DNA of 64,000 nucleotides from Fodinibius salipaludis (lineage in GTDB: Bacteria; Bacteroidota; Rhodothermia; Balneolales; Balneolaceae). The notes beneath the pieces are model-generated. The model saw only the letters and a program-made list of their open reading frames with translations, ran no database searches and was not told where the DNA came from. The position numbers were made by a program, and so were the translations under genes. The stretch lies in contig NZ_NSKE01000002.1 in the NCBI RefSeq assembly GCF_002287075.1, forward strand, positions 310,001 through 374,000, read 5' to 3'. Shown one piece after another: positions 1 to 64,000 of the stretch. Positions within the stretch are counted from its first letter, which is position 1. The number at the start of each line of letters is the position of its first letter.

Positions 1-638
1 TTGAGAATACCCCTCAAGATAACTGCATAATTTTTACAGCCTCTAAACGGGGGACGGACCGCCTCTATCGAACGCTGCGAAAAAATGATATGAAGGCCAC
101 AAGTCTGCACGGAAAGCTTTCGGATGAAAAACGATCGCAACGTTTCGCGAATTTTACTAACGGTGATGTACAATATCTCTTAGTTGCTGATACTCCCGCC
201 GCTGAACTCGATCTGGATCGGGTTACACAGGTTATCAACTATGACGTACCTAACGATCCCGATGAATATCGCTATCGGGCCAACCTGGTCGGTTCGGGCA
301 CCGCATCACGCATTGTTTCTCTTGTTTCCAAACAAGATCGCAGCGATATAAACGAGCTGGAAAATAGCCTTGGACAAGCACCCAAGGAACTACCACTTCC
401 AGACAAGGTTAAGCAGAAACTTGAAGAACGTAAGAAACAGAAAAAGAAAAAGTCACGAGGCGGTAAACGTGATAATCGCTCCAAACGAGGAAGTAATAAT
501 GGTCGCGGTAAAAAGAAAAATGATGATCTACAGTTACCACGCCCAAGCTATGACAAGTTAAGCGGTGGGAAGAAGGGTGATGCACCCAAGGATCAAAAAT
601 CCGGTGTTATCGGCTTAATCAAAAAGCTCTTTTCTTAA
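1..638 (+). CDS. DEAD-box RNA helicase, C-terminal part (cut by window start)
   Basis: The reading frame is open from base 3, so the gene begins outside the window; the first in-window ATG at 90 is internal. The visible part is the second RecA-like helicase domain (motif IV-like CIIFTASKRG; motif V region VADTPAAELD; INYDVPNDPDEY) followed by a Lys/Arg/Gly-rich basic tail from about 430 to 600, as in RhlE-type helicases, where it binds RNA. Motif VI is odd: the usual HRxGRxxR stretch reads YRANLVGSG, so the catalytic arginines are missing. It probably acts in RNA remodelling or ribosome assembly, perhaps with weakened ATPase activity. A strong terminator follows. Confidence 0.85.
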   Translation, partial: ENTPQDNCIIFTASKRGTDRLYRTLRKNDMKATSLHGKLSDEKRSQRFANFTNGDVQYLLVADTPAAELDLDRVTQVINYDVPNDPDEYRYRANLVGSGTASRIVSLVSKQDRSDINELENSLGQAPKELPLPDKVKQKLEERKKQKKKKSRGGKRDNRSKRGSNNGRGKKKNDDLQLPRPSYDKLSGGKKGDAPKDQKSGVIGLIKKLFS

Positions 639-669
639 TCCCAAAGTGAAATATTATTGTGTTTCAAAA

Positions 670-697
670 GGACGAGCTTGTTGCTCGTCCTTTTTTG
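670..697 (+). terminator. Rho-independent terminator of the helicase gene
   Basis: Perfect 8-bp stem GGACGAGC / GCTCGTCC with a 5-nt loop, followed by six T, 32 bases after the helicase stop codon. Confidence 0.9.
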
Positions 698-698
698 T

Positions 699-1117
699 TT
701 GAATAATTTATTGTAAACATGTATTAGATATTCACAAGTTAAAAGGTACACATAAAATAAAGGGTCAGGCAGTAGGGCATTTACCTGCCCCCCTCACTTG
801 ATGAATAAATATTTCTTGAGTATTAGAAATGTAAATACACTATGTAACAAATTTATTATCTGTTAATTAATAGACTGTTATTTATACACGTACTCTTCAT
901 TAGCCATCTGCATGTGTTTATAATCCCAATGAGCGATCAAGATCACCTGCCATATTACCCTAATGCAGATTCTTTTGGACCGAATAGTCCAAGTTCTTGG
1001 TGTCAAAACCACAGAAAACACATAAGATTATCATTGCTTTAAAACCGCTTAATACATAGTTAAAGATCAGTCGTTATCATTTCCGCGTTATCCTCTATAA
1101 CCTTAAATGTTGGAGTA
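699..1117. other. Intergenic, no gene seen
   Basis: About 420 AT-rich bases without a convincing coding frame, RNA gene or repeat. It presumably carries the promoter of the small gene at 1118. Confidence 0.5.
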
Positions 1118-1327
1118 ATGATGACGGTCCTTTTTGAAGAAAAGCTTGAAGAATTTTATCGCACCGGGGAATACAAAGGGTTTTATGAAGTAATCGAACA
1201 TGAACAGGAAAGAATGATACATCTGACCTTCACCGATGGGTTTCAAGAAATATCAGCATCGGGCATGTTCAAAAGTGATGCCTTGCAACGTATCTTTCAT
1301 CAGATTGACAGCGTGCGATCAAATTAG
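1118..1327 (+). CDS. Small hypothetical protein
   Basis: A 69-residue acidic protein, not recognised. The start ATG is preceded by GGAG seven bases upstream, so the start is credible (a second ATG follows directly). It has no signal peptide or membrane segment, and its alternating charged and hydrophobic residues suggest a small alpha/beta cytosolic protein. It stands alone between the helicase terminator and a convergent gene. Confidence 0.5.
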   Translation: MMTVLFEEKLEEFYRTGEYKGFYEVIEHEQERMIHLTFTDGFQEISASGMFKSDALQRIFHQIDSVRSN

Positions 1328-1456
1328 TTATTGCGGAACTAAAAGTATGGAGAAACAAACTTTATAGAAATATCATCAAGTATCTCTGAAAAAGTTTATT
1401 GGTATACCTATGAACTAATAATAACCAAGTTACCTCTCCTTAATAGCTTCTCGCAA

Positions 1457-1490
1457 TAAAAAAAGCCCCGCTGAATGATCAGCGAGGCTT
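1457..1490 (-). terminator. Rho-independent terminator of the oxoamine-synthase gene
   Basis: Read leftward: stem GCCTCGCTGA / TCAGCGGGGC with a short loop, then a T run (A run at 1457-1464 on the plus strand). It lies just past the stop at 1519. Confidence 0.85.
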
Positions 1491-1518
1491 CTAATAAAAT
1501 TCGACTCTGCTTAAATAA

Positions 1519-2757
1519 TTAAGCAGTCATTCTCTGTTTCTGCTTTTCTGCCTCAGCAAACACCACATCTTTTATCGCCTCAAATCCTTTGAGCGTTTTT
1601 TCGATGTGCTCTTTAGTATGAGCCGCAGTCGGTATCAGACGAATCAGCACCGTTCCTTTGGGTACTACCGGATACGCAACACCGCTTACAAAAATGCCGT
1701 GCTCTTCACGCATTTTACGCATTATAAGCTGACACAGATCAGTACTTCCTTTTGTTAAGACAGGTGTTACCGGACATTCTGCAGGCAATACGTTATAGCC
1801 CATATCCCGGAGTCCATCACGAAGCATATTCGTATTTTCCCACAGCTTTTCTCTCCACTGGGGATTGTTACGAATCATTTCCAACCGCTTGCGCGCCGAC
1901 TTAACAATCGGCATCGGTACTGACTTCGCAAAAATTTGGCTGCGGACATTCGCTTTCAGGAATTCTACTACACGCTCATCAGTAGCTACAAAAGCACCAA
2001 TCAAAGCAAAAGCCTTGGCAAAAGTACCAAAATAAAGGTCAATCCCATCGTGGCAATCCAGATGTGTTCCCGTTCCGGATCCATCTTCTCCCATCGTTCC
2101 TACGCCATGTGCGTCATCAACAAGCAAGCGAAAAGGGTATTCTTCTTTGAGAGCAATCATCTCATTCAAAATGCCCAGATCACCGGTCATTCCAAAAGCA
2201 CCCTCTGTTACAACCAGAACAGCCCCATCATCCTTTTTCTTACGATGCGCACGCTCCAACTGTGTTTTAAAACTTTCAACATCGTTGTGCTTGAACACAT
2301 ACTTTTCAGCCATCGCAAGCTGCTTTCCATCAACAATACAAGCGTGGCTCAGCTCATCATAGATAAGAACATCGTTGCGATCTACCAGTGCATGAATAAC
2401 GCTCATAATTCCCTGGTAGCCGTAATTCAGCAGAAAAGCATCATCCTTGTGAACAAAATCGGCCAATTCTTCTTCCAATTTTTCATGCTCAGTAGAATTC
2501 CCCGTCATCAGGCGGGCCCCCATGGGACTACTTAAACTGTAATCCTTGGCAATTTGGGCATCATATTCTTTTATCTCTTCATTGCTCCCAATACCCAAAT
2601 AATCATTAATACTCCAGACAATTACATCATCACCATTAAACTTCATTTCGGGCCCCAACGGACCTTCAAGTTTAGGGTACGTATAATATCCGTATCCTTC
2701 TGATGTAAATTCCCCTAACGGGCTTGGTCTGGACTCAAGCTTATCAAATAAATCCAT
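1519..2757 (-). CDS. Alpha-oxoamine synthase family PLP enzyme (serine palmitoyltransferase-like)
   Basis: 412 residues, full length for the family that condenses an amino acid with an acyl-CoA (SPT, KBL, BioF). The aspartate/histidine pair that holds PLP is at D214-H217 (VDDAHG), and the Schiff-base lysine is K248 in GTFAKAF. The loop after the lysine reads ALIGAF rather than the SxGG form common in BioF. Sphingolipid synthesis is widespread in Bacteroidota, so serine palmitoyltransferase is the most likely role, but KBL- or BioF-like activity cannot be excluded. Monocistronic, with its own terminator. Confidence 0.8.
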   Translation of the reverse strand: MDLFDKLESRPSPLGEFTSEGYGYYTYPKLEGPLGPEMKFNGDDVIVWSINDYLGIGSNEEIKEYDAQIAKDYSLSSPMGARLMTGNSTEHEKLEEELADFVHKDDAFLLNYGYQGIMSVIHALVDRNDVLIYDELSHACIVDGKQLAMAEKYVFKHNDVESFKTQLERAHRKKKDDGAVLVVTEGAFGMTGDLGILNEMIALKEEYPFRLLVDDAHGVGTMGEDGSGTGTHLDCHDGIDLYFGTFAKAFALIGAFVATDERVVEFLKANVRSQIFAKSVPMPIVKSARKRLEMIRNNPQWREKLWENTNMLRDGLRDMGYNVLPAECPVTPVLTKGSTDLCQLIMRKMREEHGIFVSGVAYPVVPKGTVLIRLIPTAAHTKEHIEKTLKGFEAIKDVVFAEAEKQKQRMTA

Positions 2758-2972
2758 AAACTAATTTGTACTAATTGTTGGTTATATGTAGATGATTGTT
2801 CTGCTAATAAACAAAAAAAGTGCCTGTAAAAACATTTAAAAAAGGTAATGAAAATAACCTGCATGTCAAAAACAAACCCCCTCCAAACAGCCCACTATAA
2901 CATACTGATATTACTATACTTATGGATAACATAAACTCATCTTATTAAATTTCTGCTATTTGTCGCTTCCTT

Positions 2973-4415
2973 TTAAACCCTATCTCGGCCCAACTTACCA
3001 CCAATTTCCAAAACAACTTTTTCCAGAAGTTCTATATCCTCCTTCTTGGTGCGGGGGTTGATAAAACAAACCCGAAGTGCTGTTTTTCCTTTTATTTTTG
3101 TCCCCGTTAGAAAAACTCTTCCATCCGACTCAATTTCCTGAATAATATTATCATTCAACCTATTTAGCGTTGACTCCTCCATCCCACCGGGATTGTAGCG
3201 AAAACAAACAATCGATAACGGAACCGGGGCCATAAGCTCCAGCTTCTTATTTGAACCCACGAGTTCTGATAGATATCTTGCCTTATCCATATCAGAAGCT
3301 ATTTCATCACGCAAACGGGTAGCACCATACGCCTTAATCGTCATCCAAACCTTTAGAGCCTTGAATTCTTTCGTAAGCGGTAGGTTGTATTCCATCAAAT
3401 CGGTACGGCCGCCATTTTGCTCATCAGATTTCAAGTAGTCGGGAATAGTGCTGAACGTTTTTCGTAGATGATCGGGATTTTTAACCAGTACACCGCCGGC
3501 CTCAAAAGGTACATATAACCACTTATGGGGATTAACAACCACTGAATCTGCTTTTCCAATACCAGAAAACATTGAGCTCACTCCCTCAACCTTTGCAGCC
3601 GGACCTCCATACGCTGCATCAATGTGGTACCACAAATCGTAACGCTGACAAATATCAGCGACTGCATTCAAATCATCCACGGCGCCCGTATTGGTGGTAC
3701 CTGCTACGGAAATGGCACAAATAGGATGAAGTCCCGCATTTTTATCATTCCTAATTTGCTCTTCCAGCTGATCGACATCAATACAGAAATCATCGTCAAC
3801 CGGAATCTTACGCAAATATTTCTTGCCCAATCCCAGCATATCCATGGCCTTGTCAAAGCTTGAATGTCCCTCCTCCGAAACATATACCGTCATTGGTCGG
3901 GAGCCATAGATCCCCTCATCCGAAATATCAACCGGCGCTTTTATCTTACGCGCCACGGCCAGGCAATTAAAATTAGCCACCGATCCCCCGCTGAGCAACA
4001 CCCCGGCACTGCTCGTCGGGTAGCCGATAAACTCAGCCACCCATCGCATTACCAATCTCTCCAGCTCAGTACTAACCGGAGACGAATGCCACTTTAGATT
4101 ATTCTGATTAAGCGATGCCTTAATCATCTCTGCCAGCACCGCAACCTGATTGCCTCCACCTGTGATATATCCGAAATAACGGGGACCGGCGCTATTTGTA
4201 ATGGTGCTCAACACCTTTTCACCGACTTCATCCAGCAGAGAACCAATATTCTTCGGATCCTCGGGTAGCGATTCATTCAAAAGCTCCTGCACCTCACTGG
4301 GGCTTTTCCCGGCAAAAACCTTCGATTCTCCATGTTCTTGGTAGTGAGATGCAATCAGCTTGCCGGCTTCATCAATCCAACGTTTAAATTGTTTAGGAGA
4401 TACATCGAGACTCAT
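2973..4415 (-). CDS. PLP-dependent amino-acid decarboxylase (group II)
   Basis: 480 residues, matching aromatic-L-amino-acid/glutamate decarboxylases. The PLP-stacking histidine is H184 (EEGHSS), the PLP-nitrogen aspartate is D266 in HIDAAYG, and the Schiff-base lysine is K298 in NPHKW. The family removes the alpha-carboxyl group of Tyr, Trp, DOPA, Glu or Asp; the sequence alone does not tell which. It sits in the same direction as the upstream CPBP protease gene with a gap of about 100 bases, and 215 non-coding bases separate it from the oxoamine synthase gene. Confidence 0.85.
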   Translation of the reverse strand: MSLDVSPKQFKRWIDEAGKLIASHYQEHGESKVFAGKSPSEVQELLNESLPEDPKNIGSLLDEVGEKVLSTITNSAGPRYFGYITGGGNQVAVLAEMIKASLNQNNLKWHSSPVSTELERLVMRWVAEFIGYPTSSAGVLLSGGSVANFNCLAVARKIKAPVDISDEGIYGSRPMTVYVSEEGHSSFDKAMDMLGLGKKYLRKIPVDDDFCIDVDQLEEQIRNDKNAGLHPICAISVAGTTNTGAVDDLNAVADICQRYDLWYHIDAAYGGPAAKVEGVSSMFSGIGKADSVVVNPHKWLYVPFEAGGVLVKNPDHLRKTFSTIPDYLKSDEQNGGRTDLMEYNLPLTKEFKALKVWMTIKAYGATRLRDEIASDMDKARYLSELVGSNKKLELMAPVPLSIVCFRYNPGGMEESTLNRLNDNIIQEIESDGRVFLTGTKIKGKTALRVCFINPRTKKEDIELLEKVVLEIGGKLGRDRV

Positions 4416-4516
4416 TTTCTTACTATTTTACATTAATAAATTTGATATGACGTAGCCGAATATAGTCCTCTTCTACAGAAACTCCACAACTGATACTTCG
4501 ATCTTTAAAAATGATA

Positions 4517-5179
4517 TCAGAATCCCTCAAAAAAGTACTCTCCTAAGCCCAGCGTGAAAATCAGCCATCCGTACAGAATATGTTCTACCGTAACCCAAAA
4601 AAGGGATTGCGTTCTTTTATAGGTCATTCCAAATAGTATACCGCCACCAAAGCTGAGCCCTATTGCCATCCAGTTTCCATATACCAAGTGCAAAAAAGAA
4701 AATGCCAATGCACTAAACAAAACATCACTGTTCTTGAAGTAGAAGAAATCTTTGTATCGGTGGAAAAAGAATGTGCGATAGATAATCTCTTGTGGCAGCG
4801 CCGAAAAAACTGGATATAATACCATCACAAGCATCCATATCCATGGATCTTCAATGGGGAAAGCGAGTAAATTTACAGGATCTAATATCCACGCTAATCC
4901 AAATAATCCCGGAGCAATAATCAGCAGACGAAGCAATATGGTTTTACTGGCCTGATCAGCCTCAGACCTTCGAAAGAGTCCTTTTCCAAACATGGAATCC
5001 CGCCAAAGCACATAGCCACAGTACACCGCAACCAATCCAAGTAACACCAACTTGGGCAATGGACTTATTCCCACATATTCCGCCCCGGGCAATCCTATAA
5101 AAATTATTATCCCCTCTAATAAAAGAAGCCCAGATCCTGAATAAGTAGAACCCTTCTTATCACTATCACCGGTCATCAT
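4517..5179 (-). CDS. CPBP family intramembrane glutamic endopeptidase
   Basis: 220 residues with about six hydrophobic membrane segments. The family motifs are recognisable: QEIIYR (in place of the usual EExxxR), FSFLHLVYGN with the second-motif histidine, and a late HILYG. CPBP/Rce1-like proteases cleave within the membrane or act on prenylated or bacteriocin-like peptides. The first glutamate of the EE pair is replaced by glutamine, while the catalytic second Glu remains. Divergent from uvrA. Confidence 0.75.
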   Translation of the reverse strand: MMTGDSDKKGSTYSGSGLLLLEGIIIFIGLPGAEYVGISPLPKLVLLGLVAVYCGYVLWRDSMFGKGLFRRSEADQASKTILLRLLIIAPGLFGLAWILDPVNLLAFPIEDPWIWMLVMVLYPVFSALPQEIIYRTFFFHRYKDFFYFKNSDVLFSALAFSFLHLVYGNWMAIGLSFGGGILFGMTYKRTQSLFWVTVEHILYGWLIFTLGLGEYFFEGF

Positions 5180-5297
5180 AAGCGAACGTATTTGTATTAA
5201 GGCATGTTTATATTGATTCGTCCATATGGATTAAAACCTCACTTTTTGTCATAAAATTTGTACCTTTACCCGTTTATAAAAACGCAAAAATAACTGA

Positions 5298-8108
5298 ATG
5301 TCTCAGACCGAAACGATCTCCGATAAAGATCAATCACAAACCGACGAAGATCGCCCCATTATTGTCAAAGGGGCTCGCGTTCACAACCTTAAAGAAATAG
5401 ATGTTGAAATTCCCCGAAACAAGATGACGGTGATTACCGGCGTCAGCGGATCGGGAAAATCGAGCCTGGCTTTTGATACTATCTATGCCGAGGGACAACG
5501 CCGCTATGTCGAAAGCCTCTCCAGTTACGCACGGCAATTCCTGGAGCGCATGGATAAGCCGGATGTAGACTTTATGCAAGGCATTTCTCCGGCCATGGCC
5601 ATTCAGCAGAAAACCGCTTCTTCGAATCCCCGTTCTACAGTCGGGACCACTACCGAAATTTACGACTATATGCGGCTACTTTATGCCCGTATTGGTCGCA
5701 CGATCTCTCCAAAATCCGGCAAGGAGGTCCATAAAGACAGTACCAAAACAGTTATTGAAGAACTGCATCATCAGTTTGATGAAGATACAAAATTTTATGT
5801 GCTGTTTTCTATTCCCGAGCACGAAGAAAAGGGGTTGGAAGATGAACTTCGCGTGTTAAAAGAAAAAGGGTATCCACGGCTACTGCATATTGAAGATGAA
5901 AGCATTTTGGATCTCACAACCGATGACGTAGATCCCGATAATATTGATGCGGATAATTATCGTGTTTTGGTCGATCGTCTCATTTTAAAAGATGATGAGG
6001 ATACGCGAACTCGTATTGCCGGGTCACTTGAAACAGCCTTTCAGGAAGGCAGCGGACGCTGCTCGGTAAAAATACGCGATGGCAAAGAGCTGAATTTCAG
6101 CGAGCGGTTTGAACGTGACGGTATGGAGTTCACTGAACCTAAACCACAGATGTTTTCGTTTAATAATCCGTTTGGTGCCTGCGATAAATGTGAGGGATTC
6201 GGCAAGGTTTCGGGTATTGACGAGAACCTGGTTATTCCTGATCCCGAAGAAACTATTCGTAATGGAGCCATTGCTCCCTACAGCGGTGAAAAATTCAGCC
6301 GACACCTGCGTGATCTTATTAAAGTTTCGGCACGATACAGCCTGCCTATTGATACCCCTTACCAAGAACTTGATGATGAAGTCAAAGAAATTATCTGGGA
6401 GGGGAAAGACGAATATATCGGGATTCGTCCATTTTTTGATGAGGTCAAAAGCCAATCCTATAAAGTACATATGCGCGTATTCTATTCGCGCTATCGCGGA
6501 TACAGCCGTTGTCCCGATTGTAAGGGATATCGCGTGCGAAAAGACGCCCTTTATGTAAAAGTGAACGAAAAGCATATCGGCGAAGTCGCAGAAATGACTA
6601 TCGGGCATGCCAGAGACTTTTTCGAAAACCTGGAGCTAACAGAATTTGAAAAGGAAGTAGCCGAACAGGTGCTTTTTGAAATTCGCAAGCGACTTAAATA
6701 TCTCGATGAGGTTGGACTTAGCTATCTAACACTCAACCGACTGGCGAAAACCCTAAGTGGCGGCGAGTCTCAGCGTATCAGCCTGGCAAACTCACTGGGC
6801 AGTTCGCTAATTGGCAGCCTCTATGTACTGGATGAGCCCACTATTGGATTACATCCCCGCGACAATGATCGCTTGATCAATATTTTAAAATCGCTACGAG
6901 ATATCGGAAATACCGTACTGGTCGTAGAACACGATCCCGAGATGATAAAAGCGGCCGATAATATTATTGATATTGGTCCCTTTGCCGGCGTACACGGCGG
7001 AGAAGTAGTGTACAGCGGATCGTATAATAATCTACTGGAAGCCAATACATTAACCGGTAAATATATAAGCGGGCGAAAAGAGATCCCGGTGCCTGAAAAA
7101 CGTCGCAAGGGCAGCGGAAAAGTTATCAAACTTGAAGGAGCGATGGAACACAACCTCAAAAGTCTCGATGTAGAATTCCCGCTCGAAAAACTGATCTGTG
7201 TCACCGGTGTCAGCGGATCGGGAAAATCGACCCTGGTACACGATACCCTCTATGCAGCTATTCAAAATCAGATGGGAACGTATAAAGACGAAATAGGTCA
7301 TCATCGCAAAATTACCGGTACCAACTATATTGATTCGGTAGAGATGGTTGATCAGTCTCCCATAGGCCGATCTTCACGATCCAATCCTGCTACGTATACT
7401 AAAGCATTTGACGGTATTCGCGATCTATTTTCTAATACGCGCCAATCAAAAATCATGGGCTACGAACCGGGGCATTTCTCGTTTAACGTTCCCGGAGGAC
7501 GATGTGAAGCCTGCCAAGGCGAAGGCATCCAAAAAATTGAGATGCAGTTTATGGCCGATATCGAGCTGACCTGTGAGGAATGCGGTGGCAAGCGCTATCG
7601 CAAGGACGTGCTACAGGTTAAATACCGCGGCAAGAATATCCACGACGTACTTAACATGTCTGTTTCTGAGGCCATCGAATTTTTTGTGGATGAGGATCGC
7701 ATCACCAATAAACTACAGACACTTGAAGACGTGGGACTCGGCTACCTCAAGCTCGGTCAAAGTGCTCCGACGCTTTCCGGTGGTGAAGCACAGCGCGTGA
7801 AGCTGGCCAAGTTTCTCAGCAAATCAGCCGGTGACAGTACGCTCTACTTCTTTGATGAACCTACGACGGGGCTCCATTATGAAGATATTGCCAAACTGCT
7901 CGATTCCTTCAACGAGCTTGTCAATAACGGTCACACGGTCATTATCATCGAACACAATTTGGATGTAATCAAGTCTGCCGATCATATCATTGATATTGGC
8001 CCGGAAGGAGGTTTTGCAGGCGGAAAAGTGGTGGCAACCGGTACCCCCGAAGAAATTACTGAAGCCGAAGAAAGCTATACTGGCAAATACCTTAGCGAAG
8101 TCCTTTAA
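5298..8108 (+). CDS. uvrA: UvrA, excinuclease ABC subunit A
   Basis: 936 residues, the normal length. UvrA scans DNA for bulky damage and loads UvrB in nucleotide excision repair. Two ABC ATPase modules are visible: the first Walker A GVSGSGKSS at 48-56, the second near residue 638, each with an LSGGE signature. The zinc sites are CDKC/CPDC and CEAC/CEEC with the expected spacing. A TAnnTTT-like box (TACCTTTAC) about 30 bases upstream may be the -7 promoter element. It converges on the GH43 gene with only 2 bases between stop codons. Confidence 0.98.
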   Translation: MSQTETISDKDQSQTDEDRPIIVKGARVHNLKEIDVEIPRNKMTVITGVSGSGKSSLAFDTIYAEGQRRYVESLSSYARQFLERMDKPDVDFMQGISPAMAIQQKTASSNPRSTVGTTTEIYDYMRLLYARIGRTISPKSGKEVHKDSTKTVIEELHHQFDEDTKFYVLFSIPEHEEKGLEDELRVLKEKGYPRLLHIEDESILDLTTDDVDPDNIDADNYRVLVDRLILKDDEDTRTRIAGSLETAFQEGSGRCSVKIRDGKELNFSERFERDGMEFTEPKPQMFSFNNPFGACDKCEGFGKVSGIDENLVIPDPEETIRNGAIAPYSGEKFSRHLRDLIKVSARYSLPIDTPYQELDDEVKEIIWEGKDEYIGIRPFFDEVKSQSYKVHMRVFYSRYRGYSRCPDCKGYRVRKDALYVKVNEKHIGEVAEMTIGHARDFFENLELTEFEKEVAEQVLFEIRKRLKYLDEVGLSYLTLNRLAKTLSGGESQRISLANSLGSSLIGSLYVLDEPTIGLHPRDNDRLINILKSLRDIGNTVLVVEHDPEMIKAADNIIDIGPFAGVHGGEVVYSGSYNNLLEANTLTGKYISGRKEIPVPEKRRKGSGKVIKLEGAMEHNLKSLDVEFPLEKLICVTGVSGSGKSTLVHDTLYAAIQNQMGTYKDEIGHHRKITGTNYIDSVEMVDQSPIGRSSRSNPATYTKAFDGIRDLFSNTRQSKIMGYEPGHFSFNVPGGRCEACQGEGIQKIEMQFMADIELTCEECGGKRYRKDVLQVKYRGKNIHDVLNMSVSEAIEFFVDEDRITNKLQTLEDVGLGYLKLGQSAPTLSGGEAQRVKLAKFLSKSAGDSTLYFFDEPTTGLHYEDIAKLLDSFNELVNNGHTVIIIEHNLDVIKSADHIIDIGPEGGFAGGKVVATGTPEEITEAEESYTGKYLSEVL

Positions 8109-8110
8109 CT

Positions 8111-9124
8111 TTATTCAACAGCACCCACGCCTTCGGTCGTCATTTGTACTTTTTGCAAGGTTCCGTCAGCATTATAATGCAGGGAGTCTACTGAAACCGA
8201 ACGACGGTAACTACCACCCTCTGTTGGAATAGCACCAGTATGGTAAAAGAAATACGATTGCCCTTTGTAATCAATAATAGCTTGGTGATTGGTATTCGTA
8301 TTTCCTGCCACCTCATTTAGTATCCCCTTAAAGTAATATGGGCCTTCAATATTATCGCTCATCGCATAAGCGGTCTTTTCGGGAAATTTATATGCATACG
8401 AAAGGTAGTAATAACCGTTTTTCTTGTGGATCCACGGTCCCTCCGTAAAGTGCGGTAAATCAATCGTTTTGATCTCGCCTTCTAACTCAATCATGTTCTC
8501 TTTCAGCTTCGAGTAATACAACTGTGTATTGCCCCAAAACATATAGGCCTGACCATCGCTGTCTACAAAAACAGTGGGATCAATATCATCCCAGGTAATA
8601 TCTACATCGGTAGTCATATCATTAGTCACCAATGCCGAGCCACGCGCATCCTTAAACGGTCCGGTAGGACTATCAGAAACCCCCACACCAATCGCCTTGG
8701 CCTCATTTTCTGCGTGCGTTACCGTGGTATACCAGTAGAATTTTCCATCGTGATGGATGACTTCTGCTGCCCACGCATCGCCCGATGCCCATTCAAAATC
8801 TTTTGCGCAAAGCGGCACGTCATACTCCTGCCAGTTTACCAAGTCTGTGGAAGAATACACCAGCCATTCACGAAGATCATAAAATCCGTGTCCCGGCTCG
8901 GCCTGATCATGTCCCACATAAAGAAATACCGTATCCTTATAAACAATAGCTGCAGGATCGGCCGTGTATTTTTCAGTAATAATGGGATTACCCGGTTCCG
9001 GAACGGGCTCATCTGTAAGTACTTCCTCAGTTGATTCTTGCGTAGAGCATGAAAAGACTAATAAGGCCGCAACAAACACTCCCATAAATCCAAAAACGAA
9101 TTTTCGACGATCGCATATACCCAT
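8111..9124 (-). CDS. GH43-type glycoside hydrolase lipoprotein (arabinosidase/xylosidase)
   Basis: 337 residues. The N-terminus is a lipoprotein signal with hydrophobic core and lipobox LVFSC, so the mature protein is anchored by a lipidated Cys facing the periplasm or outside. The five-bladed propeller family pattern is clear: ADPAAIVY with the catalytic-base Asp, DIDPTVFVD with the pKa-modulating Asp, and TEGPWI with the general-acid Glu. GH43 enzymes cut arabinan or xylan side chains. No SusC/D partner is next to it, so this is not a polysaccharide utilisation locus. Confidence 0.85.
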   Translation of the reverse strand: MGICDRRKFVFGFMGVFVAALLVFSCSTQESTEEVLTDEPVPEPGNPIITEKYTADPAAIVYKDTVFLYVGHDQAEPGHGFYDLREWLVYSSTDLVNWQEYDVPLCAKDFEWASGDAWAAEVIHHDGKFYWYTTVTHAENEAKAIGVGVSDSPTGPFKDARGSALVTNDMTTDVDITWDDIDPTVFVDSDGQAYMFWGNTQLYYSKLKENMIELEGEIKTIDLPHFTEGPWIHKKNGYYYLSYAYKFPEKTAYAMSDNIEGPYYFKGILNEVAGNTNTNHQAIIDYKGQSYFFYHTGAIPTEGGSYRRSVSVDSLHYNADGTLQKVQMTTEGVGAVE

Positions 9125-9365
9125 AACATTGTAGCTTGAAGTAGCAGAAATAGTTAAGTGTTAAATATACAATTATTTTTGGATGCTTCTACTTTTCTAA
9201 AAAGAAACCAGCGATGATAAGGTATAACTTACCGTTTTCGAACCTTTGACTTTACAAAAGGATGATTAAAATAACAGGGGGAGGAACAAATGCTTGCTAA
9301 TTCAATTTAAAGTTGTTCTAACAATTATATTGCTAAACTCAACTTATCTATAAAGAGGTGACGCT

Positions 9366-9944
9366 ATGAAAAAACTATTTCTTCCTTTTATTATTTGTGG
9401 ATTAATAAGCTTGGCTGTTGCACCCAAAGCATCGGCCCAGGCTGATTTTGGATTGCGCGCAGGTATTAATTTTGCCAACGTTAATGATAGACCAGACAAC
9501 TTTGACCCCGATTCCCGAACCGGATTGATGGTAGGTGGATATCTCAATTTCAAAGTGCCAATGAGCCCCATATCCATACAACCGGAGGCGATTTATTCAC
9601 AAAAGGGATTTAAAATTGGAAATGGTACTGCAGAAGTGGACTATTTGGAAATCCCCGTTTTGGCAAAATTTAGCTTTGCTCCTGGCCCTGTTCAGCCGCA
9701 CGTTTATTTTGGACCCTATGCCGGATTTGTACTTAACAGTGAGGTCTCAGGTAACAACCTCAGCGTAGATATTGATAATACACAAACAGATTTTGGTGGT
9801 ATAGTAGGAGCAGGAGCTGACCTTAATGCCGGAGTTGCAAAACTAAATTTGGGCGTCCGCTATGGATTTGGCTTCACTAATATGTTCGAAAACGGTGACG
9901 TCAAAAATGGAGTGTTTTCGGTTGTTGCAGGAATCAGTTTATAA
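9366..9944 (+). CDS. PorT-like outer-membrane beta-barrel protein
   Basis: 192 residues with a clear Sec signal peptide ending at ASAQA, then repeated amphipathic beta strands (FGLRAGINFANV, LNLGVRYGFGF) ending in a hydrophobic residue pattern typical of the OMP_b-brl_2/PorT family. AGAGG lies 7 bases before the ATG, a proper Shine-Dalgarno. The function of these small barrels is generally unknown. Monocistronic. Confidence 0.8.
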   Translation: MKKLFLPFIICGLISLAVAPKASAQADFGLRAGINFANVNDRPDNFDPDSRTGLMVGGYLNFKVPMSPISIQPEAIYSQKGFKIGNGTAEVDYLEIPVLAKFSFAPGPVQPHVYFGPYAGFVLNSEVSGNNLSVDIDNTQTDFGGIVGAGADLNAGVAKLNLGVRYGFGFTNMFENGDVKNGVFSVVAGISL

Positions 9945-9989
9945 TTACTACATAGCCGAGTAATAACCAGAAACTAATAACCGCAATGA

Positions 9990-10238
9990 CTATTCCCCTG
10001 CCGGCACAATTTGTCCGGTTGGGGTTATCTTTTCGCGTGGCCCCGGCTCCTCTTGAGGAAACTTGTCAATAGACACATTGGGGTCCCGATCATCCGGCAC
10101 ATAGTGGACATGCGAACCGTGTGACACAGCCGTATACGGCTTGGGATTGAAATATCCGAGCGAATCTGCCAGCGCTAACGAGGCCAATACAACTACCACA
10201 ACAATAAAAATATACTTGAGCGTATTTTTTGAGGTCAT
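9990..10238 (-). CDS. Hypothetical single-pass membrane protein
   Basis: 82 residues: an N-terminal membrane segment (about residues 8-26, very Val-rich) followed by a short hydrophilic Pro-rich tail with a GSHVHYVPDD stretch. Not recognised. The tail probably lies in the periplasm. Confidence 0.55.
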   Translation of the reverse strand: MTSKNTLKYIFIVVVVVLASLALADSLGYFNPKPYTAVSHGSHVHYVPDDRDPNVSIDKFPQEEPGPREKITPTGQIVPAGE

Positions 10239-10293
10239 ATCGTCATCCTTCTGAATTATAAACAGCTTGCAAAAAGTTCTGCCAAACCTGCGG

Positions 10294-10375
10294 TGTCATC
10301 CTCAATTTTGTTTAGAATCTATATTTAGAAGACTATAATCAAACTTTTAGATTCTGAAACGAGTTCAAAATGACA
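10294..10375. repeat. Inverted pair of 27-bp intergenic repeats
   Basis: A degenerate plus-orientation copy (10294-10320) and an opposite-orientation copy (10349-10375) of the unit beginning TGTCATNCTGAACTTG and ending TTTCAGNATCT. Two better copies lie at 12882-12908 and 13308-13334. Together the pair can fold into a long hairpin, like REP/BIME elements. Confidence 0.75.
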
Positions 10376-10475
10376 TATAGCGTGTTTTGCAAAGCATTAT
10401 AAAGATAATATTGTCAGCTTGATTCCCGAAATGCTATTTTGAACATTAAAGAACTCCTGAATTTAGTGATGGATC

Positions 10476-12032
10476 ATGCTGCGTAAGCTTATATATCTCA
10501 ATTGGTCTGCGTTTTTAAACAGACTCACAAACTTCCAGACCTTTCTGGTAGTGGGGTATATTATTTTCCTGCTGTTTCTCTTTTCCAATCTTATCGGTTC
10601 GGCGCTGGTCATTGTGCTGTTTGATCAAAATCCTATTGTCGCCAATCGGCTGCCTTGGATTACTACCGAAATTCATCAACTCATCACCCTTATTTTTGCC
10701 AACGTTCTGTGGATTCTCCATTTCTCTTTTACCAGCACACGCCTGTTGAACATGGAAGAGAATCGAAAACTATTGGCCTACGGTTACCCGATAAAAAAAC
10801 TGAGCTGGTACCTCAACCTAATGGGCTTCTTCCACCCACTAAACGTGATCTATAATTTCACCTGGCTGGTCTTTTTGCTGATGCAAATCCAAAACCTGAT
10901 GTATATTCCGGTTGTGATTGCCGTAGTACTGCTAAATTATGCCGCTATATATTCGATTAAACACCGGTTTCTCAAAATTGTTGAAAAGCGTTTTAAGATC
11001 ATCGTCTTTAGTGCGCTATTTCTCATTTTTGGAACCATACAGGCCATCGCCATCATTTCTCGTCAGTTCGAGCAAATTGTAGCAACTTACTTGCCAAGCA
11101 TAGAAATCATCAATGGTTACCTGTTTTATACCCCTGGCGGACTGCTGCAATACACCGCAACCGGAACTTATAATTTAGCCGCGGCATCGGCCATTTACGG
11201 ATTCTGCGCACTACTGATTTTCATGATCTTTAGAGATCACATTTTCAAAACCCGGGAAGGCCTGCAACAACCGGTTCGGGAACGAAAAATTTTCAAGCGT
11301 AATAAGCACTGGTATTATCTCAAAAAATGGCTTGGGCTCAACGCCGGTAAATTCTACTATTATGTATTTTCTCATTCTTACAACCGTCTGCAGTTATTAA
11401 CTATCGCCCTTATTCCTGCCGTGTATATTCCCCTTCTGCTACAGTTGGGCAACAGTTATTACAGTGCTCTGCTCATTCCTACGATGTTGGCAGCTATCCC
11501 CGTTGCATTGCTCGCCATGGGCATGGCCAACATGTTTGGCTATGAAAACAAAGAGTTCCTGCTCCATAAACAATTCCCTGTACCCTTTGAAAAACAGCTT
11601 AAAGAACGGTTCTTGGGGATTATCGTTATACCCTTACTTATATTTTATCTAATTACAACCGCCGAGATCATCTACTTGCCACAACTGGGATCAGTTATTG
11701 AAATTTATGTTGCCAATACTTTTTTCTTTGTTTGCTTTACACTCGTATTTCTTTGGGCATCATTTTATTACTACAAAAAAGTCAACTACTCTTCCTTTAA
11801 CTTCAAGCATCCCATAATTTCCCAGAAGGTCACTTTTATGATGATGTTCCTTATTTTTGGACTCGGCTATGCCGTTTTTGCACCAGTGGGAGAATTCCAG
11901 ATTTATCGACTTTGGGTAATGGGAGCATTAATTATAGCTATCGGAATTTACCTTTGGCGTGACATGGACCTGTTAGTGCGTGCCTTTGATAAACATATTT
12001 TACACCGCGTTTGGATTGAAGCCGGCCAGTAA
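10476..12032 (+). CDS. ABC transporter permease-like membrane protein
   Basis: 518 residues with about a dozen hydrophobic segments in two blocks (about 20-260 and 300-500) and no soluble catalytic domain. Together with the ATPase gene 72 bases downstream it forms a probable ABC-2-type exporter. The substrate is unknown; the large size and lone ATPase partner resemble ABC exporters of the Bacteroidota that have not been characterised. Confidence 0.7.
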   Translation: MLRKLIYLNWSAFLNRLTNFQTFLVVGYIIFLLFLFSNLIGSALVIVLFDQNPIVANRLPWITTEIHQLITLIFANVLWILHFSFTSTRLLNMEENRKLLAYGYPIKKLSWYLNLMGFFHPLNVIYNFTWLVFLLMQIQNLMYIPVVIAVVLLNYAAIYSIKHRFLKIVEKRFKIIVFSALFLIFGTIQAIAIISRQFEQIVATYLPSIEIINGYLFYTPGGLLQYTATGTYNLAAASAIYGFCALLIFMIFRDHIFKTREGLQQPVRERKIFKRNKHWYYLKKWLGLNAGKFYYYVFSHSYNRLQLLTIALIPAVYIPLLLQLGNSYYSALLIPTMLAAIPVALLAMGMANMFGYENKEFLLHKQFPVPFEKQLKERFLGIIVIPLLIFYLITTAEIIYLPQLGSVIEIYVANTFFFVCFTLVFLWASFYYYKKVNYSSFNFKHPIISQKVTFMMMFLIFGLGYAVFAPVGEFQIYRLWVMGALIIAIGIYLWRDMDLLVRAFDKHILHRVWIEAGQ

Positions 12033-12104
12033 CACTATAAAGAGTTTCAGATTCTATTTATTTCGATGATATTAAAGAACCGATGCTAATAACCCCCGTT
12101 TAAA

Positions 12105-12866
12105 ATGGAAGAAGCAATTCAAATAGAAGGACTCCAAAAGTCATATGGCAATACTGCCGTATTGCAAAATTTTGAACTGGCTGTTCCGAGGGGTAACATT
12201 TTTGGCCTTATTGGCCCCAATGGTGCCGGTAAAAGTACGCTCATCGGCATTTTAACAGGTTTGCTCGATTATGATGAGGGGGAAATCATCATTAATGGAC
12301 GCGAACTTAACGAGCAAAATGAGCTTATGATTAAACGAGAAGTGGCTTCGGTACTTCAGCCGCCACTACTTTTCGAGCACTTTACCAGCCATGACTTCCT
12401 GCACTATATCTGTGATATCTATGAAACTGATCCTGAAACACGACAGCAAAAAATGGATTCTCTGCTGGAATATTTAGGGCTTACTGAATTTGAACACGCT
12501 AAAATCAACAAACTATCTGCCGGAAGCCGTAAAAAACTGTCCTTCTGTGCGGCTATTCTTAGTGACCCTAAAATCTTATTTTTGGATGAGCCTTTTGAAA
12601 GCATTGATGTGATTTCAATTGGACGGATGAAAACCATCCTCAACCGTCTGCAGCAAAACGGGGTTACCATTATTATTACCAGCCATATTCTGGAGATCGT
12701 TGAAAACCTTTGCGACGATATTGCGATCCTCCATAATCAAAAAATTATTGCCTACCTCGATTCAGAAACGCGGAAGGAACTTCAAAAAGATGCCAGTCTT
12801 AGTGAAATTTTTGAGAATTATGTGCAGGTCGAGCAACCAAAAAATGACGTATTAAAGTGGTTGTAG
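12105..12866 (+). CDS. ABC transporter ATP-binding protein
   Basis: 253 residues, one ABC ATPase domain: Walker A GPNGAGKST at 37-45, a signature reading LSAGSRKK instead of LSGGQ, Walker B ILFLDEP, and the switch histidine in ITSHIL. It pairs with the upstream membrane protein and would power export at the inner membrane. The C-terminal 50 residues resemble the extension seen in CcmA/YadG-type ATPases. Confidence 0.9.
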   Translation: MEEAIQIEGLQKSYGNTAVLQNFELAVPRGNIFGLIGPNGAGKSTLIGILTGLLDYDEGEIIINGRELNEQNELMIKREVASVLQPPLLFEHFTSHDFLHYICDIYETDPETRQQKMDSLLEYLGLTEFEHAKINKLSAGSRKKLSFCAAILSDPKILFLDEPFESIDVISIGRMKTILNRLQQNGVTIIITSHILEIVENLCDDIAILHNQKIIAYLDSETRKELQKDASLSEIFENYVQVEQPKNDVLKWL

Positions 12867-12881
12867 TACTTAGCTTCTGTT

Positions 12882-12908
12882 AGATCCTGAAACAAGTTCA
12901 GGATGACA
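12882..12908 (-). repeat. 27-bp intergenic repeat, reverse orientation
   Basis: Contains AGATCCTGAAACAAG and TTCAGGATGACA, itself an imperfect palindrome. It flanks the GIY-YIG remnant together with the opposite copy at 13308-13334. Confidence 0.75.
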
Positions 12909-12945
12909 CACTTTCTAAATTACATGATCTACTCCCATAAATCTT

Positions 12946-13200
12946 TCAGTTCTGGATTTGACCTTTTATCAAATTAAATTTCCACAACCGATGCCAATTC
13001 TTTAACTGCTTTTCTCTTTGTATTGCTTTATTAATGTTCGGATACTCCTCAAAATACAATAATACTTTCAAGTTGAAGTTGGCTGTGAATTTTGAACCAT
13101 TCTCATATTTGTTATCAAGTATTCCCTTCTCTAATTCACTGGTAACACCATATAAAGCATACTTCGTTTAATGTTAGATGAAATATAAACGTAGCCATTT
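12946..13200 (-). pseudogene. Frameshifted GIY-YIG endonuclease remnant
   Basis: Read leftward from about 13200, the frame gives NGYVYISSN..SMLY, then shifts by one base at about 13150 and continues as GVTSELEKGILDN and later AIQREKQLKNWHR up to a stop at 12946. These are the GYVYI, LYxGVTSDLEKR and REKQLK-W-R blocks of small UvrC-like GIY-YIG nucleases. The GIY arginine position is also altered (EKGI for EKRI). Loss of one base in the LYIG codon region broke it. It sits between two inverted 27-bp repeats. Confidence 0.8.
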
Positions 13201-13307
13201 TCTCCTGATAAATTTTGATATGCTAAGTACATCTCACTTTATATTTTAAATAGCACCTCATTTATTAAGACCTTTTAAGGATTATAATCTTACAGAATCA
13301 AAAACCG

Positions 13308-13334
13308 TGTCATGCTGAACTTGTTTCAGCATCT
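13308..13334 (+). repeat. 27-bp intergenic repeat, forward orientation
   Basis: TGTCATGCTGAACTTG followed by TTTCAGCATCT. Inverted partner of the copy at 12882-12908. Confidence 0.75.
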
Positions 13335-13430
13335 CCCCCCCCTTCCATTGAAAAAGAGCCCCAAACAGTGAATGACTTTCATCGCGTCGTTAGTTATAAT
13401 AAAAATACAATACCAATTTAGGGGGCGGAT

Positions 13431-14465
13431 ATGGAGACACGGAAAGCACAAGAAAACGTTAAGAATCCCAAACATAAAGTCGGCTACTTTGAAAAGCTGG
13501 CCACCCATGTTCATGATCTCCGCGATACTCCGCCCGATGTTTTTGAAGACGTTAGCGTTACCGATTGGTCGGGCCTAAGCTGGGAGCAAGTAAATCGTCC
13601 CTATAAAGTGGATACATGGGCCGAGGGCAAGAAGAAGTGGGAGGAAGAACACGGCGAACGTATGGGCGTCAAAGAAGGGTGGAAACATTTCAACAAGTCG
13701 TTTCATCAGCTTTTTATCAAAGACGTGCCCGAAGAGAAGCAGCAAGCGCGGTCGACTATCTGGAAAAACCTGATGAGCATGGATATCCACGGGGCGGGAG
13801 AAGCACTGGAAGAACTGGTACAGCTACTGGTTTGGAATAAAGTGCACCGAGTAGAAGACGCCATCTGGGATCCCCGCGGCAAAAGAGCGCTTTTTGAAGG
13901 ACTGGATGTTGAAAAGCCGGAAGTACTGTTTCTGGGCGCGGCCGACGGTTATGAGGCCATGCAACTCATGGCACAATATCCCGGTGGACATGCAGTGCTG
14001 GTGGATTACGATGAGTTTTGCAAAACCGACCGCTATGGCAAATTTCCGGCTCAATATCCTTTCTTGGGCAACAATCCAGCCACCGGCAGCCACAAAGTGT
14101 ACTACAAAGAGGATATGAATATTGACTTTGTGGTTGAGGATATTCGCAACCTGAAATACGGCAAGGAGTTTGATATTGTGGTAAGCATTGGTTTGATCGA
14201 GCACTTCCCCGATGAATACAAACACGAGGCCTTTGAGATGCATCGCCGTTTCTTAAAACCCGGTGGATATGCCATCCTGACAACACCCCGTAACCAACTA
14301 CGTAGCAAAGCTTTTTATACAGTCATGAGCGACTACATGAATTACGGCTATCGCGAACTGATGGACATCAAACAGATGGGATTGTATGCCTGGGAACACG
14401 GTTTTGATATCCTCCGCGCCGGGTATATCAAGGCTCATAACGGGCTTATCTGTAAGGTGCGTTAA
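13431..14465 (+). CDS. Class I SAM-dependent methyltransferase
   Basis: 344 residues. An unusual N-terminal region of about 160 residues, rich in Trp, Lys and Glu, precedes a Rossmann methyltransferase fold: motif I VLFLGAADG near 162, acidic motif II VLVDYDE, motif IV FDIVVSIGLIEHFPD, and the post-motif FLKPGGYAIL. The substrate is unknown. The gene overlaps the convergent DUF4920 gene by 4 bases. Confidence 0.8.
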   Translation: METRKAQENVKNPKHKVGYFEKLATHVHDLRDTPPDVFEDVSVTDWSGLSWEQVNRPYKVDTWAEGKKKWEEEHGERMGVKEGWKHFNKSFHQLFIKDVPEEKQQARSTIWKNLMSMDIHGAGEALEELVQLLVWNKVHRVEDAIWDPRGKRALFEGLDVEKPEVLFLGAADGYEAMQLMAQYPGGHAVLVDYDEFCKTDRYGKFPAQYPFLGNNPATGSHKVYYKEDMNIDFVVEDIRNLKYGKEFDIVVSIGLIEHFPDEYKHEAFEMHRRFLKPGGYAILTTPRNQLRSKAFYTVMSDYMNYGYRELMDIKQMGLYAWEHGFDILRAGYIKAHNGLICKVR

Positions 14466-14983
14466 CTCCCCTTCTCCTCAATTATCATTACCGAGGTTGC
14501 TACTATATTGTACTCTTTTCCTGACTTCCGAACTTCGTTCGGATCTTCACCCACATCTTCAGCATAATGCTTCGCTTGCTCTTCAGTAAGCGGCTTAACC
14601 TTGAAGGTCCCCGTCAATTGAACTTCTGCCCCGGCCGCATCAGTAGGAATAAAAAACTTATAATCTTTAAAGGTAATGCGAATATCGTTTTCACCGGCAG
14701 CAAGCATAAAAAAGCAACCTTTCTTCTGACATACCTGTTTTATTGTCCCTTTCGTTGCCACTGTTTGACCTTTAAATAGGTTGCTGTTTCTAACCAAGTA
14801 TCTCGGGGCAAAAAACTGGGCATCATCCGGAAATTCACTGCCATATACCTCATAGTTCTCCCCCTTTTCTACCGGTTTCGCCAATTGCTCGCCTTCATCT
14901 GTATTTTGGGCAACGCCACTATTTGTTATAAATAATATTCCAAGAACTATTGTAGCAAAGTATTTCATAGTCAACTTCATCAT
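14462..14983 (-). CDS. DUF4920 domain secreted protein
   Basis: 173 residues. A signal peptide (MKYFATIVLGILFITNSGVAQ, shown here as its key run; start could be either ATG) leads to a domain with the family marks VCQKKGCFFM and ITFKDYKFFIP. The family binds or carries an unknown ligand in the periplasm through an OB-like beta barrel; the two Cys of CQKKGC are conserved. It lies 7 bases after the fRMsr gene in the same direction. Confidence 0.75.
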   Translation of the reverse strand: MMKLTMKYFATIVLGILFITNSGVAQNTDEGEQLAKPVEKGENYEVYGSEFPDDAQFFAPRYLVRNSNLFKGQTVATKGTIKQVCQKKGCFFMLAAGENDIRITFKDYKFFIPTDAAGAEVQLTGTFKVKPLTEEQAKHYAEDVGEDPNEVRKSGKEYNIVATSVMIIEEKGS

Positions 14984-14990
14984 TTTTTAA

Positions 14991-15467
14991 TTAAAAAAGT
15001 GGTGAAACTACTCCACAAACTTTCTCCAACATATGTCGGTGTTCTTCGGTCATCGAATCTTTGGTGTGCGAATCGATATCCAGCTCGGCAACAAATTTTC
15101 CGTCCTTTTTAACAGGGACAACAATTTCTGCTTCTACATGTACGCTGCATGCCAGGTAGTTGTCTTCTTTGCTCACATCCTGCACCATGAAGGTTTCGTT
15201 AGTTTCAGCCGCTTGACCACAGATACCTTTTCCAAAAGGAATACGCGTGTGATCCGTTTCTTCTCCTATATACGGCCCAAGTATCAACTCTCGGTCAGCT
15301 TTGGGATCAACCAGATAAAACCCGACCCAGTCAAACTCGTCAATATGCTCTTCAAGCAACTCGCAAATTTGTTGCAGTTTTTGATCGCGTGAGGCATCCT
15401 CACGATCCACAATTTCGATAACAGTATTAACCAGTGATTGGTAATTTTGTGTTTCTTTTTGCTTCAT
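14991..15467 (-). CDS. msrC: Free methionine-(R)-sulfoxide reductase (GAF domain)
   Basis: 158 residues, a single GAF domain of the fRMsr type. It reduces free methionine-R-sulfoxide in the cytosol. The catalytic-type cysteines are in GKGICGQA and NYLACS, in the positions of the YebR enzyme, and IDSHTKDSM matches the conserved DIDS end of the family. It forms a likely two-gene unit with the DUF4920 gene. Confidence 0.85.
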   Translation of the reverse strand: MKQKETQNYQSLVNTVIEIVDREDASRDQKLQQICELLEEHIDEFDWVGFYLVDPKADRELILGPYIGEETDHTRIPFGKGICGQAAETNETFMVQDVSKEDNYLACSVHVEAEIVVPVKKDGKFVAELDIDSHTKDSMTEEHRHMLEKVCGVVSPLF

Positions 15468-15592
15468 TTATAATCTATTAAATACTTAAAAATTGGAGTC
15501 TAAATCTAAGATTAAATTTAACATTTGAAAAATGTATATCGCTGGCAAAAACTGTTAAACTTGTTTCATCTATTTCATATCTTTTGCCACTT

Positions 15593-16267
15593 ATGTTTGA
15601 AGATCTTTTTAGCCAAAGCGACATATTTACATCATACTTATCAGGCACAACTACTCTTTTTATTGCCGCTTTTACGTCTATCATTTCGGTTGCTAATCCC
15701 CTGGCGGCCATGCCGGTATTTCTTTCGCTAACGGATCGCAATACCGATTCTGAACGAATAAACGTTGCCAAGAAATCGTCTTTCTATATGTTCTTGGTAC
15801 TGATTATTTTTCTTTTAGTTGGAACCTATATCATGAGCTTCTTCGGCATCAGTCTGCCGGGTATCCGTATTGCGGGGGGACTCATTATTTTGCGTGCCGC
15901 CTATGCCATGTTAAATCCCGACGCCTCGGAGAAGAAGATATCAGATGAGGCACAAAAAGCTGCTAAAAAGAAGGAAGACATCTCATTTAGTCCCATGGCA
16001 ATGCCCATGCTATCGGGACCGGGAAGCATTGCTGTAGTTATTGGTTTGGCATCGCAGGCAGAAGGATTTTTTGATTTACTTATTACAAGTGTCGCTATTC
16101 TGTTAGTAGCCTTTATTTCGTACAGTGTGTTGCGGCTGGCTCCCTTTTCAGCAAAATATATTGGCCCCACCGGGATGAATGTCATTACCCGCATGATGGG
16201 ATTTATTGCCATGGCCATCGGTGTGCAATTTATCCTGAATGGCATTTCGAGTTTTTTTGGAGTCTAA
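15593..16267 (+). CDS. MarC family membrane protein
   Basis: 224 residues from the ATG at 15593 (a TTG at 15584 would add three). Six membrane segments; ISVANPLAAMPVF near the N-terminus and the later PMLSGPGSIAV are the family's paired motifs. MarC/NAAT proteins are inner-membrane proteins, some of which carry small neutral amino acids. Divergent from the fRMsr gene. Confidence 0.88.
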   Translation: MFEDLFSQSDIFTSYLSGTTTLFIAAFTSIISVANPLAAMPVFLSLTDRNTDSERINVAKKSSFYMFLVLIIFLLVGTYIMSFFGISLPGIRIAGGLIILRAAYAMLNPDASEKKISDEAQKAAKKKEDISFSPMAMPMLSGPGSIAVVIGLASQAEGFFDLLITSVAILLVAFISYSVLRLAPFSAKYIGPTGMNVITRMMGFIAMAIGVQFILNGISSFFGV

Positions 16268-16270
16268 GTA

Positions 16271-16341
16271 GCAGACGGGAAATGGCAGATGTGAAACAAT
16301 ATCCTGGCAATCATATTTGCCATCTAACATTTCGCGTCTCA
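16271..16341. repeat. Imperfect inverted repeat between marC and coaX
   Basis: Arms at about 16271-16292 and 16319-16341 share AGACG-GAAATG-AGATG in opposite orientation (roughly 16 of 20 positions). It could fold into a bidirectional terminator-like hairpin for the convergent genes, or be a degraded dispersed repeat. Confidence 0.4.
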
Positions 16342-17118
16342 ATTCTGCTGCCTCTCCATAATCAGCCGTAAACCGTCCAGCGTCAACATCGGATCTATAA
16401 CATCAAAATAATCGGTGTGCTCTGCTATCTTTTCTGATAATCCGCCCGTAGCAATAACTTTTGCCGATCCTCCCAGCTGCTTTTGCATCCGGTCAATAAG
16501 TCCTTCTATCATGCATAAGTGACCCAGTACAAGCCCCGACTGCATCGCTTCCATAGTACCACTGCCAATAACATTTTCAGGAGGCTCCAGCGGAATCTGG
16601 GAAAGTTGTGCGGTCTTCCCTACCAAGGCATCAATAGTCACTTTTAGCCCGGCACATATGGATCCACCTATAAGTTCCCCGGGATTCTGTACAACCATAA
16701 CGGTGGTTGCCGTACCAAAATCTACGACAATACAATCATCCTCAAACACCGCATAGGCTCCCACCGCATCAGCAATAAGATCGGCGCCCACACTTTTGCG
16801 ATTTACACGCTTGATAGCCAGCCCCGTATCCACCTCACCGTTCAGGATCAGCGCTTCGGTACGCGACTTTTTCTCAAACATTTTGCTGATTGTTTGAGTT
16901 AGCTGAGGTACCACACTGCTTATGATTATCTGATCAAACCTGCTAAAGGCAAGACCCTCTTCAGAAAACAAACTATTAAACATCACAACATATTCATCAG
17001 CCGTTTTATCTGTATCGGTCTGAATACGCCATTGGTGTCCCCAACTCCCATTTTCTGAGGCGCCAATCACAATATTACTGTTTCCAATATCGAGAGCGAG
17101 CAGCATAACAAGTTTCAT
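16339..17118 (-). CDS. coaX: Type III pantothenate kinase
   Basis: 259 residues, normal length. It phosphorylates pantothenate, the first step of coenzyme A synthesis. The acetate-kinase-fold motifs are ALDIGNSN at the N-terminus (phosphate 1), VGADLIADAVGAY, and VVDFGTATT with the catalytic Asp. Start at 17118; an ATG at 17106 is also possible. Confidence 0.95.
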   Translation of the reverse strand: MKLVMLLALDIGNSNIVIGASENGSWGHQWRIQTDTDKTADEYVVMFNSLFSEEGLAFSRFDQIIISSVVPQLTQTISKMFEKKSRTEALILNGEVDTGLAIKRVNRKSVGADLIADAVGAYAVFEDDCIVVDFGTATTVMVVQNPGELIGGSICAGLKVTIDALVGKTAQLSQIPLEPPENVIGSGTMEAMQSGLVLGHLCMIEGLIDRMQKQLGGSAKVIATGGLSEKIAEHTDYFDVIDPMLTLDGLRLIMERQQN

Positions 17119-17220
17119 TAATTAAAAATTACTACGATAAAATAGGAGCGTGCTCATCTACTTCAAAATTTGTATTATTTTTAAAATTCTAATATGCTTT
17201 TCGCATAAATAAAAAGGATT

Positions 17221-17688
17221 ATGGACACTGCAGATCATTTACTTAGACTTTTCAGATACGATATTTGGGCAAATGAACAGATTTTGCTCAGCCTCCAAGA
17301 TCATCTTGGCTTTGAGGGCTCAGATAGAGCGGTAAAATACTTTGCCCATATCACCGGATCACAACAAATGTGGTTTGCTCGGATCAATGGGGAATCGGTC
17401 GACGAAATCAAAATCTGGCCTGACTACGGTTTAGCAGATGCGTTGCAGCATCTAAAAACACTTAACCAACAGTGGAAGCAGTTAATAAACAGTAACAAAG
17501 AAAGCTTAGGACGCACCATATCTTATACCAACAGTAAAGGAACTCCGTACGAGACCCCTCTTTCTGACATCCTTACGCATGTCATTATTCACGGGCAACA
17601 CCACCGGGCACAAATTGCCAAGTTGTTACGAAATGCAAAAGTTGCCCCCCCGGCTACTGATTTTATCTTCTTTAGTCGTTCTAATTAG
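17221..17688 (+). CDS. DinB/YfiT family putative metal-dependent enzyme
   Basis: 155 residues, a four-helix bundle. The three metal-binding histidines of the fold are visible: HITGSQQMW near residue 43, and HVIIHGQHHRAQI near 122-128. Relatives act as thiol-dependent transferases or hydrolases of small molecules; the specific reaction is unknown. Confidence 0.85.
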   Translation: MDTADHLLRLFRYDIWANEQILLSLQDHLGFEGSDRAVKYFAHITGSQQMWFARINGESVDEIKIWPDYGLADALQHLKTLNQQWKQLINSNKESLGRTISYTNSKGTPYETPLSDILTHVIIHGQHHRAQIAKLLRNAKVAPPATDFIFFSRSN

Positions 17689-17735
17689 TATATTTGGCCT
17701 GTTAATTTTATTCCTAACTAAAGACCAATCGTAGT

Positions 17736-19169
17736 TTGCAAGCTATAGAACAGTTTTTAAGTGCGTTTTCGAGTTTTATGTGGGGTATGCCACTCGTTTA
17801 TCTGCTGGTAGGCGGTGGGCTTTTCTTTCTGATTTACTCGCGTTTTATCCCCTTTCTATACCTTAGGCACTCCCTCAACATCCTTCGGGGAAAGTACGAC
17901 AACCCCGACGACCCGGGCGATATTTCCCACTTCGAAGCCTTATCGAGTGCGCTGGCGGCAACCGTTGGCATGGGAAATATTAGTGGTGTGGCCGTGGCCA
18001 TTTTTATGGGTGGCCCGGGAGCTCTTTTCTGGATGTGGGTTAGTGCTTTCGTGGGAATGGCAACGAAATTCTTTACCTGTACGCTGGCCATCTTATATCG
18101 TGGCCAAGATTCTGAAGGAAAAATACAAGGTGGCCCGATGTATGTGATACGCGAAGGCCTCGAAAAAAATTGGGGCGGCAATTGGACCTATCTTTTCAAA
18201 CCGCTGGCTGCACTATTTGCTCTGGCCGGCATTTTTGGCCCCCTGCCTATCTTCCAAGCGAACCAACTCACACAAATTCTGCGGGATTCTATTTATATCC
18301 CCCAAGGCTGGGTAGCGGCTAATGCTCACTTTGGCGGTGATCTCATTACCGGACTTGTGCTCGTTGTGATTGTTTCTTTTGTAATTTTCGGGGGTATTAC
18401 CCGAATTGGAAAAGTAACCTCCAAACTGGTTCCCGCCATGGTCATTATCTACATCGGATGCGTGGTTGCTATTTTGGGAGCCCATATCACCGAAATCCCC
18501 CATTATCTTGGACTTATCATTACCGATGCCTTCAATGCGGATTACGTCCGCCAAAGCGCTATCAACGGGGAAGCAATGTTCGGGGGTATCGTTGGTTCGC
18601 TCATTGTAATTGGTATTCAGCGTGGAGTATTCTCTAATGAAGCCGGACTCGGTACCGAAGCCCTGGCCCACGGTGCCGCCAAAACAAAAGAACCCGTCCG
18701 CGAGGGATTGGTCGCCATGCTCGGTCCCGCTATCGATACCATTATTACCTGTACCATGACGGCCCTGGCCATTCTCGTTACCGGTGTTTGGAAGTCGACC
18801 GAAGCAAATGGCGTAACACTAACGCTTAATGCTTTTAATGAAGCACTTCCCGAATTTGGAACGTACTTGCTTGTAATATGTGTAGTCTTTTTTGCCATCA
18901 GCTCCATGCTCACCTACTCGTACTACGGAACCAAGTGTCTGGGCTATTTAATCGGTGCTGACAAACAACACTGGTACAACTACTTTTATGTGGGATCTAT
19001 CATCTTTGGTTCCGTCGCCTCAATCGGTGCGGTTATCGACTTAATCGACGGTATGTTCGCACTCATGGCTATTCCTACGATGGTCTCTACCATTTTACTG
19101 GCACCGAAAGTCAAAGAGGCTGCCACGAGTTACTTTGAACGGATTGATAGCTTTAAAACTTTCAAATAA
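17736..19169 (+). CDS. Sodium:alanine symporter family (AGCS) amino-acid carrier
   Basis: 477 residues from a TTG start at 17736; the first ATG (17778) would cut into the conserved N-terminal stretch. About ten membrane segments. Family motifs: FEALSSALAATVGMGNISGVA, given here as a run at about residues 67-87, GGPGALFWMW, and the cytosolic GVFSNEAGLG. It imports alanine or glycine with sodium. Confidence 0.92.
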   Translation: MQAIEQFLSAFSSFMWGMPLVYLLVGGGLFFLIYSRFIPFLYLRHSLNILRGKYDNPDDPGDISHFEALSSALAATVGMGNISGVAVAIFMGGPGALFWMWVSAFVGMATKFFTCTLAILYRGQDSEGKIQGGPMYVIREGLEKNWGGNWTYLFKPLAALFALAGIFGPLPIFQANQLTQILRDSIYIPQGWVAANAHFGGDLITGLVLVVIVSFVIFGGITRIGKVTSKLVPAMVIIYIGCVVAILGAHITEIPHYLGLIITDAFNADYVRQSAINGEAMFGGIVGSLIVIGIQRGVFSNEAGLGTEALAHGAAKTKEPVREGLVAMLGPAIDTIITCTMTALAILVTGVWKSTEANGVTLTLNAFNEALPEFGTYLLVICVVFFAISSMLTYSYYGTKCLGYLIGADKQHWYNYFYVGSIIFGSVASIGAVIDLIDGMFALMAIPTMVSTILLAPKVKEAATSYFERIDSFKTFK

Positions 19170-19253
19170 TAATTTAGGGCCAATACGATTTTAATGGGTG
19201 AGAAATCCGTCGCAAATCCGTTATATTCAAATAAATCAACCTAACCGATTATT

Positions 19254-19832
19254 ATGGCTGATGTCATTCTTGGTATCGATCCCGGCTCGCGCAACACCGG
19301 TTATGCCATCCTCACTGAAGAGGATAATAAACTGGTTGCCCTACGCTGTGATGTACTAAAGATGGCACACATGGATGATCATTCCGACCGGTTGCAGTTT
19401 ATTTTTGAGGAAGTCTCCAAAATCATTTCTTCTTTTAATCCCGACGCCTGCGCTGTAGAAACCCCTATTTACGGGGTCGATCCGCTAGCCATGCTCAAAC
19501 TGGGACGGGCGCAAGCAGCAGCCATGCTGGCTATCACCAATCATGATATTGGAGTCACTGAGTATTATCCCAAACAGGTGAAAAAATCGATTACGGGTAA
19601 TGGTAACGCCAGCAAAGAACAGGTGGCGTTTATGCTGCGGAAAATGGTAACCCTGCCCGATGAAAAGCTATCCAAAGATGCTACCGATGCATTGGCTGTG
19701 GCATGGTGCCACTTGATGAAGCAGAACAGTTTTAACCGGCAGGCTCCCAAATCCAAGAAGAAAACGCACCAGAATAACAGTAAATCAAGCTGGGCCGATT
19801 TTGTAGAAAATAATCCTGACAGAGTTAAATAA
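19254..19832 (+). CDS. ruvC: RuvC, Holliday junction resolvase
   Basis: 192 residues. It cuts Holliday junctions during recombination repair. The catalytic acids are visible: Asp in GIDPGSRNTGYA, Glu in AVETPIYG, and the DATDALAVA pair near the end. The C-terminal 25 residues form a basic tail. It is 16 bases upstream of ruvA, a probable operon. Confidence 0.97.
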   Translation: MADVILGIDPGSRNTGYAILTEEDNKLVALRCDVLKMAHMDDHSDRLQFIFEEVSKIISSFNPDACAVETPIYGVDPLAMLKLGRAQAAAMLAITNHDIGVTEYYPKQVKKSITGNGNASKEQVAFMLRKMVTLPDEKLSKDATDALAVAWCHLMKQNSFNRQAPKSKKKTHQNNSKSSWADFVENNPDRVK

Positions 19833-19848
19833 AACATCTCCACTTTTC

Positions 19849-20451
19849 ATGATTGCATACCTAAAAGGTATTATCCACGACAAGTCTCCTGACCAAGTAA
19901 TTATTGATGTCCGCGATGTGGGATATCTGCTTGAAATATCAAATCAAACCTATAATGAATTGCCAGCTACAGGGGATGAGGTCGAGCTACTGGTCTATCA
20001 TCATGTAACTGACAACGATCAGCGACTTTTCGGCTTTGCCAATCAAAATGAGAAAGATCTTTTTGAGCTGCTAATTACTGTTAAGGGCGTTGGACCAAAA
20101 TTGGGACTCACTATCCTTTCCGGACTGCCCGCCCAACAAATTACGGGCGCTATTGTACAGGAGGACAAATCTGCCCTTTCCCAAATTAAGGGCATCGGTA
20201 AGAAAACGGCCCAGCGCATGATCCTTGAGCTCAAGGATAAAATGTCCGAAATGGTGGACGCCACCTATTCTCCGGACAGTGCCGCAAACCTCAGCAGCAA
20301 CATAAAAGAGGAAGCCGTTTCGGCTCTGCAATCACTTGGCTTTAAGAAGAGAGACGCTGAAGAATCCATCGAGCTTGCTGCCAAGGGCGAAGACATTGAT
20401 GGTAATGTCCAGGAACTGGTAAAAAAAGCCCTTTCACAGATGGACAAATAA
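19849..20451 (+). CDS. ruvA: RuvA, Holliday junction-binding protein
   Basis: 200 residues, normal length. It binds the four-way junction and recruits the RuvB motor. N-terminal OB domain (MIAYLKGI), two helix-hairpin-helix motifs (VKGVGPKLGL and IKGIGKKTAQRM), and a C-terminal UBA-like domain (EAVSALQSLGFKK). It follows ruvC; ruvB is not in the window. Confidence 0.98.
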   Translation: MIAYLKGIIHDKSPDQVIIDVRDVGYLLEISNQTYNELPATGDEVELLVYHHVTDNDQRLFGFANQNEKDLFELLITVKGVGPKLGLTILSGLPAQQITGAIVQEDKSALSQIKGIGKKTAQRMILELKDKMSEMVDATYSPDSAANLSSNIKEEAVSALQSLGFKKRDAEESIELAAKGEDIDGNVQELVKKALSQMDK

Positions 20452-20505
20452 TTGCGAAATTATCTTTTATTTTGATTGTTTTGTCTTCGTCCAAATATAA
20501 CTGTT

Positions 20506-22002
20506 CTAATTTCGCCAGTATTTGGGAATAAATATTACAAAAAGCGTAAATAATTCGAGGCGTCCGGCCCACATCAAAAAAATCATTACAACTTTTGAAA
20601 GCGACGAAAAGGCAAGATAATTATTCATTGGCCCTACAATCCCAAATCCCGGTCCAATATTTCCAATACAAGCCGCAGAGGCGCTCATTATCTCCAGAGT
20701 CTCCAGCTCAAGACCAATACGGTACGATTCGATCTCAATAATCAAAGCCCCTATCAAAAAGGTGAATATATATAACAGAATCATTATTGTGACACGACGA
20801 GCTGTTTCATTCTTAATAACATTTTTTCCCACTCGAATAGATTGGACTGCTCGTGGATAAATAGTTGTAAAAAGCTGTTTGAAGAATGTCTTAATCGTAA
20901 CAATCCAGCGAAAAACTTTAATTCCGCCCCCCGTACTTCCGGCACAACCTCCGATAAACATCATCATAAACAATACTGTTTGTGCCATCGAATTCCATGT
21001 ATTAAAGTCATGACTCGCATATCCGGCTGTTGTTACAAAAGTCAGTACTTGAAATAAACTATGGCGAATGGCATTCTGCGGTTCCTCAAAGGTATTCCCA
21101 AATGTCATCGCCAATATTATTGCAGTTGTGAAAAGGAGAATAAAGCTGTAAAAGAGGAATTCGGTATCTCGATACAATTTTCGGGGGTTCCCGGTAAACG
21201 CCCTCCACGTCAAGGCGTAGTTGACCCCTGCGATAAACATGAATGGAATAATTATCCATTGCACTGTTGATGAAAAAGCAGCAATACTTTCAGCTTCAGG
21301 TGAAAAACCACCGGTAGGCATCGTTGTTAGCGCATGGGCTACTGCATTATAAAGGTCCATTTCGGGGGAGAGTCCAATTAAATGAGACCCATAAAGCAAG
21401 CCCCCAAGTGTTATCGTAAGAACAACATAGAGCAACCATAAAATCCTTGCCGTTTCAACAATACGTGGTGTAATCCGATCGAACTGTGTACCTGGTGCTT
21501 CTGCTTCAATCAATTCTGATCCACCTATGGATAAACGGGGCAAAATAGCGATCCCGAGGACTATTATCCCCATACCGCCGAGCCATTGTGTAATTTGACG
21601 CCACAGCATGATTTCGGGACTATGGGTAACAAATGAAATAGACCCCATTACGGTAGCACCCGTGGTTGTAAAACCGCTCATACTCTCAAAAAAAGCATTG
21701 ATAGGAATAGCCACTGTCCCTTCTCCAGCCAGCAAATAGGGAAGCCCCCCAACCAGGGTTACGCCCAACCAGCTTAATGATACCAACAGAAAAGTCTCCC
21801 GCAGTCCAAGTTTTGGATTGGTATCAAGTCGTTCCAACAGAAATCCCACTATCAATGACACTGCGACGGGTATCAAAAAAACCAATGGATTTTCACGACC
21901 AAATAACGAATAGATAAATGGTACGCCCAGAGGTACCGAAAGCCACTTTAAAATAGCCCCAAATAGGCTCAATACACATAAAATGTCAACCTGTTTTCTC
22001 AT
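20506..22002 (-). CDS. trkH: TrkH family potassium uptake protein
   Basis: 498 residues with eight to ten membrane segments and the four filter loops of the Trk/Ktr family (TTTGATV, TMPTGGFS, TTAGYAS, ACIGNIGPG). It forms the ion path; the cytosolic TrkA gates it. It overlaps the upstream trkA by 4 bases, so the two are co-translated. Confidence 0.95.
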   Translation of the reverse strand: MRKQVDILCVLSLFGAILKWLSVPLGVPFIYSLFGRENPLVFLIPVAVSLIVGFLLERLDTNPKLGLRETFLLVSLSWLGVTLVGGLPYLLAGEGTVAIPINAFFESMSGFTTTGATVMGSISFVTHSPEIMLWRQITQWLGGMGIIVLGIAILPRLSIGGSELIEAEAPGTQFDRITPRIVETARILWLLYVVLTITLGGLLYGSHLIGLSPEMDLYNAVAHALTTMPTGGFSPEAESIAAFSSTVQWIIIPFMFIAGVNYALTWRAFTGNPRKLYRDTEFLFYSFILLFTTAIILAMTFGNTFEEPQNAIRHSLFQVLTFVTTAGYASHDFNTWNSMAQTVLFMMMFIGGCAGSTGGGIKVFRWIVTIKTFFKQLFTTIYPRAVQSIRVGKNVIKNETARRVTIMILLYIFTFLIGALIIEIESYRIGLELETLEIMSASAACIGNIGPGFGIVGPMNNYLAFSSLSKVVMIFLMWAGRLELFTLFVIFIPKYWRN

Positions 22003-23339
22003 AGTTTTTCAACTATATCTTCAGCTTTACCAGTAGTCAGAATAACTAGCTGATCTCCCAGTTTTATAGATGTATCTGGCGTGGGAATAATAGAATGGTT
22101 TTGACGAACCATTGCCCCTACAACCAAAGGCTGGTCAAAGCTTTTTTCCAGCTCTTCAACAGTGTTATCCAAAGCTTGGCTTTCTGCATCTATTTTTATT
22201 TCAAATACCGCTCCACTTTCATGTTCCAGCTCTGTTACATTTCCTATATAACTATCTTGTATATAGTTGATAATGCTGGAAGCAACGACTTCTCTGGGAT
22301 GAACTACCCGCGTAACGTCCAACGACTCAAAAAGCGATAAATACTGGTGTTCATGACCAACACTTACCACCCGCGGAGATTCGTAGTCTTTCCCTATTAG
22401 GGTCGCCAACACGTTTGTGGCGTCATCGCCTGTGCTAACCAACAGCATATCAGATTCAGGAATATTTTCTTCTTCCCACACAGTACGCTCGGTGATATCC
22501 GCCTGTAGAACCATGGCTTGAGACAGATGTTCAGAAAGAAATTGAGCCCGGTCGGGATCTTCTTCAAAGATACGAATGCTTAATGGCGTATTCTCCAATA
22601 ACAATGCCGTTTGATAACCAATATCACCACCGCCGAGAATATCAAACGTATCTTGCACCGGCTCCATTTCAGTCGATGCTATTGAAATCCCAAAATCATC
22701 TACCTTTTGAGGCGATCCAAATACCGTAATACGGTCTCCTTCTTCAAAAGACGTATCCTTTGGAACAAGCATAAAATCACTATTACGGAAAATTCCGACG
22801 ATATTAAGTTCTGAATACTTATTTGTTTGCTTAATTTTTTTACCAATCAGGTCACTCCCACTTTCCAACTTAAATTCTGACATTTTAACTTTTCCGTGGC
22901 AATACATCTCTTCATTAATCGATTCTTGTCGGGTCGATTGAAACCAAAGAAGCTCTGTAATTTGCCTTGCTGTTAATTTTGATCGGTCAATCATTGCATC
23001 AATACCAAACGCGCCCTCTCTTGTATCCCAGATATTAGCAAATGACGGATCGGATACGCGGGCAATCGTAAAACAATCAGTGAGAAGTTTAGCCATACTC
23101 CCAATAAGAACATTGGTGTGGTCTTCGGATGTCGTTGCAATCACAATCTCAGCCTCTTCTATTCCCGCCGATTTCAACACCTCTTCCTCAAGTCCATTTC
23201 CAGCACTCACATTAACCTCAAAGGGTATGTGATCCAAACTACTGGCATTTCTATCAATCATTGAGATCTCATGATCATCACTGAGAGCTTCCATCACACT
23301 CATCCCTACCTGTCCAGCACCAACAATTAGTATCGTCAT
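21999..23339 (-). CDS. trkA: TrkA, potassium channel gating subunit
   Basis: 446 residues, two tandem RCK halves, each a Rossmann domain (MTILIVGAGQVGMS at the start, DILGGGDIGYQ near 234) followed by a TrkA_C domain. It binds NAD(H)/ATP and gates TrkH. The second Rossmann glycine motif is slightly altered. First gene of the trkA-trkH pair. Confidence 0.95.
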   Translation of the reverse strand: MTILIVGAGQVGMSVMEALSDDHEISMIDRNASSLDHIPFEVNVSAGNGLEEEVLKSAGIEEAEIVIATTSEDHTNVLIGSMAKLLTDCFTIARVSDPSFANIWDTREGAFGIDAMIDRSKLTARQITELLWFQSTRQESINEEMYCHGKVKMSEFKLESGSDLIGKKIKQTNKYSELNIVGIFRNSDFMLVPKDTSFEEGDRITVFGSPQKVDDFGISIASTEMEPVQDTFDILGGGDIGYQTALLLENTPLSIRIFEEDPDRAQFLSEHLSQAMVLQADITERTVWEEENIPESDMLLVSTGDDATNVLATLIGKDYESPRVVSVGHEHQYLSLFESLDVTRVVHPREVVASSIINYIQDSYIGNVTELEHESGAVFEIKIDAESQALDNTVEELEKSFDQPLVVGAMVRQNHSIIPTPDTSIKLGDQLVILTTGKAEDIVEKL

Positions 23340-23621
23340 AACAATCTAAATTATACAATAACCCAAATTTATATCACTAATAGACTTTTGGAACAAATAA
23401 TCAATTAATAACACTGCTATTACACAAAGTAAAACAATGAACATGATATCCCATAAATTGGCTACCCAGACACCACATAAGAACTCTTTTGTCTCAAATT
23501 CATAACAATTATTTAACAGGCTTACTGTTTCAATTGCGGGAGGGGCTTTGTACTATTGCCTCTTAATATTTAAGCAACGTTTTACTTACCTTAATTTAAT
23601 ACATCAATCAATTTTTGAGCC

Positions 23622-24302
23622 GTGGCTGACAAACAAACCATCTTAGTAGTCGACGACGAACAAGATCTTCTCGATTTAATTGAATACAATCTTCAGAAAG
23701 AGGGCTTTGATGTATTAAAAGCCGAGGACGGTAAGGAAGGTATGGAAATGGCCCGCGAACACCGGCCTAATCTTGTCCTTCTGGATATCATGATGCCCAA
23801 AATGGATGGCATGGAGGTGGTAGAACGCATGCGCGCCGATAAAGAGCTCAAACACATTCCTATTATTTTCCTTACGGCCCGTGGCGATGAAAAAATGGAA
23901 GTTCAGGGCCTCGACAAAGGTGGGGATGATTACATCACTAAGCCGATCAGTACTACGAAATTGATTTCCCGCATTAAAGCTGTACTTCGTCGATTTGAAG
24001 AAACCAATCAAATGACAGATAAAATCGAAGCGCATGATATTGTCATCGATAAAGACCGGTATATTGTTACCAAGGGTGATGAGGAGTTCCAGATGCCGCG
24101 GAAAGAGTTTGAGCTTCTTTACTTCTTAGCCAGCCGCAAGGGTAAGGTTATGGATCGGCAAACCCTGCTTGATCAGGTTTGGGGTAACAATGTTTATGTC
24201 GTCGACCGTACAGTGGATGTCCACATCCGTAAAATTCGTGAAAAGATCGGAAGTGAGTATATTGAAACAGTTAAAGGAGTTGGTTACAAATTTAAGGAAT
24301 GA
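23622..24302 (+). CDS. OmpR/PhoB-family response regulator
   Basis: 226 residues from a GTG start. Receiver domain with acidic pair DDEQD, phospho-acceptor Asp in LLDIMMP, Thr in FLTARG and Lys in TKPIS; then a winged-helix DNA-binding domain ending VGYKF. It overlaps the kinase gene by 4 bases. The PhoB/PhoR-like pairing suggests phosphate or envelope control, but no pst or pho gene is nearby to prove it. Confidence 0.92.
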   Translation: MADKQTILVVDDEQDLLDLIEYNLQKEGFDVLKAEDGKEGMEMAREHRPNLVLLDIMMPKMDGMEVVERMRADKELKHIPIIFLTARGDEKMEVQGLDKGGDDYITKPISTTKLISRIKAVLRRFEETNQMTDKIEAHDIVIDKDRYIVTKGDEEFQMPRKEFELLYFLASRKGKVMDRQTLLDQVWGNNVYVVDRTVDVHIRKIREKIGSEYIETVKGVGYKFKE

Positions 24303-25393
24303 GAAAAAAACCTTTCCAAAAATCATCGCGTCTTGCATTCCGCAGTGCCTTCTATTCAGCACTGTTAATTGGCACCGCTGTTGGAGTTGCTTCTACATTT
24401 CTATTGAATATTACCTTAAAAAACTCACTTTTTCTCAGCGGTGGAATCTTCGTGTTGTCAGGGGTTATTATCTACCTGATTATATATAAACTGCAATTTT
24501 CCCGTTTGGAGACTCTCAATCAAATCAATAAAAATATCCTCAAAAAACATTTTCGGGATTATGAAGAACTACAGGCAAAAAGTCACGATGAGTTGGATTA
24601 TCTGATCAAGCAATCGGTGCGGGCCAGCAAAACTGTAGAACGGGAAATACAACGCCTCAACAGAATTGAAAATTACCGGAAGGAGTTTATCGGGGATATC
24701 TCTCACGAACTTAAAACACCCATATTTGCAATCCAGGGATTTATCGAAACTCTGCTAAACGGTGCGATTGATGATGAGGAAGTCAACCACAAGTTTCTTG
24801 AAAAGGCAATGCGAAATGTAAATCGCCTTATTTATCTCACCAAAGACCTAATGGAAATCTCCAAACTTGAAACCGGTGAATTGAAGTCTGACATCCAAAA
24901 CATCAATCTCAAAGATCTGGTCATGGATGTAGTTACCAATCTACAATACAAAGCCGAAAAAGCCGACGTCGTACTGAAAACAGATCTCCCGCAAAATTAC
25001 GTCGTCAGCGCCGACCGCAACCAAATTAGGCAAGTCCTCATAAACTTGATTGATAATTCTATCAAGTACAATGTTAAAGGAGGCAAAGTTACGGTTGGTG
25101 TAAAACCATGGTCAAAAGATAACACCCGCGTATTAGTGTATGTGAAAGATACCGGCATCGGGATTAGCCAGCAACATATTGAACGGGTCACCGAACGGTT
25201 CTTTCGGGTAGATAAATCTCGCTCCAGGGAAGACGGCGAAGGCACCGGTTTGGGATTGGCAATTGTAAAGCACATTATACAGGCACATAATGAAGAACTG
25301 TTTATCGAAAGTACTCCCAATGTCAGCTCTTCGTTTAGCTTTACACTCAGCAGAGCCGATCATACCTCGTTCAAAGATGAGCCTAACCAATAA
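24299..25393 (+). CDS. PhoR-like sensor histidine kinase
   Basis: 364 residues. Two N-terminal membrane segments (about 20-60) with almost no periplasmic loop, a HAMP-like linker, H-box ISHELKTP, N-box NLIDNSIKYN, and G-boxes VKDTGIGIS and GEGTGLGLAI. It phosphorylates the regulator encoded just upstream. With so short an outside loop, it probably senses a membrane or partner-protein signal, like PhoR. Confidence 0.92.
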   Translation: MRKKPFQKSSRLAFRSAFYSALLIGTAVGVASTFLLNITLKNSLFLSGGIFVLSGVIIYLIIYKLQFSRLETLNQINKNILKKHFRDYEELQAKSHDELDYLIKQSVRASKTVEREIQRLNRIENYRKEFIGDISHELKTPIFAIQGFIETLLNGAIDDEEVNHKFLEKAMRNVNRLIYLTKDLMEISKLETGELKSDIQNINLKDLVMDVVTNLQYKAEKADVVLKTDLPQNYVVSADRNQIRQVLINLIDNSIKYNVKGGKVTVGVKPWSKDNTRVLVYVKDTGIGISQQHIERVTERFFRVDKSRSREDGEGTGLGLAIVKHIIQAHNEELFIESTPNVSSSFSFTLSRADHTSFKDEPNQ

Positions 25394-25401
25394 CGATACG
25401 A

Positions 25402-25653
25402 ATGAATAATCCAGAAACCACTATTCTATTTCTTATTACCGGGCTCATCACCGCCTGCGGATCACATGAAGCGATGCCTATCCTGCAAAAAGCCCGGATG
25501 AAGGTTGTGAACAAGCAATATCTTGAGGCCATTTTTACCGCAGAGAAAATTGTGGAGCACTATCCCGGTACGGCCTTTGAAGAATCTGCACGAAAGATCA
25601 TTTACCTCATCAATAAACATCACCTCGACGAAGAGTATACCGTCACCGTTTAA
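25402..25653 (+). CDS. Small putative lipoprotein with TPR-like helices
   Basis: 83 residues. A hydrophobic N-terminus ends in LITACGS, a plausible lipobox. The rest (KAEKIVEHYPGTAFEESA-like helices) resembles one tetratricopeptide-type hairpin as in YbgF/BamD proteins. It begins 8 bases after the kinase stop and so may be co-transcribed with the two-component pair. Function unknown. Confidence 0.6.
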   Translation: MNNPETTILFLITGLITACGSHEAMPILQKARMKVVNKQYLEAIFTAEKIVEHYPGTAFEESARKIIYLINKHHLDEEYTVTV

Positions 25654-25748
25654 TTATAGGATAGACCAAACAAAATCCCTTCACACTTGTTGGGATTTTC
25701 AATACCTTCCCTTTCCAAATTCATCCACACTAATATCCATTTATTTTT

Positions 25749-26834
25749 ATGTTACATGCCGTAATTATGGCCGGTGGATCGGGCACTCGGTTCTGGCCGC
25801 GAAGTACTGAAGCTCATCCCAAACAGTTCTTAAACATTTTTGGCGATCGCACGATGTTGCAAGATACCGTGGATCGTATAAAGCCCCTCGTTTCAGCCGA
25901 TCGCGTATGGGTGATCACTAATGATAAGTACGTAGATTTAGTGCAAGAGCAGCTTCCGGATGTGCCGGCTAGTAATATTGTAGGCGAACCGGTGGGCAAA
26001 AATACCGCTCCCTGCGTAGCAGCTGCGGCCACACTTATCCGGGAAAAAGATCCTGAAGGAACTATGGTTGTGCTGCCGGCAGATCACTTAATCGGAAAAC
26101 CCAAAACATTTTTATCTGTTTTGGAAGCGGCTCAAGCCAAAGCACAGGAACCTGGCGCACTTGTAACTATCGGCATCAAGCCCGACCATCCCGAAACCGG
26201 TTATGGCTACATCGAATTTGATTCCGGCTCCTCTGACAAAAAAGAAGGACATGAAATCAAAAAAGTAAATCAGTTTCGCGAAAAACCTGACCTTGAAACA
26301 GCTAAAGCATTTATTGACTCGGGTAATTTCCTGTGGAATAGTGGAATGTTTATCTGGAAAGCGTCCACAATTTTGGAGAAATTTAAACAGCATCTGCCTA
26401 CCATTTTTGATGAGATAAAAAAACTAAAACCTGCAGTAGGGTCAGAGAATCAAAAAGAAGCTGTTAATACATTTTATTACGGCTGTACCTCTATTTCTAT
26501 CGACTATGGGATTATGGAACAAGCCGACAGCGTGTTTGTTGTCCCCGGCTCTTTTGAATGGAATGATGTGGGAAGTTGGAGAGCAGTTTATGACTTAAGA
26601 TCCAAAGATGAGGAAGGCAATGTCATACAGACCGATACTTCTGCCACCGCTGATGCCAAGAACAATCTCATCCAAAGCGATAGTGGTAAAATGATTGCGC
26701 TTGTGGGCGTTGAGAACCTGGCAGTAGTAGAAACTGATGATGCCATTTTAGTCTGCGATCTGGATAGTTCTCAGGGAGTAAAAAAGGTGGTTAACAAACT
26801 TCGCAAAGATGATGATCTGAAACATTTTGTATAA
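25749..26834 (+). CDS. manC: Mannose-1-phosphate guanylyltransferase
   Basis: 361 residues, a nucleotidyltransferase with N-terminal AGGSGTRFWP and HPKQF motifs, followed by the sugar-phosphate loop FREKPD and a left-handed beta-helix-like tail. It makes GDP-mannose for polysaccharides and glycoproteins. It lacks the C-terminal isomerase half of bifunctional ManC/AlgA enzymes. Confidence 0.93.
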   Translation: MLHAVIMAGGSGTRFWPRSTEAHPKQFLNIFGDRTMLQDTVDRIKPLVSADRVWVITNDKYVDLVQEQLPDVPASNIVGEPVGKNTAPCVAAAATLIREKDPEGTMVVLPADHLIGKPKTFLSVLEAAQAKAQEPGALVTIGIKPDHPETGYGYIEFDSGSSDKKEGHEIKKVNQFREKPDLETAKAFIDSGNFLWNSGMFIWKASTILEKFKQHLPTIFDEIKKLKPAVGSENQKEAVNTFYYGCTSISIDYGIMEQADSVFVVPGSFEWNDVGSWRAVYDLRSKDEEGNVIQTDTSATADAKNNLIQSDSGKMIALVGVENLAVVETDDAILVCDLDSSQGVKKVVNKLRKDDDLKHFV

Positions 26835-26920
26835 TCGGGCTTGCTATTCCAATAGATTACTCCACGTGTTGAACTTAATCGAGACAACAGAAAGCCCTTT
26901 AGTTGGATTATTACCTCGAC

Positions 26921-26956
26921 TGTCATTTCGAACGTGCATAGCGTAGTGAGAAATCG
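26921..26956. repeat. Dispersed intergenic repeat (GTCATTTCGA type)
   Basis: TGTCATTTCGAACG and GTGAGAAATC with a short linker, the form of a dispersed palindrome common in Bacteroidota intergenic DNA. It lies between the convergent manC and MBL hydrolase genes. Confidence 0.5.
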
Positions 26957-26977
26957 TTGTTTAGGCGATTAACAACA

Positions 26978-27739
26978 TCACGCAATGGTGAGCGTCAACT
27001 GATCATAAGCCAGCCGCACGTGTTCAGGCAGTCTTTTATTAGACTCCTCATGATTCACATACGAATTCATGTGGCAGAGATAGGTTTGAGGAATATTGAG
27101 CTCGTTAGCAATATCCACCGCTTCGGGAATAGTCATATGCGTAGGGTGCTCCGGCTTCCATCGCAAACCATCCAACACCATCACTTTTGATCCGCGGATA
27201 CGTTCTTTCGCTGACTCATGCAGCTCCTTGACATCTGTAATATAAGACACATCATTCACACGATAGCCCAATACGGTAACTTTGCCATGAGTAGCCGGCA
27301 ATGGAGTAATTTCCAAATCTTGAAAAGTGATGGAATCATTAATCTCCTGCAAGTTGATATCTGTCGCCCCAGGATAGCGATTGTGACCAAACATATACTC
27401 AAACCGACGGCGAATAGCATCTAAACAGGTAGCACTGCCATATACCGGAATTTTCTGTTCCTGCTTATAACAAAACGGACGCAGGTCGTCGAGCCCCGCA
27501 ATATGATCCATATGTTCATGCGTAATCAGCACTAAATCTATTTCCGAAAGGCTGGCACGAATGGTCTGCAGTCGGAATTCCGGACCTGTATCAATAACAA
27601 TGGACGATTCTTCTGTTTGTATCCACGCCGAACACCGCCAGCGAATATTACGCGGGTCACCATCAATTTGTTCCTTTCCAAATCCCCCGGCTGTTGGGAC
27701 CCCCATCGAAGTGCCGGTGCCTAAAAACGTTAACTGCAT
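26978..27739 (-). CDS. MBL-fold metallo-hydrolase (PhnP-like)
   Basis: 253 residues. Metal-binding motif THEHMDHIAG with the following aspartate, and the late histidines HMTIPEA and LCHMNS. It is similar in size and order to PhnP phosphodiesterases that act on cyclic ribose phosphates; no phn genes are nearby, so the substrate is open. It is the last gene of a leftward group with the next two genes upstream. Confidence 0.85.
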   Translation of the reverse strand: MQLTFLGTGTSMGVPTAGGFGKEQIDGDPRNIRWRCSAWIQTEESSIVIDTGPEFRLQTIRASLSEIDLVLITHEHMDHIAGLDDLRPFCYKQEQKIPVYGSATCLDAIRRRFEYMFGHNRYPGATDINLQEINDSITFQDLEITPLPATHGKVTVLGYRVNDVSYITDVKELHESAKERIRGSKVMVLDGLRWKPEHPTHMTIPEAVDIANELNIPQTYLCHMNSYVNHEESNKRLPEHVRLAYDQLTLTIA

Positions 27740-27742
27740 TGT

Positions 27743-28051
27743 CTAAATATCAATATCCATTTCTTCAATTTCGCTGTCCTTGTACTTATCAAACCGATCC
27801 CAAAGTTCCTGGAGCTGCTTGCGAATTACCGGCTTAATATAGATATCAGCTAATTCCTGATCTTTATCTTTTAGAACACGAGCCAATAACCCCACCTGTT
27901 GTTGCTCCGGCTTTTTTTTATTTAGAACCACCAACTTTTGTCCCTCCATCACACAAGAATCACCCTGGAATGTTCCTTTTTCCTTTCGGATGGTATAGCC
28001 CAATTGTTCAACGAGTTCTTCAAGTTCTAAAAGTAATTTTTCAGTTTTCAT
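27743..28051 (-). CDS. Conserved hypothetical protein
   Basis: 102 residues, highly charged, no signal peptide. The N-terminus (LLLELEELVEQLGYTIRKEKGTF split by Gly) and the middle phrase VMEGQKLVVLNKK resemble a small uncharacterised Bacteroidota family whose genes often sit beside MBL hydrolases. It lies 3 bases upstream of the hydrolase gene and is likely co-transcribed with it. Confidence 0.6.
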   Translation of the reverse strand: MKTEKLLLELEELVEQLGYTIRKEKGTFQGDSCVMEGQKLVVLNKKKPEQQQVGLLARVLKDKDQELADIYIKPVIRKQLQELWDRFDKYKDSEIEEMDIDI

Positions 28052-28055
28052 CCGT

Positions 28056-28853
28056 TTAAAACGTAACTCCTATTTCGATACTATGTCCACTTAAATCGTA
28101 ATCATAAACTTCATCTTCAACATCATAACTACGAAAATCATATTTATAACCCACTGATAACCCCAAATTATTATATAGTCGATCAATATAAAGCTTTCCA
28201 AAAGCATCTACTACGCCAATGGATCCACCCAAAAATCCGCCCGTGGCAAAAGAAAACCCATAACCCGGTATCGTCCCAAATCTTGCACGTATCTTTTTAG
28301 TCGGACGCAATTCTCCGCGAACCCCCACGCCGCCGGATATCATCCCATACTGAAACCTATTTACTGACTGAAAATTGATTGTTTGATTGTTTGTAATATT
28401 AGTGTATCGGGATGATAAACGAAGTGGAATTTGCAGGAGTAATTTTTGACTACGGTATAGATTTATCCCAAAGTCTAAATTACCCCCCGTATGAAAATAG
28501 GCGCCCTCATCTACACCGGTAATTTTTCCACCTGTAGCAAGAAATAAATCAAGGTCTGTGGTATTATAACCCATTTTTATTACCGGTCCAGAATATTCAA
28601 ATGCTCCCGGCCTCACTTGACTATTAACACTCTGTGCTCCTTTATAGGTAGCCTCCATCGATTCTAATCCAATATAAACCTCCGAAAATGGAGCACTGTA
28701 TCGAGAACCTGACTCTCCCACCGAAAACATTTGTGCCTGTAACATTGTTGTGCTTCCCGCCATCAATACAAACAGAATCGATAAGAAGGAGACTAATATT
28801 TTATATCTTTTTTCAAAAATAAGGGAATTCTTTGTTGTAGCTTTACATTTCAT
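28056..28853 (-). CDS. Hypothetical outer-membrane beta-barrel protein
   Basis: About 265 residues (an ATG 9 bases further up is possible). It has a basic N-terminus, a long hydrophobic segment and a TMLQAQ signal cleavage site, then alternating strands rich in Tyr, Gly and Asn that end in IEIGVTF, a typical barrel C-terminus. Not recognised further. Its gene starts close to the divergent glutathione peroxidase gene. Confidence 0.6.
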   Translation of the reverse strand: MKCKATTKNSLIFEKRYKILVSFLSILFVLMAGSTTMLQAQMFSVGESGSRYSAPFSEVYIGLESMEATYKGAQSVNSQVRPGAFEYSGPVIKMGYNTTDLDLFLATGGKITGVDEGAYFHTGGNLDFGINLYRSQKLLLQIPLRLSSRYTNITNNQTINFQSVNRFQYGMISGGVGVRGELRPTKKIRARFGTIPGYGFSFATGGFLGGSIGVVDAFGKLYIDRLYNNLGLSVGYKYDFRSYDVEDEVYDYDLSGHSIEIGVTF

Positions 28854-28886
28854 ATGTATCATCCGTTAACTAATTGTATAAAATCT

Positions 28887-29438
28887 ATGAAAACCGCAGG
28901 ACTCTTAATAATACTTTTATCCATGTCGTTACATACTGCTGATACAACCACAGATTCCGTTCATGAGTTCAAAACTACAAACATTGATGGAGAAGTGACA
29001 TCGCTGAATAAATATGAGGGAAAAGTTTTATTAATTGTCAATACTGCTTCGGAGTGTGGCTATACCCCACAATATGAAGGACTGCAAGCGTTATATGAAA
29101 AATACAGCAATGAGGAACTTGTGGTGCTGGGTTTTCCCGCTAATAACTTTGGGGGACAAGAACCGGGAACGGATAAAGAGATAAAACAGTTTTGTAAAGT
29201 GAACTATGATGTGAGTTTTCCGATGTTTTCAAAGGTATCAGTCAAAGGTGATGATCAGCATCCTTTGTTTTCTTATTTAACAACGGCTGATAATCCTGAC
29301 TTTACCGGCGAAATAAAATGGAATTTTGAAAAATTCCTGATCGATACGAACGGAAAACTAATCCATCGCTACCGAAGTGACGTTAAACCGCAGAGCGATG
29401 AGATTTTAAGGGCAATAGAAAAGGAATTAAACAGTTGA
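28887..29438 (+). CDS. Glutathione peroxidase family protein, exported
   Basis: 183 residues from the ATG at 28887, which gives a clean signal peptide; an upstream in-frame ATG at 28854 would add 11 residues and overlap the divergent gene. Thioredoxin fold: the active Cys in TASECGYTPQ, Gln in FGGQEPG, Trp in IKWNFEKF. It probably reduces hydroperoxides in the periplasm, using thioredoxin-like donors. The usual FPCNQ reads FPANN; another Cys (QFCKVNY) is present as a resolving candidate. A terminator follows. Confidence 0.88.
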   Translation: MKTAGLLIILLSMSLHTADTTTDSVHEFKTTNIDGEVTSLNKYEGKVLLIVNTASECGYTPQYEGLQALYEKYSNEELVVLGFPANNFGGQEPGTDKEIKQFCKVNYDVSFPMFSKVSVKGDDQHPLFSYLTTADNPDFTGEIKWNFEKFLIDTNGKLIHRYRSDVKPQSDEILRAIEKELNS

Positions 29439-29476
29439 TGTAATGTATCCCTAATACATCCCATCACCATCCCGAC

Positions 29477-29514
29477 GGAGGACCGTAACTGATACTTGCG
29501 GTCCTCCTTTTTTA
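29477..29514 (+). terminator. Rho-independent terminator
   Basis: Stem GGAGGACCG / CGGTCCTCC with a 13-nt loop and a seven-T run, between the convergent glutathione peroxidase and apaG genes. It may serve both directions. Confidence 0.85.
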
Positions 29515-29515
29515 T

Positions 29516-29908
29516 TTAGTTTAATAAGTGTGAGGTAAGTAAAAATTCCGGTATTCGAACTTTTATTAACTTTTGGTCAGTACGCTCCATGGTGTAATAC
29601 CCTCGCATACTACCGCGGTACGATTTTAGCACACAAAAGCTGTTGTACTCATGCTCTCCTCCCGGATCAATCGTTGGTTGTAATCCAATTACTCCTACTC
29701 CATCGACTTCATGATCTTGGCCGCCGGAGTCTTTAATTTTCCAGTGCCTTCTTAACAATTGTACACGCTCATCCCCCATGTTTCGAATCGTAACGAAGTA
29801 AGCAAATACATGTTTATTGACAACAGGGCTGGATTCTTCTTCTAAATAGGTGGGTTTTACCTCCACACTAATGTCGTGGGAAACCTCAATAAATGTGGGC
29901 TGATACAT
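29516..29908 (-). CDS. apaG: ApaG domain protein
   Basis: 130 residues, full ApaG length, a fibronectin-III-like fold. Family phrases: YFVTIRNMGDERVQLLRRHW (positions 37-56) and the late GSMRGYYTM loop. ApaG binds pyrophosphate-like ligands and in Salmonella affects Co/Mg resistance; in Bacteroidota its role is not established. Last core gene before the island. Confidence 0.93.
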   Translation of the reverse strand: MYQPTFIEVSHDISVEVKPTYLEEESSPVVNKHVFAYFVTIRNMGDERVQLLRRHWKIKDSGGQDHEVDGVGVIGLQPTIDPGGEHEYNSFCVLKSYRGSMRGYYTMERTDQKLIKVRIPEFLLTSHLLN

Positions 29909-29988
29909 AAAATATGTTAGCTTAATTTTTATCTATAGTAATAAAATCCCTATGTGAATCAAAAGACCGAAAATAGCGTAAATTGTGC

Positions 29989-30020
29989 TTGACATAGGAG
30001 GTAAAAGGTCGTTATATTTG
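29989..30020 (+). promoter_or_regulatory. Promoter of tRNA-Asp, Bacteroidota type
   Basis: TTGAC at 29989-29993 and TATATTTG at 30013-30020, 19 bases apart, the -33/-7 (TTG, TAnnTTTG) pattern of the Bacteroidota primary sigma factor. The start of transcription would be about 5 bases before the tRNA. Confidence 0.75.
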
Positions 30021-30031
30021 GGCTCTCATTT

Positions 30032-30105
30032 GGTCCGGTAGTTCAGCTGGTTAGAACGCCTGCCTGTCACGCAGGAGGTCGCGAGTTCGAATCTCGTCCG
30101 GATCG
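30032..30105 (+). tRNA. tRNA-Asp (GUC)
   Basis: 74 bases, all four arms fold: acceptor GGTCCGG / CCGGATC, anticodon arm CCTGC-CTGTCAC-GCAGG giving anticodon GUC, T arm GCGAG-TTCGAAT-CTCGT. CCA is not encoded. The island on the right begins at its 3' end, the usual attB site for tyrosine integrases. Confidence 0.97.
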
Positions 30106-30116
30106 CAAATAACTAA

Positions 30117-30149
30117 GCCGCTGACTCGCAAAGAGTTAGCGGCTTTTTT
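30117..30149 (+). terminator. Terminator after tRNA-Asp
   Basis: Stem GCCGCTGACTC / GAGTTAGCGGC (one G-U pair), loop GCAAA, then six T. Confidence 0.88.
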
Positions 30150-30390
30150 GTTTGCAAATTATTCCTCCCTCAAAACTTATGAAATCGTTCTGGGACAGCT
30201 ATGGGACAGCGAAATCTTGGTTACCTGCCTCACATAGTTTACACATTTGGGAACCTCTTAGTATAATAAGTGCCTATCCAATATCTTCAATTTAGTTGAT
30301 CGGTTAACTTCAATACCTGGAAAGTTTAGACAATCAATTAAATTAGTCAGCCAATGGAATAAATAATTTTAATATGTAAGGCAAGAATTA

Positions 30391-31035
30391 ATGGATATTG
30401 AAAATATTGAAAACGTAATTTCTAAATTAGAACAAATTCAATCAGTCTTTGGGACTTGGGGAATAATACTATTCATTATTCTCATACTCATAATTTGGTT
30501 GTCAGTTAGCTATTTGAAAAGCTCAATTGAATCATTACCACAAAAATCACTAAAAGAATTTCAGGCGGCACTCGATCAAGATCTAATTAAATTTGGTAGT
30601 ACTTATAAAAAACAGTTAGATGCTATTCACACGATTTATCAAAAGTTTCAGAAGATGACTGGGCATCTCGATTATATAAAAAGCGGTGAAAATTTTACTC
30701 AACCAATTGAACCAAAAGAAGAAGTTGAGCTACTGATAAAATTCAGACATGAGTTCAAAATAGTATTCCAAAAAAACAGACTAATATTTTCAGAAGAGTT
30801 AGGAAAGAAAGTAGATGACATGATTGGTTCAATCGATAACTTTATCAAAATTTACCATAATGGGCTTTTTGATTTATCTCCAGAAGATATAAAGAGGAAT
30901 AAAGAGGTTAATCATGGCACTTATATTGCTGGTCTATGGGAAAAAGATGAACTTGATCCCATACTTGAGGAGGTGAAGCAAATTAGATTAGAAATTGAAC
31001 AGGAATTCAGAAAAATCTATGGTACAGAAACTTAA
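30391..31035 (+). CDS. Hypothetical protein with one membrane segment
   Basis: 214 residues: an N-terminal membrane helix (about 22-46, Ile/Leu/Trp-rich) then a long, charged, mainly helical cytosolic region. Not recognised. First gene of the island; 17 bases before another membrane-protein gene, probably one operon. Confidence 0.55.
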   Translation: MDIENIENVISKLEQIQSVFGTWGIILFIILILIIWLSVSYLKSSIESLPQKSLKEFQAALDQDLIKFGSTYKKQLDAIHTIYQKFQKMTGHLDYIKSGENFTQPIEPKEEVELLIKFRHEFKIVFQKNRLIFSEELGKKVDDMIGSIDNFIKIYHNGLFDLSPEDIKRNKEVNHGTYIAGLWEKDELDPILEEVKQIRLEIEQEFRKIYGTET

Positions 31036-31052
31036 CTGGTTTATTAGAATAG

Positions 31053-31448
31053 ATGCTATTAATGAAATATGCGAAGTTGAAAAATAAGGCAAAAAAGTAT
31101 GTAAGTAGATCTCTTATATTTCTTTTCATTACTGGCTTTGTAATGATACTTATTGGTGCGTTTTATTCAGGACCAACAATTGAAATTGCTGATTTTTCAT
31201 TCCCTAATCCTATTCTGGGATTAGGATTCATATTCTTTATGATACCACTATTAATAATAGGATTGTTTTATCTGTTAGCATTTATCGGTGTCCTAATAAC
31301 GACTATATTTTCCATATTCCCATTCTTAGACGACAATCCCGTTTTATCACTACTCGCTATAATTCTTGCCGTCCTGGTTGCTGTATTCTTGATTTTCGGA
31401 TCCGGAGAAGAATATGATAGGATTCGCCATTGGCCTTTCGTACGATAG
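31053..31448 (+). CDS. Hypothetical multi-pass membrane protein
   Basis: 131 residues with three or four hydrophobic segments (about 18-36, 48-85, 93-118) and short basic ends. Not recognised. It may form a membrane pair with the preceding gene. Confidence 0.55.
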   Translation: MLLMKYAKLKNKAKKYVSRSLIFLFITGFVMILIGAFYSGPTIEIADFSFPNPILGLGFIFFMIPLLIIGLFYLLAFIGVLITTIFSIFPFLDDNPVLSLLAIILAVLVAVFLIFGSGEEYDRIRHWPFVR

Positions 31449-31460
31449 TAAATAGATGTT

Positions 31461-31742
31461 TCAATTTTTGTTTACTTTACCACCGTTCAAAAAAGCCTCT
31501 ACATCCTCAATATCATACCGTATAGTTCGACCATTCTGTGAAAAGGGTATTTGTCGGCTATCTCTTAAATACTGAACTTGCCGGCGCGAACATTGAAGCA
31601 TATCCATCACATCATTAGTTGTTAGCCACTTCTTCCTGGTTGCTTTTCGTATTAGTGCAGGCATTTCTTCTCGCATTACTTTTCTGACAGCTTTATAAAT
31701 AGCTTCTTCAAACTCCTCTTTAGTAGGAATAAATACATTCAT
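31461..31742 (-). CDS. Excisionase-like helix-turn-helix protein
   Basis: 93 residues. The C-terminal half is a MerR/excisionase-type winged helix (HTH_17): WLTTNDVMDMLQCSRRQVQ, then RQIPFSQNGRTIRY and DVEAFL. The N-terminal 40 residues form a charged helix. Proteins of this kind near tRNA junctions direct the integrase to excise the element or act as element regulators. Confidence 0.75.
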   Translation of the reverse strand: MNVFIPTKEEFEEAIYKAVRKVMREEMPALIRKATRKKWLTTNDVMDMLQCSRRQVQYLRDSRQIPFSQNGRTIRYDIEDVEAFLNGGKVNKN

Positions 31743-31975
31743 TTTTAAAAATTTTAAATCTATGGATGAGACTACTTTTATAGCCCTTTTAATTCACAAG
31801 AATACTAATTTTAGTTCTTAATTCATCTTTTAATCAACATCAATCCAGGATTCACCCTTTCTTCCCTGCTTATCTTTTATTAGTTACTCTTTCATATGCA
31901 TGCATTTTAACTCCGGTACCTACCAGTTAAGCTTATACAGGACCTTTAGGTCAAAGTTAAATTAACCACTATTCA

Positions 31976-32914
31976 ATGCTGATTTTAAACGACAAAAAAT
32001 TCATCAAGTCACCGTTTGACAATGAGGCTGAACTTGAACAAGTAATCATAGATAATTACGAGCACATTTTTGGTCCTTCTTCTATTTATTTACCCAAAAA
32101 GAAAATTAAAACAGGTGATGGTGCAGGAACTATCCCCGATGGATTTGCCATAGATTTAGCATCCCAAAAATGGTACTTAGTTGAAGCTGAGTTGCTACAT
32201 CACACAGTTTGGAATCACATTGCACCACAAGTTTCCAAACAAGTTATTGCCTCTCTACAACCCTATTCAAAAAAAGTTATTCAAGATTTAGCTGTCGAAA
32301 CTTATTCAAGTGATGAAACAACCAAAGAAAAATTTCAGGAGCTTGGAATTAAAGAACTAAATGTTAGAAAGGTTATCCAAGATATTTTAGAAAAGGAACC
32401 AGTCATTGGTGTTCCGATTGACAACATTTCTTCTGACTTAAAAGAATGGGCAAGAACTTTAAAATATAATGTTAAGCTCTGGGTTATCTCAAAGTTTGTA
32501 GAGTTTAAAAACTCATCAAACGTGGTTTATGAATTTCCAGAGGAGTTCAAACCAGAAGTTGACACTGAAAAAGAAGAAGGAGTTGATAAATCAGGACAGG
32601 AAATTACAAGATATGATGTGTCAATTTCAGATCTAATTGAGGCAGGATTAATTTCAGTAAATGAACAATTAAATATGGACTACAAACCCAGAAATGGTGA
32701 ACAAAAGCGATATTCAGCTTTAGTTCATGATGACGGATCGTTGGAGTTACTGGGCCAAAAATTTAGCAGTCCAAGCTATGCTGCATTAGCAGGTATTCAA
32801 GATGCGGGTAGTGATCGTCAAACAGTTAATGGTTGGACAAGTTGGAAAACGAAGGAAGGAAATCTTATTGCAGATTTGCGAGAAGAATATCTCCAGGAAG
32901 AAGAAAGAAATTAA
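31976..32914 (+). CDS. Nuclease-like protein with C-terminal RAMA domain
   Basis: 312 residues. N-terminal part: IPDGFAID (D55) and WYLVEAEL (E70, E72), the spacing of a PD-(D/E)XK-like core, with Glu in place of the usual Lys. C-terminal part (about 215-300): LIEAGLIS, the KRYSALV strand, LELLGQKFSSPSYAA and VNGWTSW, the pattern of RAMA domains, which are predicted to recognise modified DNA bases. I infer a modification-sensing restriction or defence protein. No close partner gene overlaps it. Confidence 0.65.
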   Translation: MLILNDKKFIKSPFDNEAELEQVIIDNYEHIFGPSSIYLPKKKIKTGDGAGTIPDGFAIDLASQKWYLVEAELLHHTVWNHIAPQVSKQVIASLQPYSKKVIQDLAVETYSSDETTKEKFQELGIKELNVRKVIQDILEKEPVIGVPIDNISSDLKEWARTLKYNVKLWVISKFVEFKNSSNVVYEFPEEFKPEVDTEKEEGVDKSGQEITRYDVSISDLIEAGLISVNEQLNMDYKPRNGEQKRYSALVHDDGSLELLGQKFSSPSYAALAGIQDAGSDRQTVNGWTSWKTKEGNLIADLREEYLQEEERN

Positions 32915-32949
32915 TATTAGCAACCCACCCATTCTTAACCTGTAAAGTT

Positions 32950-33117
32950 ATGTATTATTTGATAGGAGCCGCATTTTGTATTGGTTTTGTAATTGGAATG
33001 GCTTTCGGTATGACAAAAGGTAAAAAGGAACTTGCAACAGAGATACAACAAAATATTATAACGGACCCGAATGGATCATTAGATCCTATTGCAAAAATAA
33101 TTGAAGACCATAAGTAG
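32950..33117 (+). CDS. Small single-pass membrane protein
   Basis: 55 residues from the ATG at 32950 (an in-frame start at 32833 would overlap the previous gene). Gly-rich membrane helix GAAFCIGFVIGMAFGM at the N-terminus, then a charged tail. Not recognised. Confidence 0.45.
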   Translation: MYYLIGAAFCIGFVIGMAFGMTKGKKELATEIQQNIITDPNGSLDPIAKIIEDHK

Positions 33118-33187
33118 AATTTGGGGGTTAAATTTTAGGTATAATTTATGATTCAACTTATTAAGCCATAACAATAAAACATCATCC

Positions 33188-34312
33188 ATGCCTACAGGAA
33201 TATTTCTAATCAATAAGAAAAATGAATTAGTAGAACTTGAAGAAACTGATTTTCAAAGTGAAGACATCTTTCAAGAGCTCCTTGAAAACTATCCCAACTT
33301 GCTTTCCGGTAAATTAATTGATCCAGAAGTGCCAAGATCTTGGTTATTAGTTGACCGTGAGGTAGGCATTCCTGGGGAAGAGAAAGGAGGAGGTCGCTGG
33401 TCACTTGATCATCTTTTCCTGGATCAAGATGGTATTCCAACCCTTGTTGAGGTTAAACGTAGTAGTGATACCCGTATTCGAAGGGAGGTAGTCGGTCAGA
33501 TGTTAGATTATGCTGCCAATGCAATAACCTATTGGCCGGTAGAACAAATTATTTCTGTACTTGAAAATCGTTGTGAAACCCAGAATGAAGATCCCGTACA
33601 ACTCATCAAAAATTTATTCGATGCTGAATATGAGACTTATTGGGATCGCGTAAAAACCAATCTTACCGCTGGCAAAGTTCGTATGATCTTTTTAGCGGAT
33701 AAAATACCAATTGAATTAAAACGGATCGTCGAGTTTTTAAATGAACAGATGGATCCAGCAGAAGTACTTGCCCTCGAAATAAGACAGTTTAAAGCTGATG
33801 GTTTGCAAACACTGGTTCCAAGACTGTATGGCAATACTTCTGATGCAGAGAAACGAAAATCGACCTCATACAGCAAGCGAGAACCCTGGACGAAGGAAAC
33901 CTTTTTTGAAGAATTAAGAAAAAACGTTTCACAAGAGCAGGTTGACCTTGCAAAGCAGATATTCGCGTGGGCAGAGAATACCTGTGATCAACTTGGATAT
34001 GGTCGTGGCAAAACTATGGGATCGATGATACCCGTTATTGAAAAAGACGGGAAAGAACATTATCCCTTTGCTGTGTGGACTACAGGATATGTAGAGCTAT
34101 ACTTTCAGTGGCATTCTTATAAAAAACCGTTTGATTCAGAAGAATTACGGTTAGAAATGCTCGAAAAGTTTAAGCAAATAAAGGGCATTTCCCTCAACAA
34201 AGATGATATAAATAAAAGACCAAGTGTTCAGTTCAATATTCTTCAACAAGGAGATAATCTTGAGAAATTCTTCGAAATTCATGAATGGTTTATCAAACAA
34301 CTGCATAATTGA
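33188..34312 (+). CDS. PD-(D/E)XK nuclease-like protein
   Basis: 374 residues. The nuclease core is clear: GGRWSLDHLFLDQDG (D74) and TLVEVKRSSD (E88-V-K90), followed by a helix with a conserved-looking VGQMLDYAAN. The C-terminal 150 residues form a separate domain with many aromatic residues (VWTTGYVELYFQW). Such proteins, close to DUF4268-like families, are common in defence islands. It lies 10 bases upstream of the HEPN gene and is probably co-transcribed. Confidence 0.7.
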   Translation: MPTGIFLINKKNELVELEETDFQSEDIFQELLENYPNLLSGKLIDPEVPRSWLLVDREVGIPGEEKGGGRWSLDHLFLDQDGIPTLVEVKRSSDTRIRREVVGQMLDYAANAITYWPVEQIISVLENRCETQNEDPVQLIKNLFDAEYETYWDRVKTNLTAGKVRMIFLADKIPIELKRIVEFLNEQMDPAEVLALEIRQFKADGLQTLVPRLYGNTSDAEKRKSTSYSKREPWTKETFFEELRKNVSQEQVDLAKQIFAWAENTCDQLGYGRGKTMGSMIPVIEKDGKEHYPFAVWTTGYVELYFQWHSYKKPFDSEELRLEMLEKFKQIKGISLNKDDINKRPSVQFNILQQGDNLEKFFEIHEWFIKQLHN

Positions 34313-34322
34313 ACAGTGACTT

Positions 34323-35039
34323 ATGGCTACTAAAACAAAGAAAGAACGAATTATCAAAAGTTTTAAAGATGGTGACTCACCTACAGAGATCTGCAAAAAA
34401 TTCGAATGTACTATGGTCGCTCTAAGAAGATCTGTAAATGAAGCCATTGGAGAAGGCACTTTAAAAAGGTCTGACTTATATTTTTCGATACCAGAAGAGG
34501 TTAGGTCATATGTAAGTAAGCTTCATGATGATGGAACCAACATTCATGAAATTCAACTAAAAATGACCAAAAAAGGGTTGGATGCTGATTACATAGAACT
34601 CTTTAACTCTTTGGATAGCGAAGATAAGTTTTATGGGGATATGTATGAATATATAAGAGAAATAGAAATTACATTACATAATTTTATCAAGTTTGAGCTT
34701 ATAAAAGAGTTTGGGAAAGGTGAAATGAATTGGTGGCGAGAAATCCCAAAAAATATAAGAAAATCTTGTGCTGTACGACGTGAAGAGGACTCAAATCCAA
34801 CAGATTTTTATAACTATACATACATTATTGATCTAAAGAAAATTGTATCCAGTCATTGGTCGCTTTTTACGAGATCTTTGCCAAAAGAGTGGGCAAGTAA
34901 TAAAAATGAATTTAAAAGATCCCTAAATAAACTAAATACCATCAGAAATTCAGTAATGCACCCTATAAAAGGTCGTGAATGGTCAATGAAGGATTTAGAA
35001 TTTATTCGAAAAATACATAGGGTTACAAAACCGCTTTAA
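34323..35039 (+). CDS. HTH plus Swt1-type HEPN domain protein
   Basis: 238 residues. N-terminal helix-turn-helix-like part (SPTEICKKFECTMVALRRSV), then an all-helical HEPN domain of the Swt1 type with WW at 137-138 and the RNase signature RNSVMH (R208, N209, H213). HEPN domains of this class cut RNA in toxin and antiviral systems. Its position 10 bases after a PD-(D/E)XK gene suggests they act together as DNA- and RNA-targeting parts of one defence unit (inference). Confidence 0.7.
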   Translation: MATKTKKERIIKSFKDGDSPTEICKKFECTMVALRRSVNEAIGEGTLKRSDLYFSIPEEVRSYVSKLHDDGTNIHEIQLKMTKKGLDADYIELFNSLDSEDKFYGDMYEYIREIEITLHNFIKFELIKEFGKGEMNWWREIPKNIRKSCAVRREEDSNPTDFYNYTYIIDLKKIVSSHWSLFTRSLPKEWASNKNEFKRSLNKLNTIRNSVMHPIKGREWSMKDLEFIRKIHRVTKPL

Positions 35040-35144
35040 TGGAGTAATTAAATAAGGTTCATAAATATTTAAATACATCCCTATAACTCCCTATTGACTT
35101 ATATGTAATAGTTAATCTGTTCCGGTAATAACTTTTGCTCTCAC

Positions 35145-35852
35145 TCAAAACACCAGCTCATTCAACTCCTCGCGCCGTTCCTTCCAGCTGGGCATATATT
35201 TCTCCAAGAGAGCTTTAAATCGCTCCGTATGAAGCCGTTCTTGCAGGTGGACCATCTCATGTACCACTACATACTCCAAGCATTCTGGAGCCTTTTTTGC
35301 CAGCTCCAGGTTAAGTATGATACGTCCCTCATCTGTATTGCATGATCCCCATTTCGTTTTCATTTGGCGAACAAGCCAATCGTTAACCTGAACGCCCATT
35401 TTTTCTTCCCATTTTTCGATAAGCGGAGGGATCTGCTTTTTTAATTCCGAACGGTAAAACTCTTTGACCACCTCTCTCTTCTTCTCTCTATCGCTTCCGG
35501 GCCGCACATACAGATCCATATACTTTTTGTTTCGGATCTCAACCTTGGGTGGGGCATCATGTTCTATAATATTTAACAAATACCGTTGACCCTGAAAGTA
35601 ATGACTTTCCCGCTGGATGTACTCTCGTTCCGGCTGACGATCTTGCTCCTGCATATTTCGGATATGCTTTTTGATCCAGCCGAGTTTCGAAACGGCAAAC
35701 AGACGAATCGACTTTGTTTCCATCTCCTTCGGACTGGAGATACGTACCCGTCCCGTTGGCGGATGGACCGACAAGTGCATATTCTTGATGTCTTTCTTTA
35801 TGACATCTATATCAATACCGGAAACAGTAATTTGTGTTTGCTCAGTATTCAT
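35145..35852 (-). CDS. YgjP-like (DUF45/M48-type) zinc metallopeptidase
   Basis: 235 residues. Zinc motif VVHEMVHLQERLH near residue 195 with the third ligand downstream, and WGSCNTDEGRI upstream, the marks of the YgjP family. It overlaps hsdR by 11 bases and is the last gene of the leftward restriction string. Such peptidases are often found at the end of type I restriction loci; a role in limiting HsdR activity by proteolysis is plausible but not shown. Confidence 0.85.
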   Translation of the reverse strand: MNTEQTQITVSGIDIDVIKKDIKNMHLSVHPPTGRVRISSPKEMETKSIRLFAVSKLGWIKKHIRNMQEQDRQPEREYIQRESHYFQGQRYLLNIIEHDAPPKVEIRNKKYMDLYVRPGSDREKKREVVKEFYRSELKKQIPPLIEKWEEKMGVQVNDWLVRQMKTKWGSCNTDEGRIILNLELAKKAPECLEYVVVHEMVHLQERLHTERFKALLEKYMPSWKERREELNELVF

Positions 35853-38800
35853 CCTGGTTCTTAATTACATCTAAGACTTCCTGTACGTTAAATTTCTCTG
35901 GCAGCTTTTGCTTAATCGCTCGTTTAACTTCCCGCTCCTTGATTTTATTGTCGCGCCATCCATCTTTGGCGGTATATTTAACGGTTTTATCAACTACTTT
36001 GGCAAGCTCATCATCGTTATTCAAGTTGTCATACAAGGCTTTCTGCCCAGATGTTTTAATCTGTTCTGGATAATCCTGCCCATTGAGCTGTTTGACCTTT
36101 TTGGTCAGTTCAACCAACTCCTGTAGATATTTCTTGTAATCCAACGCCTGCTGCTTGCGCTTTAAGATCAACTCTTCCAAAATATCCGACATCTTCTCAA
36201 AGTACTTCGGATTCGTTGGTCGCTCTTCGATAATGCGCTTACGGATGTTATTCTCAATCGTCTCGGCCACAGCTTCCGGATCGTTGCGTATTCCTTCGGG
36301 CAACTCGTTCACCGCATCTTCTCCTCGTTGTACTACAAGCTCGATAAGTGACAAATCATCCAGTGCTGAAATCTTCTCGCTCGGTTCAGCACTGATATAC
36401 ATATCGATCAGCTGACGCATCCCCGGCTCGTAGGTTTTCAAATCGATATAATCACCACTGGCATGTTTCACCTCATCACGAACATCGGAATAGAACTGGA
36501 CTTGCTGTTTGATCTCGATGGCTTCCTGCTTCGTATATCCGGCGCGCAGCATCTCATTGGCAATGTCAGTATAGGCTCGAATCAGGGAGGCGGTCAGCTT
36601 ATAAAGCGTAGTCCGCTGCTCTTCGGTTTCTTTGAGGTCATCCTCATTTTCAGGATCACCGCAAAAATATCGAATAAACTCCTTGGTGGTTTTCGGGTGG
36701 ATCGGTTCGCAGAGTGCTTCCACTGCATCTAATGCTTCATCCAGTTTATTACGGGCCTGCTCGTACCGATCTTTTAGCAGTCCTTCTACATCATCCTTGT
36801 CATATCCTTCAAAGGCTTCGGAGGTATAATCAGCAATGGACTGCTCCAGGCTTTTAAACAGGTCCTTATAGTCAACCACATAACCGTACTCCTTATCTTC
36901 GGTATGCAATCGGTTAACGCGGCAGATTGCCTGGAATAGCCCGTGATCCTGCATCGGCTTGTCGATATACAGGTAGGTGGCCGGTGGTGCGTCGAAGCCG
37001 GTAAGCAACTTATCGACTACAATGAGCAGCTTCATTTGAGCGGGCTCGTTCACAAATTTCTTTTTGACATCTTCCTCAAACTGCTCAGTACTCTTTCCGT
37101 CCAGCATATCCTGGTACACCTTATACTTATGCAGCTCTTCGGTATCACCCGCGCCGGTTGACTCTCCCTTTACTTTGTCAATACTTGGATTATAGGAGGT
37201 AACAATAGCACAGTATTTACCCAACTCGTGCTCCTGGAACAGTTCATAAAACTTACAGGCATCATAGATGCTATTGGCCACCAACAGGGCATTCCCTTGT
37301 CCGGTACAAAGCCGATCCTTAATCTTGAAATCCTTAACAATATCATAGACAATCTTTTGCAACCGGTCTTTGGAGCTGAGCAGCTTCTTCATGGTTCCCC
37401 AGCGTTTCATCAGTTCTTCCCTCGCCACATCGTTGAGGCCTTCGGTCTCTTTTTCAAACCACTCGTCGATGCTTTCCTGGTCGGTAATCTTCTGATCTAT
37501 GTCGCGAGCTTCATAGCGCAGGTCCAGTACAACGTTATCCTCGACCGCTTCATCAAACTTGTAGGTATGGATATAGGGCCCAAACACCTCCAAGCTGGTC
37601 TTCTTGTCGTTTTTGAGCAGAGGTGTACCCGTGAATCCGATAAACATGGCATCGGGCAGGATGGTTTTCATAGCCCGGTGTAGCTTGCCAGATTGCGTGC
37701 GGTGACATTCATCTACAAAAACATAAATGTCGCCTTTAGCCTTGAAATCCTTGGGCAGGTTTTGGCGGATCTCTTTAATGTAGCTTTCATACTCCCCTTC
37801 ATCTTTGGTGCCGAACTTGTGGACCAGTGAGGAAATCAGGGGATACTCATTTTTATTGAGCTTGTCGATTAGGTCAGAACCGCTCTCGGCGCGCTCCATT
37901 GATTCACCGGCATCATCAAAAACCCGTACAATTTGTTTGTCCAGTTCGATACGATCGGTAATGACCAACACGCGCGAATCATCCACATGCTCGCGGATCC
38001 ATTGGGCCAGCCAAACCATTGTTAGGCTCTTGCCGCTTCCTTGGGTATGCCAGATAATTCCATCTTCACGTTTTGTCACATTCTCCTGGGAGGCTTTAAC
38101 GCCAAAATACTGGTGCGGCCGACATATTTTCTTCGCTCCCGCATCAAAGAGCACAAAGTCATGGATGAGCTCGATTAACCTTTCTTTATTACATAGCTGG
38201 ACCAAGTGTTTGTCGAGTAGGTAATCAAACTCCTCATCGGTCTCTTCTTTCCATTTTTGATAATATTTCTCCGGGGTTTCGATGGTCCCGTACCGCAGGC
38301 CAGCGGTATCGTTACCGGCCATCACCAGCTGTATGGTATTAAAGAAGGATTTGATGAACTCCGGCTTCTGGTTGTCCAGGTTTTGCCGGATGCCTTTATT
38401 GACGGAAACTTTGGAACGTTTGAGCTCCAAAATACCCACAGCAATTCCGTTGACGTACAGCACTATATCAGGACGTTTATCAAACTCTCCAAGAACCGAT
38501 ACCTCCTCGGCAATTGCAAAATCATTATTCAGCGGATCCTGCCAATCGATAAAGTGAACCGTTTGTTTATTTTCTCCCTGGGAAGCCCGTACCTCGGTTC
38601 CATAGCGAAGCAACCTGTACACTTCCTTGTTGGTATTGTAGAGCGAATCGGCTTGGGACTGGGCTGCCCGTTCCAACTCAAATATGGCCTTATCAATAAG
38701 CGGTTTATCATAGCCCTGCCGGTTTAAAAAACGGCGGAGCAGCTCCTCCTCCACATTTCTATTGTTCTCCCGCTCTTCCCAGTTTCCCAAATAATCGTAG

Positions 38801-38871
38801 TCCAATCGCTCCTGAAATAGCTTGACTATCCGGTTTTGGGCATTGCGTTCTATTTGTCCAACGTCACTCAT
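35842..38871 (-). CDS. hsdR: HsdR, type I restriction endonuclease subunit
   Basis: 1009 residues, full length. N-terminal nuclease: RPDIVLYVNG and ILELKRS (Asp ... Glu-X-Lys). Translocase motor: Walker A HTQGSGKSLT, DECHRTQSG (motif II), IGFTGTPL (motif III), VDKLLTGFDAP and later CRVNRL (motifs V, VI). The C-terminal helical domain docks to the HsdM-HsdS core. It pulls in unmethylated DNA and cuts at collision sites. A gap of 105 bases separates it from the DUF262 pair. Confidence 0.97.
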   Translation of the reverse strand: MSDVGQIERNAQNRIVKLFQERLDYDYLGNWEERENNRNVEEELLRRFLNRQGYDKPLIDKAIFELERAAQSQADSLYNTNKEVYRLLRYGTEVRASQGENKQTVHFIDWQDPLNNDFAIAEEVSVLGEFDKRPDIVLYVNGIAVGILELKRSKVSVNKGIRQNLDNQKPEFIKSFFNTIQLVMAGNDTAGLRYGTIETPEKYYQKWKEETDEEFDYLLDKHLVQLCNKERLIELIHDFVLFDAGAKKICRPHQYFGVKASQENVTKREDGIIWHTQGSGKSLTMVWLAQWIREHVDDSRVLVITDRIELDKQIVRVFDDAGESMERAESGSDLIDKLNKNEYPLISSLVHKFGTKDEGEYESYIKEIRQNLPKDFKAKGDIYVFVDECHRTQSGKLHRAMKTILPDAMFIGFTGTPLLKNDKKTSLEVFGPYIHTYKFDEAVEDNVVLDLRYEARDIDQKITDQESIDEWFEKETEGLNDVAREELMKRWGTMKKLLSSKDRLQKIVYDIVKDFKIKDRLCTGQGNALLVANSIYDACKFYELFQEHELGKYCAIVTSYNPSIDKVKGESTGAGDTEELHKYKVYQDMLDGKSTEQFEEDVKKKFVNEPAQMKLLIVVDKLLTGFDAPPATYLYIDKPMQDHGLFQAICRVNRLHTEDKEYGYVVDYKDLFKSLEQSIADYTSEAFEGYDKDDVEGLLKDRYEQARNKLDEALDAVEALCEPIHPKTTKEFIRYFCGDPENEDDLKETEEQRTTLYKLTASLIRAYTDIANEMLRAGYTKQEAIEIKQQVQFYSDVRDEVKHASGDYIDLKTYEPGMRQLIDMYISAEPSEKISALDDLSLIELVVQRGEDAVNELPEGIRNDPEAVAETIENNIRKRIIEERPTNPKYFEKMSDILEELILKRKQQALDYKKYLQELVELTKKVKQLNGQDYPEQIKTSGQKALYDNLNNDDELAKVVDKTVKYTAKDGWRDNKIKEREVKRAIKQKLPEKFNVQEVLDVIKNQDEY

Positions 38872-38976
38872 TCGCTATTTAAGTTTATCCCGATAAAGTT
38901 AAATAAGAACCACACTATTTAATAAAACAGCACTATTTTTAAATAATGAATTTTCATCAGTCATACAGCAAAAACC

Positions 38977-41175
38977 TCATAAAGCTCTCAGCTTCTCATA
39001 TTCCCTTTTACACGTTTCCAAGTATTCATCATAATATTGGGTCATCTCATTTTTGTGCAGCTTAATTACTTCCTCCTGCCAATCATCTTTATCGCTTTCA
39101 TAAACCCGCAACAGTTTAAGAGATTCAATACGATTGCGAACCTCATTCGACTCATTGAACTTCTCTTTCTTTACCTTGTAAGTGGAATTACTAAGTGAAG
39201 AATTAAGGCTACGAGAAACCAAGGCTAAGTTGCCAAATGAATCCAATAACTCTTTTGGAAGTTCTTTTTTTGTCTTTCCTCCTCTCGGATTTTGTGGAGC
39301 TATGTGTTCAACCGAATTTTTTGCTGTTATCTTAAATGAAGTAATCTTTTCCTCGCTACGCTCCTTCTTCATCTTGCGCCATAACAGATATTCAAGTTTA
39401 TAGAACCAGTAATGTGGGAATTGTAGTCCCATTGGCTCTTCAAGCAAATAATTCGTGGGCTCATATTTCTGCTGGCCGCTAATATTTTGATTCTTTATCT
39501 CATCCATAAATACAGACGTTCTTTCAATCAGAGGATCATCCTCCATCTTGGTATCGATATTTAATAAATGATTATCCAGATATTGCAAATAAATACGATC
39601 CAAGCCAACCCGATCATCTTTTATAAGCTTCTTATAATTGGAATGAAGGAAGTATAAAAAAGGAGTAAGCCAGTAGAACGTACGCATCTCCTGTGAGTGA
39701 TAGAGCTGACGTTGGAGCTGGCTTAATTCCGGTTTGTATTCTTTGGTTTGTCGGTAGAGATATATTTTATCCTTGTCCGGTTTCTCATAAAGCTTGCAGA
39801 GTTTGAGAATATCTGTACTCTCATCCTTTATCCACTTCACTATGTATTCATCAAAGACAAAACGGACCTCCCATAACAACTGAATAAAAGCTGCTACTTC
39901 CCGGGCTCTTTCTTTTTCATTTTTTATCTCATCCAATCTTTCAAAGAAATATTCTTCAAAGGTATGCAGTAACTCTTTGTCAAGAATCCGTTCGATGTCC
40001 CCCCAGCCGCGCTCTTTCAAATATATCCGTAGGGTATGTTGTAAAAACATGGGGAAATTGATTATGCTCTTGATCTCCTGCGAACGCTCATCTAAAACAT
40101 CCTCGTCCGATTGATCGGACTGTTCTTCTTCTGATAACTCTTTGTTGAGCACCTCCTGGAGTCTTAATCCATCGCCATCAAACTCCTCACGCTGATTACT
40201 AACCCCACTGTTTCCTTCTTTGGAGTGATCTAATCTTTTTAAATCGCCCAGTACTGTATTAGCATCCTTATAAATTGTATAATTCTCGACCTTCGTATAC
40301 GACTCCAGCTCGGTAAGACGCTTGCCGGTGGCATCCTGGAATCCCTTTTCAATAAATTCGTTCATGCCGGAACAACTATCCCAAAGCGTGGCGTAGTGAT
40401 CCATACTATACTCCAGGATCTCTCTTCCTTTATGCATCGTTTCAAGTATCCGGGCTTTCAGGATTTGATGATGCTCAAGCTGGACACCCCGGTTGTTCAA
40501 GACCTCAAATAATTTATTCAGATCGGCATTGTCTGGGACGATCGTTTTTACCATCTGAACCTGATTCCGAATGTAGCTGCTTATCTCCTCTTTCTGCTCT
40601 TCATCCAGATAATTGGTGAAGAATGCATCGATTTCTTTAAAAGCGTTTGCCAGTGGATCCAACGCCCCGGTATCAAATCCCTTTTCTGGATTTTTTTGGA
40701 CCAGATATTCCAGATCAAGTTCAGGTGCTTCCTCGTAGTCGTCGTAGTGTTCGACGATCTCCCTCATGAACTCTGATACCTGATCTCGAATATCAAACTC
40801 AATCCGCAACGGGATCTGATCTTTCTTTCCCGGCGCGCCGTTCTCCGGAAAAGCATACTCCTTGAGATCATTTTGCAGGTAGATAGACAAAAGCCATAGC
40901 GTAGTGAATCTCTGCTGTCCATCAATAAGCTCGTAGAATGTCTTTCCATCTCTGACATCTTCCTTAACTATGACATTTCCCAGGTAAAAGATCGAATCTT
41001 CTCCTGGATTATTTTTTTGATAGCTCGAAACTATATCCGACAGCAAAGCATGGATCTGTTCTTTTTCCCACACATACAGGCGCTGATAGATCGGGATTTT
41101 AAAAAAGATCCCCTCTTTAATAATCTGATCTACCGTAATAGGCTGTGATCGATATGCAAGATCATTCATTTGCAT
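38977..41175 (-). CDS. DUF262-DUF1524 protein (GmrSD-like)
   Basis: 732 residues. N-terminal DUF262 (ParB-like nucleotide-binding) with IPIYQRLYVW and IDGQQRFTTLW; C-terminal DUF1524 HNH-like nuclease with VEHIAPQNPRGG, LGNLALVSRS-type and SSLSNSTYKVKK elements. GmrS and GmrD proteins form type IV enzymes that cut modified phage DNA using NTP. It overlaps the upstream DUF262 gene by up to 14 bases, so the two are a translationally coupled pair within the type I locus. Confidence 0.85.
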   Translation of the reverse strand: MQMNDLAYRSQPITVDQIIKEGIFFKIPIYQRLYVWEKEQIHALLSDIVSSYQKNNPGEDSIFYLGNVIVKEDVRDGKTFYELIDGQQRFTTLWLLSIYLQNDLKEYAFPENGAPGKKDQIPLRIEFDIRDQVSEFMREIVEHYDDYEEAPELDLEYLVQKNPEKGFDTGALDPLANAFKEIDAFFTNYLDEEQKEEISSYIRNQVQMVKTIVPDNADLNKLFEVLNNRGVQLEHHQILKARILETMHKGREILEYSMDHYATLWDSCSGMNEFIEKGFQDATGKRLTELESYTKVENYTIYKDANTVLGDLKRLDHSKEGNSGVSNQREEFDGDGLRLQEVLNKELSEEEQSDQSDEDVLDERSQEIKSIINFPMFLQHTLRIYLKERGWGDIERILDKELLHTFEEYFFERLDEIKNEKERAREVAAFIQLLWEVRFVFDEYIVKWIKDESTDILKLCKLYEKPDKDKIYLYRQTKEYKPELSQLQRQLYHSQEMRTFYWLTPFLYFLHSNYKKLIKDDRVGLDRIYLQYLDNHLLNIDTKMEDDPLIERTSVFMDEIKNQNISGQQKYEPTNYLLEEPMGLQFPHYWFYKLEYLLWRKMKKERSEEKITSFKITAKNSVEHIAPQNPRGGKTKKELPKELLDSFGNLALVSRSLNSSLSNSTYKVKKEKFNESNEVRNRIESLKLLRVYESDKDDWQEEVIKLHKNEMTQYYDEYLETCKREYEKLRAL

Positions 41176-42712
41176 TACCCTTACTCCGTTTGATTACTTT
41201 TTTAGCAAACTTGGTCAAATCAAGATCATCCCCGTCATCTCCAGTCATTTTATCCCACCAAATGTCATAATACCTGTGGAAACCATTAAAACACCGTTCA
41301 TTGACTCCACTTTTATCCAATACTCCATCATAATCTTCATCGGTAAGATCAACGTGGCGTGTTAACCGTTGCTCCCGGTCAGATAAAACATGCTGCTTTA
41401 ACGATTCTAACACTTCAACAGGACGAAAGGAATGTGTAATGACATCAACAAGGTTATACTCGCGAATATATTTCAGGGCCGACTGTCGAAATATGTAGTA
41501 CTGCTCCAGCCGTTTTATTCCGTGGGCCAAGCCCAGCAACTCAGCAAATTCAAACAACCGATCTGAGCCGTATTTATCGTAATACGTAACCGAACAGACC
41601 AGAAATAGTTCTTTCAAGTAGTAGGAGTTCTCTTCAACTATAGCATCGAAGTAATCCCGAAAATTCTTGATCTCTTGATCCTCGGTATCTTCACGAAATA
41701 GTTCATATAATAGCTCAGCATACTTCTCGGCAAATAAAAAGTAGTGAAGTCCACTGTGGATAGGTTGGCGTAATGTGAATGGGAGCAGCGAACTTTTTTC
41801 GGAGACTTTAATATTGCTGCCGGCTCGTTGCAATCCACCCTCTCTGGATTCCACCAGTTTTTCGCTCAGCATGTTCTGCCGATTGGGATACAATGGGATT
41901 TCCCGCCCCTGGGATCTGACCGCCCCATCTTGAAATTCTTCAATTACCAGATCCCGGTTTTCTTTTTCAACGTCTTCCCCCTTCCATCGTCGGGCACGCC
42001 AAAGGAGCTTATGGAAAAGCTCGAAAGCAAAATCATGCTCGGAACTCAAAATGCCTTTGAAGGTCTGTAAGTGCTCCCACCGTTTAGCACTGTTTTCTTC
42101 AAGATACCTTCTATCCTGATGATCCTCCGAGTCCAGTTGATTTATTTCCCGCAGGTGAAATGACTTTAACAGATCCGTGGATCTTAACCGGACGCCCCGG
42201 CTGTTCTGACTGTCAAAAAAGGTGAAAGCCAAGTCAATATCATCGGTTTCAATGATCGTAATCTCCAGTTCATTCAAAGAACTTCTAACTCCTTGTTTAC
42301 CATCTCGATTGGATATAAAATCTTGAATGTGTTCCTTGGCCGACTTAATATTTTTGTATGACTCTTGGTGGTAGTAGCTAAGCTGCATTCTCTCTGTATC
42401 GATCTGACTATCACAAAGGATTTGATAGAGTAATAATAATGTAGTAAGCCGCTGCTGGCCATCGATGATATAAAGTCCTTCTTTTTCATGGTGCTCATGC
42501 AGCAAAATGCTACCCAGGTAATAGGCTCCCTTCGTATGACTTTTCAAGTCCTGGAGTAATTGAACAATCTTTCTCTGATCCCAGACATAAGGACGTTGAT
42601 ACCGGTCGATTCTCAGTGGATAACCAAATTTCCCGCTCTCATGGATCTTACCTGTTAGCAGATTATGAGTCTTACAAGTAAAAGCCGAAACTTTTTTATT
42701 CGAAATACCCAT
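41162..42712 (-). CDS. DUF262 protein, partner of the GmrSD-like nuclease
   Basis: 516 residues. DUF262 motifs RIDRYQRPYVWDQ and IIDGQQRLTTLL; the FFDSQNSRGVRL stretch also belongs to the family. There is no convincing HNH motif at the C-terminus, which makes it a likely regulatory or NTP-binding partner of the following full-length protein. It lies 16 bases after hsdS and overlaps the next gene. Confidence 0.8.
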   Translation of the reverse strand: MGISNKKVSAFTCKTHNLLTGKIHESGKFGYPLRIDRYQRPYVWDQRKIVQLLQDLKSHTKGAYYLGSILLHEHHEKEGLYIIDGQQRLTTLLLLYQILCDSQIDTERMQLSYYHQESYKNIKSAKEHIQDFISNRDGKQGVRSSLNELEITIIETDDIDLAFTFFDSQNSRGVRLRSTDLLKSFHLREINQLDSEDHQDRRYLEENSAKRWEHLQTFKGILSSEHDFAFELFHKLLWRARRWKGEDVEKENRDLVIEEFQDGAVRSQGREIPLYPNRQNMLSEKLVESREGGLQRAGSNIKVSEKSSLLPFTLRQPIHSGLHYFLFAEKYAELLYELFREDTEDQEIKNFRDYFDAIVEENSYYLKELFLVCSVTYYDKYGSDRLFEFAELLGLAHGIKRLEQYYIFRQSALKYIREYNLVDVITHSFRPVEVLESLKQHVLSDREQRLTRHVDLTDEDYDGVLDKSGVNERCFNGFHRYYDIWWDKMTGDDGDDLDLTKFAKKVIKRSKGNANE

Positions 42713-42728
42713 AGAAGCAAATAATTAG

Positions 42729-44546
42729 TTACCCGAACAACTCATAAGATTCATTAATAGCTCTCTTTATATTCTCATCGGAAAATATATCTCGTTCAAG
42801 TTTAGACTCCCATTCCGGATGAGATGCTATTACTTCTTTAACAGTGGATAATGTTACTTCTTGACCTTCTTTCCCCAACTCTATCCTTGCTTTGTCAACA
42901 GTAGTTAAAAGTTCAAGGTCATCATTACTCTGATAACGGAAATTCTCATCAATCCAATTAATCGCTTCTTGTCCATACCAGTTATCAAAATATGATTGTG
43001 CTTCTTCTATATTTTCACCGGATACAAAGCCTTTATACTTACCTTTTTGAGCTTTTCCCATATACTCTTTCTCTAAGGCTATTCGTTCAGGTCCCCCATA
43101 TTTTGTTTTTGGATTGTATGGACCGGCAGCTTTCTTTCGGTATCCAGACACTTCATTATCAGTATATCGGTGTAAAAGATATGATAACTTTGTATACCGC
43201 TTACGGCCAAAAGCTATATCATCACCAAATTGATCAGCTAATGTTGCAATTATTACAGCCTCATTAAATGCCCAGCTATGAGTAGTAGAAATCTGTTTGG
43301 ATTCTTGAAGTTCTTTTCTTTCTTCTTTGGCTTTAACTAACCTCGTCTTCCCTGTCAGCAGCTCCTGCATCATGCCCTGCTTAATTTGCTTGTACTTGTC
43401 GCGCTTGGACTCCAACGCTTTGATCTCAGCATCCATGTCACTGAGGATCTGAGCAATGGCTTTTTGTTCTTCTTCATCTTTAGGAAAAACTATGGACACC
43501 TTTTCTAATTCCCCCATATTTATCTTTTGGGGAGATGCATTTGTTAGTGCCCTTTTTTTGACCTCCTCAACGAATTGCTCCGATTCGGTATAGCGATAAA
43601 AATATTGAGTGTTAATTTTATCACTCAATTTTAATAAAGCTAAACTAACATAGATACTGGCGTCAATGTCCCAGTCAATTAATTTAGTTTTTCCAAGAGT
43701 TCCAATTCTGGTTAAGAGAACATCCCCTCTTTCAGGTTTGCAGCGTTTAATTAACTTTTCATGCTCTGTTTTTGATATGTATTTTACATCGGAATAATTA
43801 TCAGCTGTAACATTTTCAACGCTATAGAATGGGATTCCATAATCAACATAACTGGGAGTATAATGAGTACCGTCACTTATTGAAATACACACTTCTCCCA
43901 ATGTTTTCTCCTCCCACTCACCATCAAACCCGGGCAACCGTTTCTTACCGGTAAGCAGCTGCTGCATAGTGCCTTTTTTGACCTGCTGCTTCTTTTCGAT
44001 GAGGGCATTAAGTTCGGCGATCAGGGCATCCACATCGCTAAGGGCCTCGGCGATGGCTTGTTGTTCTTCGAGGGTTGGGGGAAATGGCAACTTCATATCC
44101 GCAATCATCTCCATTCGAACAGAATCAACAGAAGACTTTGCAGTCATTCCCATCACTCGTTCATAAAAATATTGACTAAATGCTAAGTAGAAATAATATC
44201 CATCTATATCGTTATTGAAGTTACTGATCTTGTAAACACGCTGATGGTAATCGAACTTGCCATTGATATAATGAAATATCTTACCAGTGTTTACACCATC
44301 ACCTGCCGTTAAAACTGCCTCCCCATCAAATGAATATGAGTTTATTCTTTCAACTTTTGAGGAGCGTACAAAGAAAGGGTATCTACCGTCATCAATTTTA
44401 TCCTCTGTATTCTTAGCACCAGTCCCTATATGAGCTAAATCCTTTATAAGTCTCATTTCCCAATCATTTGGAATCACACCAACTTCGGTCCGCTTATATT
44501 CTTCGGGAACAGAATTTTTTGCTGGTTTATCAGTAACTACTTCCAT
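42729..44546 (-). CDS. hsdS: HsdS, type I specificity subunit with an extra C-terminal domain
   Basis: 605 residues, about 200 longer than usual. Two target-recognition domains (about 25-165 and 215-365), each followed by the helical spacer with a near-repeated phrase, KGTMQQLLTGKKRLPGF and QGMMQELLTGKTRL. After about 405 comes a further domain with KLSYLLHRY and AAGPYNPKTKYGG, reminiscent of the Panacea/SocA fold. The DNA of both recognition domains is more AT-rich than the spacers, as expected from domain swapping. It overlaps hsdM by 10 bases. Confidence 0.93.
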   Translation of the reverse strand: MEVVTDKPAKNSVPEEYKRTEVGVIPNDWEMRLIKDLAHIGTGAKNTEDKIDDGRYPFFVRSSKVERINSYSFDGEAVLTAGDGVNTGKIFHYINGKFDYHQRVYKISNFNNDIDGYYFYLAFSQYFYERVMGMTAKSSVDSVRMEMIADMKLPFPPTLEEQQAIAEALSDVDALIAELNALIEKKQQVKKGTMQQLLTGKKRLPGFDGEWEEKTLGEVCISISDGTHYTPSYVDYGIPFYSVENVTADNYSDVKYISKTEHEKLIKRCKPERGDVLLTRIGTLGKTKLIDWDIDASIYVSLALLKLSDKINTQYFYRYTESEQFVEEVKKRALTNASPQKINMGELEKVSIVFPKDEEEQKAIAQILSDMDAEIKALESKRDKYKQIKQGMMQELLTGKTRLVKAKEERKELQESKQISTTHSWAFNEAVIIATLADQFGDDIAFGRKRYTKLSYLLHRYTDNEVSGYRKKAAGPYNPKTKYGGPERIALEKEYMGKAQKGKYKGFVSGENIEEAQSYFDNWYGQEAINWIDENFRYQSNDDLELLTTVDKARIELGKEGQEVTLSTVKEVIASHPEWESKLERDIFSDENIKRAINESYELFG

Positions 44547-46954
44547 GCAACCCCCATCGTTTCCAGGTGACTATTTATTTTTTCTTCCAGCGTTTCCACT
44601 TCTGAATCAATCTCAGCAACGGCGCGATCGTAGCGTTTGGCCAGCTCCTTCAAACGTCGGGTGAGGCTGCGAGAAACCGCTTCCACTTCATCCTCGATCT
44701 TACCCTGTATATCAGGTAGCCACTTGTCATCCACAACCAGTGTTTTTACTTCATCGGGCGTTAGTTCCGGATACTTCTCATTTACTTTTTTGCGAAGAGC
44801 TTTTTCAGCTTTCTTCACTTTCTTTTTGGCCTTGGAAGCTGCATCATAGGCGTCTTTATACTCCCGGACAATTTCGTATTCCTCTGCATCATCGGGACTG
44901 TTTTTAATTTCCTTCAACCGACTCTTTAGGTTGGTTTTGGTCACATTGCCCGCATCACTGAGACAGTTATCCAGCAACCCATCCTCGTGGGCATGTTCCT
45001 GCTCCAGTTCGTCCATGGTCTGGTCAGCTGTTTCCTGCTTCTGTTTGAGCTCTTCAATTTCGGCCTGCTCCTCCGGGAAGTAGCGATCGATCACCAGCTG
45101 TTTAGGAATTAGCTCACACTCAAACTGTCCCTTCTTGATCTTGCCCGTGCTGGTCCGCACCGGCTCCAGCGTGGCCTTCCATTCGTCCTCAACAATCATA
45201 TAAAGGTCATCCTTCATAGTATCGGCCCAGTAGTCCATCAGGTGCTGGTAGATGTCGTACTTGTCAATGAGCGTGGTATCCGAGTAGGCCTTGAGCAGAT
45301 CCTCCGAAAGATCTTCGATAAATTCAGTAGGACTGGTGTCTTTGGTGATCCCTTTCAACTCCTCATAATGGTCTTTCTCCCAGGCTTCGAAAACCCGATC
45401 CAGTTTCCGTTGGTACTGCTGAAATTCCGGATGGGCAAAAATGGTATCGTTGATGGCGTCCTTATCCACCGTTAGCTCAACGTATCCCTCCCGCAGCGGT
45501 TCAAACAGATCCTTTTTCAGCGTGGGATACACCTGCCAGAAGCGGTCCAGCTCGTCAATATCCCGCTCAGGGATCCCGCCTTTCAGGTGGGCTTCCAGAT
45601 CCTGGTTGTCCTCCTCTTCGGTCGTATCAATATAGCGCGGAATGTTTAGGTTGTAATCGTTGTCGCGAATTTCTTCAAATGGAACCATCCGGGCATAACC
45701 ATCGGCCTCACTCTGACTTCGGAAATAATCTACGATCTTGTGGATGTCCCGCTCCCGCAGCCGGTTTTTGTTGCCATCCTTCTTATAGCCTTCGCTGGCA
45801 TCGATCATAAAGATACCATCCCGCGTTCCAGACTGTTTCTTATCCAGCACCAACACGCAAGCAGGGATACCGGTACCGTAAAACAGGTTGGAGGGTAAGC
45901 CAATCACACCTTTAATATATCCGCGTTCAATAAGATTACGACGAATCTCCTCCTCGGCATTGCCTCGGAACAGCACTCCGTGAGGCAAAATAACCGCTGC
46001 CTTTCCAGTATTCTTCATCGACTTGACGATATGCAGCAGAAAGGCGTAATCCCCATTACTCTTGGGCGGTACCCCAAAACCGTCAAAGCGATTGTAAAAA
46101 TCATTTTGCGGATCCAGCCCGTTGGTCCAGGCCTTGTAGGAGAAGGGAGGATTGGCAACCACATAATCAAAGCGTTTCAGGGAACCGTTGTCAGTCCATT
46201 TGGGATCGGCCAGTGTATTGCCCCGCTTGATACTGTGCACCGCCGTAGGCTGGTTGTGGAGCACCATATTCATCTTGGCCAGGGCCGAGGTCGCATTATC
46301 CATCTCCTGCCCGTATATCGTAATATCCACATCCGCTTCATCAGCCACTTTCAGCAGGAGCGATCCACTTCCGCATGTCGGATCATAAACGGTATCCGTC
46401 GGGCTGTCAGCCTTTTCTACTCCTACAACCTTGGCCAGGATTCGGGACACCTCCGCAGGGGTATAAAACTGTCCTTTGCTCTTGCCCGATTCGGTAGCAA
46501 AGTGCCTCATCAGGTATTCATAGGCATCACCCAATAAGTCATCCCCACCGGCGCGGTTATCGGCAAAATTCAACGCTTCATTCTGGAAGATTCCAACCAG
46601 GTTAGTGAGCCTTTCTACCTTTTCCTTTCCGCTACCCAGCTTTTCGTCATCATTGAAATCAGTCTGGTCGATAACGCCTTTCAGATCATTGGCTTCGGCA
46701 ATGGGAGCAATGATCTGCTTATTAATCTTGTCTCCAATATCCTTTTTGTTCTTGAGCTTGACCATATCCTCAAAGCTGGATCCTTCCGGAATCACAAGCA
46801 GGGCATCTTCCTGGCCTGCGTACTTATCAGATACGTATTTGATAAAGAGCATAGTCAGTACATAATCCTTGTACTGGGAGGCATCCATCCCACCGCGCAG
46901 CTCATCGCAGCTTTTCCAAATGGAACTGTATAGATCACTTTTCTTAATAGCCAT
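44537..46954 (-). CDS. hsdM: HsdM, type I DNA N6-adenine methyltransferase subunit
   Basis: About 805 residues from the ATG at 46954 (a TTG would add two). Motif I DPTCGSGSLLL and catalytic motif IV NPPFSYKAW, the N-terminal HsdM helical domain and GQFYTPAEVSRI. The C-terminal 200 residues form a long charged coiled-coil extension, explaining the length above the usual 500-550. It methylates adenine at the HsdS-defined site. It is 14 bases after the response regulator gene, suggesting one transcript. Confidence 0.97.
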   Translation of the reverse strand: MAIKKSDLYSSIWKSCDELRGGMDASQYKDYVLTMLFIKYVSDKYAGQEDALLVIPEGSSFEDMVKLKNKKDIGDKINKQIIAPIAEANDLKGVIDQTDFNDDEKLGSGKEKVERLTNLVGIFQNEALNFADNRAGGDDLLGDAYEYLMRHFATESGKSKGQFYTPAEVSRILAKVVGVEKADSPTDTVYDPTCGSGSLLLKVADEADVDITIYGQEMDNATSALAKMNMVLHNQPTAVHSIKRGNTLADPKWTDNGSLKRFDYVVANPPFSYKAWTNGLDPQNDFYNRFDGFGVPPKSNGDYAFLLHIVKSMKNTGKAAVILPHGVLFRGNAEEEIRRNLIERGYIKGVIGLPSNLFYGTGIPACVLVLDKKQSGTRDGIFMIDASEGYKKDGNKNRLRERDIHKIVDYFRSQSEADGYARMVPFEEIRDNDYNLNIPRYIDTTEEEDNQDLEAHLKGGIPERDIDELDRFWQVYPTLKKDLFEPLREGYVELTVDKDAINDTIFAHPEFQQYQRKLDRVFEAWEKDHYEELKGITKDTSPTEFIEDLSEDLLKAYSDTTLIDKYDIYQHLMDYWADTMKDDLYMIVEDEWKATLEPVRTSTGKIKKGQFECELIPKQLVIDRYFPEEQAEIEELKQKQETADQTMDELEQEHAHEDGLLDNCLSDAGNVTKTNLKSRLKEIKNSPDDAEEYEIVREYKDAYDAASKAKKKVKKAEKALRKKVNEKYPELTPDEVKTLVVDDKWLPDIQGKIEDEVEAVSRSLTRRLKELAKRYDRAVAEIDSEVETLEEKINSHLETMGVAWK

Positions 46955-46968
46955 TCGCAAACGTATTT

Positions 46969-47907
46969 CTATTTAAAATTTTCGATGCAAAAGTTTTTGT
47001 ACCACAATAACAATTCTAACAAAGTATTAACAGCTGAACGATATGCATACTTTGTAACTGGTTCAGGATAGTCATGAGATTCTGTTTGTACCAAATCTAC
47101 AAATCCACTTGTTAAATTTTTTATGTGTTCTGGGAAAACAGGTTCTGACCTTTGACTAACAATAGTTCTTCCATTCCGATCTCTGATTTCCATCCCTGAA
47201 AAATAGAACCAAGAACCTTTAATATTTACCCGTTCATCGTTATCACCATAGAAAAGATCCAAGGGAACCAGATCTTGGTCCTGATCATTAGCGTATGCTT
47301 CATCATAAAAGCTTTTAACAAAAGCCTCGTACATTTTTCTTAAAGGAGTGAACGCTCCATCCCTATTATACTTTGCATCACTTTCAAGCTGAGCCAATAT
47401 TTCTATTAAATCAGGCATCTTATCCATGGGCATAAAACTTCGATCAAATACTTCAAACACATCGTTATACTTATTTTTTATCGCATAATCATCGGATTTT
47501 GAAACCTCTTCTTTTAAATAATCAAACATCTTTTTCTGATCACGGCCCTTGACGAACACTTCTTTGTTTCGCGTAACTGTGTCTGAATTTACCTTATCAA
47601 AATGTCCAGTATAGATACAATGGGGGAGATACTTTTCTTCAACATGAACTAATCTACTAATTTCAGCAAGTGTATCAGCAAGAGCACCAGCATCTCGTAA
47701 TTTTGCTGAATCTGGTTTTTCAAAGAATAGTGCATCTAAAATTACAGCATCATATTTGTCATAATTATCTCGAATTTCTTGAATACCCTCCTGAGCATTT
47801 GTCAGCTTCTCTTTTATCAGCACCCGCTCACTTTTTGCTTCTTGAATAAAGTCAATCATTTTATCCGCTTCATCATCCAAGAGTAATACACTTATAGGTC
47901 TATCCAT
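46969..47907 (-). CDS. Response regulator with an unrecognised helical output domain
   Basis: 312 residues. All receiver catalytic residues are present: D11-D12, phospho-acceptor D58 in VILDALFF, T100 in IYTGHF and K120 in VFVKGR. The remaining 170 residues are mostly helical with a conserved-looking LFYGDND and KGSWFYFSG and no DNA-binding motif. It begins where the kinase gene ends (1-base overlap), so it is the partner of that kinase. The output may be protein-protein, possibly on the HsdMSR complex (inference). Confidence 0.8.
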   Translation of the reverse strand: MDRPISVLLLDDEADKMIDFIQEAKSERVLIKEKLTNAQEGIQEIRDNYDKYDAVILDALFFEKPDSAKLRDAGALADTLAEISRLVHVEEKYLPHCIYTGHFDKVNSDTVTRNKEVFVKGRDQKKMFDYLKEEVSKSDDYAIKNKYNDVFEVFDRSFMPMDKMPDLIEILAQLESDAKYNRDGAFTPLRKMYEAFVKSFYDEAYANDQDQDLVPLDLFYGDNDERVNIKGSWFYFSGMEIRDRNGRTIVSQRSEPVFPEHIKNLTSGFVDLVQTESHDYPEPVTKYAYRSAVNTLLELLLWYKNFCIENFK

Positions 47908-50651
47908 TATTCTTCTATCATTGGCATTAAAATTTCAAATTGTACTGGCCACATTTCTTCTGGCATAGGATTTTCAGGCTCTCGGAATATGCCATCAAGC
48001 TCTTCTACAATCCTTTTTATTTGAGCCCCTCCCAAACCGGTACCTCTATTTTTACCAGCGGATGTTCTTGCTGTAAGATAATCTTCAAAAGTATATCCAT
48101 CTGGAAACGGCTTTCCATTATTTGCTATTAAAAGTCTTGCAAAAAAACCCTCACTCTCTTCAATCAAACCAACAGTCAAAACAAACTCATAATCAGATTT
48201 GTCCTCCGTAAACCCATGCTTGATAGCATTGTCCAGAAGATTTCTAAGCACCGTTTTAAACAAGGCAGGAACAAGAGATACAGTAATTCCTTTGGATGGC
48301 CAATTTTCACTTTTCTCTATTCGAACTGAATAGGTATCATCAATATTTACTCCTTGTTTCCAATCTTTTAAAAATTGAAACAATTCGACTTCTTGAAACT
48401 TGCTCTTATCAACCCCACTTACAATTCTGTCCATTTCTACTTCCAAAAAGTCGATGGCCGACTGTACATTATATTGTACTCGATCTAACGTACCTTTAAT
48501 CGTTTCTTCTGGTTTTACTTCTTCACCCGGAAACTGTGGTGCAACGGGTTCCTCCAAAGAAATTACATCCTTTTCATTTAATGACTGTATATAGTTGGAA
48601 ATGTTATTAATACCGGAAGATACATTGCCAAGAATTTGCATGAAATCATGTTTAAAACCAGACAGAAAATCTTTTTCAACTAATTTTAAACGAGAACTTA
48701 TATTTTCAATTTCTGCAACTCTTGATTTTGCCACTTTTTTTATCCAGTCTCTAAAAAGAGATGCCTGCTTTCTTAGACTTGGCACCCTAACATATACATC
48801 CATCAAATCTCTTATTCGGATGTTAGGTATAGTTGATCCTTTTGGAAGTTTTGTAATTTGATTTCTAACAAACTCTGAATTGAGCTCACTTATCAAATAC
48901 TCCGGATCCACATCTTTATTTGGCTCCAATACAATAACATTTTTGCCTATGTAAATGGGATTCCCTTCATACTTAAATAAGCTTGGCTTTAGATTGTTAC
49001 CGACCTTACCTATCAACACTGCATCTTGATCCAAAACCATCAACTTAGAATTGTACTCTGATTTAGTTGATCGTTTAGATATATCCAACACAAAATCTGC
49101 GGGGTCATCAGTTAAATTAGACATGTTCATTAATGGATAACTGCCATCCACTTCTTTTCGAGGCAGTTTCAGTCTATTTGAAACCTCTGATAATTTTAAA
49201 ATTTCCTCATCCTGACTTCTTTGATAAGACTCTGAATATACTTTGGGATTAAAGAAGGTTTGGGGGCCGAACTTAAACTTATTTTGTTCAATTTCTTCCC
49301 ATGTAACATATCTCGATATACCGCGCTCTTCTTTCTTGCTCTTATACAACGATAGTATGTTATCTAAAGCATCTTGTAAAGACTTATTGGAAATATCCCG
49401 ACCATTAATAAATAGAGGGGGAGTTTTATCATCTGATTTTGACAACACCAGAATTGAAGTTTCAATACTGGCATAAGGGAGGAAAGCACTTTTAGGTAAG
49501 TAGATTATGCTTTTAATATTGTTTTTCTTCGCTAAATTTTTGAGCAGCCCACTTCCATTAAACAGGTGTTTATTGGGAATGATAATAAATGCCTCCCCAT
49601 CTTCTTTTAGCCCTCCCAACCCACTTAATAAAAATAGTTCTTCTAACGATTTAACGTTTTCAAGATATTTCCAATCTGGCTTATCTTTCCAAAAACTTTT
49701 ATTCAATTTTCCCCAAGGAGGGTTCATTAATAATAAATCATACTTATTATCTACAGTCTCAAATGCATGATCCAGCAATTTAATCTCATCAATACCAAGC
49801 AATATTAGTCTTAAAGCGGATAGAACAAGTATTCTTGGATTCGTTTGAGCAATAGAGATACTGGATTGACCAGAATTATTTTTGATAAACTGAGCTGGTA
49901 ATTCAGCATAGCTCGTATGTAAATCCGATACCCATTCATAATTGCCATTATCAATTAACTTTCCTACAAATCTTGATAGTTTATTTGGTGTATATCGCTC
50001 ATTATGACCAGGACGATGAACTAAATTTTCAAATATCCTACCCAGAAAGTTATCAAAAGTTTTTATATCAACAGCAGAAAGCGACCAATCGTAATTAGAT
50101 AAAAGGTTATAAAATTTAAAAGGAAGGTTATTATCTCCAACCACTTCAAACTTATGAATCTCAAATATTGGCTCAGTATCTGCAAAATCTTTGGGATACT
50201 TTCCAAAATAATCTCTAAAAATCATTTCAAAAGGTTCTAAGAGCTCATGAGCAGGCAAATCATTATTGGGTAGCTTTAATAGGTTCAACAATCTTTGCAG
50301 ATAATTAAAACTATCTCCCTTTAGCTCAAGAGCTTCCTTTGTTGCATTATACCTGAAATAAAAAAGCATTATGATGAATAAATCATAACCTTCACTACCA
50401 AACTCGCCTCTCAATCTCTCAATGATCTCCGATAAATCTTCCTCCGAGTACTTTTGGCCAACTATAGATACAAATCCATTTCGAATTTCAAACTGATCAT
50501 TATTTTCTTTCACACATTCTATGATGTCATTCTCAGTAACCTCATCCACCTCAAGCTGCTCAAAGTACATACCAATATCTACCAAATCTGATATAGACAT
50601 TGGGCGCTCATTTTTATCAAGTATCTTTCCAATTGCATCAGCTAAAGTCAT
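47907..50651 (-). CDS. N6-methylase-like / target-recognition / histidine-kinase fusion
   Basis: 914 residues. Order: winged-helix start (1-66); methyltransferase-like domain (about 190-430) with motif IV NPPW at 310-313, while the motif I region (241-249, VSDLHTSYA) lacks the glycines that bind SAM; an HsdS/type IIG-like target-recognition domain (about 485-635: LIGKVGNNLKP, GKNVIVLEP, GSTIPNIRIRDL); coiled coil; H-box FKHDF with H668; GHKL ATPase with N-box RNLLDNAIKH (804-810), NNGKPF and GTGLGG (870-875). I read it as a kinase whose sensor is a catalytically weakened DNA-recognition module. First gene of the leftward restriction string. Confidence 0.85.
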   Translation of the reverse strand: MTLADAIGKILDKNERPMSISDLVDIGMYFEQLEVDEVTENDIIECVKENNDQFEIRNGFVSIVGQKYSEEDLSEIIERLRGEFGSEGYDLFIIMLFYFRYNATKEALELKGDSFNYLQRLLNLLKLPNNDLPAHELLEPFEMIFRDYFGKYPKDFADTEPIFEIHKFEVVGDNNLPFKFYNLLSNYDWSLSAVDIKTFDNFLGRIFENLVHRPGHNERYTPNKLSRFVGKLIDNGNYEWVSDLHTSYAELPAQFIKNNSGQSSISIAQTNPRILVLSALRLILLGIDEIKLLDHAFETVDNKYDLLLMNPPWGKLNKSFWKDKPDWKYLENVKSLEELFLLSGLGGLKEDGEAFIIIPNKHLFNGSGLLKNLAKKNNIKSIIYLPKSAFLPYASIETSILVLSKSDDKTPPLFINGRDISNKSLQDALDNILSLYKSKKEERGISRYVTWEEIEQNKFKFGPQTFFNPKVYSESYQRSQDEEILKLSEVSNRLKLPRKEVDGSYPLMNMSNLTDDPADFVLDISKRSTKSEYNSKLMVLDQDAVLIGKVGNNLKPSLFKYEGNPIYIGKNVIVLEPNKDVDPEYLISELNSEFVRNQITKLPKGSTIPNIRIRDLMDVYVRVPSLRKQASLFRDWIKKVAKSRVAEIENISSRLKLVEKDFLSGFKHDFMQILGNVSSGINNISNYIQSLNEKDVISLEEPVAPQFPGEEVKPEETIKGTLDRVQYNVQSAIDFLEVEMDRIVSGVDKSKFQEVELFQFLKDWKQGVNIDDTYSVRIEKSENWPSKGITVSLVPALFKTVLRNLLDNAIKHGFTEDKSDYEFVLTVGLIEESEGFFARLLIANNGKPFPDGYTFEDYLTARTSAGKNRGTGLGGAQIKRIVEELDGIFREPENPMPEEMWPVQFEILMPMIEE

Positions 50652-50683
50652 ATTGCCTATCTACATTTTCACTTCAAGTTCGT

Positions 50684-50720
50684 GTACTAATTAGTACAAA
50701 TGGTATACCAACCCCTAATT
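50684..50720 (-). promoter_or_regulatory. Candidate sigma-54 promoter and palindromic operator
   Basis: On the minus strand, TGGTATACCATTTGTA (50710 to 50695) matches TGGYAYR-N4-TTGYA with the 10-base spacing of -24/-12 elements; the usual C at -12 is T. It overlaps the palindrome TGGTATACCA and is followed by the 14-bp palindrome GTACTAATTAGTAC (50684-50697). Transcription would begin about 35 bases before the kinase gene. A sigma-54 activator gene is divergent on the other side. Confidence 0.55.
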
Positions 50721-50787
50721 AGACATTAAATCCGCATAATACTTATATTAGACTATCAATAATTTAATATAGTTATCAAATATTGAT

Positions 50788-52239
50788 ATGAAAATACTCG
50801 TCTCTTGGCTTGCTTACAATAATGATTTCGATAACGGCCAAGTAAATACAGCTGGCCCGACATATAATTACCATCAATACTTCTTTGAGCAGGAAGGCTA
50901 TGATCAACACCTCCTATTAGCAACTGAATCAAAGGAAGACCTCCCCATAACAAGACTTAAAAATAAACTTGATGCCGACTTCCCCAAACATAATATCCAG
51001 CCAAAGATCATTAGTATAAATGATCCGATTGATCTCAAAGAGATCAAAACAAAAGTCGAGCAGATTCTTTTAGAGTATTCAGATGATGAAATCGATATTT
51101 TCTTTTCTCCCGGTACCTCCGCGATGCAACTCGCATGGTATATCTGTCATACGACCCTTGGATTACAAACCCGCTTAATCCAACTCAGATCTTCCCGCTT
51201 TACCGATGACGATAAACCTGAACGTCTCTTCATAGATGTTGAGTCTACAGAAATACCCAAAGGAGTTATTCTAAAACAGAAGCAAACCTCATCAGATACC
51301 TTTGAGTATACCGAAGATTATTTGATAACAGACTCAATAAAACCGGTCTATGAGAATGCCTATAAAGTTGCCCAAACTGATAACGTAACCACCTTAATAC
51401 AAGGAGAAACCGGCACTGGTAAAGAGCATCTTGCAAGATTTATCCATGAAAACTCCATCAGAAATAACAGTACATATATCCCTATTAACTGTTCAGCCTT
51501 TAATGATGATCTTTTAGAATCCAGACTTTTCGGTCATAAAAAAGGTGCTTTTACAGGTGCTAATGAGGATAAAGAGGGGATCTTCAAAAAAGCAGATGGA
51601 GGAACAGTTTTTTTAGATGAGATCGGAGATATATCGTCTTATATGCAACAAGTTTTACTTAGAGTTCTGGAAGAAAAAGAGATTACGCCGATTGGCGGGA
51701 CCCCTGAAAAAGTTGATGTAAGAATAATAACAGCCAGCAATAAAGACTTAGTAGAACTCTGTAAGGAAGATCTGTTTCGGTGGGATCTTTTTTATCGACT
51801 AAATGTAGCACCATTAGAATTACCGAGCTTACAAGAGAGAGGTCGAGACGAAATAGAAAAACTTATCAGCTTCTTCGTAAAACAAAAAAAGAAGACACTT
51901 AAAAAGGACTCTCAGCTTGAGCTCACAAAAGAAGCTCGAAACCTACTTCTGAATTATGGATGGGCGGGCAATATCCGTGAGCTTGAAAATCTCATTGAGC
52001 GACTCTATGTATTCTCCGATAAGGAAGTAACCGTTGAGGACATACCCAGTTTTGTTAAAGAAAATAATAGTGAAAAATCTCTTCTACTGGATGATATTGA
52101 GAAAAGACATATTGATTATGTAATGACCCTGTACGATGGAAATCAAACGCGCTCAGCAGAAGCTATGGGAATTGCTTTGAACACTCTCAAAAATAAGATG
52201 GATAAGTATGGGTTAGATAGACAGAATTACTTGAATTAG
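50788..52239 (+). CDS. Sigma-54 activator with CARF-like sensor domain
   Basis: 483 residues. Residues 1-165 form a Rossmann-like CARF-type domain with the ligand loop FSPGTSAM (106-113); 180-410 are the sigma-54 AAA+ domain (Walker A GETGTGKE 206-213, GAFTGA 253-258, Walker B TVFLDE, arginine fingers near 331/337); 430-480 a Fis-type helix-turn-helix. The layout is that of RtcR. The ligand is probably a cyclic oligonucleotide or an RNA end. It is divergent from the restriction string, whose promoter region carries a -24/-12 match. Confidence 0.88.
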   Translation: MKILVSWLAYNNDFDNGQVNTAGPTYNYHQYFFEQEGYDQHLLLATESKEDLPITRLKNKLDADFPKHNIQPKIISINDPIDLKEIKTKVEQILLEYSDDEIDIFFSPGTSAMQLAWYICHTTLGLQTRLIQLRSSRFTDDDKPERLFIDVESTEIPKGVILKQKQTSSDTFEYTEDYLITDSIKPVYENAYKVAQTDNVTTLIQGETGTGKEHLARFIHENSIRNNSTYIPINCSAFNDDLLESRLFGHKKGAFTGANEDKEGIFKKADGGTVFLDEIGDISSYMQQVLLRVLEEKEITPIGGTPEKVDVRIITASNKDLVELCKEDLFRWDLFYRLNVAPLELPSLQERGRDEIEKLISFFVKQKKKTLKKDSQLELTKEARNLLLNYGWAGNIRELENLIERLYVFSDKEVTVEDIPSFVKENNSEKSLLLDDIEKRHIDYVMTLYDGNQTRSAEAMGIALNTLKNKMDKYGLDRQNYLN

Positions 52240-52290
52240 CTATAATCAGCTAATCATATAACAGTTGGTTGGACACAAGGCTTATCATTT

Positions 52291-52755
52291 TCAATGTAAC
52301 ATAGCAATTTTCATATTTGTCCTGATAAGTTTACCAAGATCTGTTGCTATATCCATTTTACCATTTTCAATTTCAGAATCTTTCACCTGCTATATCAGCC
52401 AAATACCAATACAAGTATAATAATCTCTTTTCGATGTAATTTCATGTTCTAAAACAAACTCCATTAACTCATCAATCTTTTGTAGTGCATCTTTATCCCA
52501 CTCTTTAATAGTTTTCTTATATAGCTTTATAAGGTCCGTTTGCCCACTTTCCTCAAACTCTTTAACAATCATAGTAAATACAGACCCAATCGCAGTCACT
52601 GTGGCATAATAGTCCCATCTATCCTGACCAAACCTATTTGCCAGCTCATTGGCATATACATTCATATGTTCTGGTCCGACTACAAGAGGATTAAATCCTG
52701 ATAGTTTAGCTCGCTCAATAAATAATTCGACTTTCTCCTGATCACTTAGAGACAT
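52291..52755 (-). pseudogene. Hypothetical gene with an in-frame stop near its 3' end
   Basis: The 121-codon frame from 52755 stops at a TAG (52390-52392) after CIGIWLI, but the same frame continues for 33 codons to a TGA at 52291 with protein-like sequence (QVKDSEIENGK, then TDLGKLIRTNM). A nonsense mutation in a longer gene of about 154 codons is the simplest reading. The truncated 121-residue, mostly helical protein may still be made. Not recognised. Confidence 0.5.
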
Positions 52756-52867
52756 AGATTACTAAACCAACGCATTGGACTATTTGTCATCAACTTAGTA
52801 CATACAGTAATGAATTATTATACAAATCTCATTTTTACATAATTGCTTAAAACATTTATATGCTACT

Positions 52868-53326
52868 ATGAGGCCATTCACTAAGACTGGTAAAAAGGCG
52901 CTTTATATAAACATTTCCCTATTCCTATTGACAGGTTTAATATTGTACTGGGGTAGCAATGTTTTTAGCGACACCTTTAGTGCATCAGACTCTACGAGAA
53001 CTATAGTTAAGATTTGGGATTTATTACGATTTACATCGGTGTTGGTACTTATAACAAATCTATTCTCATTCGCAGAGGCAGGCTACTCCGGCTACCTTCA
53101 ACATAAAGGCACTTCATATACCATGTATGGCATGATCCTTTTCCCAGTCCTACTGGTGTTCATTATGCCGGTAACCTTTATATCTGTGGTAAAAAATTTA
53201 TATACATTTTTACTACCACTTGCTATAATACATGCCACATCATTTGAATATCTTACAAAATATTATGTCCCTTTCATCGAAAGAAATTGGGATAGATTTG
53301 ACGATGATCGCCATAGGTTAGTTTAA
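52868..53326 (+). CDS. Hypothetical multi-pass membrane protein
   Basis: 152 residues with four hydrophobic segments (about 13-30, 50-67, 82-104, 106-124), a short basic N-terminus and a charged C-terminus. Not recognised. It is 12 bases upstream of another small membrane-protein gene, likely an operon. Confidence 0.55.
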   Translation: MRPFTKTGKKALYINISLFLLTGLILYWGSNVFSDTFSASDSTRTIVKIWDLLRFTSVLVLITNLFSFAEAGYSGYLQHKGTSYTMYGMILFPVLLVFIMPVTFISVVKNLYTFLLPLAIIHATSFEYLTKYYVPFIERNWDRFDDDRHRLV

Positions 53327-53338
53327 ATATTTTCACTT

Positions 53339-53563
53339 ATGTCAAAGAATATGGCTGAACGTATCGGGGGTTTTTTAAGTACTTTTTATTGGTATTGGTT
53401 TATTCCTGTAATATTGGGCCAAATTGCTCTTAGTCTTTGGGATTCACCACACTCTTGGAGAATCACTCATACCAACTTTAATTTTGTGATATTTAGTTTA
53501 ATAATGTATCACGCTGGTTGGATATTAATTGACTATAAAAGGAAAGAAGAAAAGGAGAATTAA
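53339..53563 (+). CDS. Small hypothetical membrane protein
   Basis: 74 residues, two hydrophobic segments rich in Trp and Phe (about 15-33, 46-64), and a basic tail RKEEKEN. Not recognised; probably works with the preceding membrane protein. Confidence 0.5.
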   Translation: MSKNMAERIGGFLSTFYWYWFIPVILGQIALSLWDSPHSWRITHTNFNFVIFSLIMYHAGWILIDYKRKEEKEN

Positions 53564-53571
53564 ATTGAATC

Positions 53572-53700
53572 ATTCTGTTTCCCCAATGGGGATCTTCATT
53601 TCAGCCGAAATAGGGACCCACTTTTTTTGCCTGGTACCCCTTCTTGAAATTAGCTTTGGGGCCCCCTTTTAAAATTCAAGAATGATTTGTAATCCCAGTG
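53572..53700. other. GC-palindrome-rich intergenic stretch, possible IS remnant
   Basis: The gap 53564-53883 has no gene. Its first part contains CCCCAATGGGG, GGTACC, GGGGCCCC and the opposed arms AATCATTCT / AGAATGATT (about 53570 and 53680), unlike the AT-rich surroundings. It may be the end of a degraded transposable element; I cannot name one with confidence. The remaining 180 bases are very AT-rich and should hold the promoter of the recombinase at 53884. Confidence 0.25.
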
Positions 53701-53883
53701 AAAGTCACATTCTTGCTGCACATTTGGCCAGACATATCGGCCCCTTTGATCTTATCAACTCATGTTAAATAGTATGTATTAGACCCGATCCTATCTTTCG
53801 AAGTGTTATATATCTATATTATTGTTATATAGTATGTATAATATGTAAATGCTGTACTATTAGTTAATTTAACCTTAGATGCT

Positions 53884-54498
53884 ATGGCCAGACCAAAAAA
53901 GCTCCCTACGATCATAAATGAAGCCGAAATTCAGGCGCTAACAGCCCAAGCCAACTCAAGATATGTTACCGGTCATCGTAACCGAGTAATGATGCAACTG
54001 ATGCTAAGTATCGGTCTTAGACTTGCAGAGGTGGTAAACCTTCGCTGGGATGACATCGACTTTCTTTCGGAGGTCCTGATGATCCGAGAAGGGAAAGGCA
54101 TGAAAGACCGAACACTGTTTATCAAAGATAATAACTGGAGAGGCGTTGATGATAAAACTGCACTCCAAGAATGGAAAGAACGACAGGCCGAAGAGCTGGG
54201 AGAGCTGCCTGAATATGTTTTCACAACGATGTCTGCCAACTCCAGCGGAAACCAGTTAAACGACCGGTATGTCCAGGCAATGATCCGACGCTATAGCAAG
54301 CGCGCTGGTATCAACAAGAAGATTAGTCCTCATACGCTGCGACATACCTTTGCTACTCGACTATATAAGCACACTAAGGATATAGCCGTTGTTCAGAAAG
54401 CTCTGGGTCATAGCGACCTATCTACTACAATGGTTTATGTACATTTGGTAAGCAGCGATGTAGAAAAGGCCTTGTCAAATGTTAAGGATGAAAAGTAG
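53884..54498 (+). CDS. Short tyrosine recombinase (catalytic domain only)
   Basis: 204 residues. Catalytic residues: R46 (SIGLRLAEV), H150 and R153 (HTLRHTFAT), H176 (GHSDLS), Y185 (MVYVH). The N-terminal core-binding domain of XerC/D-type recombinases is nearly absent, giving the size of FimB/FimE invertases or integron-like enzymes. It could excise, insert or invert DNA in the island. A second short recombinase lies 389 bases downstream in the same direction. Confidence 0.85.
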   Translation: MARPKKLPTIINEAEIQALTAQANSRYVTGHRNRVMMQLMLSIGLRLAEVVNLRWDDIDFLSEVLMIREGKGMKDRTLFIKDNNWRGVDDKTALQEWKERQAEELGELPEYVFTTMSANSSGNQLNDRYVQAMIRRYSKRAGINKKISPHTLRHTFATRLYKHTKDIAVVQKALGHSDLSTTMVYVHLVSSDVEKALSNVKDEK

Positions 54499-54887
54499 AA
54501 TTTTCTCGTTACTCTATAATGCTCGCACAAAATGGTCAAATAAAGGTATTAATTCATAAGCTCCAGCTTCTCCAAACTGGGGTTTTAGCCTGAGCACAGC
54601 AGACTGCCAAAGTGCCGTATTTTGATGGATTTGGATAATGATCCAGATAAAGAACTTTTTTTATCAAACACACCTTATAAATAAACTTGTCTTTACTTGC
54701 AGGCTGCTGCCGATGTTAAACTTCTTTAGCAGATGTCCTTTATGTCGTCTAAATGGAAGTTTGGGCTTTACTCCATTTCGGTGAAATCCTGTCAAGAAGT
54801 TTCTTTACGAGTATCGTTTCTGGTCTGCAAGAGCCGTTTTGCGTACCTTTTAGGTGAGTTTCCTAAAATTCTTAAAACCAGAAACCC
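54499..54887. other. Gap between two recombinases, no gene seen
   Basis: 389 bases with stops in all plus-strand frames and no strong palindrome. It may hold a recombination site or a remnant; nothing definite can be said. Confidence 0.4.
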
Positions 54888-55547
54888 ATGCGGGGTGCCA
54901 GACCCTTAACCGACCCGGAAGTCCAGCAGATGTTGAACAAAGGATTTACCGGTAACTACCATCATCGCAACCGGTCTTTATTTGCCATAGGCATTAGTAC
55001 AGGCTTTCGCGCCAGTGAGCTGTTAGCCCTGCAAATGCGCGACGTGATGCATCGCAAGTATCCAAAAGACTGGATTGCCTTGGAGCGGCGCCATACTAAA
55101 GGCAAGACCCAAGGCCGGACCAACCGGCTGATGGAGTTTGCTAAGAAAGCATTGCAACCGTGGATCGATGCCAGATTAGCAACTACAGAGCTTGCTGAGC
55201 TGCTTGATGAGCCGCTATTCATCTCCCGGGAAGTAGACACCCGTACGCGCCAAATACAGTCAATCTCCCTCCGGCGCGCCGGAATGATCCTGGCCGATGC
55301 CTACCAGCGATGTGGGATTACGGGATCGGTAAGTACCCACTCTATGCGGAAGACCTTTGCTAAAAAAGCTTACCAGGACGCGATTGAGAAATTTCAGACG
55401 GGGAAATTAATGAAAGAACCGATCTTTGTAGTTAAAGACCAGCTGGGCCACATGCATATCCAGACAACACTTCGATACCTTTCCTTCCTGGGGAGTGAAC
55501 TCAGTGAGGATGTCTTTTCTTATCAAGTGGAAGTTTCCACTCACTAA
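54888..55547 (+). CDS. Short tyrosine recombinase, diverged
   Basis: 219 residues. R41 (STGFRASEL), H151 and R154 (HSMRKTFAK), H188 (GHMHIQ), Y197 (LRYLS), so all catalytic residues are kept, but there is an insert of about 25 residues between the HxxR box and the last histidine. Again almost no N-terminal binding domain. Distinct from the previous recombinase rather than a recent duplicate. Confidence 0.8.
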   Translation: MRGARPLTDPEVQQMLNKGFTGNYHHRNRSLFAIGISTGFRASELLALQMRDVMHRKYPKDWIALERRHTKGKTQGRTNRLMEFAKKALQPWIDARLATTELAELLDEPLFISREVDTRTRQIQSISLRRAGMILADAYQRCGITGSVSTHSMRKTFAKKAYQDAIEKFQTGKLMKEPIFVVKDQLGHMHIQTTLRYLSFLGSELSEDVFSYQVEVSTH

Positions 55548-55551
55548 ATTG

Positions 55552-55583
55552 ACAAACTTATTTATTAAATAAATAAGTTTATT
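55552..55583. repeat. Left AT-rich inverted repeat flanking the gene at 55579
   Basis: ACAAACTTATTTA (55552-55564) and ATAAATAAGTTTATT (55569-55583) form a near-perfect hairpin. Both words recur exactly at 56073-56110 on the other side of the gene. Confidence 0.65.
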
Positions 55584-56049
55584 TACGAGAAGGGTGATTT
55601 GGGTTCTCTTTCTTCTTTCGTAGGTAGAACCGGACGGCTTGCAGTTTATCATAAGTTTTCTGTTGCTCTTTCACTCTGTTACCCCATTTCTTCATCGGAG
55701 ACCAAAGGTTCTCAATTTTCTCCTCGGACATTCCCCAAAAAGGAAAACTTATACAGAGTCCAAAGGTAATTGCAACAAATATGTACCGCATATTTGGCCT
55801 ATCTGGAAAGAGTTCAGCTACCCTCGATGAAAGAGTGATTACAATAAACCAGAAAACGATGAAAATGAGAACAAATATACATCCCTTAACCAAATAATAG
55901 CCATACTTATTGATGACTCTTAAAATCGAAGTCCCAGCTCTTTCCTCCAACACTTTCATTTCTTTGGCCAATTGCTCATAGGTCATCCTCTCCCATTCAA
56001 AAGCCTTTCCCTGGAATTTTGTATGTATTTTAGCCCGTTCTTGATCCAT
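55579..56049 (-). CDS. Hypothetical membrane protein between matching repeats
   Basis: 156 residues. Helical N-terminus (about 1-45), two membrane segments (about 52-73 and 88-106), and a basic C-terminal tail. Not recognised. Its stop codon lies inside the left repeat and its start is 24 bases from the right repeat, so gene plus repeats forms a compact unit. Confidence 0.55.
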   Translation of the reverse strand: MDQERAKIHTKFQGKAFEWERMTYEQLAKEMKVLEERAGTSILRVINKYGYYLVKGCIFVLIFIVFWFIVITLSSRVAELFPDRPNMRYIFVAITFGLCISFPFWGMSEEKIENLWSPMKKWGNRVKEQQKTYDKLQAVRFYLRKKKENPNHPSRK

Positions 56050-56072
56050 CTTCTTGAGATATTGAGGCTTAG

Positions 56073-56110
56073 ATAAATAAGTTTATTGATTTGATAAACA
56101 AACTTATTTA
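56073..56110. repeat. Right AT-rich inverted repeat flanking the gene at 55579
   Basis: ATAAATAAGTTTATT (56073-56087) and ACAAACTTATTTA (56098-56110), the same two words as the left repeat in swapped order. It lies in the promoter region of the minus-strand gene and could be an operator or a recombination end. Confidence 0.65.
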
Positions 56111-56175
56111 GTCAGATAGAATTAACATTTTTTAACAAGAGCCTTACTAACGGTTATAAATATACATATTTTTGT

Positions 56176-56205
56176 ATGGTATACCATGTCGTTTTGATTA
56201 GACAT
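56176..56205 (+). promoter_or_regulatory. Palindromic operator candidate before the Xre gene
   Basis: ATGGTATACCAT (56176-56187) followed 10 bases later by TTAGACATT. The same palindrome and box occur at 50701-50727 in the restriction-locus promoter. It lies about 40 bases before the Xre start. Confidence 0.5.
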
Positions 56206-56224
56206 TTCGCTTTACTTCTCCCTG

Positions 56225-56467
56225 ATGCAGGGAGACAAAGAACATATCGAACAATCATTTGGCCTGGCGATCAAAGAATTGCGCCAATCAAAGAATTTGT
56301 CCCAGGCTAAGCTGGCCGAGCTGGGAAACTTCAACCGGACCTTTATATCTGATCTGGAGAGAGGAGTGTATCAACCTACCTTATTTTCAATATTTCGATT
56401 GGCCAAAGCCTTAGAAATAGCTCCTCACAAGATAATCCAACGAGTTGAAGAACTGGCAAAGCAATAA
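56225..56467 (+). CDS. Xre-family regulator, controller-protein-like
   Basis: 80 residues, one helix-turn-helix domain (LRQSKNLSQAKLAEL, FNRTFISDLERG). The size, the TFISDLERG turn and the short tail are like the C proteins that time expression of restriction genes. The TGGTATACCA palindrome upstream recurs before the restriction string, so it may control both (inference). Confidence 0.8.
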   Translation: MQGDKEHIEQSFGLAIKELRQSKNLSQAKLAELGNFNRTFISDLERGVYQPTLFSIFRLAKALEIAPHKIIQRVEELAKQ

Positions 56468-56538
56468 AATTATATAGGACTTAAACGCCTTTATAGGGTC
56501 TATTGCTTAAATAAAGCAATTGTTAAAAAAGAAAATTT

Positions 56539-56572
56539 GATTATATTATAAATATAAATTTATAATATAATC
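56539..56572 (+). promoter_or_regulatory. 34-bp perfect inverted repeat, operator of the Xre-ImmA pair
   Basis: GATTATATTATAAAT and its exact complement ATTTATAATATAATC, 4 bases apart, ending 8 bases before the start codon. A smaller repeat ATTGCTT / AAGCAAT lies at 56502-56520. This fits autorepression by the Xre protein. Confidence 0.75.
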
Positions 56573-56580
56573 CTTATGCC

Positions 56581-56895
56581 ATGCTATCAACCGAATTTGG
56601 GAACAATCTAAAAAAGATTAGGAAAAGCAGAGGATATAATCAGCAAGAGGTAGCTGACAAGATGGAAATGACCCAAGCCTCCATCTCTCAGTTTGAAAAA
56701 GGTAAGAGAGTACCCACTCCTTCACTGATCAGAAAATTTGCCAATGCCCTTGATGCAGATGTAGAGGAATTTGTTGGTAGCTCTGATGCAGAGTTTGAAA
56801 AACAAATGCTAATGAGAAATGTTAAGGACCTGTCGGCTGACTCAATTAAAAAAATAAACGAATTTGTCGAGCTTATTAAGGCCGGAAATAAGTAG
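56581..56895 (+). CDS. Xre-family repressor, partner of an ImmA-type protease
   Basis: 104 residues. N-terminal HTH (IRKSRGYNQQEVADKM, TQASISQFEKGKR), C-terminal helical dimerisation segment. It is followed 5 bases later by the ImmA/IrrE gene, as in ImmR-ImmA of ICEBs1 or in Xre-protease stress switches, where the protease removes the repressor on DNA damage. It probably controls island excision or a neighbour toxin (inference). Confidence 0.85.
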   Translation: MLSTEFGNNLKKIRKSRGYNQQEVADKMEMTQASISQFEKGKRVPTPSLIRKFANALDADVEEFVGSSDAEFEKQMLMRNVKDLSADSIKKINEFVELIKAGNK

Positions 56896-56900
56896 TACAG

Positions 56901-57689
56901 ATGTTAGATGAGTCAGAGATTATAAAGTCAACTATTCATTTAAGAGAGCATGTAGAGCTGAGCTCTAATGATAAAATTGACAATATTGAAAATTTAATTA
57001 ACCAAGCTGGGTATGAACTTATAAAAAAAGATTTTCAAAATGATTTCTCCGGTTTCTCTAAATACGCAGGTGGGGCGGACTATATAATCGGTTTCAATAC
57101 TCGACATAATTGGAGTACCGAATTTAAACGATTTACTTTAGCTCACGAACTGGGTCATTTAAACATCCCGAGCCATTTCAGCCTTCTACATCAGAAATCA
57201 ATTTTAGTCTCATCCCCAGGTTATTATTCTATTGATACTATTGAACAAGAGGCTAATATTTTCGCTATTAACCTTTTGGCTCCCCCTAATATTTTTAAAT
57301 CAAAACTTGATGAACTATCTATTTCCTTCTCTTCGCTAAAAAAACTGAGCTCTTATTACAAAATTTCGCTTGAAGCTGCTGCAATTCACATGATAAACTT
57401 AACAGATGATGACTGTTCTTTTGTAGTGAGTAACTCAGAAAGAGAAATATTATATGATATACGTTCGGAATCTTTTTTCAAGAGACATAGGCACACAACT
57501 ATTAAAAATAACAACGTAGATAATCGATCTAATGTCTATACCTTTACAGGAAATGATGATTTAATAGAGGAGTCAAAGCTTAAATATTGGTATCCTTCTG
57601 TTCAGAATGATTTTACTATTGAAGAACATATTTTTGATTTAGGCTATCAAAATAAAATTGGAACCTTCATAACAGTAGATCCTAACTAA
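56901..57689 (+). CDS. ImmA/IrrE-type metallopeptidase
   Basis: 262 residues. Zinc motif LAHELGHLN with H82, E83, H86, and EQEANIFAINLL with the third ligand Glu, the standard ImmA/IrrE pattern. The C-terminal 110 residues are a diverged domain. It would cleave the repressor encoded directly upstream. It overlaps the convergent E1 gene by 8 bases. Confidence 0.88.
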   Translation: MLDESEIIKSTIHLREHVELSSNDKIDNIENLINQAGYELIKKDFQNDFSGFSKYAGGADYIIGFNTRHNWSTEFKRFTLAHELGHLNIPSHFSLLHQKSILVSSPGYYSIDTIEQEANIFAINLLAPPNIFKSKLDELSISFSSLKKLSSYYKISLEAAAIHMINLTDDDCSFVVSNSEREILYDIRSESFFKRHRHTTIKNNNVDNRSNVYTFTGNDDLIEESKLKYWYPSVQNDFTIEEHIFDLGYQNKIGTFITVDPN

Positions 57690-59061
57690 TAAGCTCTTTG
57701 TATTTATTTTTTGAGTGTATTTTACTTACCAGCTGGGCTCTCCCTGAATAAGGACAATCCGACTTACATTTTGCCCTTCCTTTCCTAAAGGGATCAGGTA
57801 AAAAGTCAAAAAACATCCTCCAATCATTGGCCTTATCCTGTGATGCAGACTTGAAGGCCGTTTTAAGAGAAAGTGTGTATAATAATAAGCCAGAAGCAGT
57901 TGATAGGAAAGGCAAGGCTGCATCTCTATTGTTGGTAGGGGCTTCCACTTCTGTTTCTTTCTCCTTCTTAACCTCTCCCTTAGAACATTCAAGTTTCACA
58001 TCTTTAATGTCATCCATTCGACAACGAATACAATCATCAGTATCATAAATATGCCGGTGTAACTGACTAAGCCAATCATGACCAGTCGTTGCATGCAACA
58101 CAACTAAAGGGTATCTACTCATTATACGAGTTCTTACATCGCGCTCATTTGCCAGGCAATAGATTATATCAAATTTTTCGTCTTTGATTTCTTCTGCTTC
58201 ATCATACCATTCTATAATGGGCCTACAGCTACCTTCTAAAGTCTCACCCAATATATCAACTTTATTCAGCGCCCGACCATCGAACCAATCTGAATGCTCC
58301 GGAATAAAAAGTAGTGACCTATTTGTGTTATGCAGTTGCACTGGATCCTTATCAATCAGAGTTAGTCTACCTTTAAACCCTAAAAGCCGTAACCAATATG
58401 TAAAAGCGCTTCCAACTGCTCCCGCTCCGATAATGAATGAGTTCCCAAGATCCGGTTTGCTGTTTAATACTTCTGGATAATTGCCTGCATCAAGCTTTAC
58501 CTCTTCATAGTCCCACGCGCAGATTGCTAATGATCTGACAGGTTTATCAATCGTTTTCCGTAACAAAGCAGCAGCTGCTAAGGTAGAAGCCATTCCCGCC
58601 CCGATTTTGCTTTGATCTCCCCAATCAATACGGCCAATAGGATCTTTGCTTAAAATACCAACTGTTCCTCTACAACCTGTATAATAGGTTGTAGAAACAT
58701 CTGTGTTACCTACCGTTATACTCGCCTCACAATCCATTAATTTATCTACAACCTGGAAGTCTCCATAAGGATCAATGGACTCAGTGAGCGATTGAATCGC
58801 TGCTGAGAACTTTGTCTCATTGATAAGAGGGTAATCATCTATTAAGAGAGGTTCGTCCTCTTCCACAATGACTGCTATTTGACGATGTACTCTGCTAAGC
58901 TGGTTTAAAAGAGTTAGAACTAATAATTGACCTATATAGCTCTGGCATGCCTTCTTCGATATAACAACACCGATTTTCTTATTTAAATGATCTGTGTCAT
59001 CAATAAATGAAATTGTCCTCTTATCCCTTTCCGAATAAAACTCCTCGCTTTTAACATCCAT
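57682..59061 (-). CDS. E1-like ubiquitin-activating enzyme (BilD-type)
   Basis: 459 residues from the ATG at 59061 (a TTG at 59082 would add 7). N-terminal part (1-200) of unknown fold; then the ThiF/E1 Rossmann domain with GAGAVGS at 212-218, LIDKD (Asp binding the ATP ribose) and NTNR with the adenylation Arg. Zinc pairs CIRC (344/347) and CKSDC (432/436); C359 in LECSKG sits in the crossover loop and is the candidate thioester cysteine. It would adenylate the C-terminus of the ubiquitin-like protein. Last gene of the operon, overlapping the JAMM gene by 11 bases. Confidence 0.88.
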   Translation of the reverse strand: MDVKSEEFYSERDKRTISFIDDTDHLNKKIGVVISKKACQSYIGQLLVLTLLNQLSRVHRQIAVIVEEDEPLLIDDYPLINETKFSAAIQSLTESIDPYGDFQVVDKLMDCEASITVGNTDVSTTYYTGCRGTVGILSKDPIGRIDWGDQSKIGAGMASTLAAAALLRKTIDKPVRSLAICAWDYEEVKLDAGNYPEVLNSKPDLGNSFIIGAGAVGSAFTYWLRLLGFKGRLTLIDKDPVQLHNTNRSLLFIPEHSDWFDGRALNKVDILGETLEGSCRPIIEWYDEAEEIKDEKFDIIYCLANERDVRTRIMSRYPLVVLHATTGHDWLSQLHRHIYDTDDCIRCRMDDIKDVKLECSKGEVKKEKETEVEAPTNNRDAALPFLSTASGLLLYTLSLKTAFKSASQDKANDWRMFFDFLPDPFRKGRAKCKSDCPYSGRAQLVSKIHSKNKYKELIS

Positions 59062-59608
59062 CTTTGACCTCCCGTAAATCAATAAAATTGGGTAATACGT
59101 GCAAATTTTGCTTCACAGAATCCTCGCTACAAACAAACCAAGAACCATCATTAAACTGATGGATCGTAGACTCTGATAAATCAGTAAAACCTCGACCGTA
59201 ATTAGGGACAACAATTGATAACATCCCTTCAAAAGGCATAATGATGAGATGGTCATCACCATCAGAATGTACGGTATCACTGCCTGGATGAGAATGTACT
59301 TGGCAAAGAATCGTAAGTCGGTTGGCCCTTGCTCTCCGGCTACATTGGCCAAAATCCTTCTCATCTACCATAACACGGTGTGCTCCATGCTCTGTATTTG
59401 GTGCAATTACAGATGTAAATATTGTAAGATTATTCAGCTCTCTACCACACCAGAACACCAAACCCTCATGGCCTCTGATCCCCTCTTTAGAATATTCAGT
59501 TAATATATTTCTCGTTTGAGAAATTACAGCTTCCGTAACGGCATATTCTCCAACGATAGGTCCTATTTTTATCTGATTCGTTCTATAGTATGGGTGAAGA
59601 TACTTCAT
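59051..59608 (-). CDS. JAMM-type deubiquitinase (BilC-type)
   Basis: 185 residues. Complete JAMM zinc site: E48 in GHEGLVF, H105 and H107, S115 and D118 in the exact HxHx7SxxD spacing. It likely trims the tail of the ubiquitin-like precursor and removes it from targets. The ATG overlaps the E2 stop (ATGA). It has no membrane segment. Confidence 0.9.
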   Translation of the reverse strand: MKYLHPYYRTNQIKIGPIVGEYAVTEAVISQTRNILTEYSKEGIRGHEGLVFWCGRELNNLTIFTSVIAPNTEHGAHRVMVDEKDFGQCSRRARANRLTILCQVHSHPGSDTVHSDGDDHLIIMPFEGMLSIVVPNYGRGFTDLSESTIHQFNDGSWFVCSEDSVKQNLHVLPNFIDLREVKDGC

Positions 59609-60096
59609 GATAAACGTGTTCTTGTAAATTTAAAATCACGATGAATTGCACTTAACATATCTCCCATCGTATCCGCAACGATCTTATCTCTTGCTGCATT
59701 AAGCCACTGTGCCGGTGACCCCCAATTAGAATGAGGGCCGTTATAATCATTATATGCTAAACGATTAAATGGAGCACAAATGACTCCGTTAGAATGGAAG
59801 ATAGATGAACCGAATGGGGTGCTTTCACCTTTAGGGAAGTTTTGCTTCTTTACCTGATCACTCCAGCTGGAGTCTGTAAATATCCATCTTGGTGGTATTT
59901 CTCTGTAATCATCAAATAAACCTTGCAAATAATACAGGTCATTTGATACCGGCTGTGTAAATACGACCTGTAATTCAAGACGTTCTTCAAGCCACTCAAA
60001 GGGAATTTCGTGCCGCTTGGCCCAGGCCTCTGCGGCACGAATCTCTTCCTCAATTTCAAGCTTGGTAATTTCAGTTGGAACTGACACCGCCGCCAC
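59605..60096 (-). CDS. E2-like ubiquitin-conjugating enzyme (BilB-type)
   Basis: About 163 residues. No ATG lies near the start; TTG at 60102, GTG at 60096 or GTG at 60087 are the options, all overlapping the upstream gene. E2 features: a single cysteine, in GVICAPFN (residue 109 counted from the TTG), the expected upstream PPRWIF strand, and a downstream conserved-looking GPHSNW loop. It accepts the ubiquitin-like protein from the E1 and passes it to target proteins. Confidence 0.82.
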   Translation of the reverse strand: MAAVSVPTEITKLEIEEEIRAAEAWAKRHEIPFEWLEERLELQVVFTQPVSNDLYYLQGLFDDYREIPPRWIFTDSSWSDQVKKQNFPKGESTPFGSSIFHSNGVICAPFNRLAYNDYNGPHSNWGSPAQWLNAARDKIVADTMGDMLSAIHRDFKFTRTRLS

Positions 60097-60370
60097 CTCC
60101 AACTAATTCAAGCTCATCTCCCTCTCTGACTCCTTCGGATACCAAATTTTTGGTGTTATCCAATATATCTTCACCCTTTTGGAATCGAGGTGGCTTTTCT
60201 GGTTCATAGCCGAAAGCATCCGCTGCTTCTTTTGCAGCTTCACCTACGTTTTTGTTCTTCTTCCAGGTAAACTCCTTGGAATCAAGGTTACGGGGAGCAA
60301 ATACCTGTACTGTAATTTTATCTTTAGATTCGTTCTTCTTTTTCTTGGGATTCTTTTCCTTTGTTTTCAT
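60071..60370 (-). CDS. Ubiquitin-like protein precursor (BilA-type)
   Basis: 99 residues: a Lys-rich N-terminal tail (1-17), one beta-grasp domain (about 18-88: ITVQVFAPRN, VGEAAKEAADAFG, REGDELELV), and a C-terminal GGGGG-VSSN. The tail after the glycines must be cut to expose Gly-Gly, probably by the JAMM protease. Described BilA proteins often have two beta-grasp domains; this one has one. First gene of the operon, overlapping the E2 gene by 17-32 bases. Confidence 0.82.
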   Translation of the reverse strand: MKTKEKNPKKKKNESKDKITVQVFAPRNLDSKEFTWKKNKNVGEAAKEAADAFGYEPEKPPRFQKGEDILDNTKNLVSEGVREGDELELVGGGGGVSSN

Positions 60371-60448
60371 AGCATCTAAGACTTAATTATTGTTCGTTGT
60401 ATAAAAATATAAATCCAAATTTATATAAAATCAAATCAAATAATTCTT

Positions 60449-60508
60449 AATAAGCTTATTTTATTTTGCCATATTTCTACTAATCCATTATAATGATAAT
60501 GGATTAGT
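60449..60508. promoter_or_regulatory. Two palindromes in the divergent promoter of the ubiquitin-like operon
   Basis: AATAAGCTTATT (60449-60460), and ACTAATCCATTA / TAATGGATTAGT (60479-60490, 60497-60508), a perfect 12-bp inverted repeat with a 6-base spacer, 26 bases before the CBS-HEPN start. They are positioned to control both directions. Confidence 0.65.
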
Positions 60509-60534
60509 AACTGTGCAGTTAAAAAAGAGATCTT

Positions 60535-61428
60535 ATGGGTTATCAACTATGGACATCTCCTTTAACCGGGTATCGAAGAAAGGGTACAAGACTCTCTGAA
60601 ATAAGAAATCTCTTTGAAGAGGGGATAACTGCTAAGGCAATCCTTGAACCTCTGAAATCTTGTCCTATGGATGCGGATTCACAAGAAATGTATAAACGTT
60701 TAGAAAAACTTGATTTCGATGTAGCTGGGGTGAAAGAAAACAAGGAATCCCGAGTAGCTGGGTTTATTTACAAAAACGATCTAAAAGATTCGGATTTAGT
60801 GGGTGATGCAATAATTGATTTGACACCAAACTTCCTTATAGGTAGTGCTACACCCCTGGCCGAAATATTTGAAATATTGAAAACCAAAGATTTCATATTC
60901 GTTCTCGTTGGACAACAAGTTCAGGGTATTATTACCAGAGCTGATCTTAACAAACCACCAGTAAGAATATATCTCTTTGGACTTATCTCTCTTTTTGAAA
61001 TGCATCTCACCTTTTGGATCCATGAAGAGTATAAAACCGAAGATTGGAAAAAGAGTCTTAACAAGAACCGACTCAAAAAAGCCAAACATATTCAAAAACT
61101 ACGGAAAGAGCGAAATGAAGAGGTAGGTCTGCTTCATTGCTTGCAACTTTGTGATAAACGAGATTTAGTATTACAAAATGATGCTGTTAGAAAAATTCTC
61201 AATTTAGATGACTTGGATACCTCAAAAAATAACCTTGAAGAGATTGAACAGTTAAGAAACTCATTAGCTCATAGCCAGGTTGATATTGCTAATGGCTTAG
61301 AGTGGGATCAAGTATTCAAATTAGTGCCCTTCATGGAAAATACTATTAGCCAATCAGATTTAGTTGTTGAAGAGGAAGCATCCAAATCTTCTAAACAAGA
61401 AATAATTGATTTTTGGGCAACCGGTTAA
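60535..61428 (+). CDS. CBS-HEPN fusion protein
   Basis: 297 residues. Residues 15-140 contain two CBS-like repeats (VAGVKENKESRVAGFIYKN split by turns, then FVLVGQQVQGIITRADL), which bind adenine nucleotides; 145-290 is a helical HEPN domain with the RNase signature RNSLAH (R241, N242, H246). I infer a nucleotide-sensing RNase. It is divergent from the ubiquitin-like operon across a perfect inverted repeat and may be its effector, target or an independent toxin. Confidence 0.7.
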   Translation: MGYQLWTSPLTGYRRKGTRLSEIRNLFEEGITAKAILEPLKSCPMDADSQEMYKRLEKLDFDVAGVKENKESRVAGFIYKNDLKDSDLVGDAIIDLTPNFLIGSATPLAEIFEILKTKDFIFVLVGQQVQGIITRADLNKPPVRIYLFGLISLFEMHLTFWIHEEYKTEDWKKSLNKNRLKKAKHIQKLRKERNEEVGLLHCLQLCDKRDLVLQNDAVRKILNLDDLDTSKNNLEEIEQLRNSLAHSQVDIANGLEWDQVFKLVPFMENTISQSDLVVEEEASKSSKQEIIDFWATG

Positions 61429-61523
61429 GAAGATCACTTACTTAATGATTGCCAATCTTTGTCAACTTTAGCTTTTGAAAATCCAGAGTCCATATCAGAT
61501 CCTGTCCTTTACCATTTCCAGCA

Positions 61524-62306
61524 TTAGAATGGAATATCATCAACCGATTCACAATTTATATTGAATAAAAACTCTTCAATATTAAATTCCTTTTCTACAT
61601 CTTTATCAGATTCATATTTTTCTACCATCTCATCTGCTTTTTGGATCAAGTAAGATACTGGATCATCAATTCCCTTCTCTTCCAGGATCTCTAAAGTCTT
61701 GCTAATATGTCCTTCTAAAGCAATATCAGAAATGTCTTGTAATACGTTCCTGTTAATCTTTTTAAACTTGTTGATCAAGATTGAGCTAATGTCCTCGTTA
61801 ATGCTAATGTTAATTGCATCAGCACTGGCCTTGGTCTGCCCCTGAATTTGCTGTTTATTTTGATCCTTAGCCCCTGGCTTGTCCTTGACTTGGGGCAAAG
61901 TAAAGCCTGAATCCAAAAAAGCTTTCTTATTTATACAATTTGGATATTTACTTATGAACTCTTCTAAAAGTCCGTGTTTAACCAGTAACTTATAACATGA
62001 TGGGCCCAAATTGTTACCAGTTGATAAAGTTCCCCAAGTTTCTCTGACAAAGTATTCAAGCCATAAAGTAGATTCATCCAAGAAGCTTATGGGGTATTCA
62101 CTTGAACCTATTTTCTTGACAAAACTATTAAGATCAAGCTCCCCACCACAATGAAATTCAGCGAGCTTACAATTATGTTGATAAACCCCAACATTGTCAC
62201 ACTTAGTATTTACAAACCACCAAAATAACTTTTCAGCCTGGTTAAAATCACTGAAAAACGGTTTATCCCAAATCCTAATCTCTAAACTTCGTTTCTTCGA
62301 ATCCAT
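61524..62306 (-). CDS. Putative replication-initiation-like phage/ICE protein
   Basis: 260 residues. The N-terminal half (IWDKPFFSDFNQAEKLFWWF, then VGVYQHNCKLAEFH, ending with GLLEEF) resembles winged-helix replication proteins of phages, in which a resistance to drying of the pattern NVGVY is common; the linker (120-150) is Gln/Lys-rich, and the C-terminal half is helical and acidic. No catalytic motif seen. It lies 3 bases after the AlpA-like gene in the same direction. Confidence 0.45.
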   Translation of the reverse strand: MDSKKRSLEIRIWDKPFFSDFNQAEKLFWWFVNTKCDNVGVYQHNCKLAEFHCGGELDLNSFVKKIGSSEYPISFLDESTLWLEYFVRETWGTLSTGNNLGPSCYKLLVKHGLLEEFISKYPNCINKKAFLDSGFTLPQVKDKPGAKDQNKQQIQGQTKASADAINISINEDISSILINKFKKINRNVLQDISDIALEGHISKTLEILEEKGIDDPVSYLIQKADEMVEKYESDKDVEKEFNIEEFLFNINCESVDDIPF

Positions 62307-62308
62307 AA

Positions 62309-62497
62309 TTATTCCCTCCCTGCTTCCTTGCGCTCTTCAAGCCATTCCTCAATATCAGACACCTTCCATCCAACGGCGCGCTCATGGATCTTTATCTGGG
62401 GAGGCAGTTCACCGGCTTTTTTCATCCGGTATAGGGTGGCAAGGGAGATAGATAATTTCTCTGCTAATTCTGCGGGGCGTATGATTAGATTCTTCAT
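62309..62497 (-). CDS. AlpA-family helix-turn-helix regulator/excisionase
   Basis: 62 residues from the ATG at 62497 (a TTG gives two more). MerR-like winged helix typical of AlpA: RPAELAEKLSISLATLYRM, GELPPQIKI, VGWKVSDIEEWL. AlpA proteins switch on integrase genes and promote excision. GATCAAGCA / TGCTTGATC at 62498-62506 and 62523-62531, over its promoter, is a likely operator. Confidence 0.85.
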   Translation of the reverse strand: MKNLIIRPAELAEKLSISLATLYRMKKAGELPPQIKIHERAVGWKVSDIEEWLEERKEAGRE

Positions 62498-62604
62498 GAT
62501 CAAGCATAGAGTTAATTGCGATTGCTTGATCTTATATTAGGGAGGATGAGAAAATTCCGTCTTAAAAAACTTGTTGGAAAAGCGTTGTAAATGTATTGGA
62601 AGTG

Positions 62605-63303
62605 CTAATTTTCGCCTTCATCCTGTTCGTAAAGAAAGGAATCTTCCCGAATTTGATCTATTTTTTCTTCAAGCCTTTTTGTCCAATGTGCTAAAGTACT
62701 ATTACCGGTATTCTCAAGTTCATCTTTCATTTTTACATTTTTACAGTTACTAATCACAAAGTCCCGAATTTTCATCAAACCAAGTGAGGTACTTTTAAAC
62801 AAGAAGTACCCTTTTAAAAAGTTCTCTATAGTTGATTGGCCAGTTTCTGAATGATTACTACTTGAAATCGCTATAGATACACTCTTAATGGCCTTTGTTA
62901 AGTTAGACCCCTTCTCCCATAATTGTTTTTTACTTACTATTGGTTCAACTGAGCCGTGCAGTATATATATACTTAGAAAGGTTTCAATTGCATAAAGTTT
63001 AGACTGTAAATGATGATATGAATGTAACAGAGCGGCTAAGTAAAAAATACCTTGTTCTCCTCGTTTCGAAACTGCTTCAATATCTTTTTTTAAATCAGCA
63101 ATTTTGTCTGTTAGAACATCTTTTAATGCTCTAATTTCAGCTATCCCATGTTTTGAGTAAACCTTTCCTAAATTCATCTGAAACTCTTGAGACTTATCTT
63201 CAAATATTTCATCCAAAGAGGGATGCCCGGCAAGCACTGCTCCAAAACCAATATCAGAAATTGATATTGGAGGATTCCCATCATTTAAATCTAATTTTGC
63301 CAT
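62605..63303 (-). CDS. Hypothetical protein
   Basis: 232 residues, predicted mostly helical with a hydrophobic middle but no clear membrane segment. N-terminus GNPPISISDIGFGAVLAGHPS. Not recognised. It is only 6 bases after the integrase gene and in the same direction, so it travels with it. Confidence 0.5.
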   Translation of the reverse strand: MAKLDLNDGNPPISISDIGFGAVLAGHPSLDEIFEDKSQEFQMNLGKVYSKHGIAEIRALKDVLTDKIADLKKDIEAVSKRGEQGIFYLAALLHSYHHLQSKLYAIETFLSIYILHGSVEPIVSKKQLWEKGSNLTKAIKSVSIAISSSNHSETGQSTIENFLKGYFLFKSTSLGLMKIRDFVISNCKNVKMKDELENTGNSTLAHWTKRLEEKIDQIREDSFLYEQDEGEN

Positions 63304-63309
63304 AACTAA

Positions 63310-64000
63310 TTACTCCTTCTCTGTTAATATTTTGTTTAGATAGGCACTCCACTTTTCCAATGCCTCTCTCTTTTCATCAGTATAACTGTGTCGGTCATAA
63401 ATAGCCGTAACCTGAGTATCTCCCGCCAGGCCTTTATGGTTGAGTATTTTCCCCAAGACGGTACGATCGACCTTCATCTTTGCCATATATGTTGCAACTG
63501 TGCGTCGCAAATCATGTGGACGAAAGTCGGGAACTTTAGAGTTGTCCTGAATAAATACCCTTGCCCTGGTGAGCCAGGAAATGGGCTCATTTTCCTTTTG
63601 AGGAGACTTGAATACATAATCACTGTCCTCATTCATTTCCCGCATCTTTTGGATGGTTTCTAACGCCATTTCAGAAAGCGGTACTTCATGAGGTTCTTTA
63701 TTCTTGGCCAACTCTGCCGGGATAGTCCAGATCCCGTCATTGAGATCGCTCCACTTCATCTGCATGGTTTCGGTTTTCCGCTGACCGGTTATCAACAACA
63801 TTTTCAAAACCGACTGGGTAGGTTCTTTCTGTCTCTCAAAGAACTTCCACAACTCTTTTATTTCCTTCTTACTATAAAATCTATCCCTCTTCGTATTACC
63901 GTCCTTATAAGTGGGTATTCCCTCCACTGGATTACTTTCAACCCAACCCCTGCCAATACCAAAATTATATATCTTTGATAACCGAGCCCTAATGCGATTA
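63310..64000 (-). CDS. Phage-type tyrosine integrase, C-terminal part (cut by window end)
   Basis: The frame is open to the window edge (SKIYNFGIGRGWVESNP before the in-window GTG), so the N-terminal arm and core-binding domains are outside. Catalytic residues: Arg in ITGQRKTE, the HDLRR box, His in LNHKG, and Tyr in AIYDRHSY. It is the best candidate for the enzyme that integrated the island at a tRNA gene; its position at the far end from the tRNA-Asp suggests the right end of the island is close. Confidence 0.93.
   Translation of the reverse strand, partial: NRIRARLSKIYNFGIGRGWVESNPVEGIPTYKDGNTKRDRFYSKKEIKELWKFFERQKEPTQSVLKMLLITGQRKTETMQMKWSDLNDGIWTIPAELAKNKEPHEVPLSEMALETIQKMREMNEDSDYVFKSPQKENEPISWLTRARVFIQDNSKVPDFRPHDLRRTVATYMAKMKVDRTVLGKILNHKGLAGDTQVTAIYDRHSYTDEKREALEKWSAYLNKILTEKE

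Follow-up and report, generated by a model that had tools for sequence, protein, structure and literature searches.

What use could a signalling kinase make of a restriction methylase? The question is raised by a gene on the reverse strand of the 64,000-nucleotide stretch of Fodinibius salipaludis DNA analysed here (the window), whose 914-residue product (47907..50651, ATG start) appears, as far as its sequence goes, to be a soluble signalling kinase that senses through a defunct version of a DNA-methylating restriction enzyme. An N6-methyltransferase-like domain (residues 195–470, 49242..50069) is followed by a single HsdS-like target-recognition domain, or TRD (residues 485–645, 48717..49199), by a region running from the TRD exit into the DHp (residues 629–746, 48414..48767; with the helix placed by alignment and inference) that contains the H668 codon (48648-48650), and by an ATPase domain (residues 775–914, 47910..48329) with an N-box at N808, an N-x-G-x-P motif and GTGLGG. 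Pfam finds N6_Mtase at residues 205–470 (74.2 bits against a cut-off of 20.4), Methylase_S at residues 498–629 (25.9 against 22) and HATPase_c at residues 797–887 (28.3 against 26.4). Profile comparison matches the methylase-like part to the neighbouring HsdMs (100%, E 2e-42) and the TRD to HsdS (97.9%, E 3e-13). The preliminary description had joined these domains and a full kinase core in one protein, and Pfam and the profiles agree with it; because the same domain order recurs in 20 loci, the layout is more than a product of chance. The same description also began the protein with a winged helix. The Pfam scan gave no match in residues 1–75 of the window kinase (50427..50651), but more than 55 residues of this region are aligned in 6 of 21 kinases, so that it is optional within the family, and the kinase of locus L118 matches Pfam HARE-HTH there; a HARE-HTH-like winged helix is therefore likely. 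Structure models of the kinase and of its receiver, each built from an alignment of two rows (the window protein and its L022 relative), reached a mean pLDDT of 32.8 and 36.6, respectively, and were not used as evidence.

The gene for a 312-residue response regulator (46969..47907, reverse strand) overlaps the end of the kinase gene by 1 nt. It encodes a receiver domain (residues 1 to about 130) and an output domain (residues 131–312), and the former has, as had been claimed, all of its catalytic residues: the acidic pair at 11–12, D58, T100 and K120. In all, 21 such kinase–receiver pairs were found, 20 of them with a methylase-like sensor, and in every one the two genes lie on one strand, from -35 to +5 nt apart. 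D58, S/T100 and K120 are kept in 21 of 21 receivers and the acidic pair in 20 (L028 has E-N), and 30 receivers of the same genome are matched by the N-termini of this family (profile 96%, E 2e-9). Weak partial receiver matches were left out of this set except G376, only BLAST and alignment served to assign the domains of L114–L117, and the L056 kinase starts at a contig edge. Type I genes adjoin 17 of the 21 pairs, so that the link to type I restriction is frequent but not obligatory. One pair lies beside McrBC with a reverse transcriptase (L056), and another beside an OLD-like/UvrD operon (L023); near the L116 pair, no ORF matched the restriction set used within the 20 kb read. The L054 pair has a NACHT partner. 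The L055 pair has a different sensor and is situated inside a type III-A CRISPR operon, and it was left out of the methylase and TRD counts and trees. Within its family, 7 of 79 genomes match this kinase; 6 do so in the ATPase region alone, and the one full-length match is its own genome.

These features suggest a relay through which immune genes would be told when to act. We give roughly even odds (about 0.5) to a two-component relay that is soluble and forms part of defence operons, with a catalytically dead type I methyltransferase plus half of an HsdS as its input. We infer the phosphotransfer, the ligand and the output of this relay as follows. The TRD exit region runs directly into the kinase dimerisation helix; therefore, a ligand, most probably DNA or a DNA-like structure, would reset the kinase dimer on binding in the methylase/TRD clamp. 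H668 would then be phosphorylated and would pass the phosphoryl group to D58 of the receiver. Since no DNA-binding domain is recognised in the window receiver, the latter probably acts on a protein or is itself the effector; it may license or restrain the restriction machinery or add a fall-back response, with transcription being left to a neighbouring WYL or CARF-sigma54 regulator. A more specific version, which we regard as tentative and as falling clearly below even odds, is that of a portable immune relay in which the dead methylase is a nucleic-acid sensor and the phosphorylated receiver is a switchable effector (HEPN-like, or Schlafen AlbA_2 in L056) that plugs into type I, McrBC and, with another sensor, type III CRISPR systems. 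The C-terminus of the receivers (compared with L056 left out) has a faint profile match to DUF4145, which is HEPN-like (6%, E 0.006), with R-x-x-x-E and H in register; this identity had been predicted from those residues and is retained as a lead.

Restriction enzymes are usually viewed as self-contained. If the relay exists, a methylase clamp used as a kinase input would turn the recognition of foreign or altered DNA into a transmissible signal, and this would be a testable answer to the question of what links restriction to defences that act later. The kinase is modular and soluble, its ligand domain comes from a well-studied fold (that of type I M and S), and the output domain of the receiver family is common to restriction and CRISPR loci; if the portable version is also true, prokaryotic defence would have a second stage gated by a phosphorelay.

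How new is this layout? The preliminary description knew of no such system, and we found no description of a methylase-sensor kinase of this layout in open PMC papers. However, soluble pairs resembling two-component systems in restriction loci are in print: HEF_HK/Response_reg_2 pairs (Bellieny-Rabelo 2021, PMC8011034) consist of a soluble histidine-kinase-like protein beside a receiver and are enriched near restriction-modification genes. In the accessible part of that paper, those kinases are mostly HATPase_c_3+HEF_HK+HATPase_c proteins, are described with no methylase or TRD, and mostly lie near C5 methylases and Vsr. PF19191 had no match in 16 of our kinases at E 0.05, a result that holds only if the library included PF19191, and PF19192 had none at E 0.5 in 16 receivers; with the limit raised to E 10, the latter matches two other places of the genome but not this locus. 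The order of methylase and then TRD is that of type I HsdM and HsdS, and chain A of PDB 7eew (7eew_A, 638 aa) matches the methylase part and, weakly, the TRD part of the window protein. In contrast to these enzymes, the kinase has lost the catalytic motifs, has a single TRD that is joined to a kinase, and is not tuned to the neighbouring HsdS. EcoR124INT, which has one TRD per chain and uses two copies to recognise a symmetrical split site, offers a model for a kinase dimer holding two TRDs, but it is engineered, active and, going by the available extract, without a kinase (PMC2877798). CapK/CapS and VapKSC, in the portion of the source at hand, also pair a GHKL kinase with a substrate in diverse immune operons and are activated by ssDNA; they differ in that the kinase is an HTH-STAS-GHKL serine kinase and the substrate binds DNA, with no receiver described there (PMC13373217). 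Receiver domains are also reported in excerpts on Cam2, near type III CRISPR (PMC11229360), and on CnuA in CoCoNuT, near McrBC (PMC11090510). The authors of the Cam2 work state, in the extract available, that it lacks a kinase partner, whereas L055 and L056 carry both kinase and receiver. Finally, a Schlafen RNase with a minimal histidine kinase and a wHTH in BREX loci has a histidine-kinase-type ATPase on a defence protein, but as excerpted in PMC12839542 the kinase is on the effector and not on a methylase-type sensor that is paired with a receiver.

What, then, might the methylase part still do? It looks dead from its motifs: the strict motif I (DPxxGx[GA]) together with NPP[FYW] occurs in 0 of 20 kinases and in 16 of 16 neighbouring HsdMs. 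The earlier statement that NPPW is kept while the glycine-rich SAM motif is lost is true of the window protein, but NPPW is not conserved across the family, and the nearest relative of the window kinase (77% identical) has VPPW. The kinases of L115–L117 keep NPPF with a near-canonical motif I, and those of L054 and L056 keep a canonical motif I without NPP; because such motifs survive, these five may still bind SAM. A tree test neither rejected one origin for the methylase parts (p-AU 0.227) nor demonstrated it; in that tree, L054 and L056 group with HsdMs.

One alternative to a sensor that reads nucleic acid is a guard. The dead methylase and half-HsdS would mimic type I enzymes and so bait phage anti-restriction proteins (the DNA mimics Ocr and ArdA, or SAM-destroying enzymes), and the relay would start a second line of defence. 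Such a bait might be expected from the lack of tuning to the local HsdS (see below), from the partners of other defence types (NACHT, OLD-like/UvrD, reverse transcriptase with McrBC), and from the statement, in the accessible part of PMC12255303, that PARIS, Gabija and Zorya sense Ocr. It also agrees with the divergence of the methylase-like part, which is the most diverged in two near-copy pairs (54% identity against 95% for the kinase in window/L029 and 67% against 88% in L026/L027). However, this faster change was seen only in those two pairs: when all 20 kinases are compared, the mean identity of 24% for the methylase part is not the lowest, with the DHp at 18% and the TRD and ATPase at 27% each. 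Moreover, a DNA mimic would cover the TRD as well, and between the near copies this domain is 82 and 87% identical; the window/L029 sensor region (residues 61–662) has a dN/dS of 0.07–0.36 where computable, with one block saturated, which by that count gives no sign of arms-race selection. We consider the guard unlikely, and return to the relay with a nucleic-acid input.

Could this input be the local restriction site? A complete type I locus does follow the kinase–receiver pair, as had been described, on the same reverse strand: an 807-residue HsdM with its catalytic motifs present (44537..46960; PADLOC MTase_I, 1239 bits), a 605-residue HsdS (42729..44546) with two TRDs and a C-terminal extension of about 190 residues without a Pfam match, two GmrSD_N genes assigned by domain scan, the first (41162..42712) encoding GmrSD_N (DUF262) with DUF7834 and the second (38977..41175) GmrSD_N with GmrSD_C, which is type IV restriction-like, then a 1009-residue HsdR (35842..38871; PADLOC REase_I, 1415 bits), and, after HsdR, a YgjP-like metallopeptidase gene (35145..35852). 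A YgjP-like gene also stands after HsdR in L025 and L063 (60%) and in L119 (95%).

The module had been proposed to read DNA sequence or methylation state and to pass this on by phosphotransfer; on a local-reader hypothesis, what it reads would be that of the type I locus beside it, and it would report to that locus. Both the methylase and TRD folds in the sensor and the adjacency of type I genes to most pairs speak for this, as does a weak correlation of identities when near copies are kept (kinase–HsdM r 0.37, receiver–HsdM 0.34, TRD–HsdS 0.40; p 0.0005–0.005). With near copies removed, however, neither kinase nor receiver follows the neighbouring HsdM or HsdS (kinase–HsdM r 0.03, p 0.37; TRD–HsdS r 0.15, p 0.11), while HsdM and HsdS co-vary with each other (r 0.83), as do kinase and receiver (r 0.71, or 0.75 for the receiver domain; p 0.0005; 14 loci). 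L023, L055, L056, L116 and L117, for which no intact HsdM and HsdS pair was tabulated, were left out of this comparison. The HsdS of the same locus is the best match of the kinase TRD in 0 of 17 loci, all scores being weak; the HsdS TRD blocks of the window and L029 are 10–33% identical against 76–86% for the kinase TRD; L114 and L118 have HsdMs that are 90% identical, with kinases and receivers each at 25%; and HsdM and HsdS were not found beside the pair in L023, L056 and L116. Because the pair co-varies within itself but not with HsdM or HsdS, it is, judged by these comparisons, a portable His-Asp cassette, and the kinase probably does not read the local restriction site; the idea of a sensor for the DNA sequence of the adjoining type I locus thus gained no support, and the local-reader hypothesis as a whole seems improbable. 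Methylation state may still be something that the module reads.

Alternatively, the receiver might let the kinase regulate operon transcription. This would be classical two-component logic, and in most loci, the pair comes directly behind a WYL or CARF regulator and near a likely promoter. However, in 15 of 16 receivers scanned, no DNA-binding domain was significant (the best was WH_CYT4, E 0.044, in one member), the L056 receiver carries AlbA_2, a domain of mixed annotation, and 17 of 21 loci encode a WYL or CARF-sigma54 regulator separately. In the window, this regulator is a divergent CARF-AAA-HTH protein of the RtcR/PspF2 type (50788..52239, forward strand; PADLOC, 446 bits), and a WYL-type regulator takes its place in 14 other loci. 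Transcriptional control by the receiver is therefore about as doubtful as local reading. By the score used, there was no sigma-54 promoter site before the kinase in the window or L029, and a candidate in L028, a single 9-of-12 match, was dropped, there being 9 such matches in the 64 kb window. No viral or phage copies of the receiver were found.

The relay requires that the C-terminal half be a histidine kinase. Pfam DHp models did not match the window kinase; however, an alignment of 21 homologous kinases (window residues 625–760) matches 24 HisKA kinases of the same genome (88%, E 3e-6), with H668 falling on their phosphoacceptor histidine, and the whole core does so at 99.6% (E 5e-25). H668, N808, A809, N844, G846, G872 and G874 are invariant in 21 of 21 kinases and H812 is kept in 20, so that the N box, G1 (N844-x-G846) and G2 (G872-x-G874) are all present, in line with the complete kinase core that had been proposed. 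The G1 box is N-x-G-x-P and not D-x-G-x-G, but the N form also occurs in heavy-metal sensor kinases. No homologue without the kinase half came to light, this half being present in all 12 loci found via the receiver alone. That the GHKL part is a MORC/Hsp90-like or CapK-like ATPase or serine kinase, as its G1 box and the occurrence of such proteins in restriction and immune loci (accessible parts of PMC2292703 and PMC13373217) might suggest, is very improbable: the DHp with its invariant histidine is recovered against the HisKA set but not against HATPase_c_3 sets, a receiver with D58 adjoins the kinase in 21 of 21 loci, and for the ATPase part the profile match is 99.3% with HisKA-type kinases but 13.8% with the 7 top-scoring HATPase_c_3 proteins and 63.4% with the other 23 (labelled MORC/Hsp90-like and MutL-like, respectively, in this analysis, CapK being outside the comparison). 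The window kinase thus does not look like a MORC/paraMORC-type or Hsp90-type ATPase without a DHp, and a HisKA-type histidine kinase is favoured by profile over the MORC and MutL types.

The coupling of TRD and kinase may have left a trace in the distance from Q629 to H668. This is 39 residues in 8 of the 15 methylase-type kinases measured, the Myroides kinase among them and two near-copy pairs included, and 34, 41, 41, 41, 42, 45 and 45 residues in the other 7; these are not all in one heptad phase, and heptad phasing of the region between TRD and histidine is no more than suggestive.

In the window, the kinase gene (47907-50651, minus strand) is the first of an operon that extends toward lower coordinates in the order kinase, receiver (46969-47907, minus strand, overlapping the kinase gene by 1 nt), HsdM, HsdS, two GmrSD_N proteins, HsdR, and a YgjP peptidase. 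The HsdS has an extension of about 190 aa past its second TRD (43304-42729, minus strand), which has no Pfam match and resembles the NCBIfam DarG model only weakly (19 bits, far under the cut-off). Compared by profile against 24 kinases encoded in its own genome, the kinase core scored 99.6% and its DHp part alone 88%, with H668 falling on the phosphoacceptor histidine; the receiver part scored 96% against 30 receivers. The ATPase part scored 99.3% against the HisKA type and, among HATPase_c_3 proteins of the order, 13.8% against the seven top-scoring and 63.4% against 23 others (sets to which we gave our own labels, “MORC/Hsp90-like” and “MutL-like”, respectively), and the DHp part matched neither of these two sets. 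The preliminary description had allowed for a MORC-type ATPase without a DHp helix; since the profiles favour the HisKA type and the DHp part matches no HATPase_c_3 set, the sequence evidence speaks instead for a histidine kinase.

The same description held that the sensor had lost the SAM motif and kept NPPW, which is the case in the window kinase (VSDLHTSYAEL at motif I, where HsdM has VYDPTCGSGSL), but NPPW is not kept in its relatives: VPPW replaces it in the nearest one (L029, 77% identical) and VPLT in L023. Motif I is lost in all five members of the window clade (the window, L029, L023, L024, and L025), and a strict motif I together with NPP[FYW] was found in 0/20 methylase-type kinases versus 16/16 of the neighbouring HsdMs tabulated. 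NPPF occurs together with an NPFAG motif in the L115, L116, and L117 kinases; in those of L054 and L056, motif I is canonical but NPP is replaced by DLP. To judge by these motif remnants, these five kinases may bind SAM, so we make no blanket claim of a dead methylase for the family.

Homologues were sought with both proteins. Within the order, the kinase matched in 43 of 128 genomes, for the most part through partial hits to methylases or other kinases, and inspection of the loci placed the architecture at eight sites, the same eight at which the receiver profile (46/128 genomes) matched over its full length. The receiver profile also matched in 18 of 394 genomes of a phylum sample (11 examined) and in 52 of 299 of the family of genome G300 (seven strong, five of them new). 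Three of 72,556 plasmid records matched, all from Myroides and of one length, and the one examined carries a similar operon; the window receiver had no match in 50,697 phage records. Of the relatives with named records, an uncultured Aliifodinibius MAG is the closest, and the window's own genome has one kinase of this architecture, its second match being an HsdM. In total, 21 pairs were examined, of which only L055 has a kinase without a methylase part. Among 16 scanned kinases, N6_Mtase and HATPase_c were each matched in 15 and Methylase_S in nine; the L118 kinase matches all three, and for L114-L117 the domain assignment relied on BLAST and alignment. By eye, the receivers of L026, L027, L030, L050, L052, and L053 have an additional C-terminal tail resembling a small OB/cold-shock fold.

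Type I genes adjoin 17 of the 21 pairs (16 with HsdM and HsdS, plus L117), so a location beside hsdMSR is common but not invariable. In L117 (G636:C5, 10574-12175), HsdM is in two ORFs, and the kinase and receiver are intact. Between HsdS and HsdR, the window has two GmrSD genes (38977-42712), whereas the nearest relative has McrB and McrC (L029; L022 18024-21173), followed by an HsdR 94% identical to the window's; type IV restriction modules have thus been exchanged within the type I operon. In the type I operon of L115, HsdS and HsdR are separated by a gene (13926-15572) that encodes both a Schlafen AlbA_2 and a HATPase_c_4 domain. L056 (G376:C5, 1-12424) has a row of kinase, receiver, McrB, McrC, reverse transcriptase (PADLOC RT_XIII), and WGR protein; an AlbA_2 domain at the end of one receiver was assigned to this locus because only its receiver C-terminus fails to align. 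L023 has an OLD-like ATPase, a PLD-like protein, a radical SAM protein, and a UvrD helicase as neighbours, with no HsdM match within the ~30 kb examined. In L054, a NACHT protein precedes the kinase, and the type I genes are on the opposite strand; in L116, where most ORFs have no annotation, a WYL regulator lies by the pair, and no ORF matched the restriction set used. At L055 (G185:C124, 605-16345), the kinase carries another kind of sensor, about 600 aa long and without a Pfam match, and the pair is flanked by RAMP genes and a Csx1 gene as part of a type III-A CRISPR operon (Cas10, Csm4-like, Csx1-CARF-HEPN, Cas6, and a 30-repeat array).

By BLAST, a nearby regulator was of the WYL type in 14 of 21 loci (confirmed by Pfam in L023 and by annotation in L030) and a CARF-AAA-HTH sigma54 activator in three. 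The latter lies beside the kinase in the window (50788-52239, plus strand, RtcR/PspF2 type, upstream and divergent), in L028 (14047-15498), and in L029 (7501-8952), and the kinases of these three loci are down to 22% identical. In L053, the regulator is four ORFs distant, and L056 has no upstream DNA. A sigma54-like site precedes the kinase in L028, at a score (9 of 12) that nine sites in the 64 kb window also reach.

Pairwise identities over 14 loci, excluding the near copies L029 and L027, correlate between kinase and receiver (r 0.71, p 0.0005; 0.75 for the receiver domain) and between HsdM and HsdS (0.83), but not between kinase and HsdM (0.03, p 0.37), receiver and HsdM (0.01, p 0.42), or kinase TRD and HsdS (0.15, p 0.11); including the near copies raises the cross terms to 0.21-0.40 (p 0.0005-0.04). 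L114 and L118 share HsdMs that are 90% identical and kinases and receivers that are 25% identical; between L024 and L025, the kinases are 50%, the receivers 63%, and the HsdMs just 31% identical. The 20 kinase TRDs align as one family, and the best HsdS match of a kinase TRD was its own HsdS in 0/17 cases, every score being weak. Judged from these comparisons, the kinase and receiver look like a unit transferred among restriction operons and independent of the specificity of the host operon, which gives no support to the idea that the sensor reads the local type I sequence.

A conserved Q629 lies near the TRD end, 39 residues from H668 in 8/15 methylase-type kinases. According to portions of two papers, helices following the TRDs of type I enzymes keep these at a fixed distance (PMC3874165), and a half-HsdS can pair up to act at a site that is symmetrical (PMC2877798). 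On the basis of this spacing and pairing, a kinase dimer would bring a pair of TRDs and a pair of methylase folds together around a ligand, which we infer to be nucleic acid. The main rival, a phage DNA mimic held by the same clamp, would also fit.

Between the window and L029 kinases, dS is 0.09-0.26 at residues 1-60 and 663-902 and 0.45 to saturation at 61-662, with 0.39 to saturation for HsdM and 0.15-0.59 for the receiver; either the sensor block was swapped, or the kinase ends and receiver were recently homogenised. Sensor dN/dS is 0.07-0.36 where computable, and the change is therefore constrained. Across the family, mean identity is 24% in the methylase part and 18% in DHp, so the former is no less conserved than the latter.

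A 2021 study reported two-component-like pairs in restriction loci which, in the part of that source consulted, resemble ours in setting but have another kinase family (PMC8011034). Extracts of other papers describe immune operons regulated by nucleic-acid-activated GHKL kinases, CapK/CapS (PMC13373217), receivers without a kinase in type III CRISPR (PMC11229360), receivers in CoCoNuTs (PMC11090510), and, in BREX loci, Schlafen RNases that carry a minimal histidine kinase (PMC12839542). Such pairs were thus already known, but no methylase-TRD sensor on a histidine kinase was found in our searches of open PMC papers, in line with the novelty first proposed for the layout, and we believe this sensor type to be undescribed.

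Near the defence operon are two phage-integrase-family genes (53884-54498 and 54888-55547, plus strand), which, with a tRNA-Asp (30032-30106), are possible island borders. Just past the operon end are genes for a RAMA-domain protein and for one with a sub-threshold Swt1-like HEPN match (31976-32914 and 34323-35039, plus strand). A ThiF-type protein in a row with small neighbours (57682-60370, minus strand) is possibly part of an E1-like conjugation operon.
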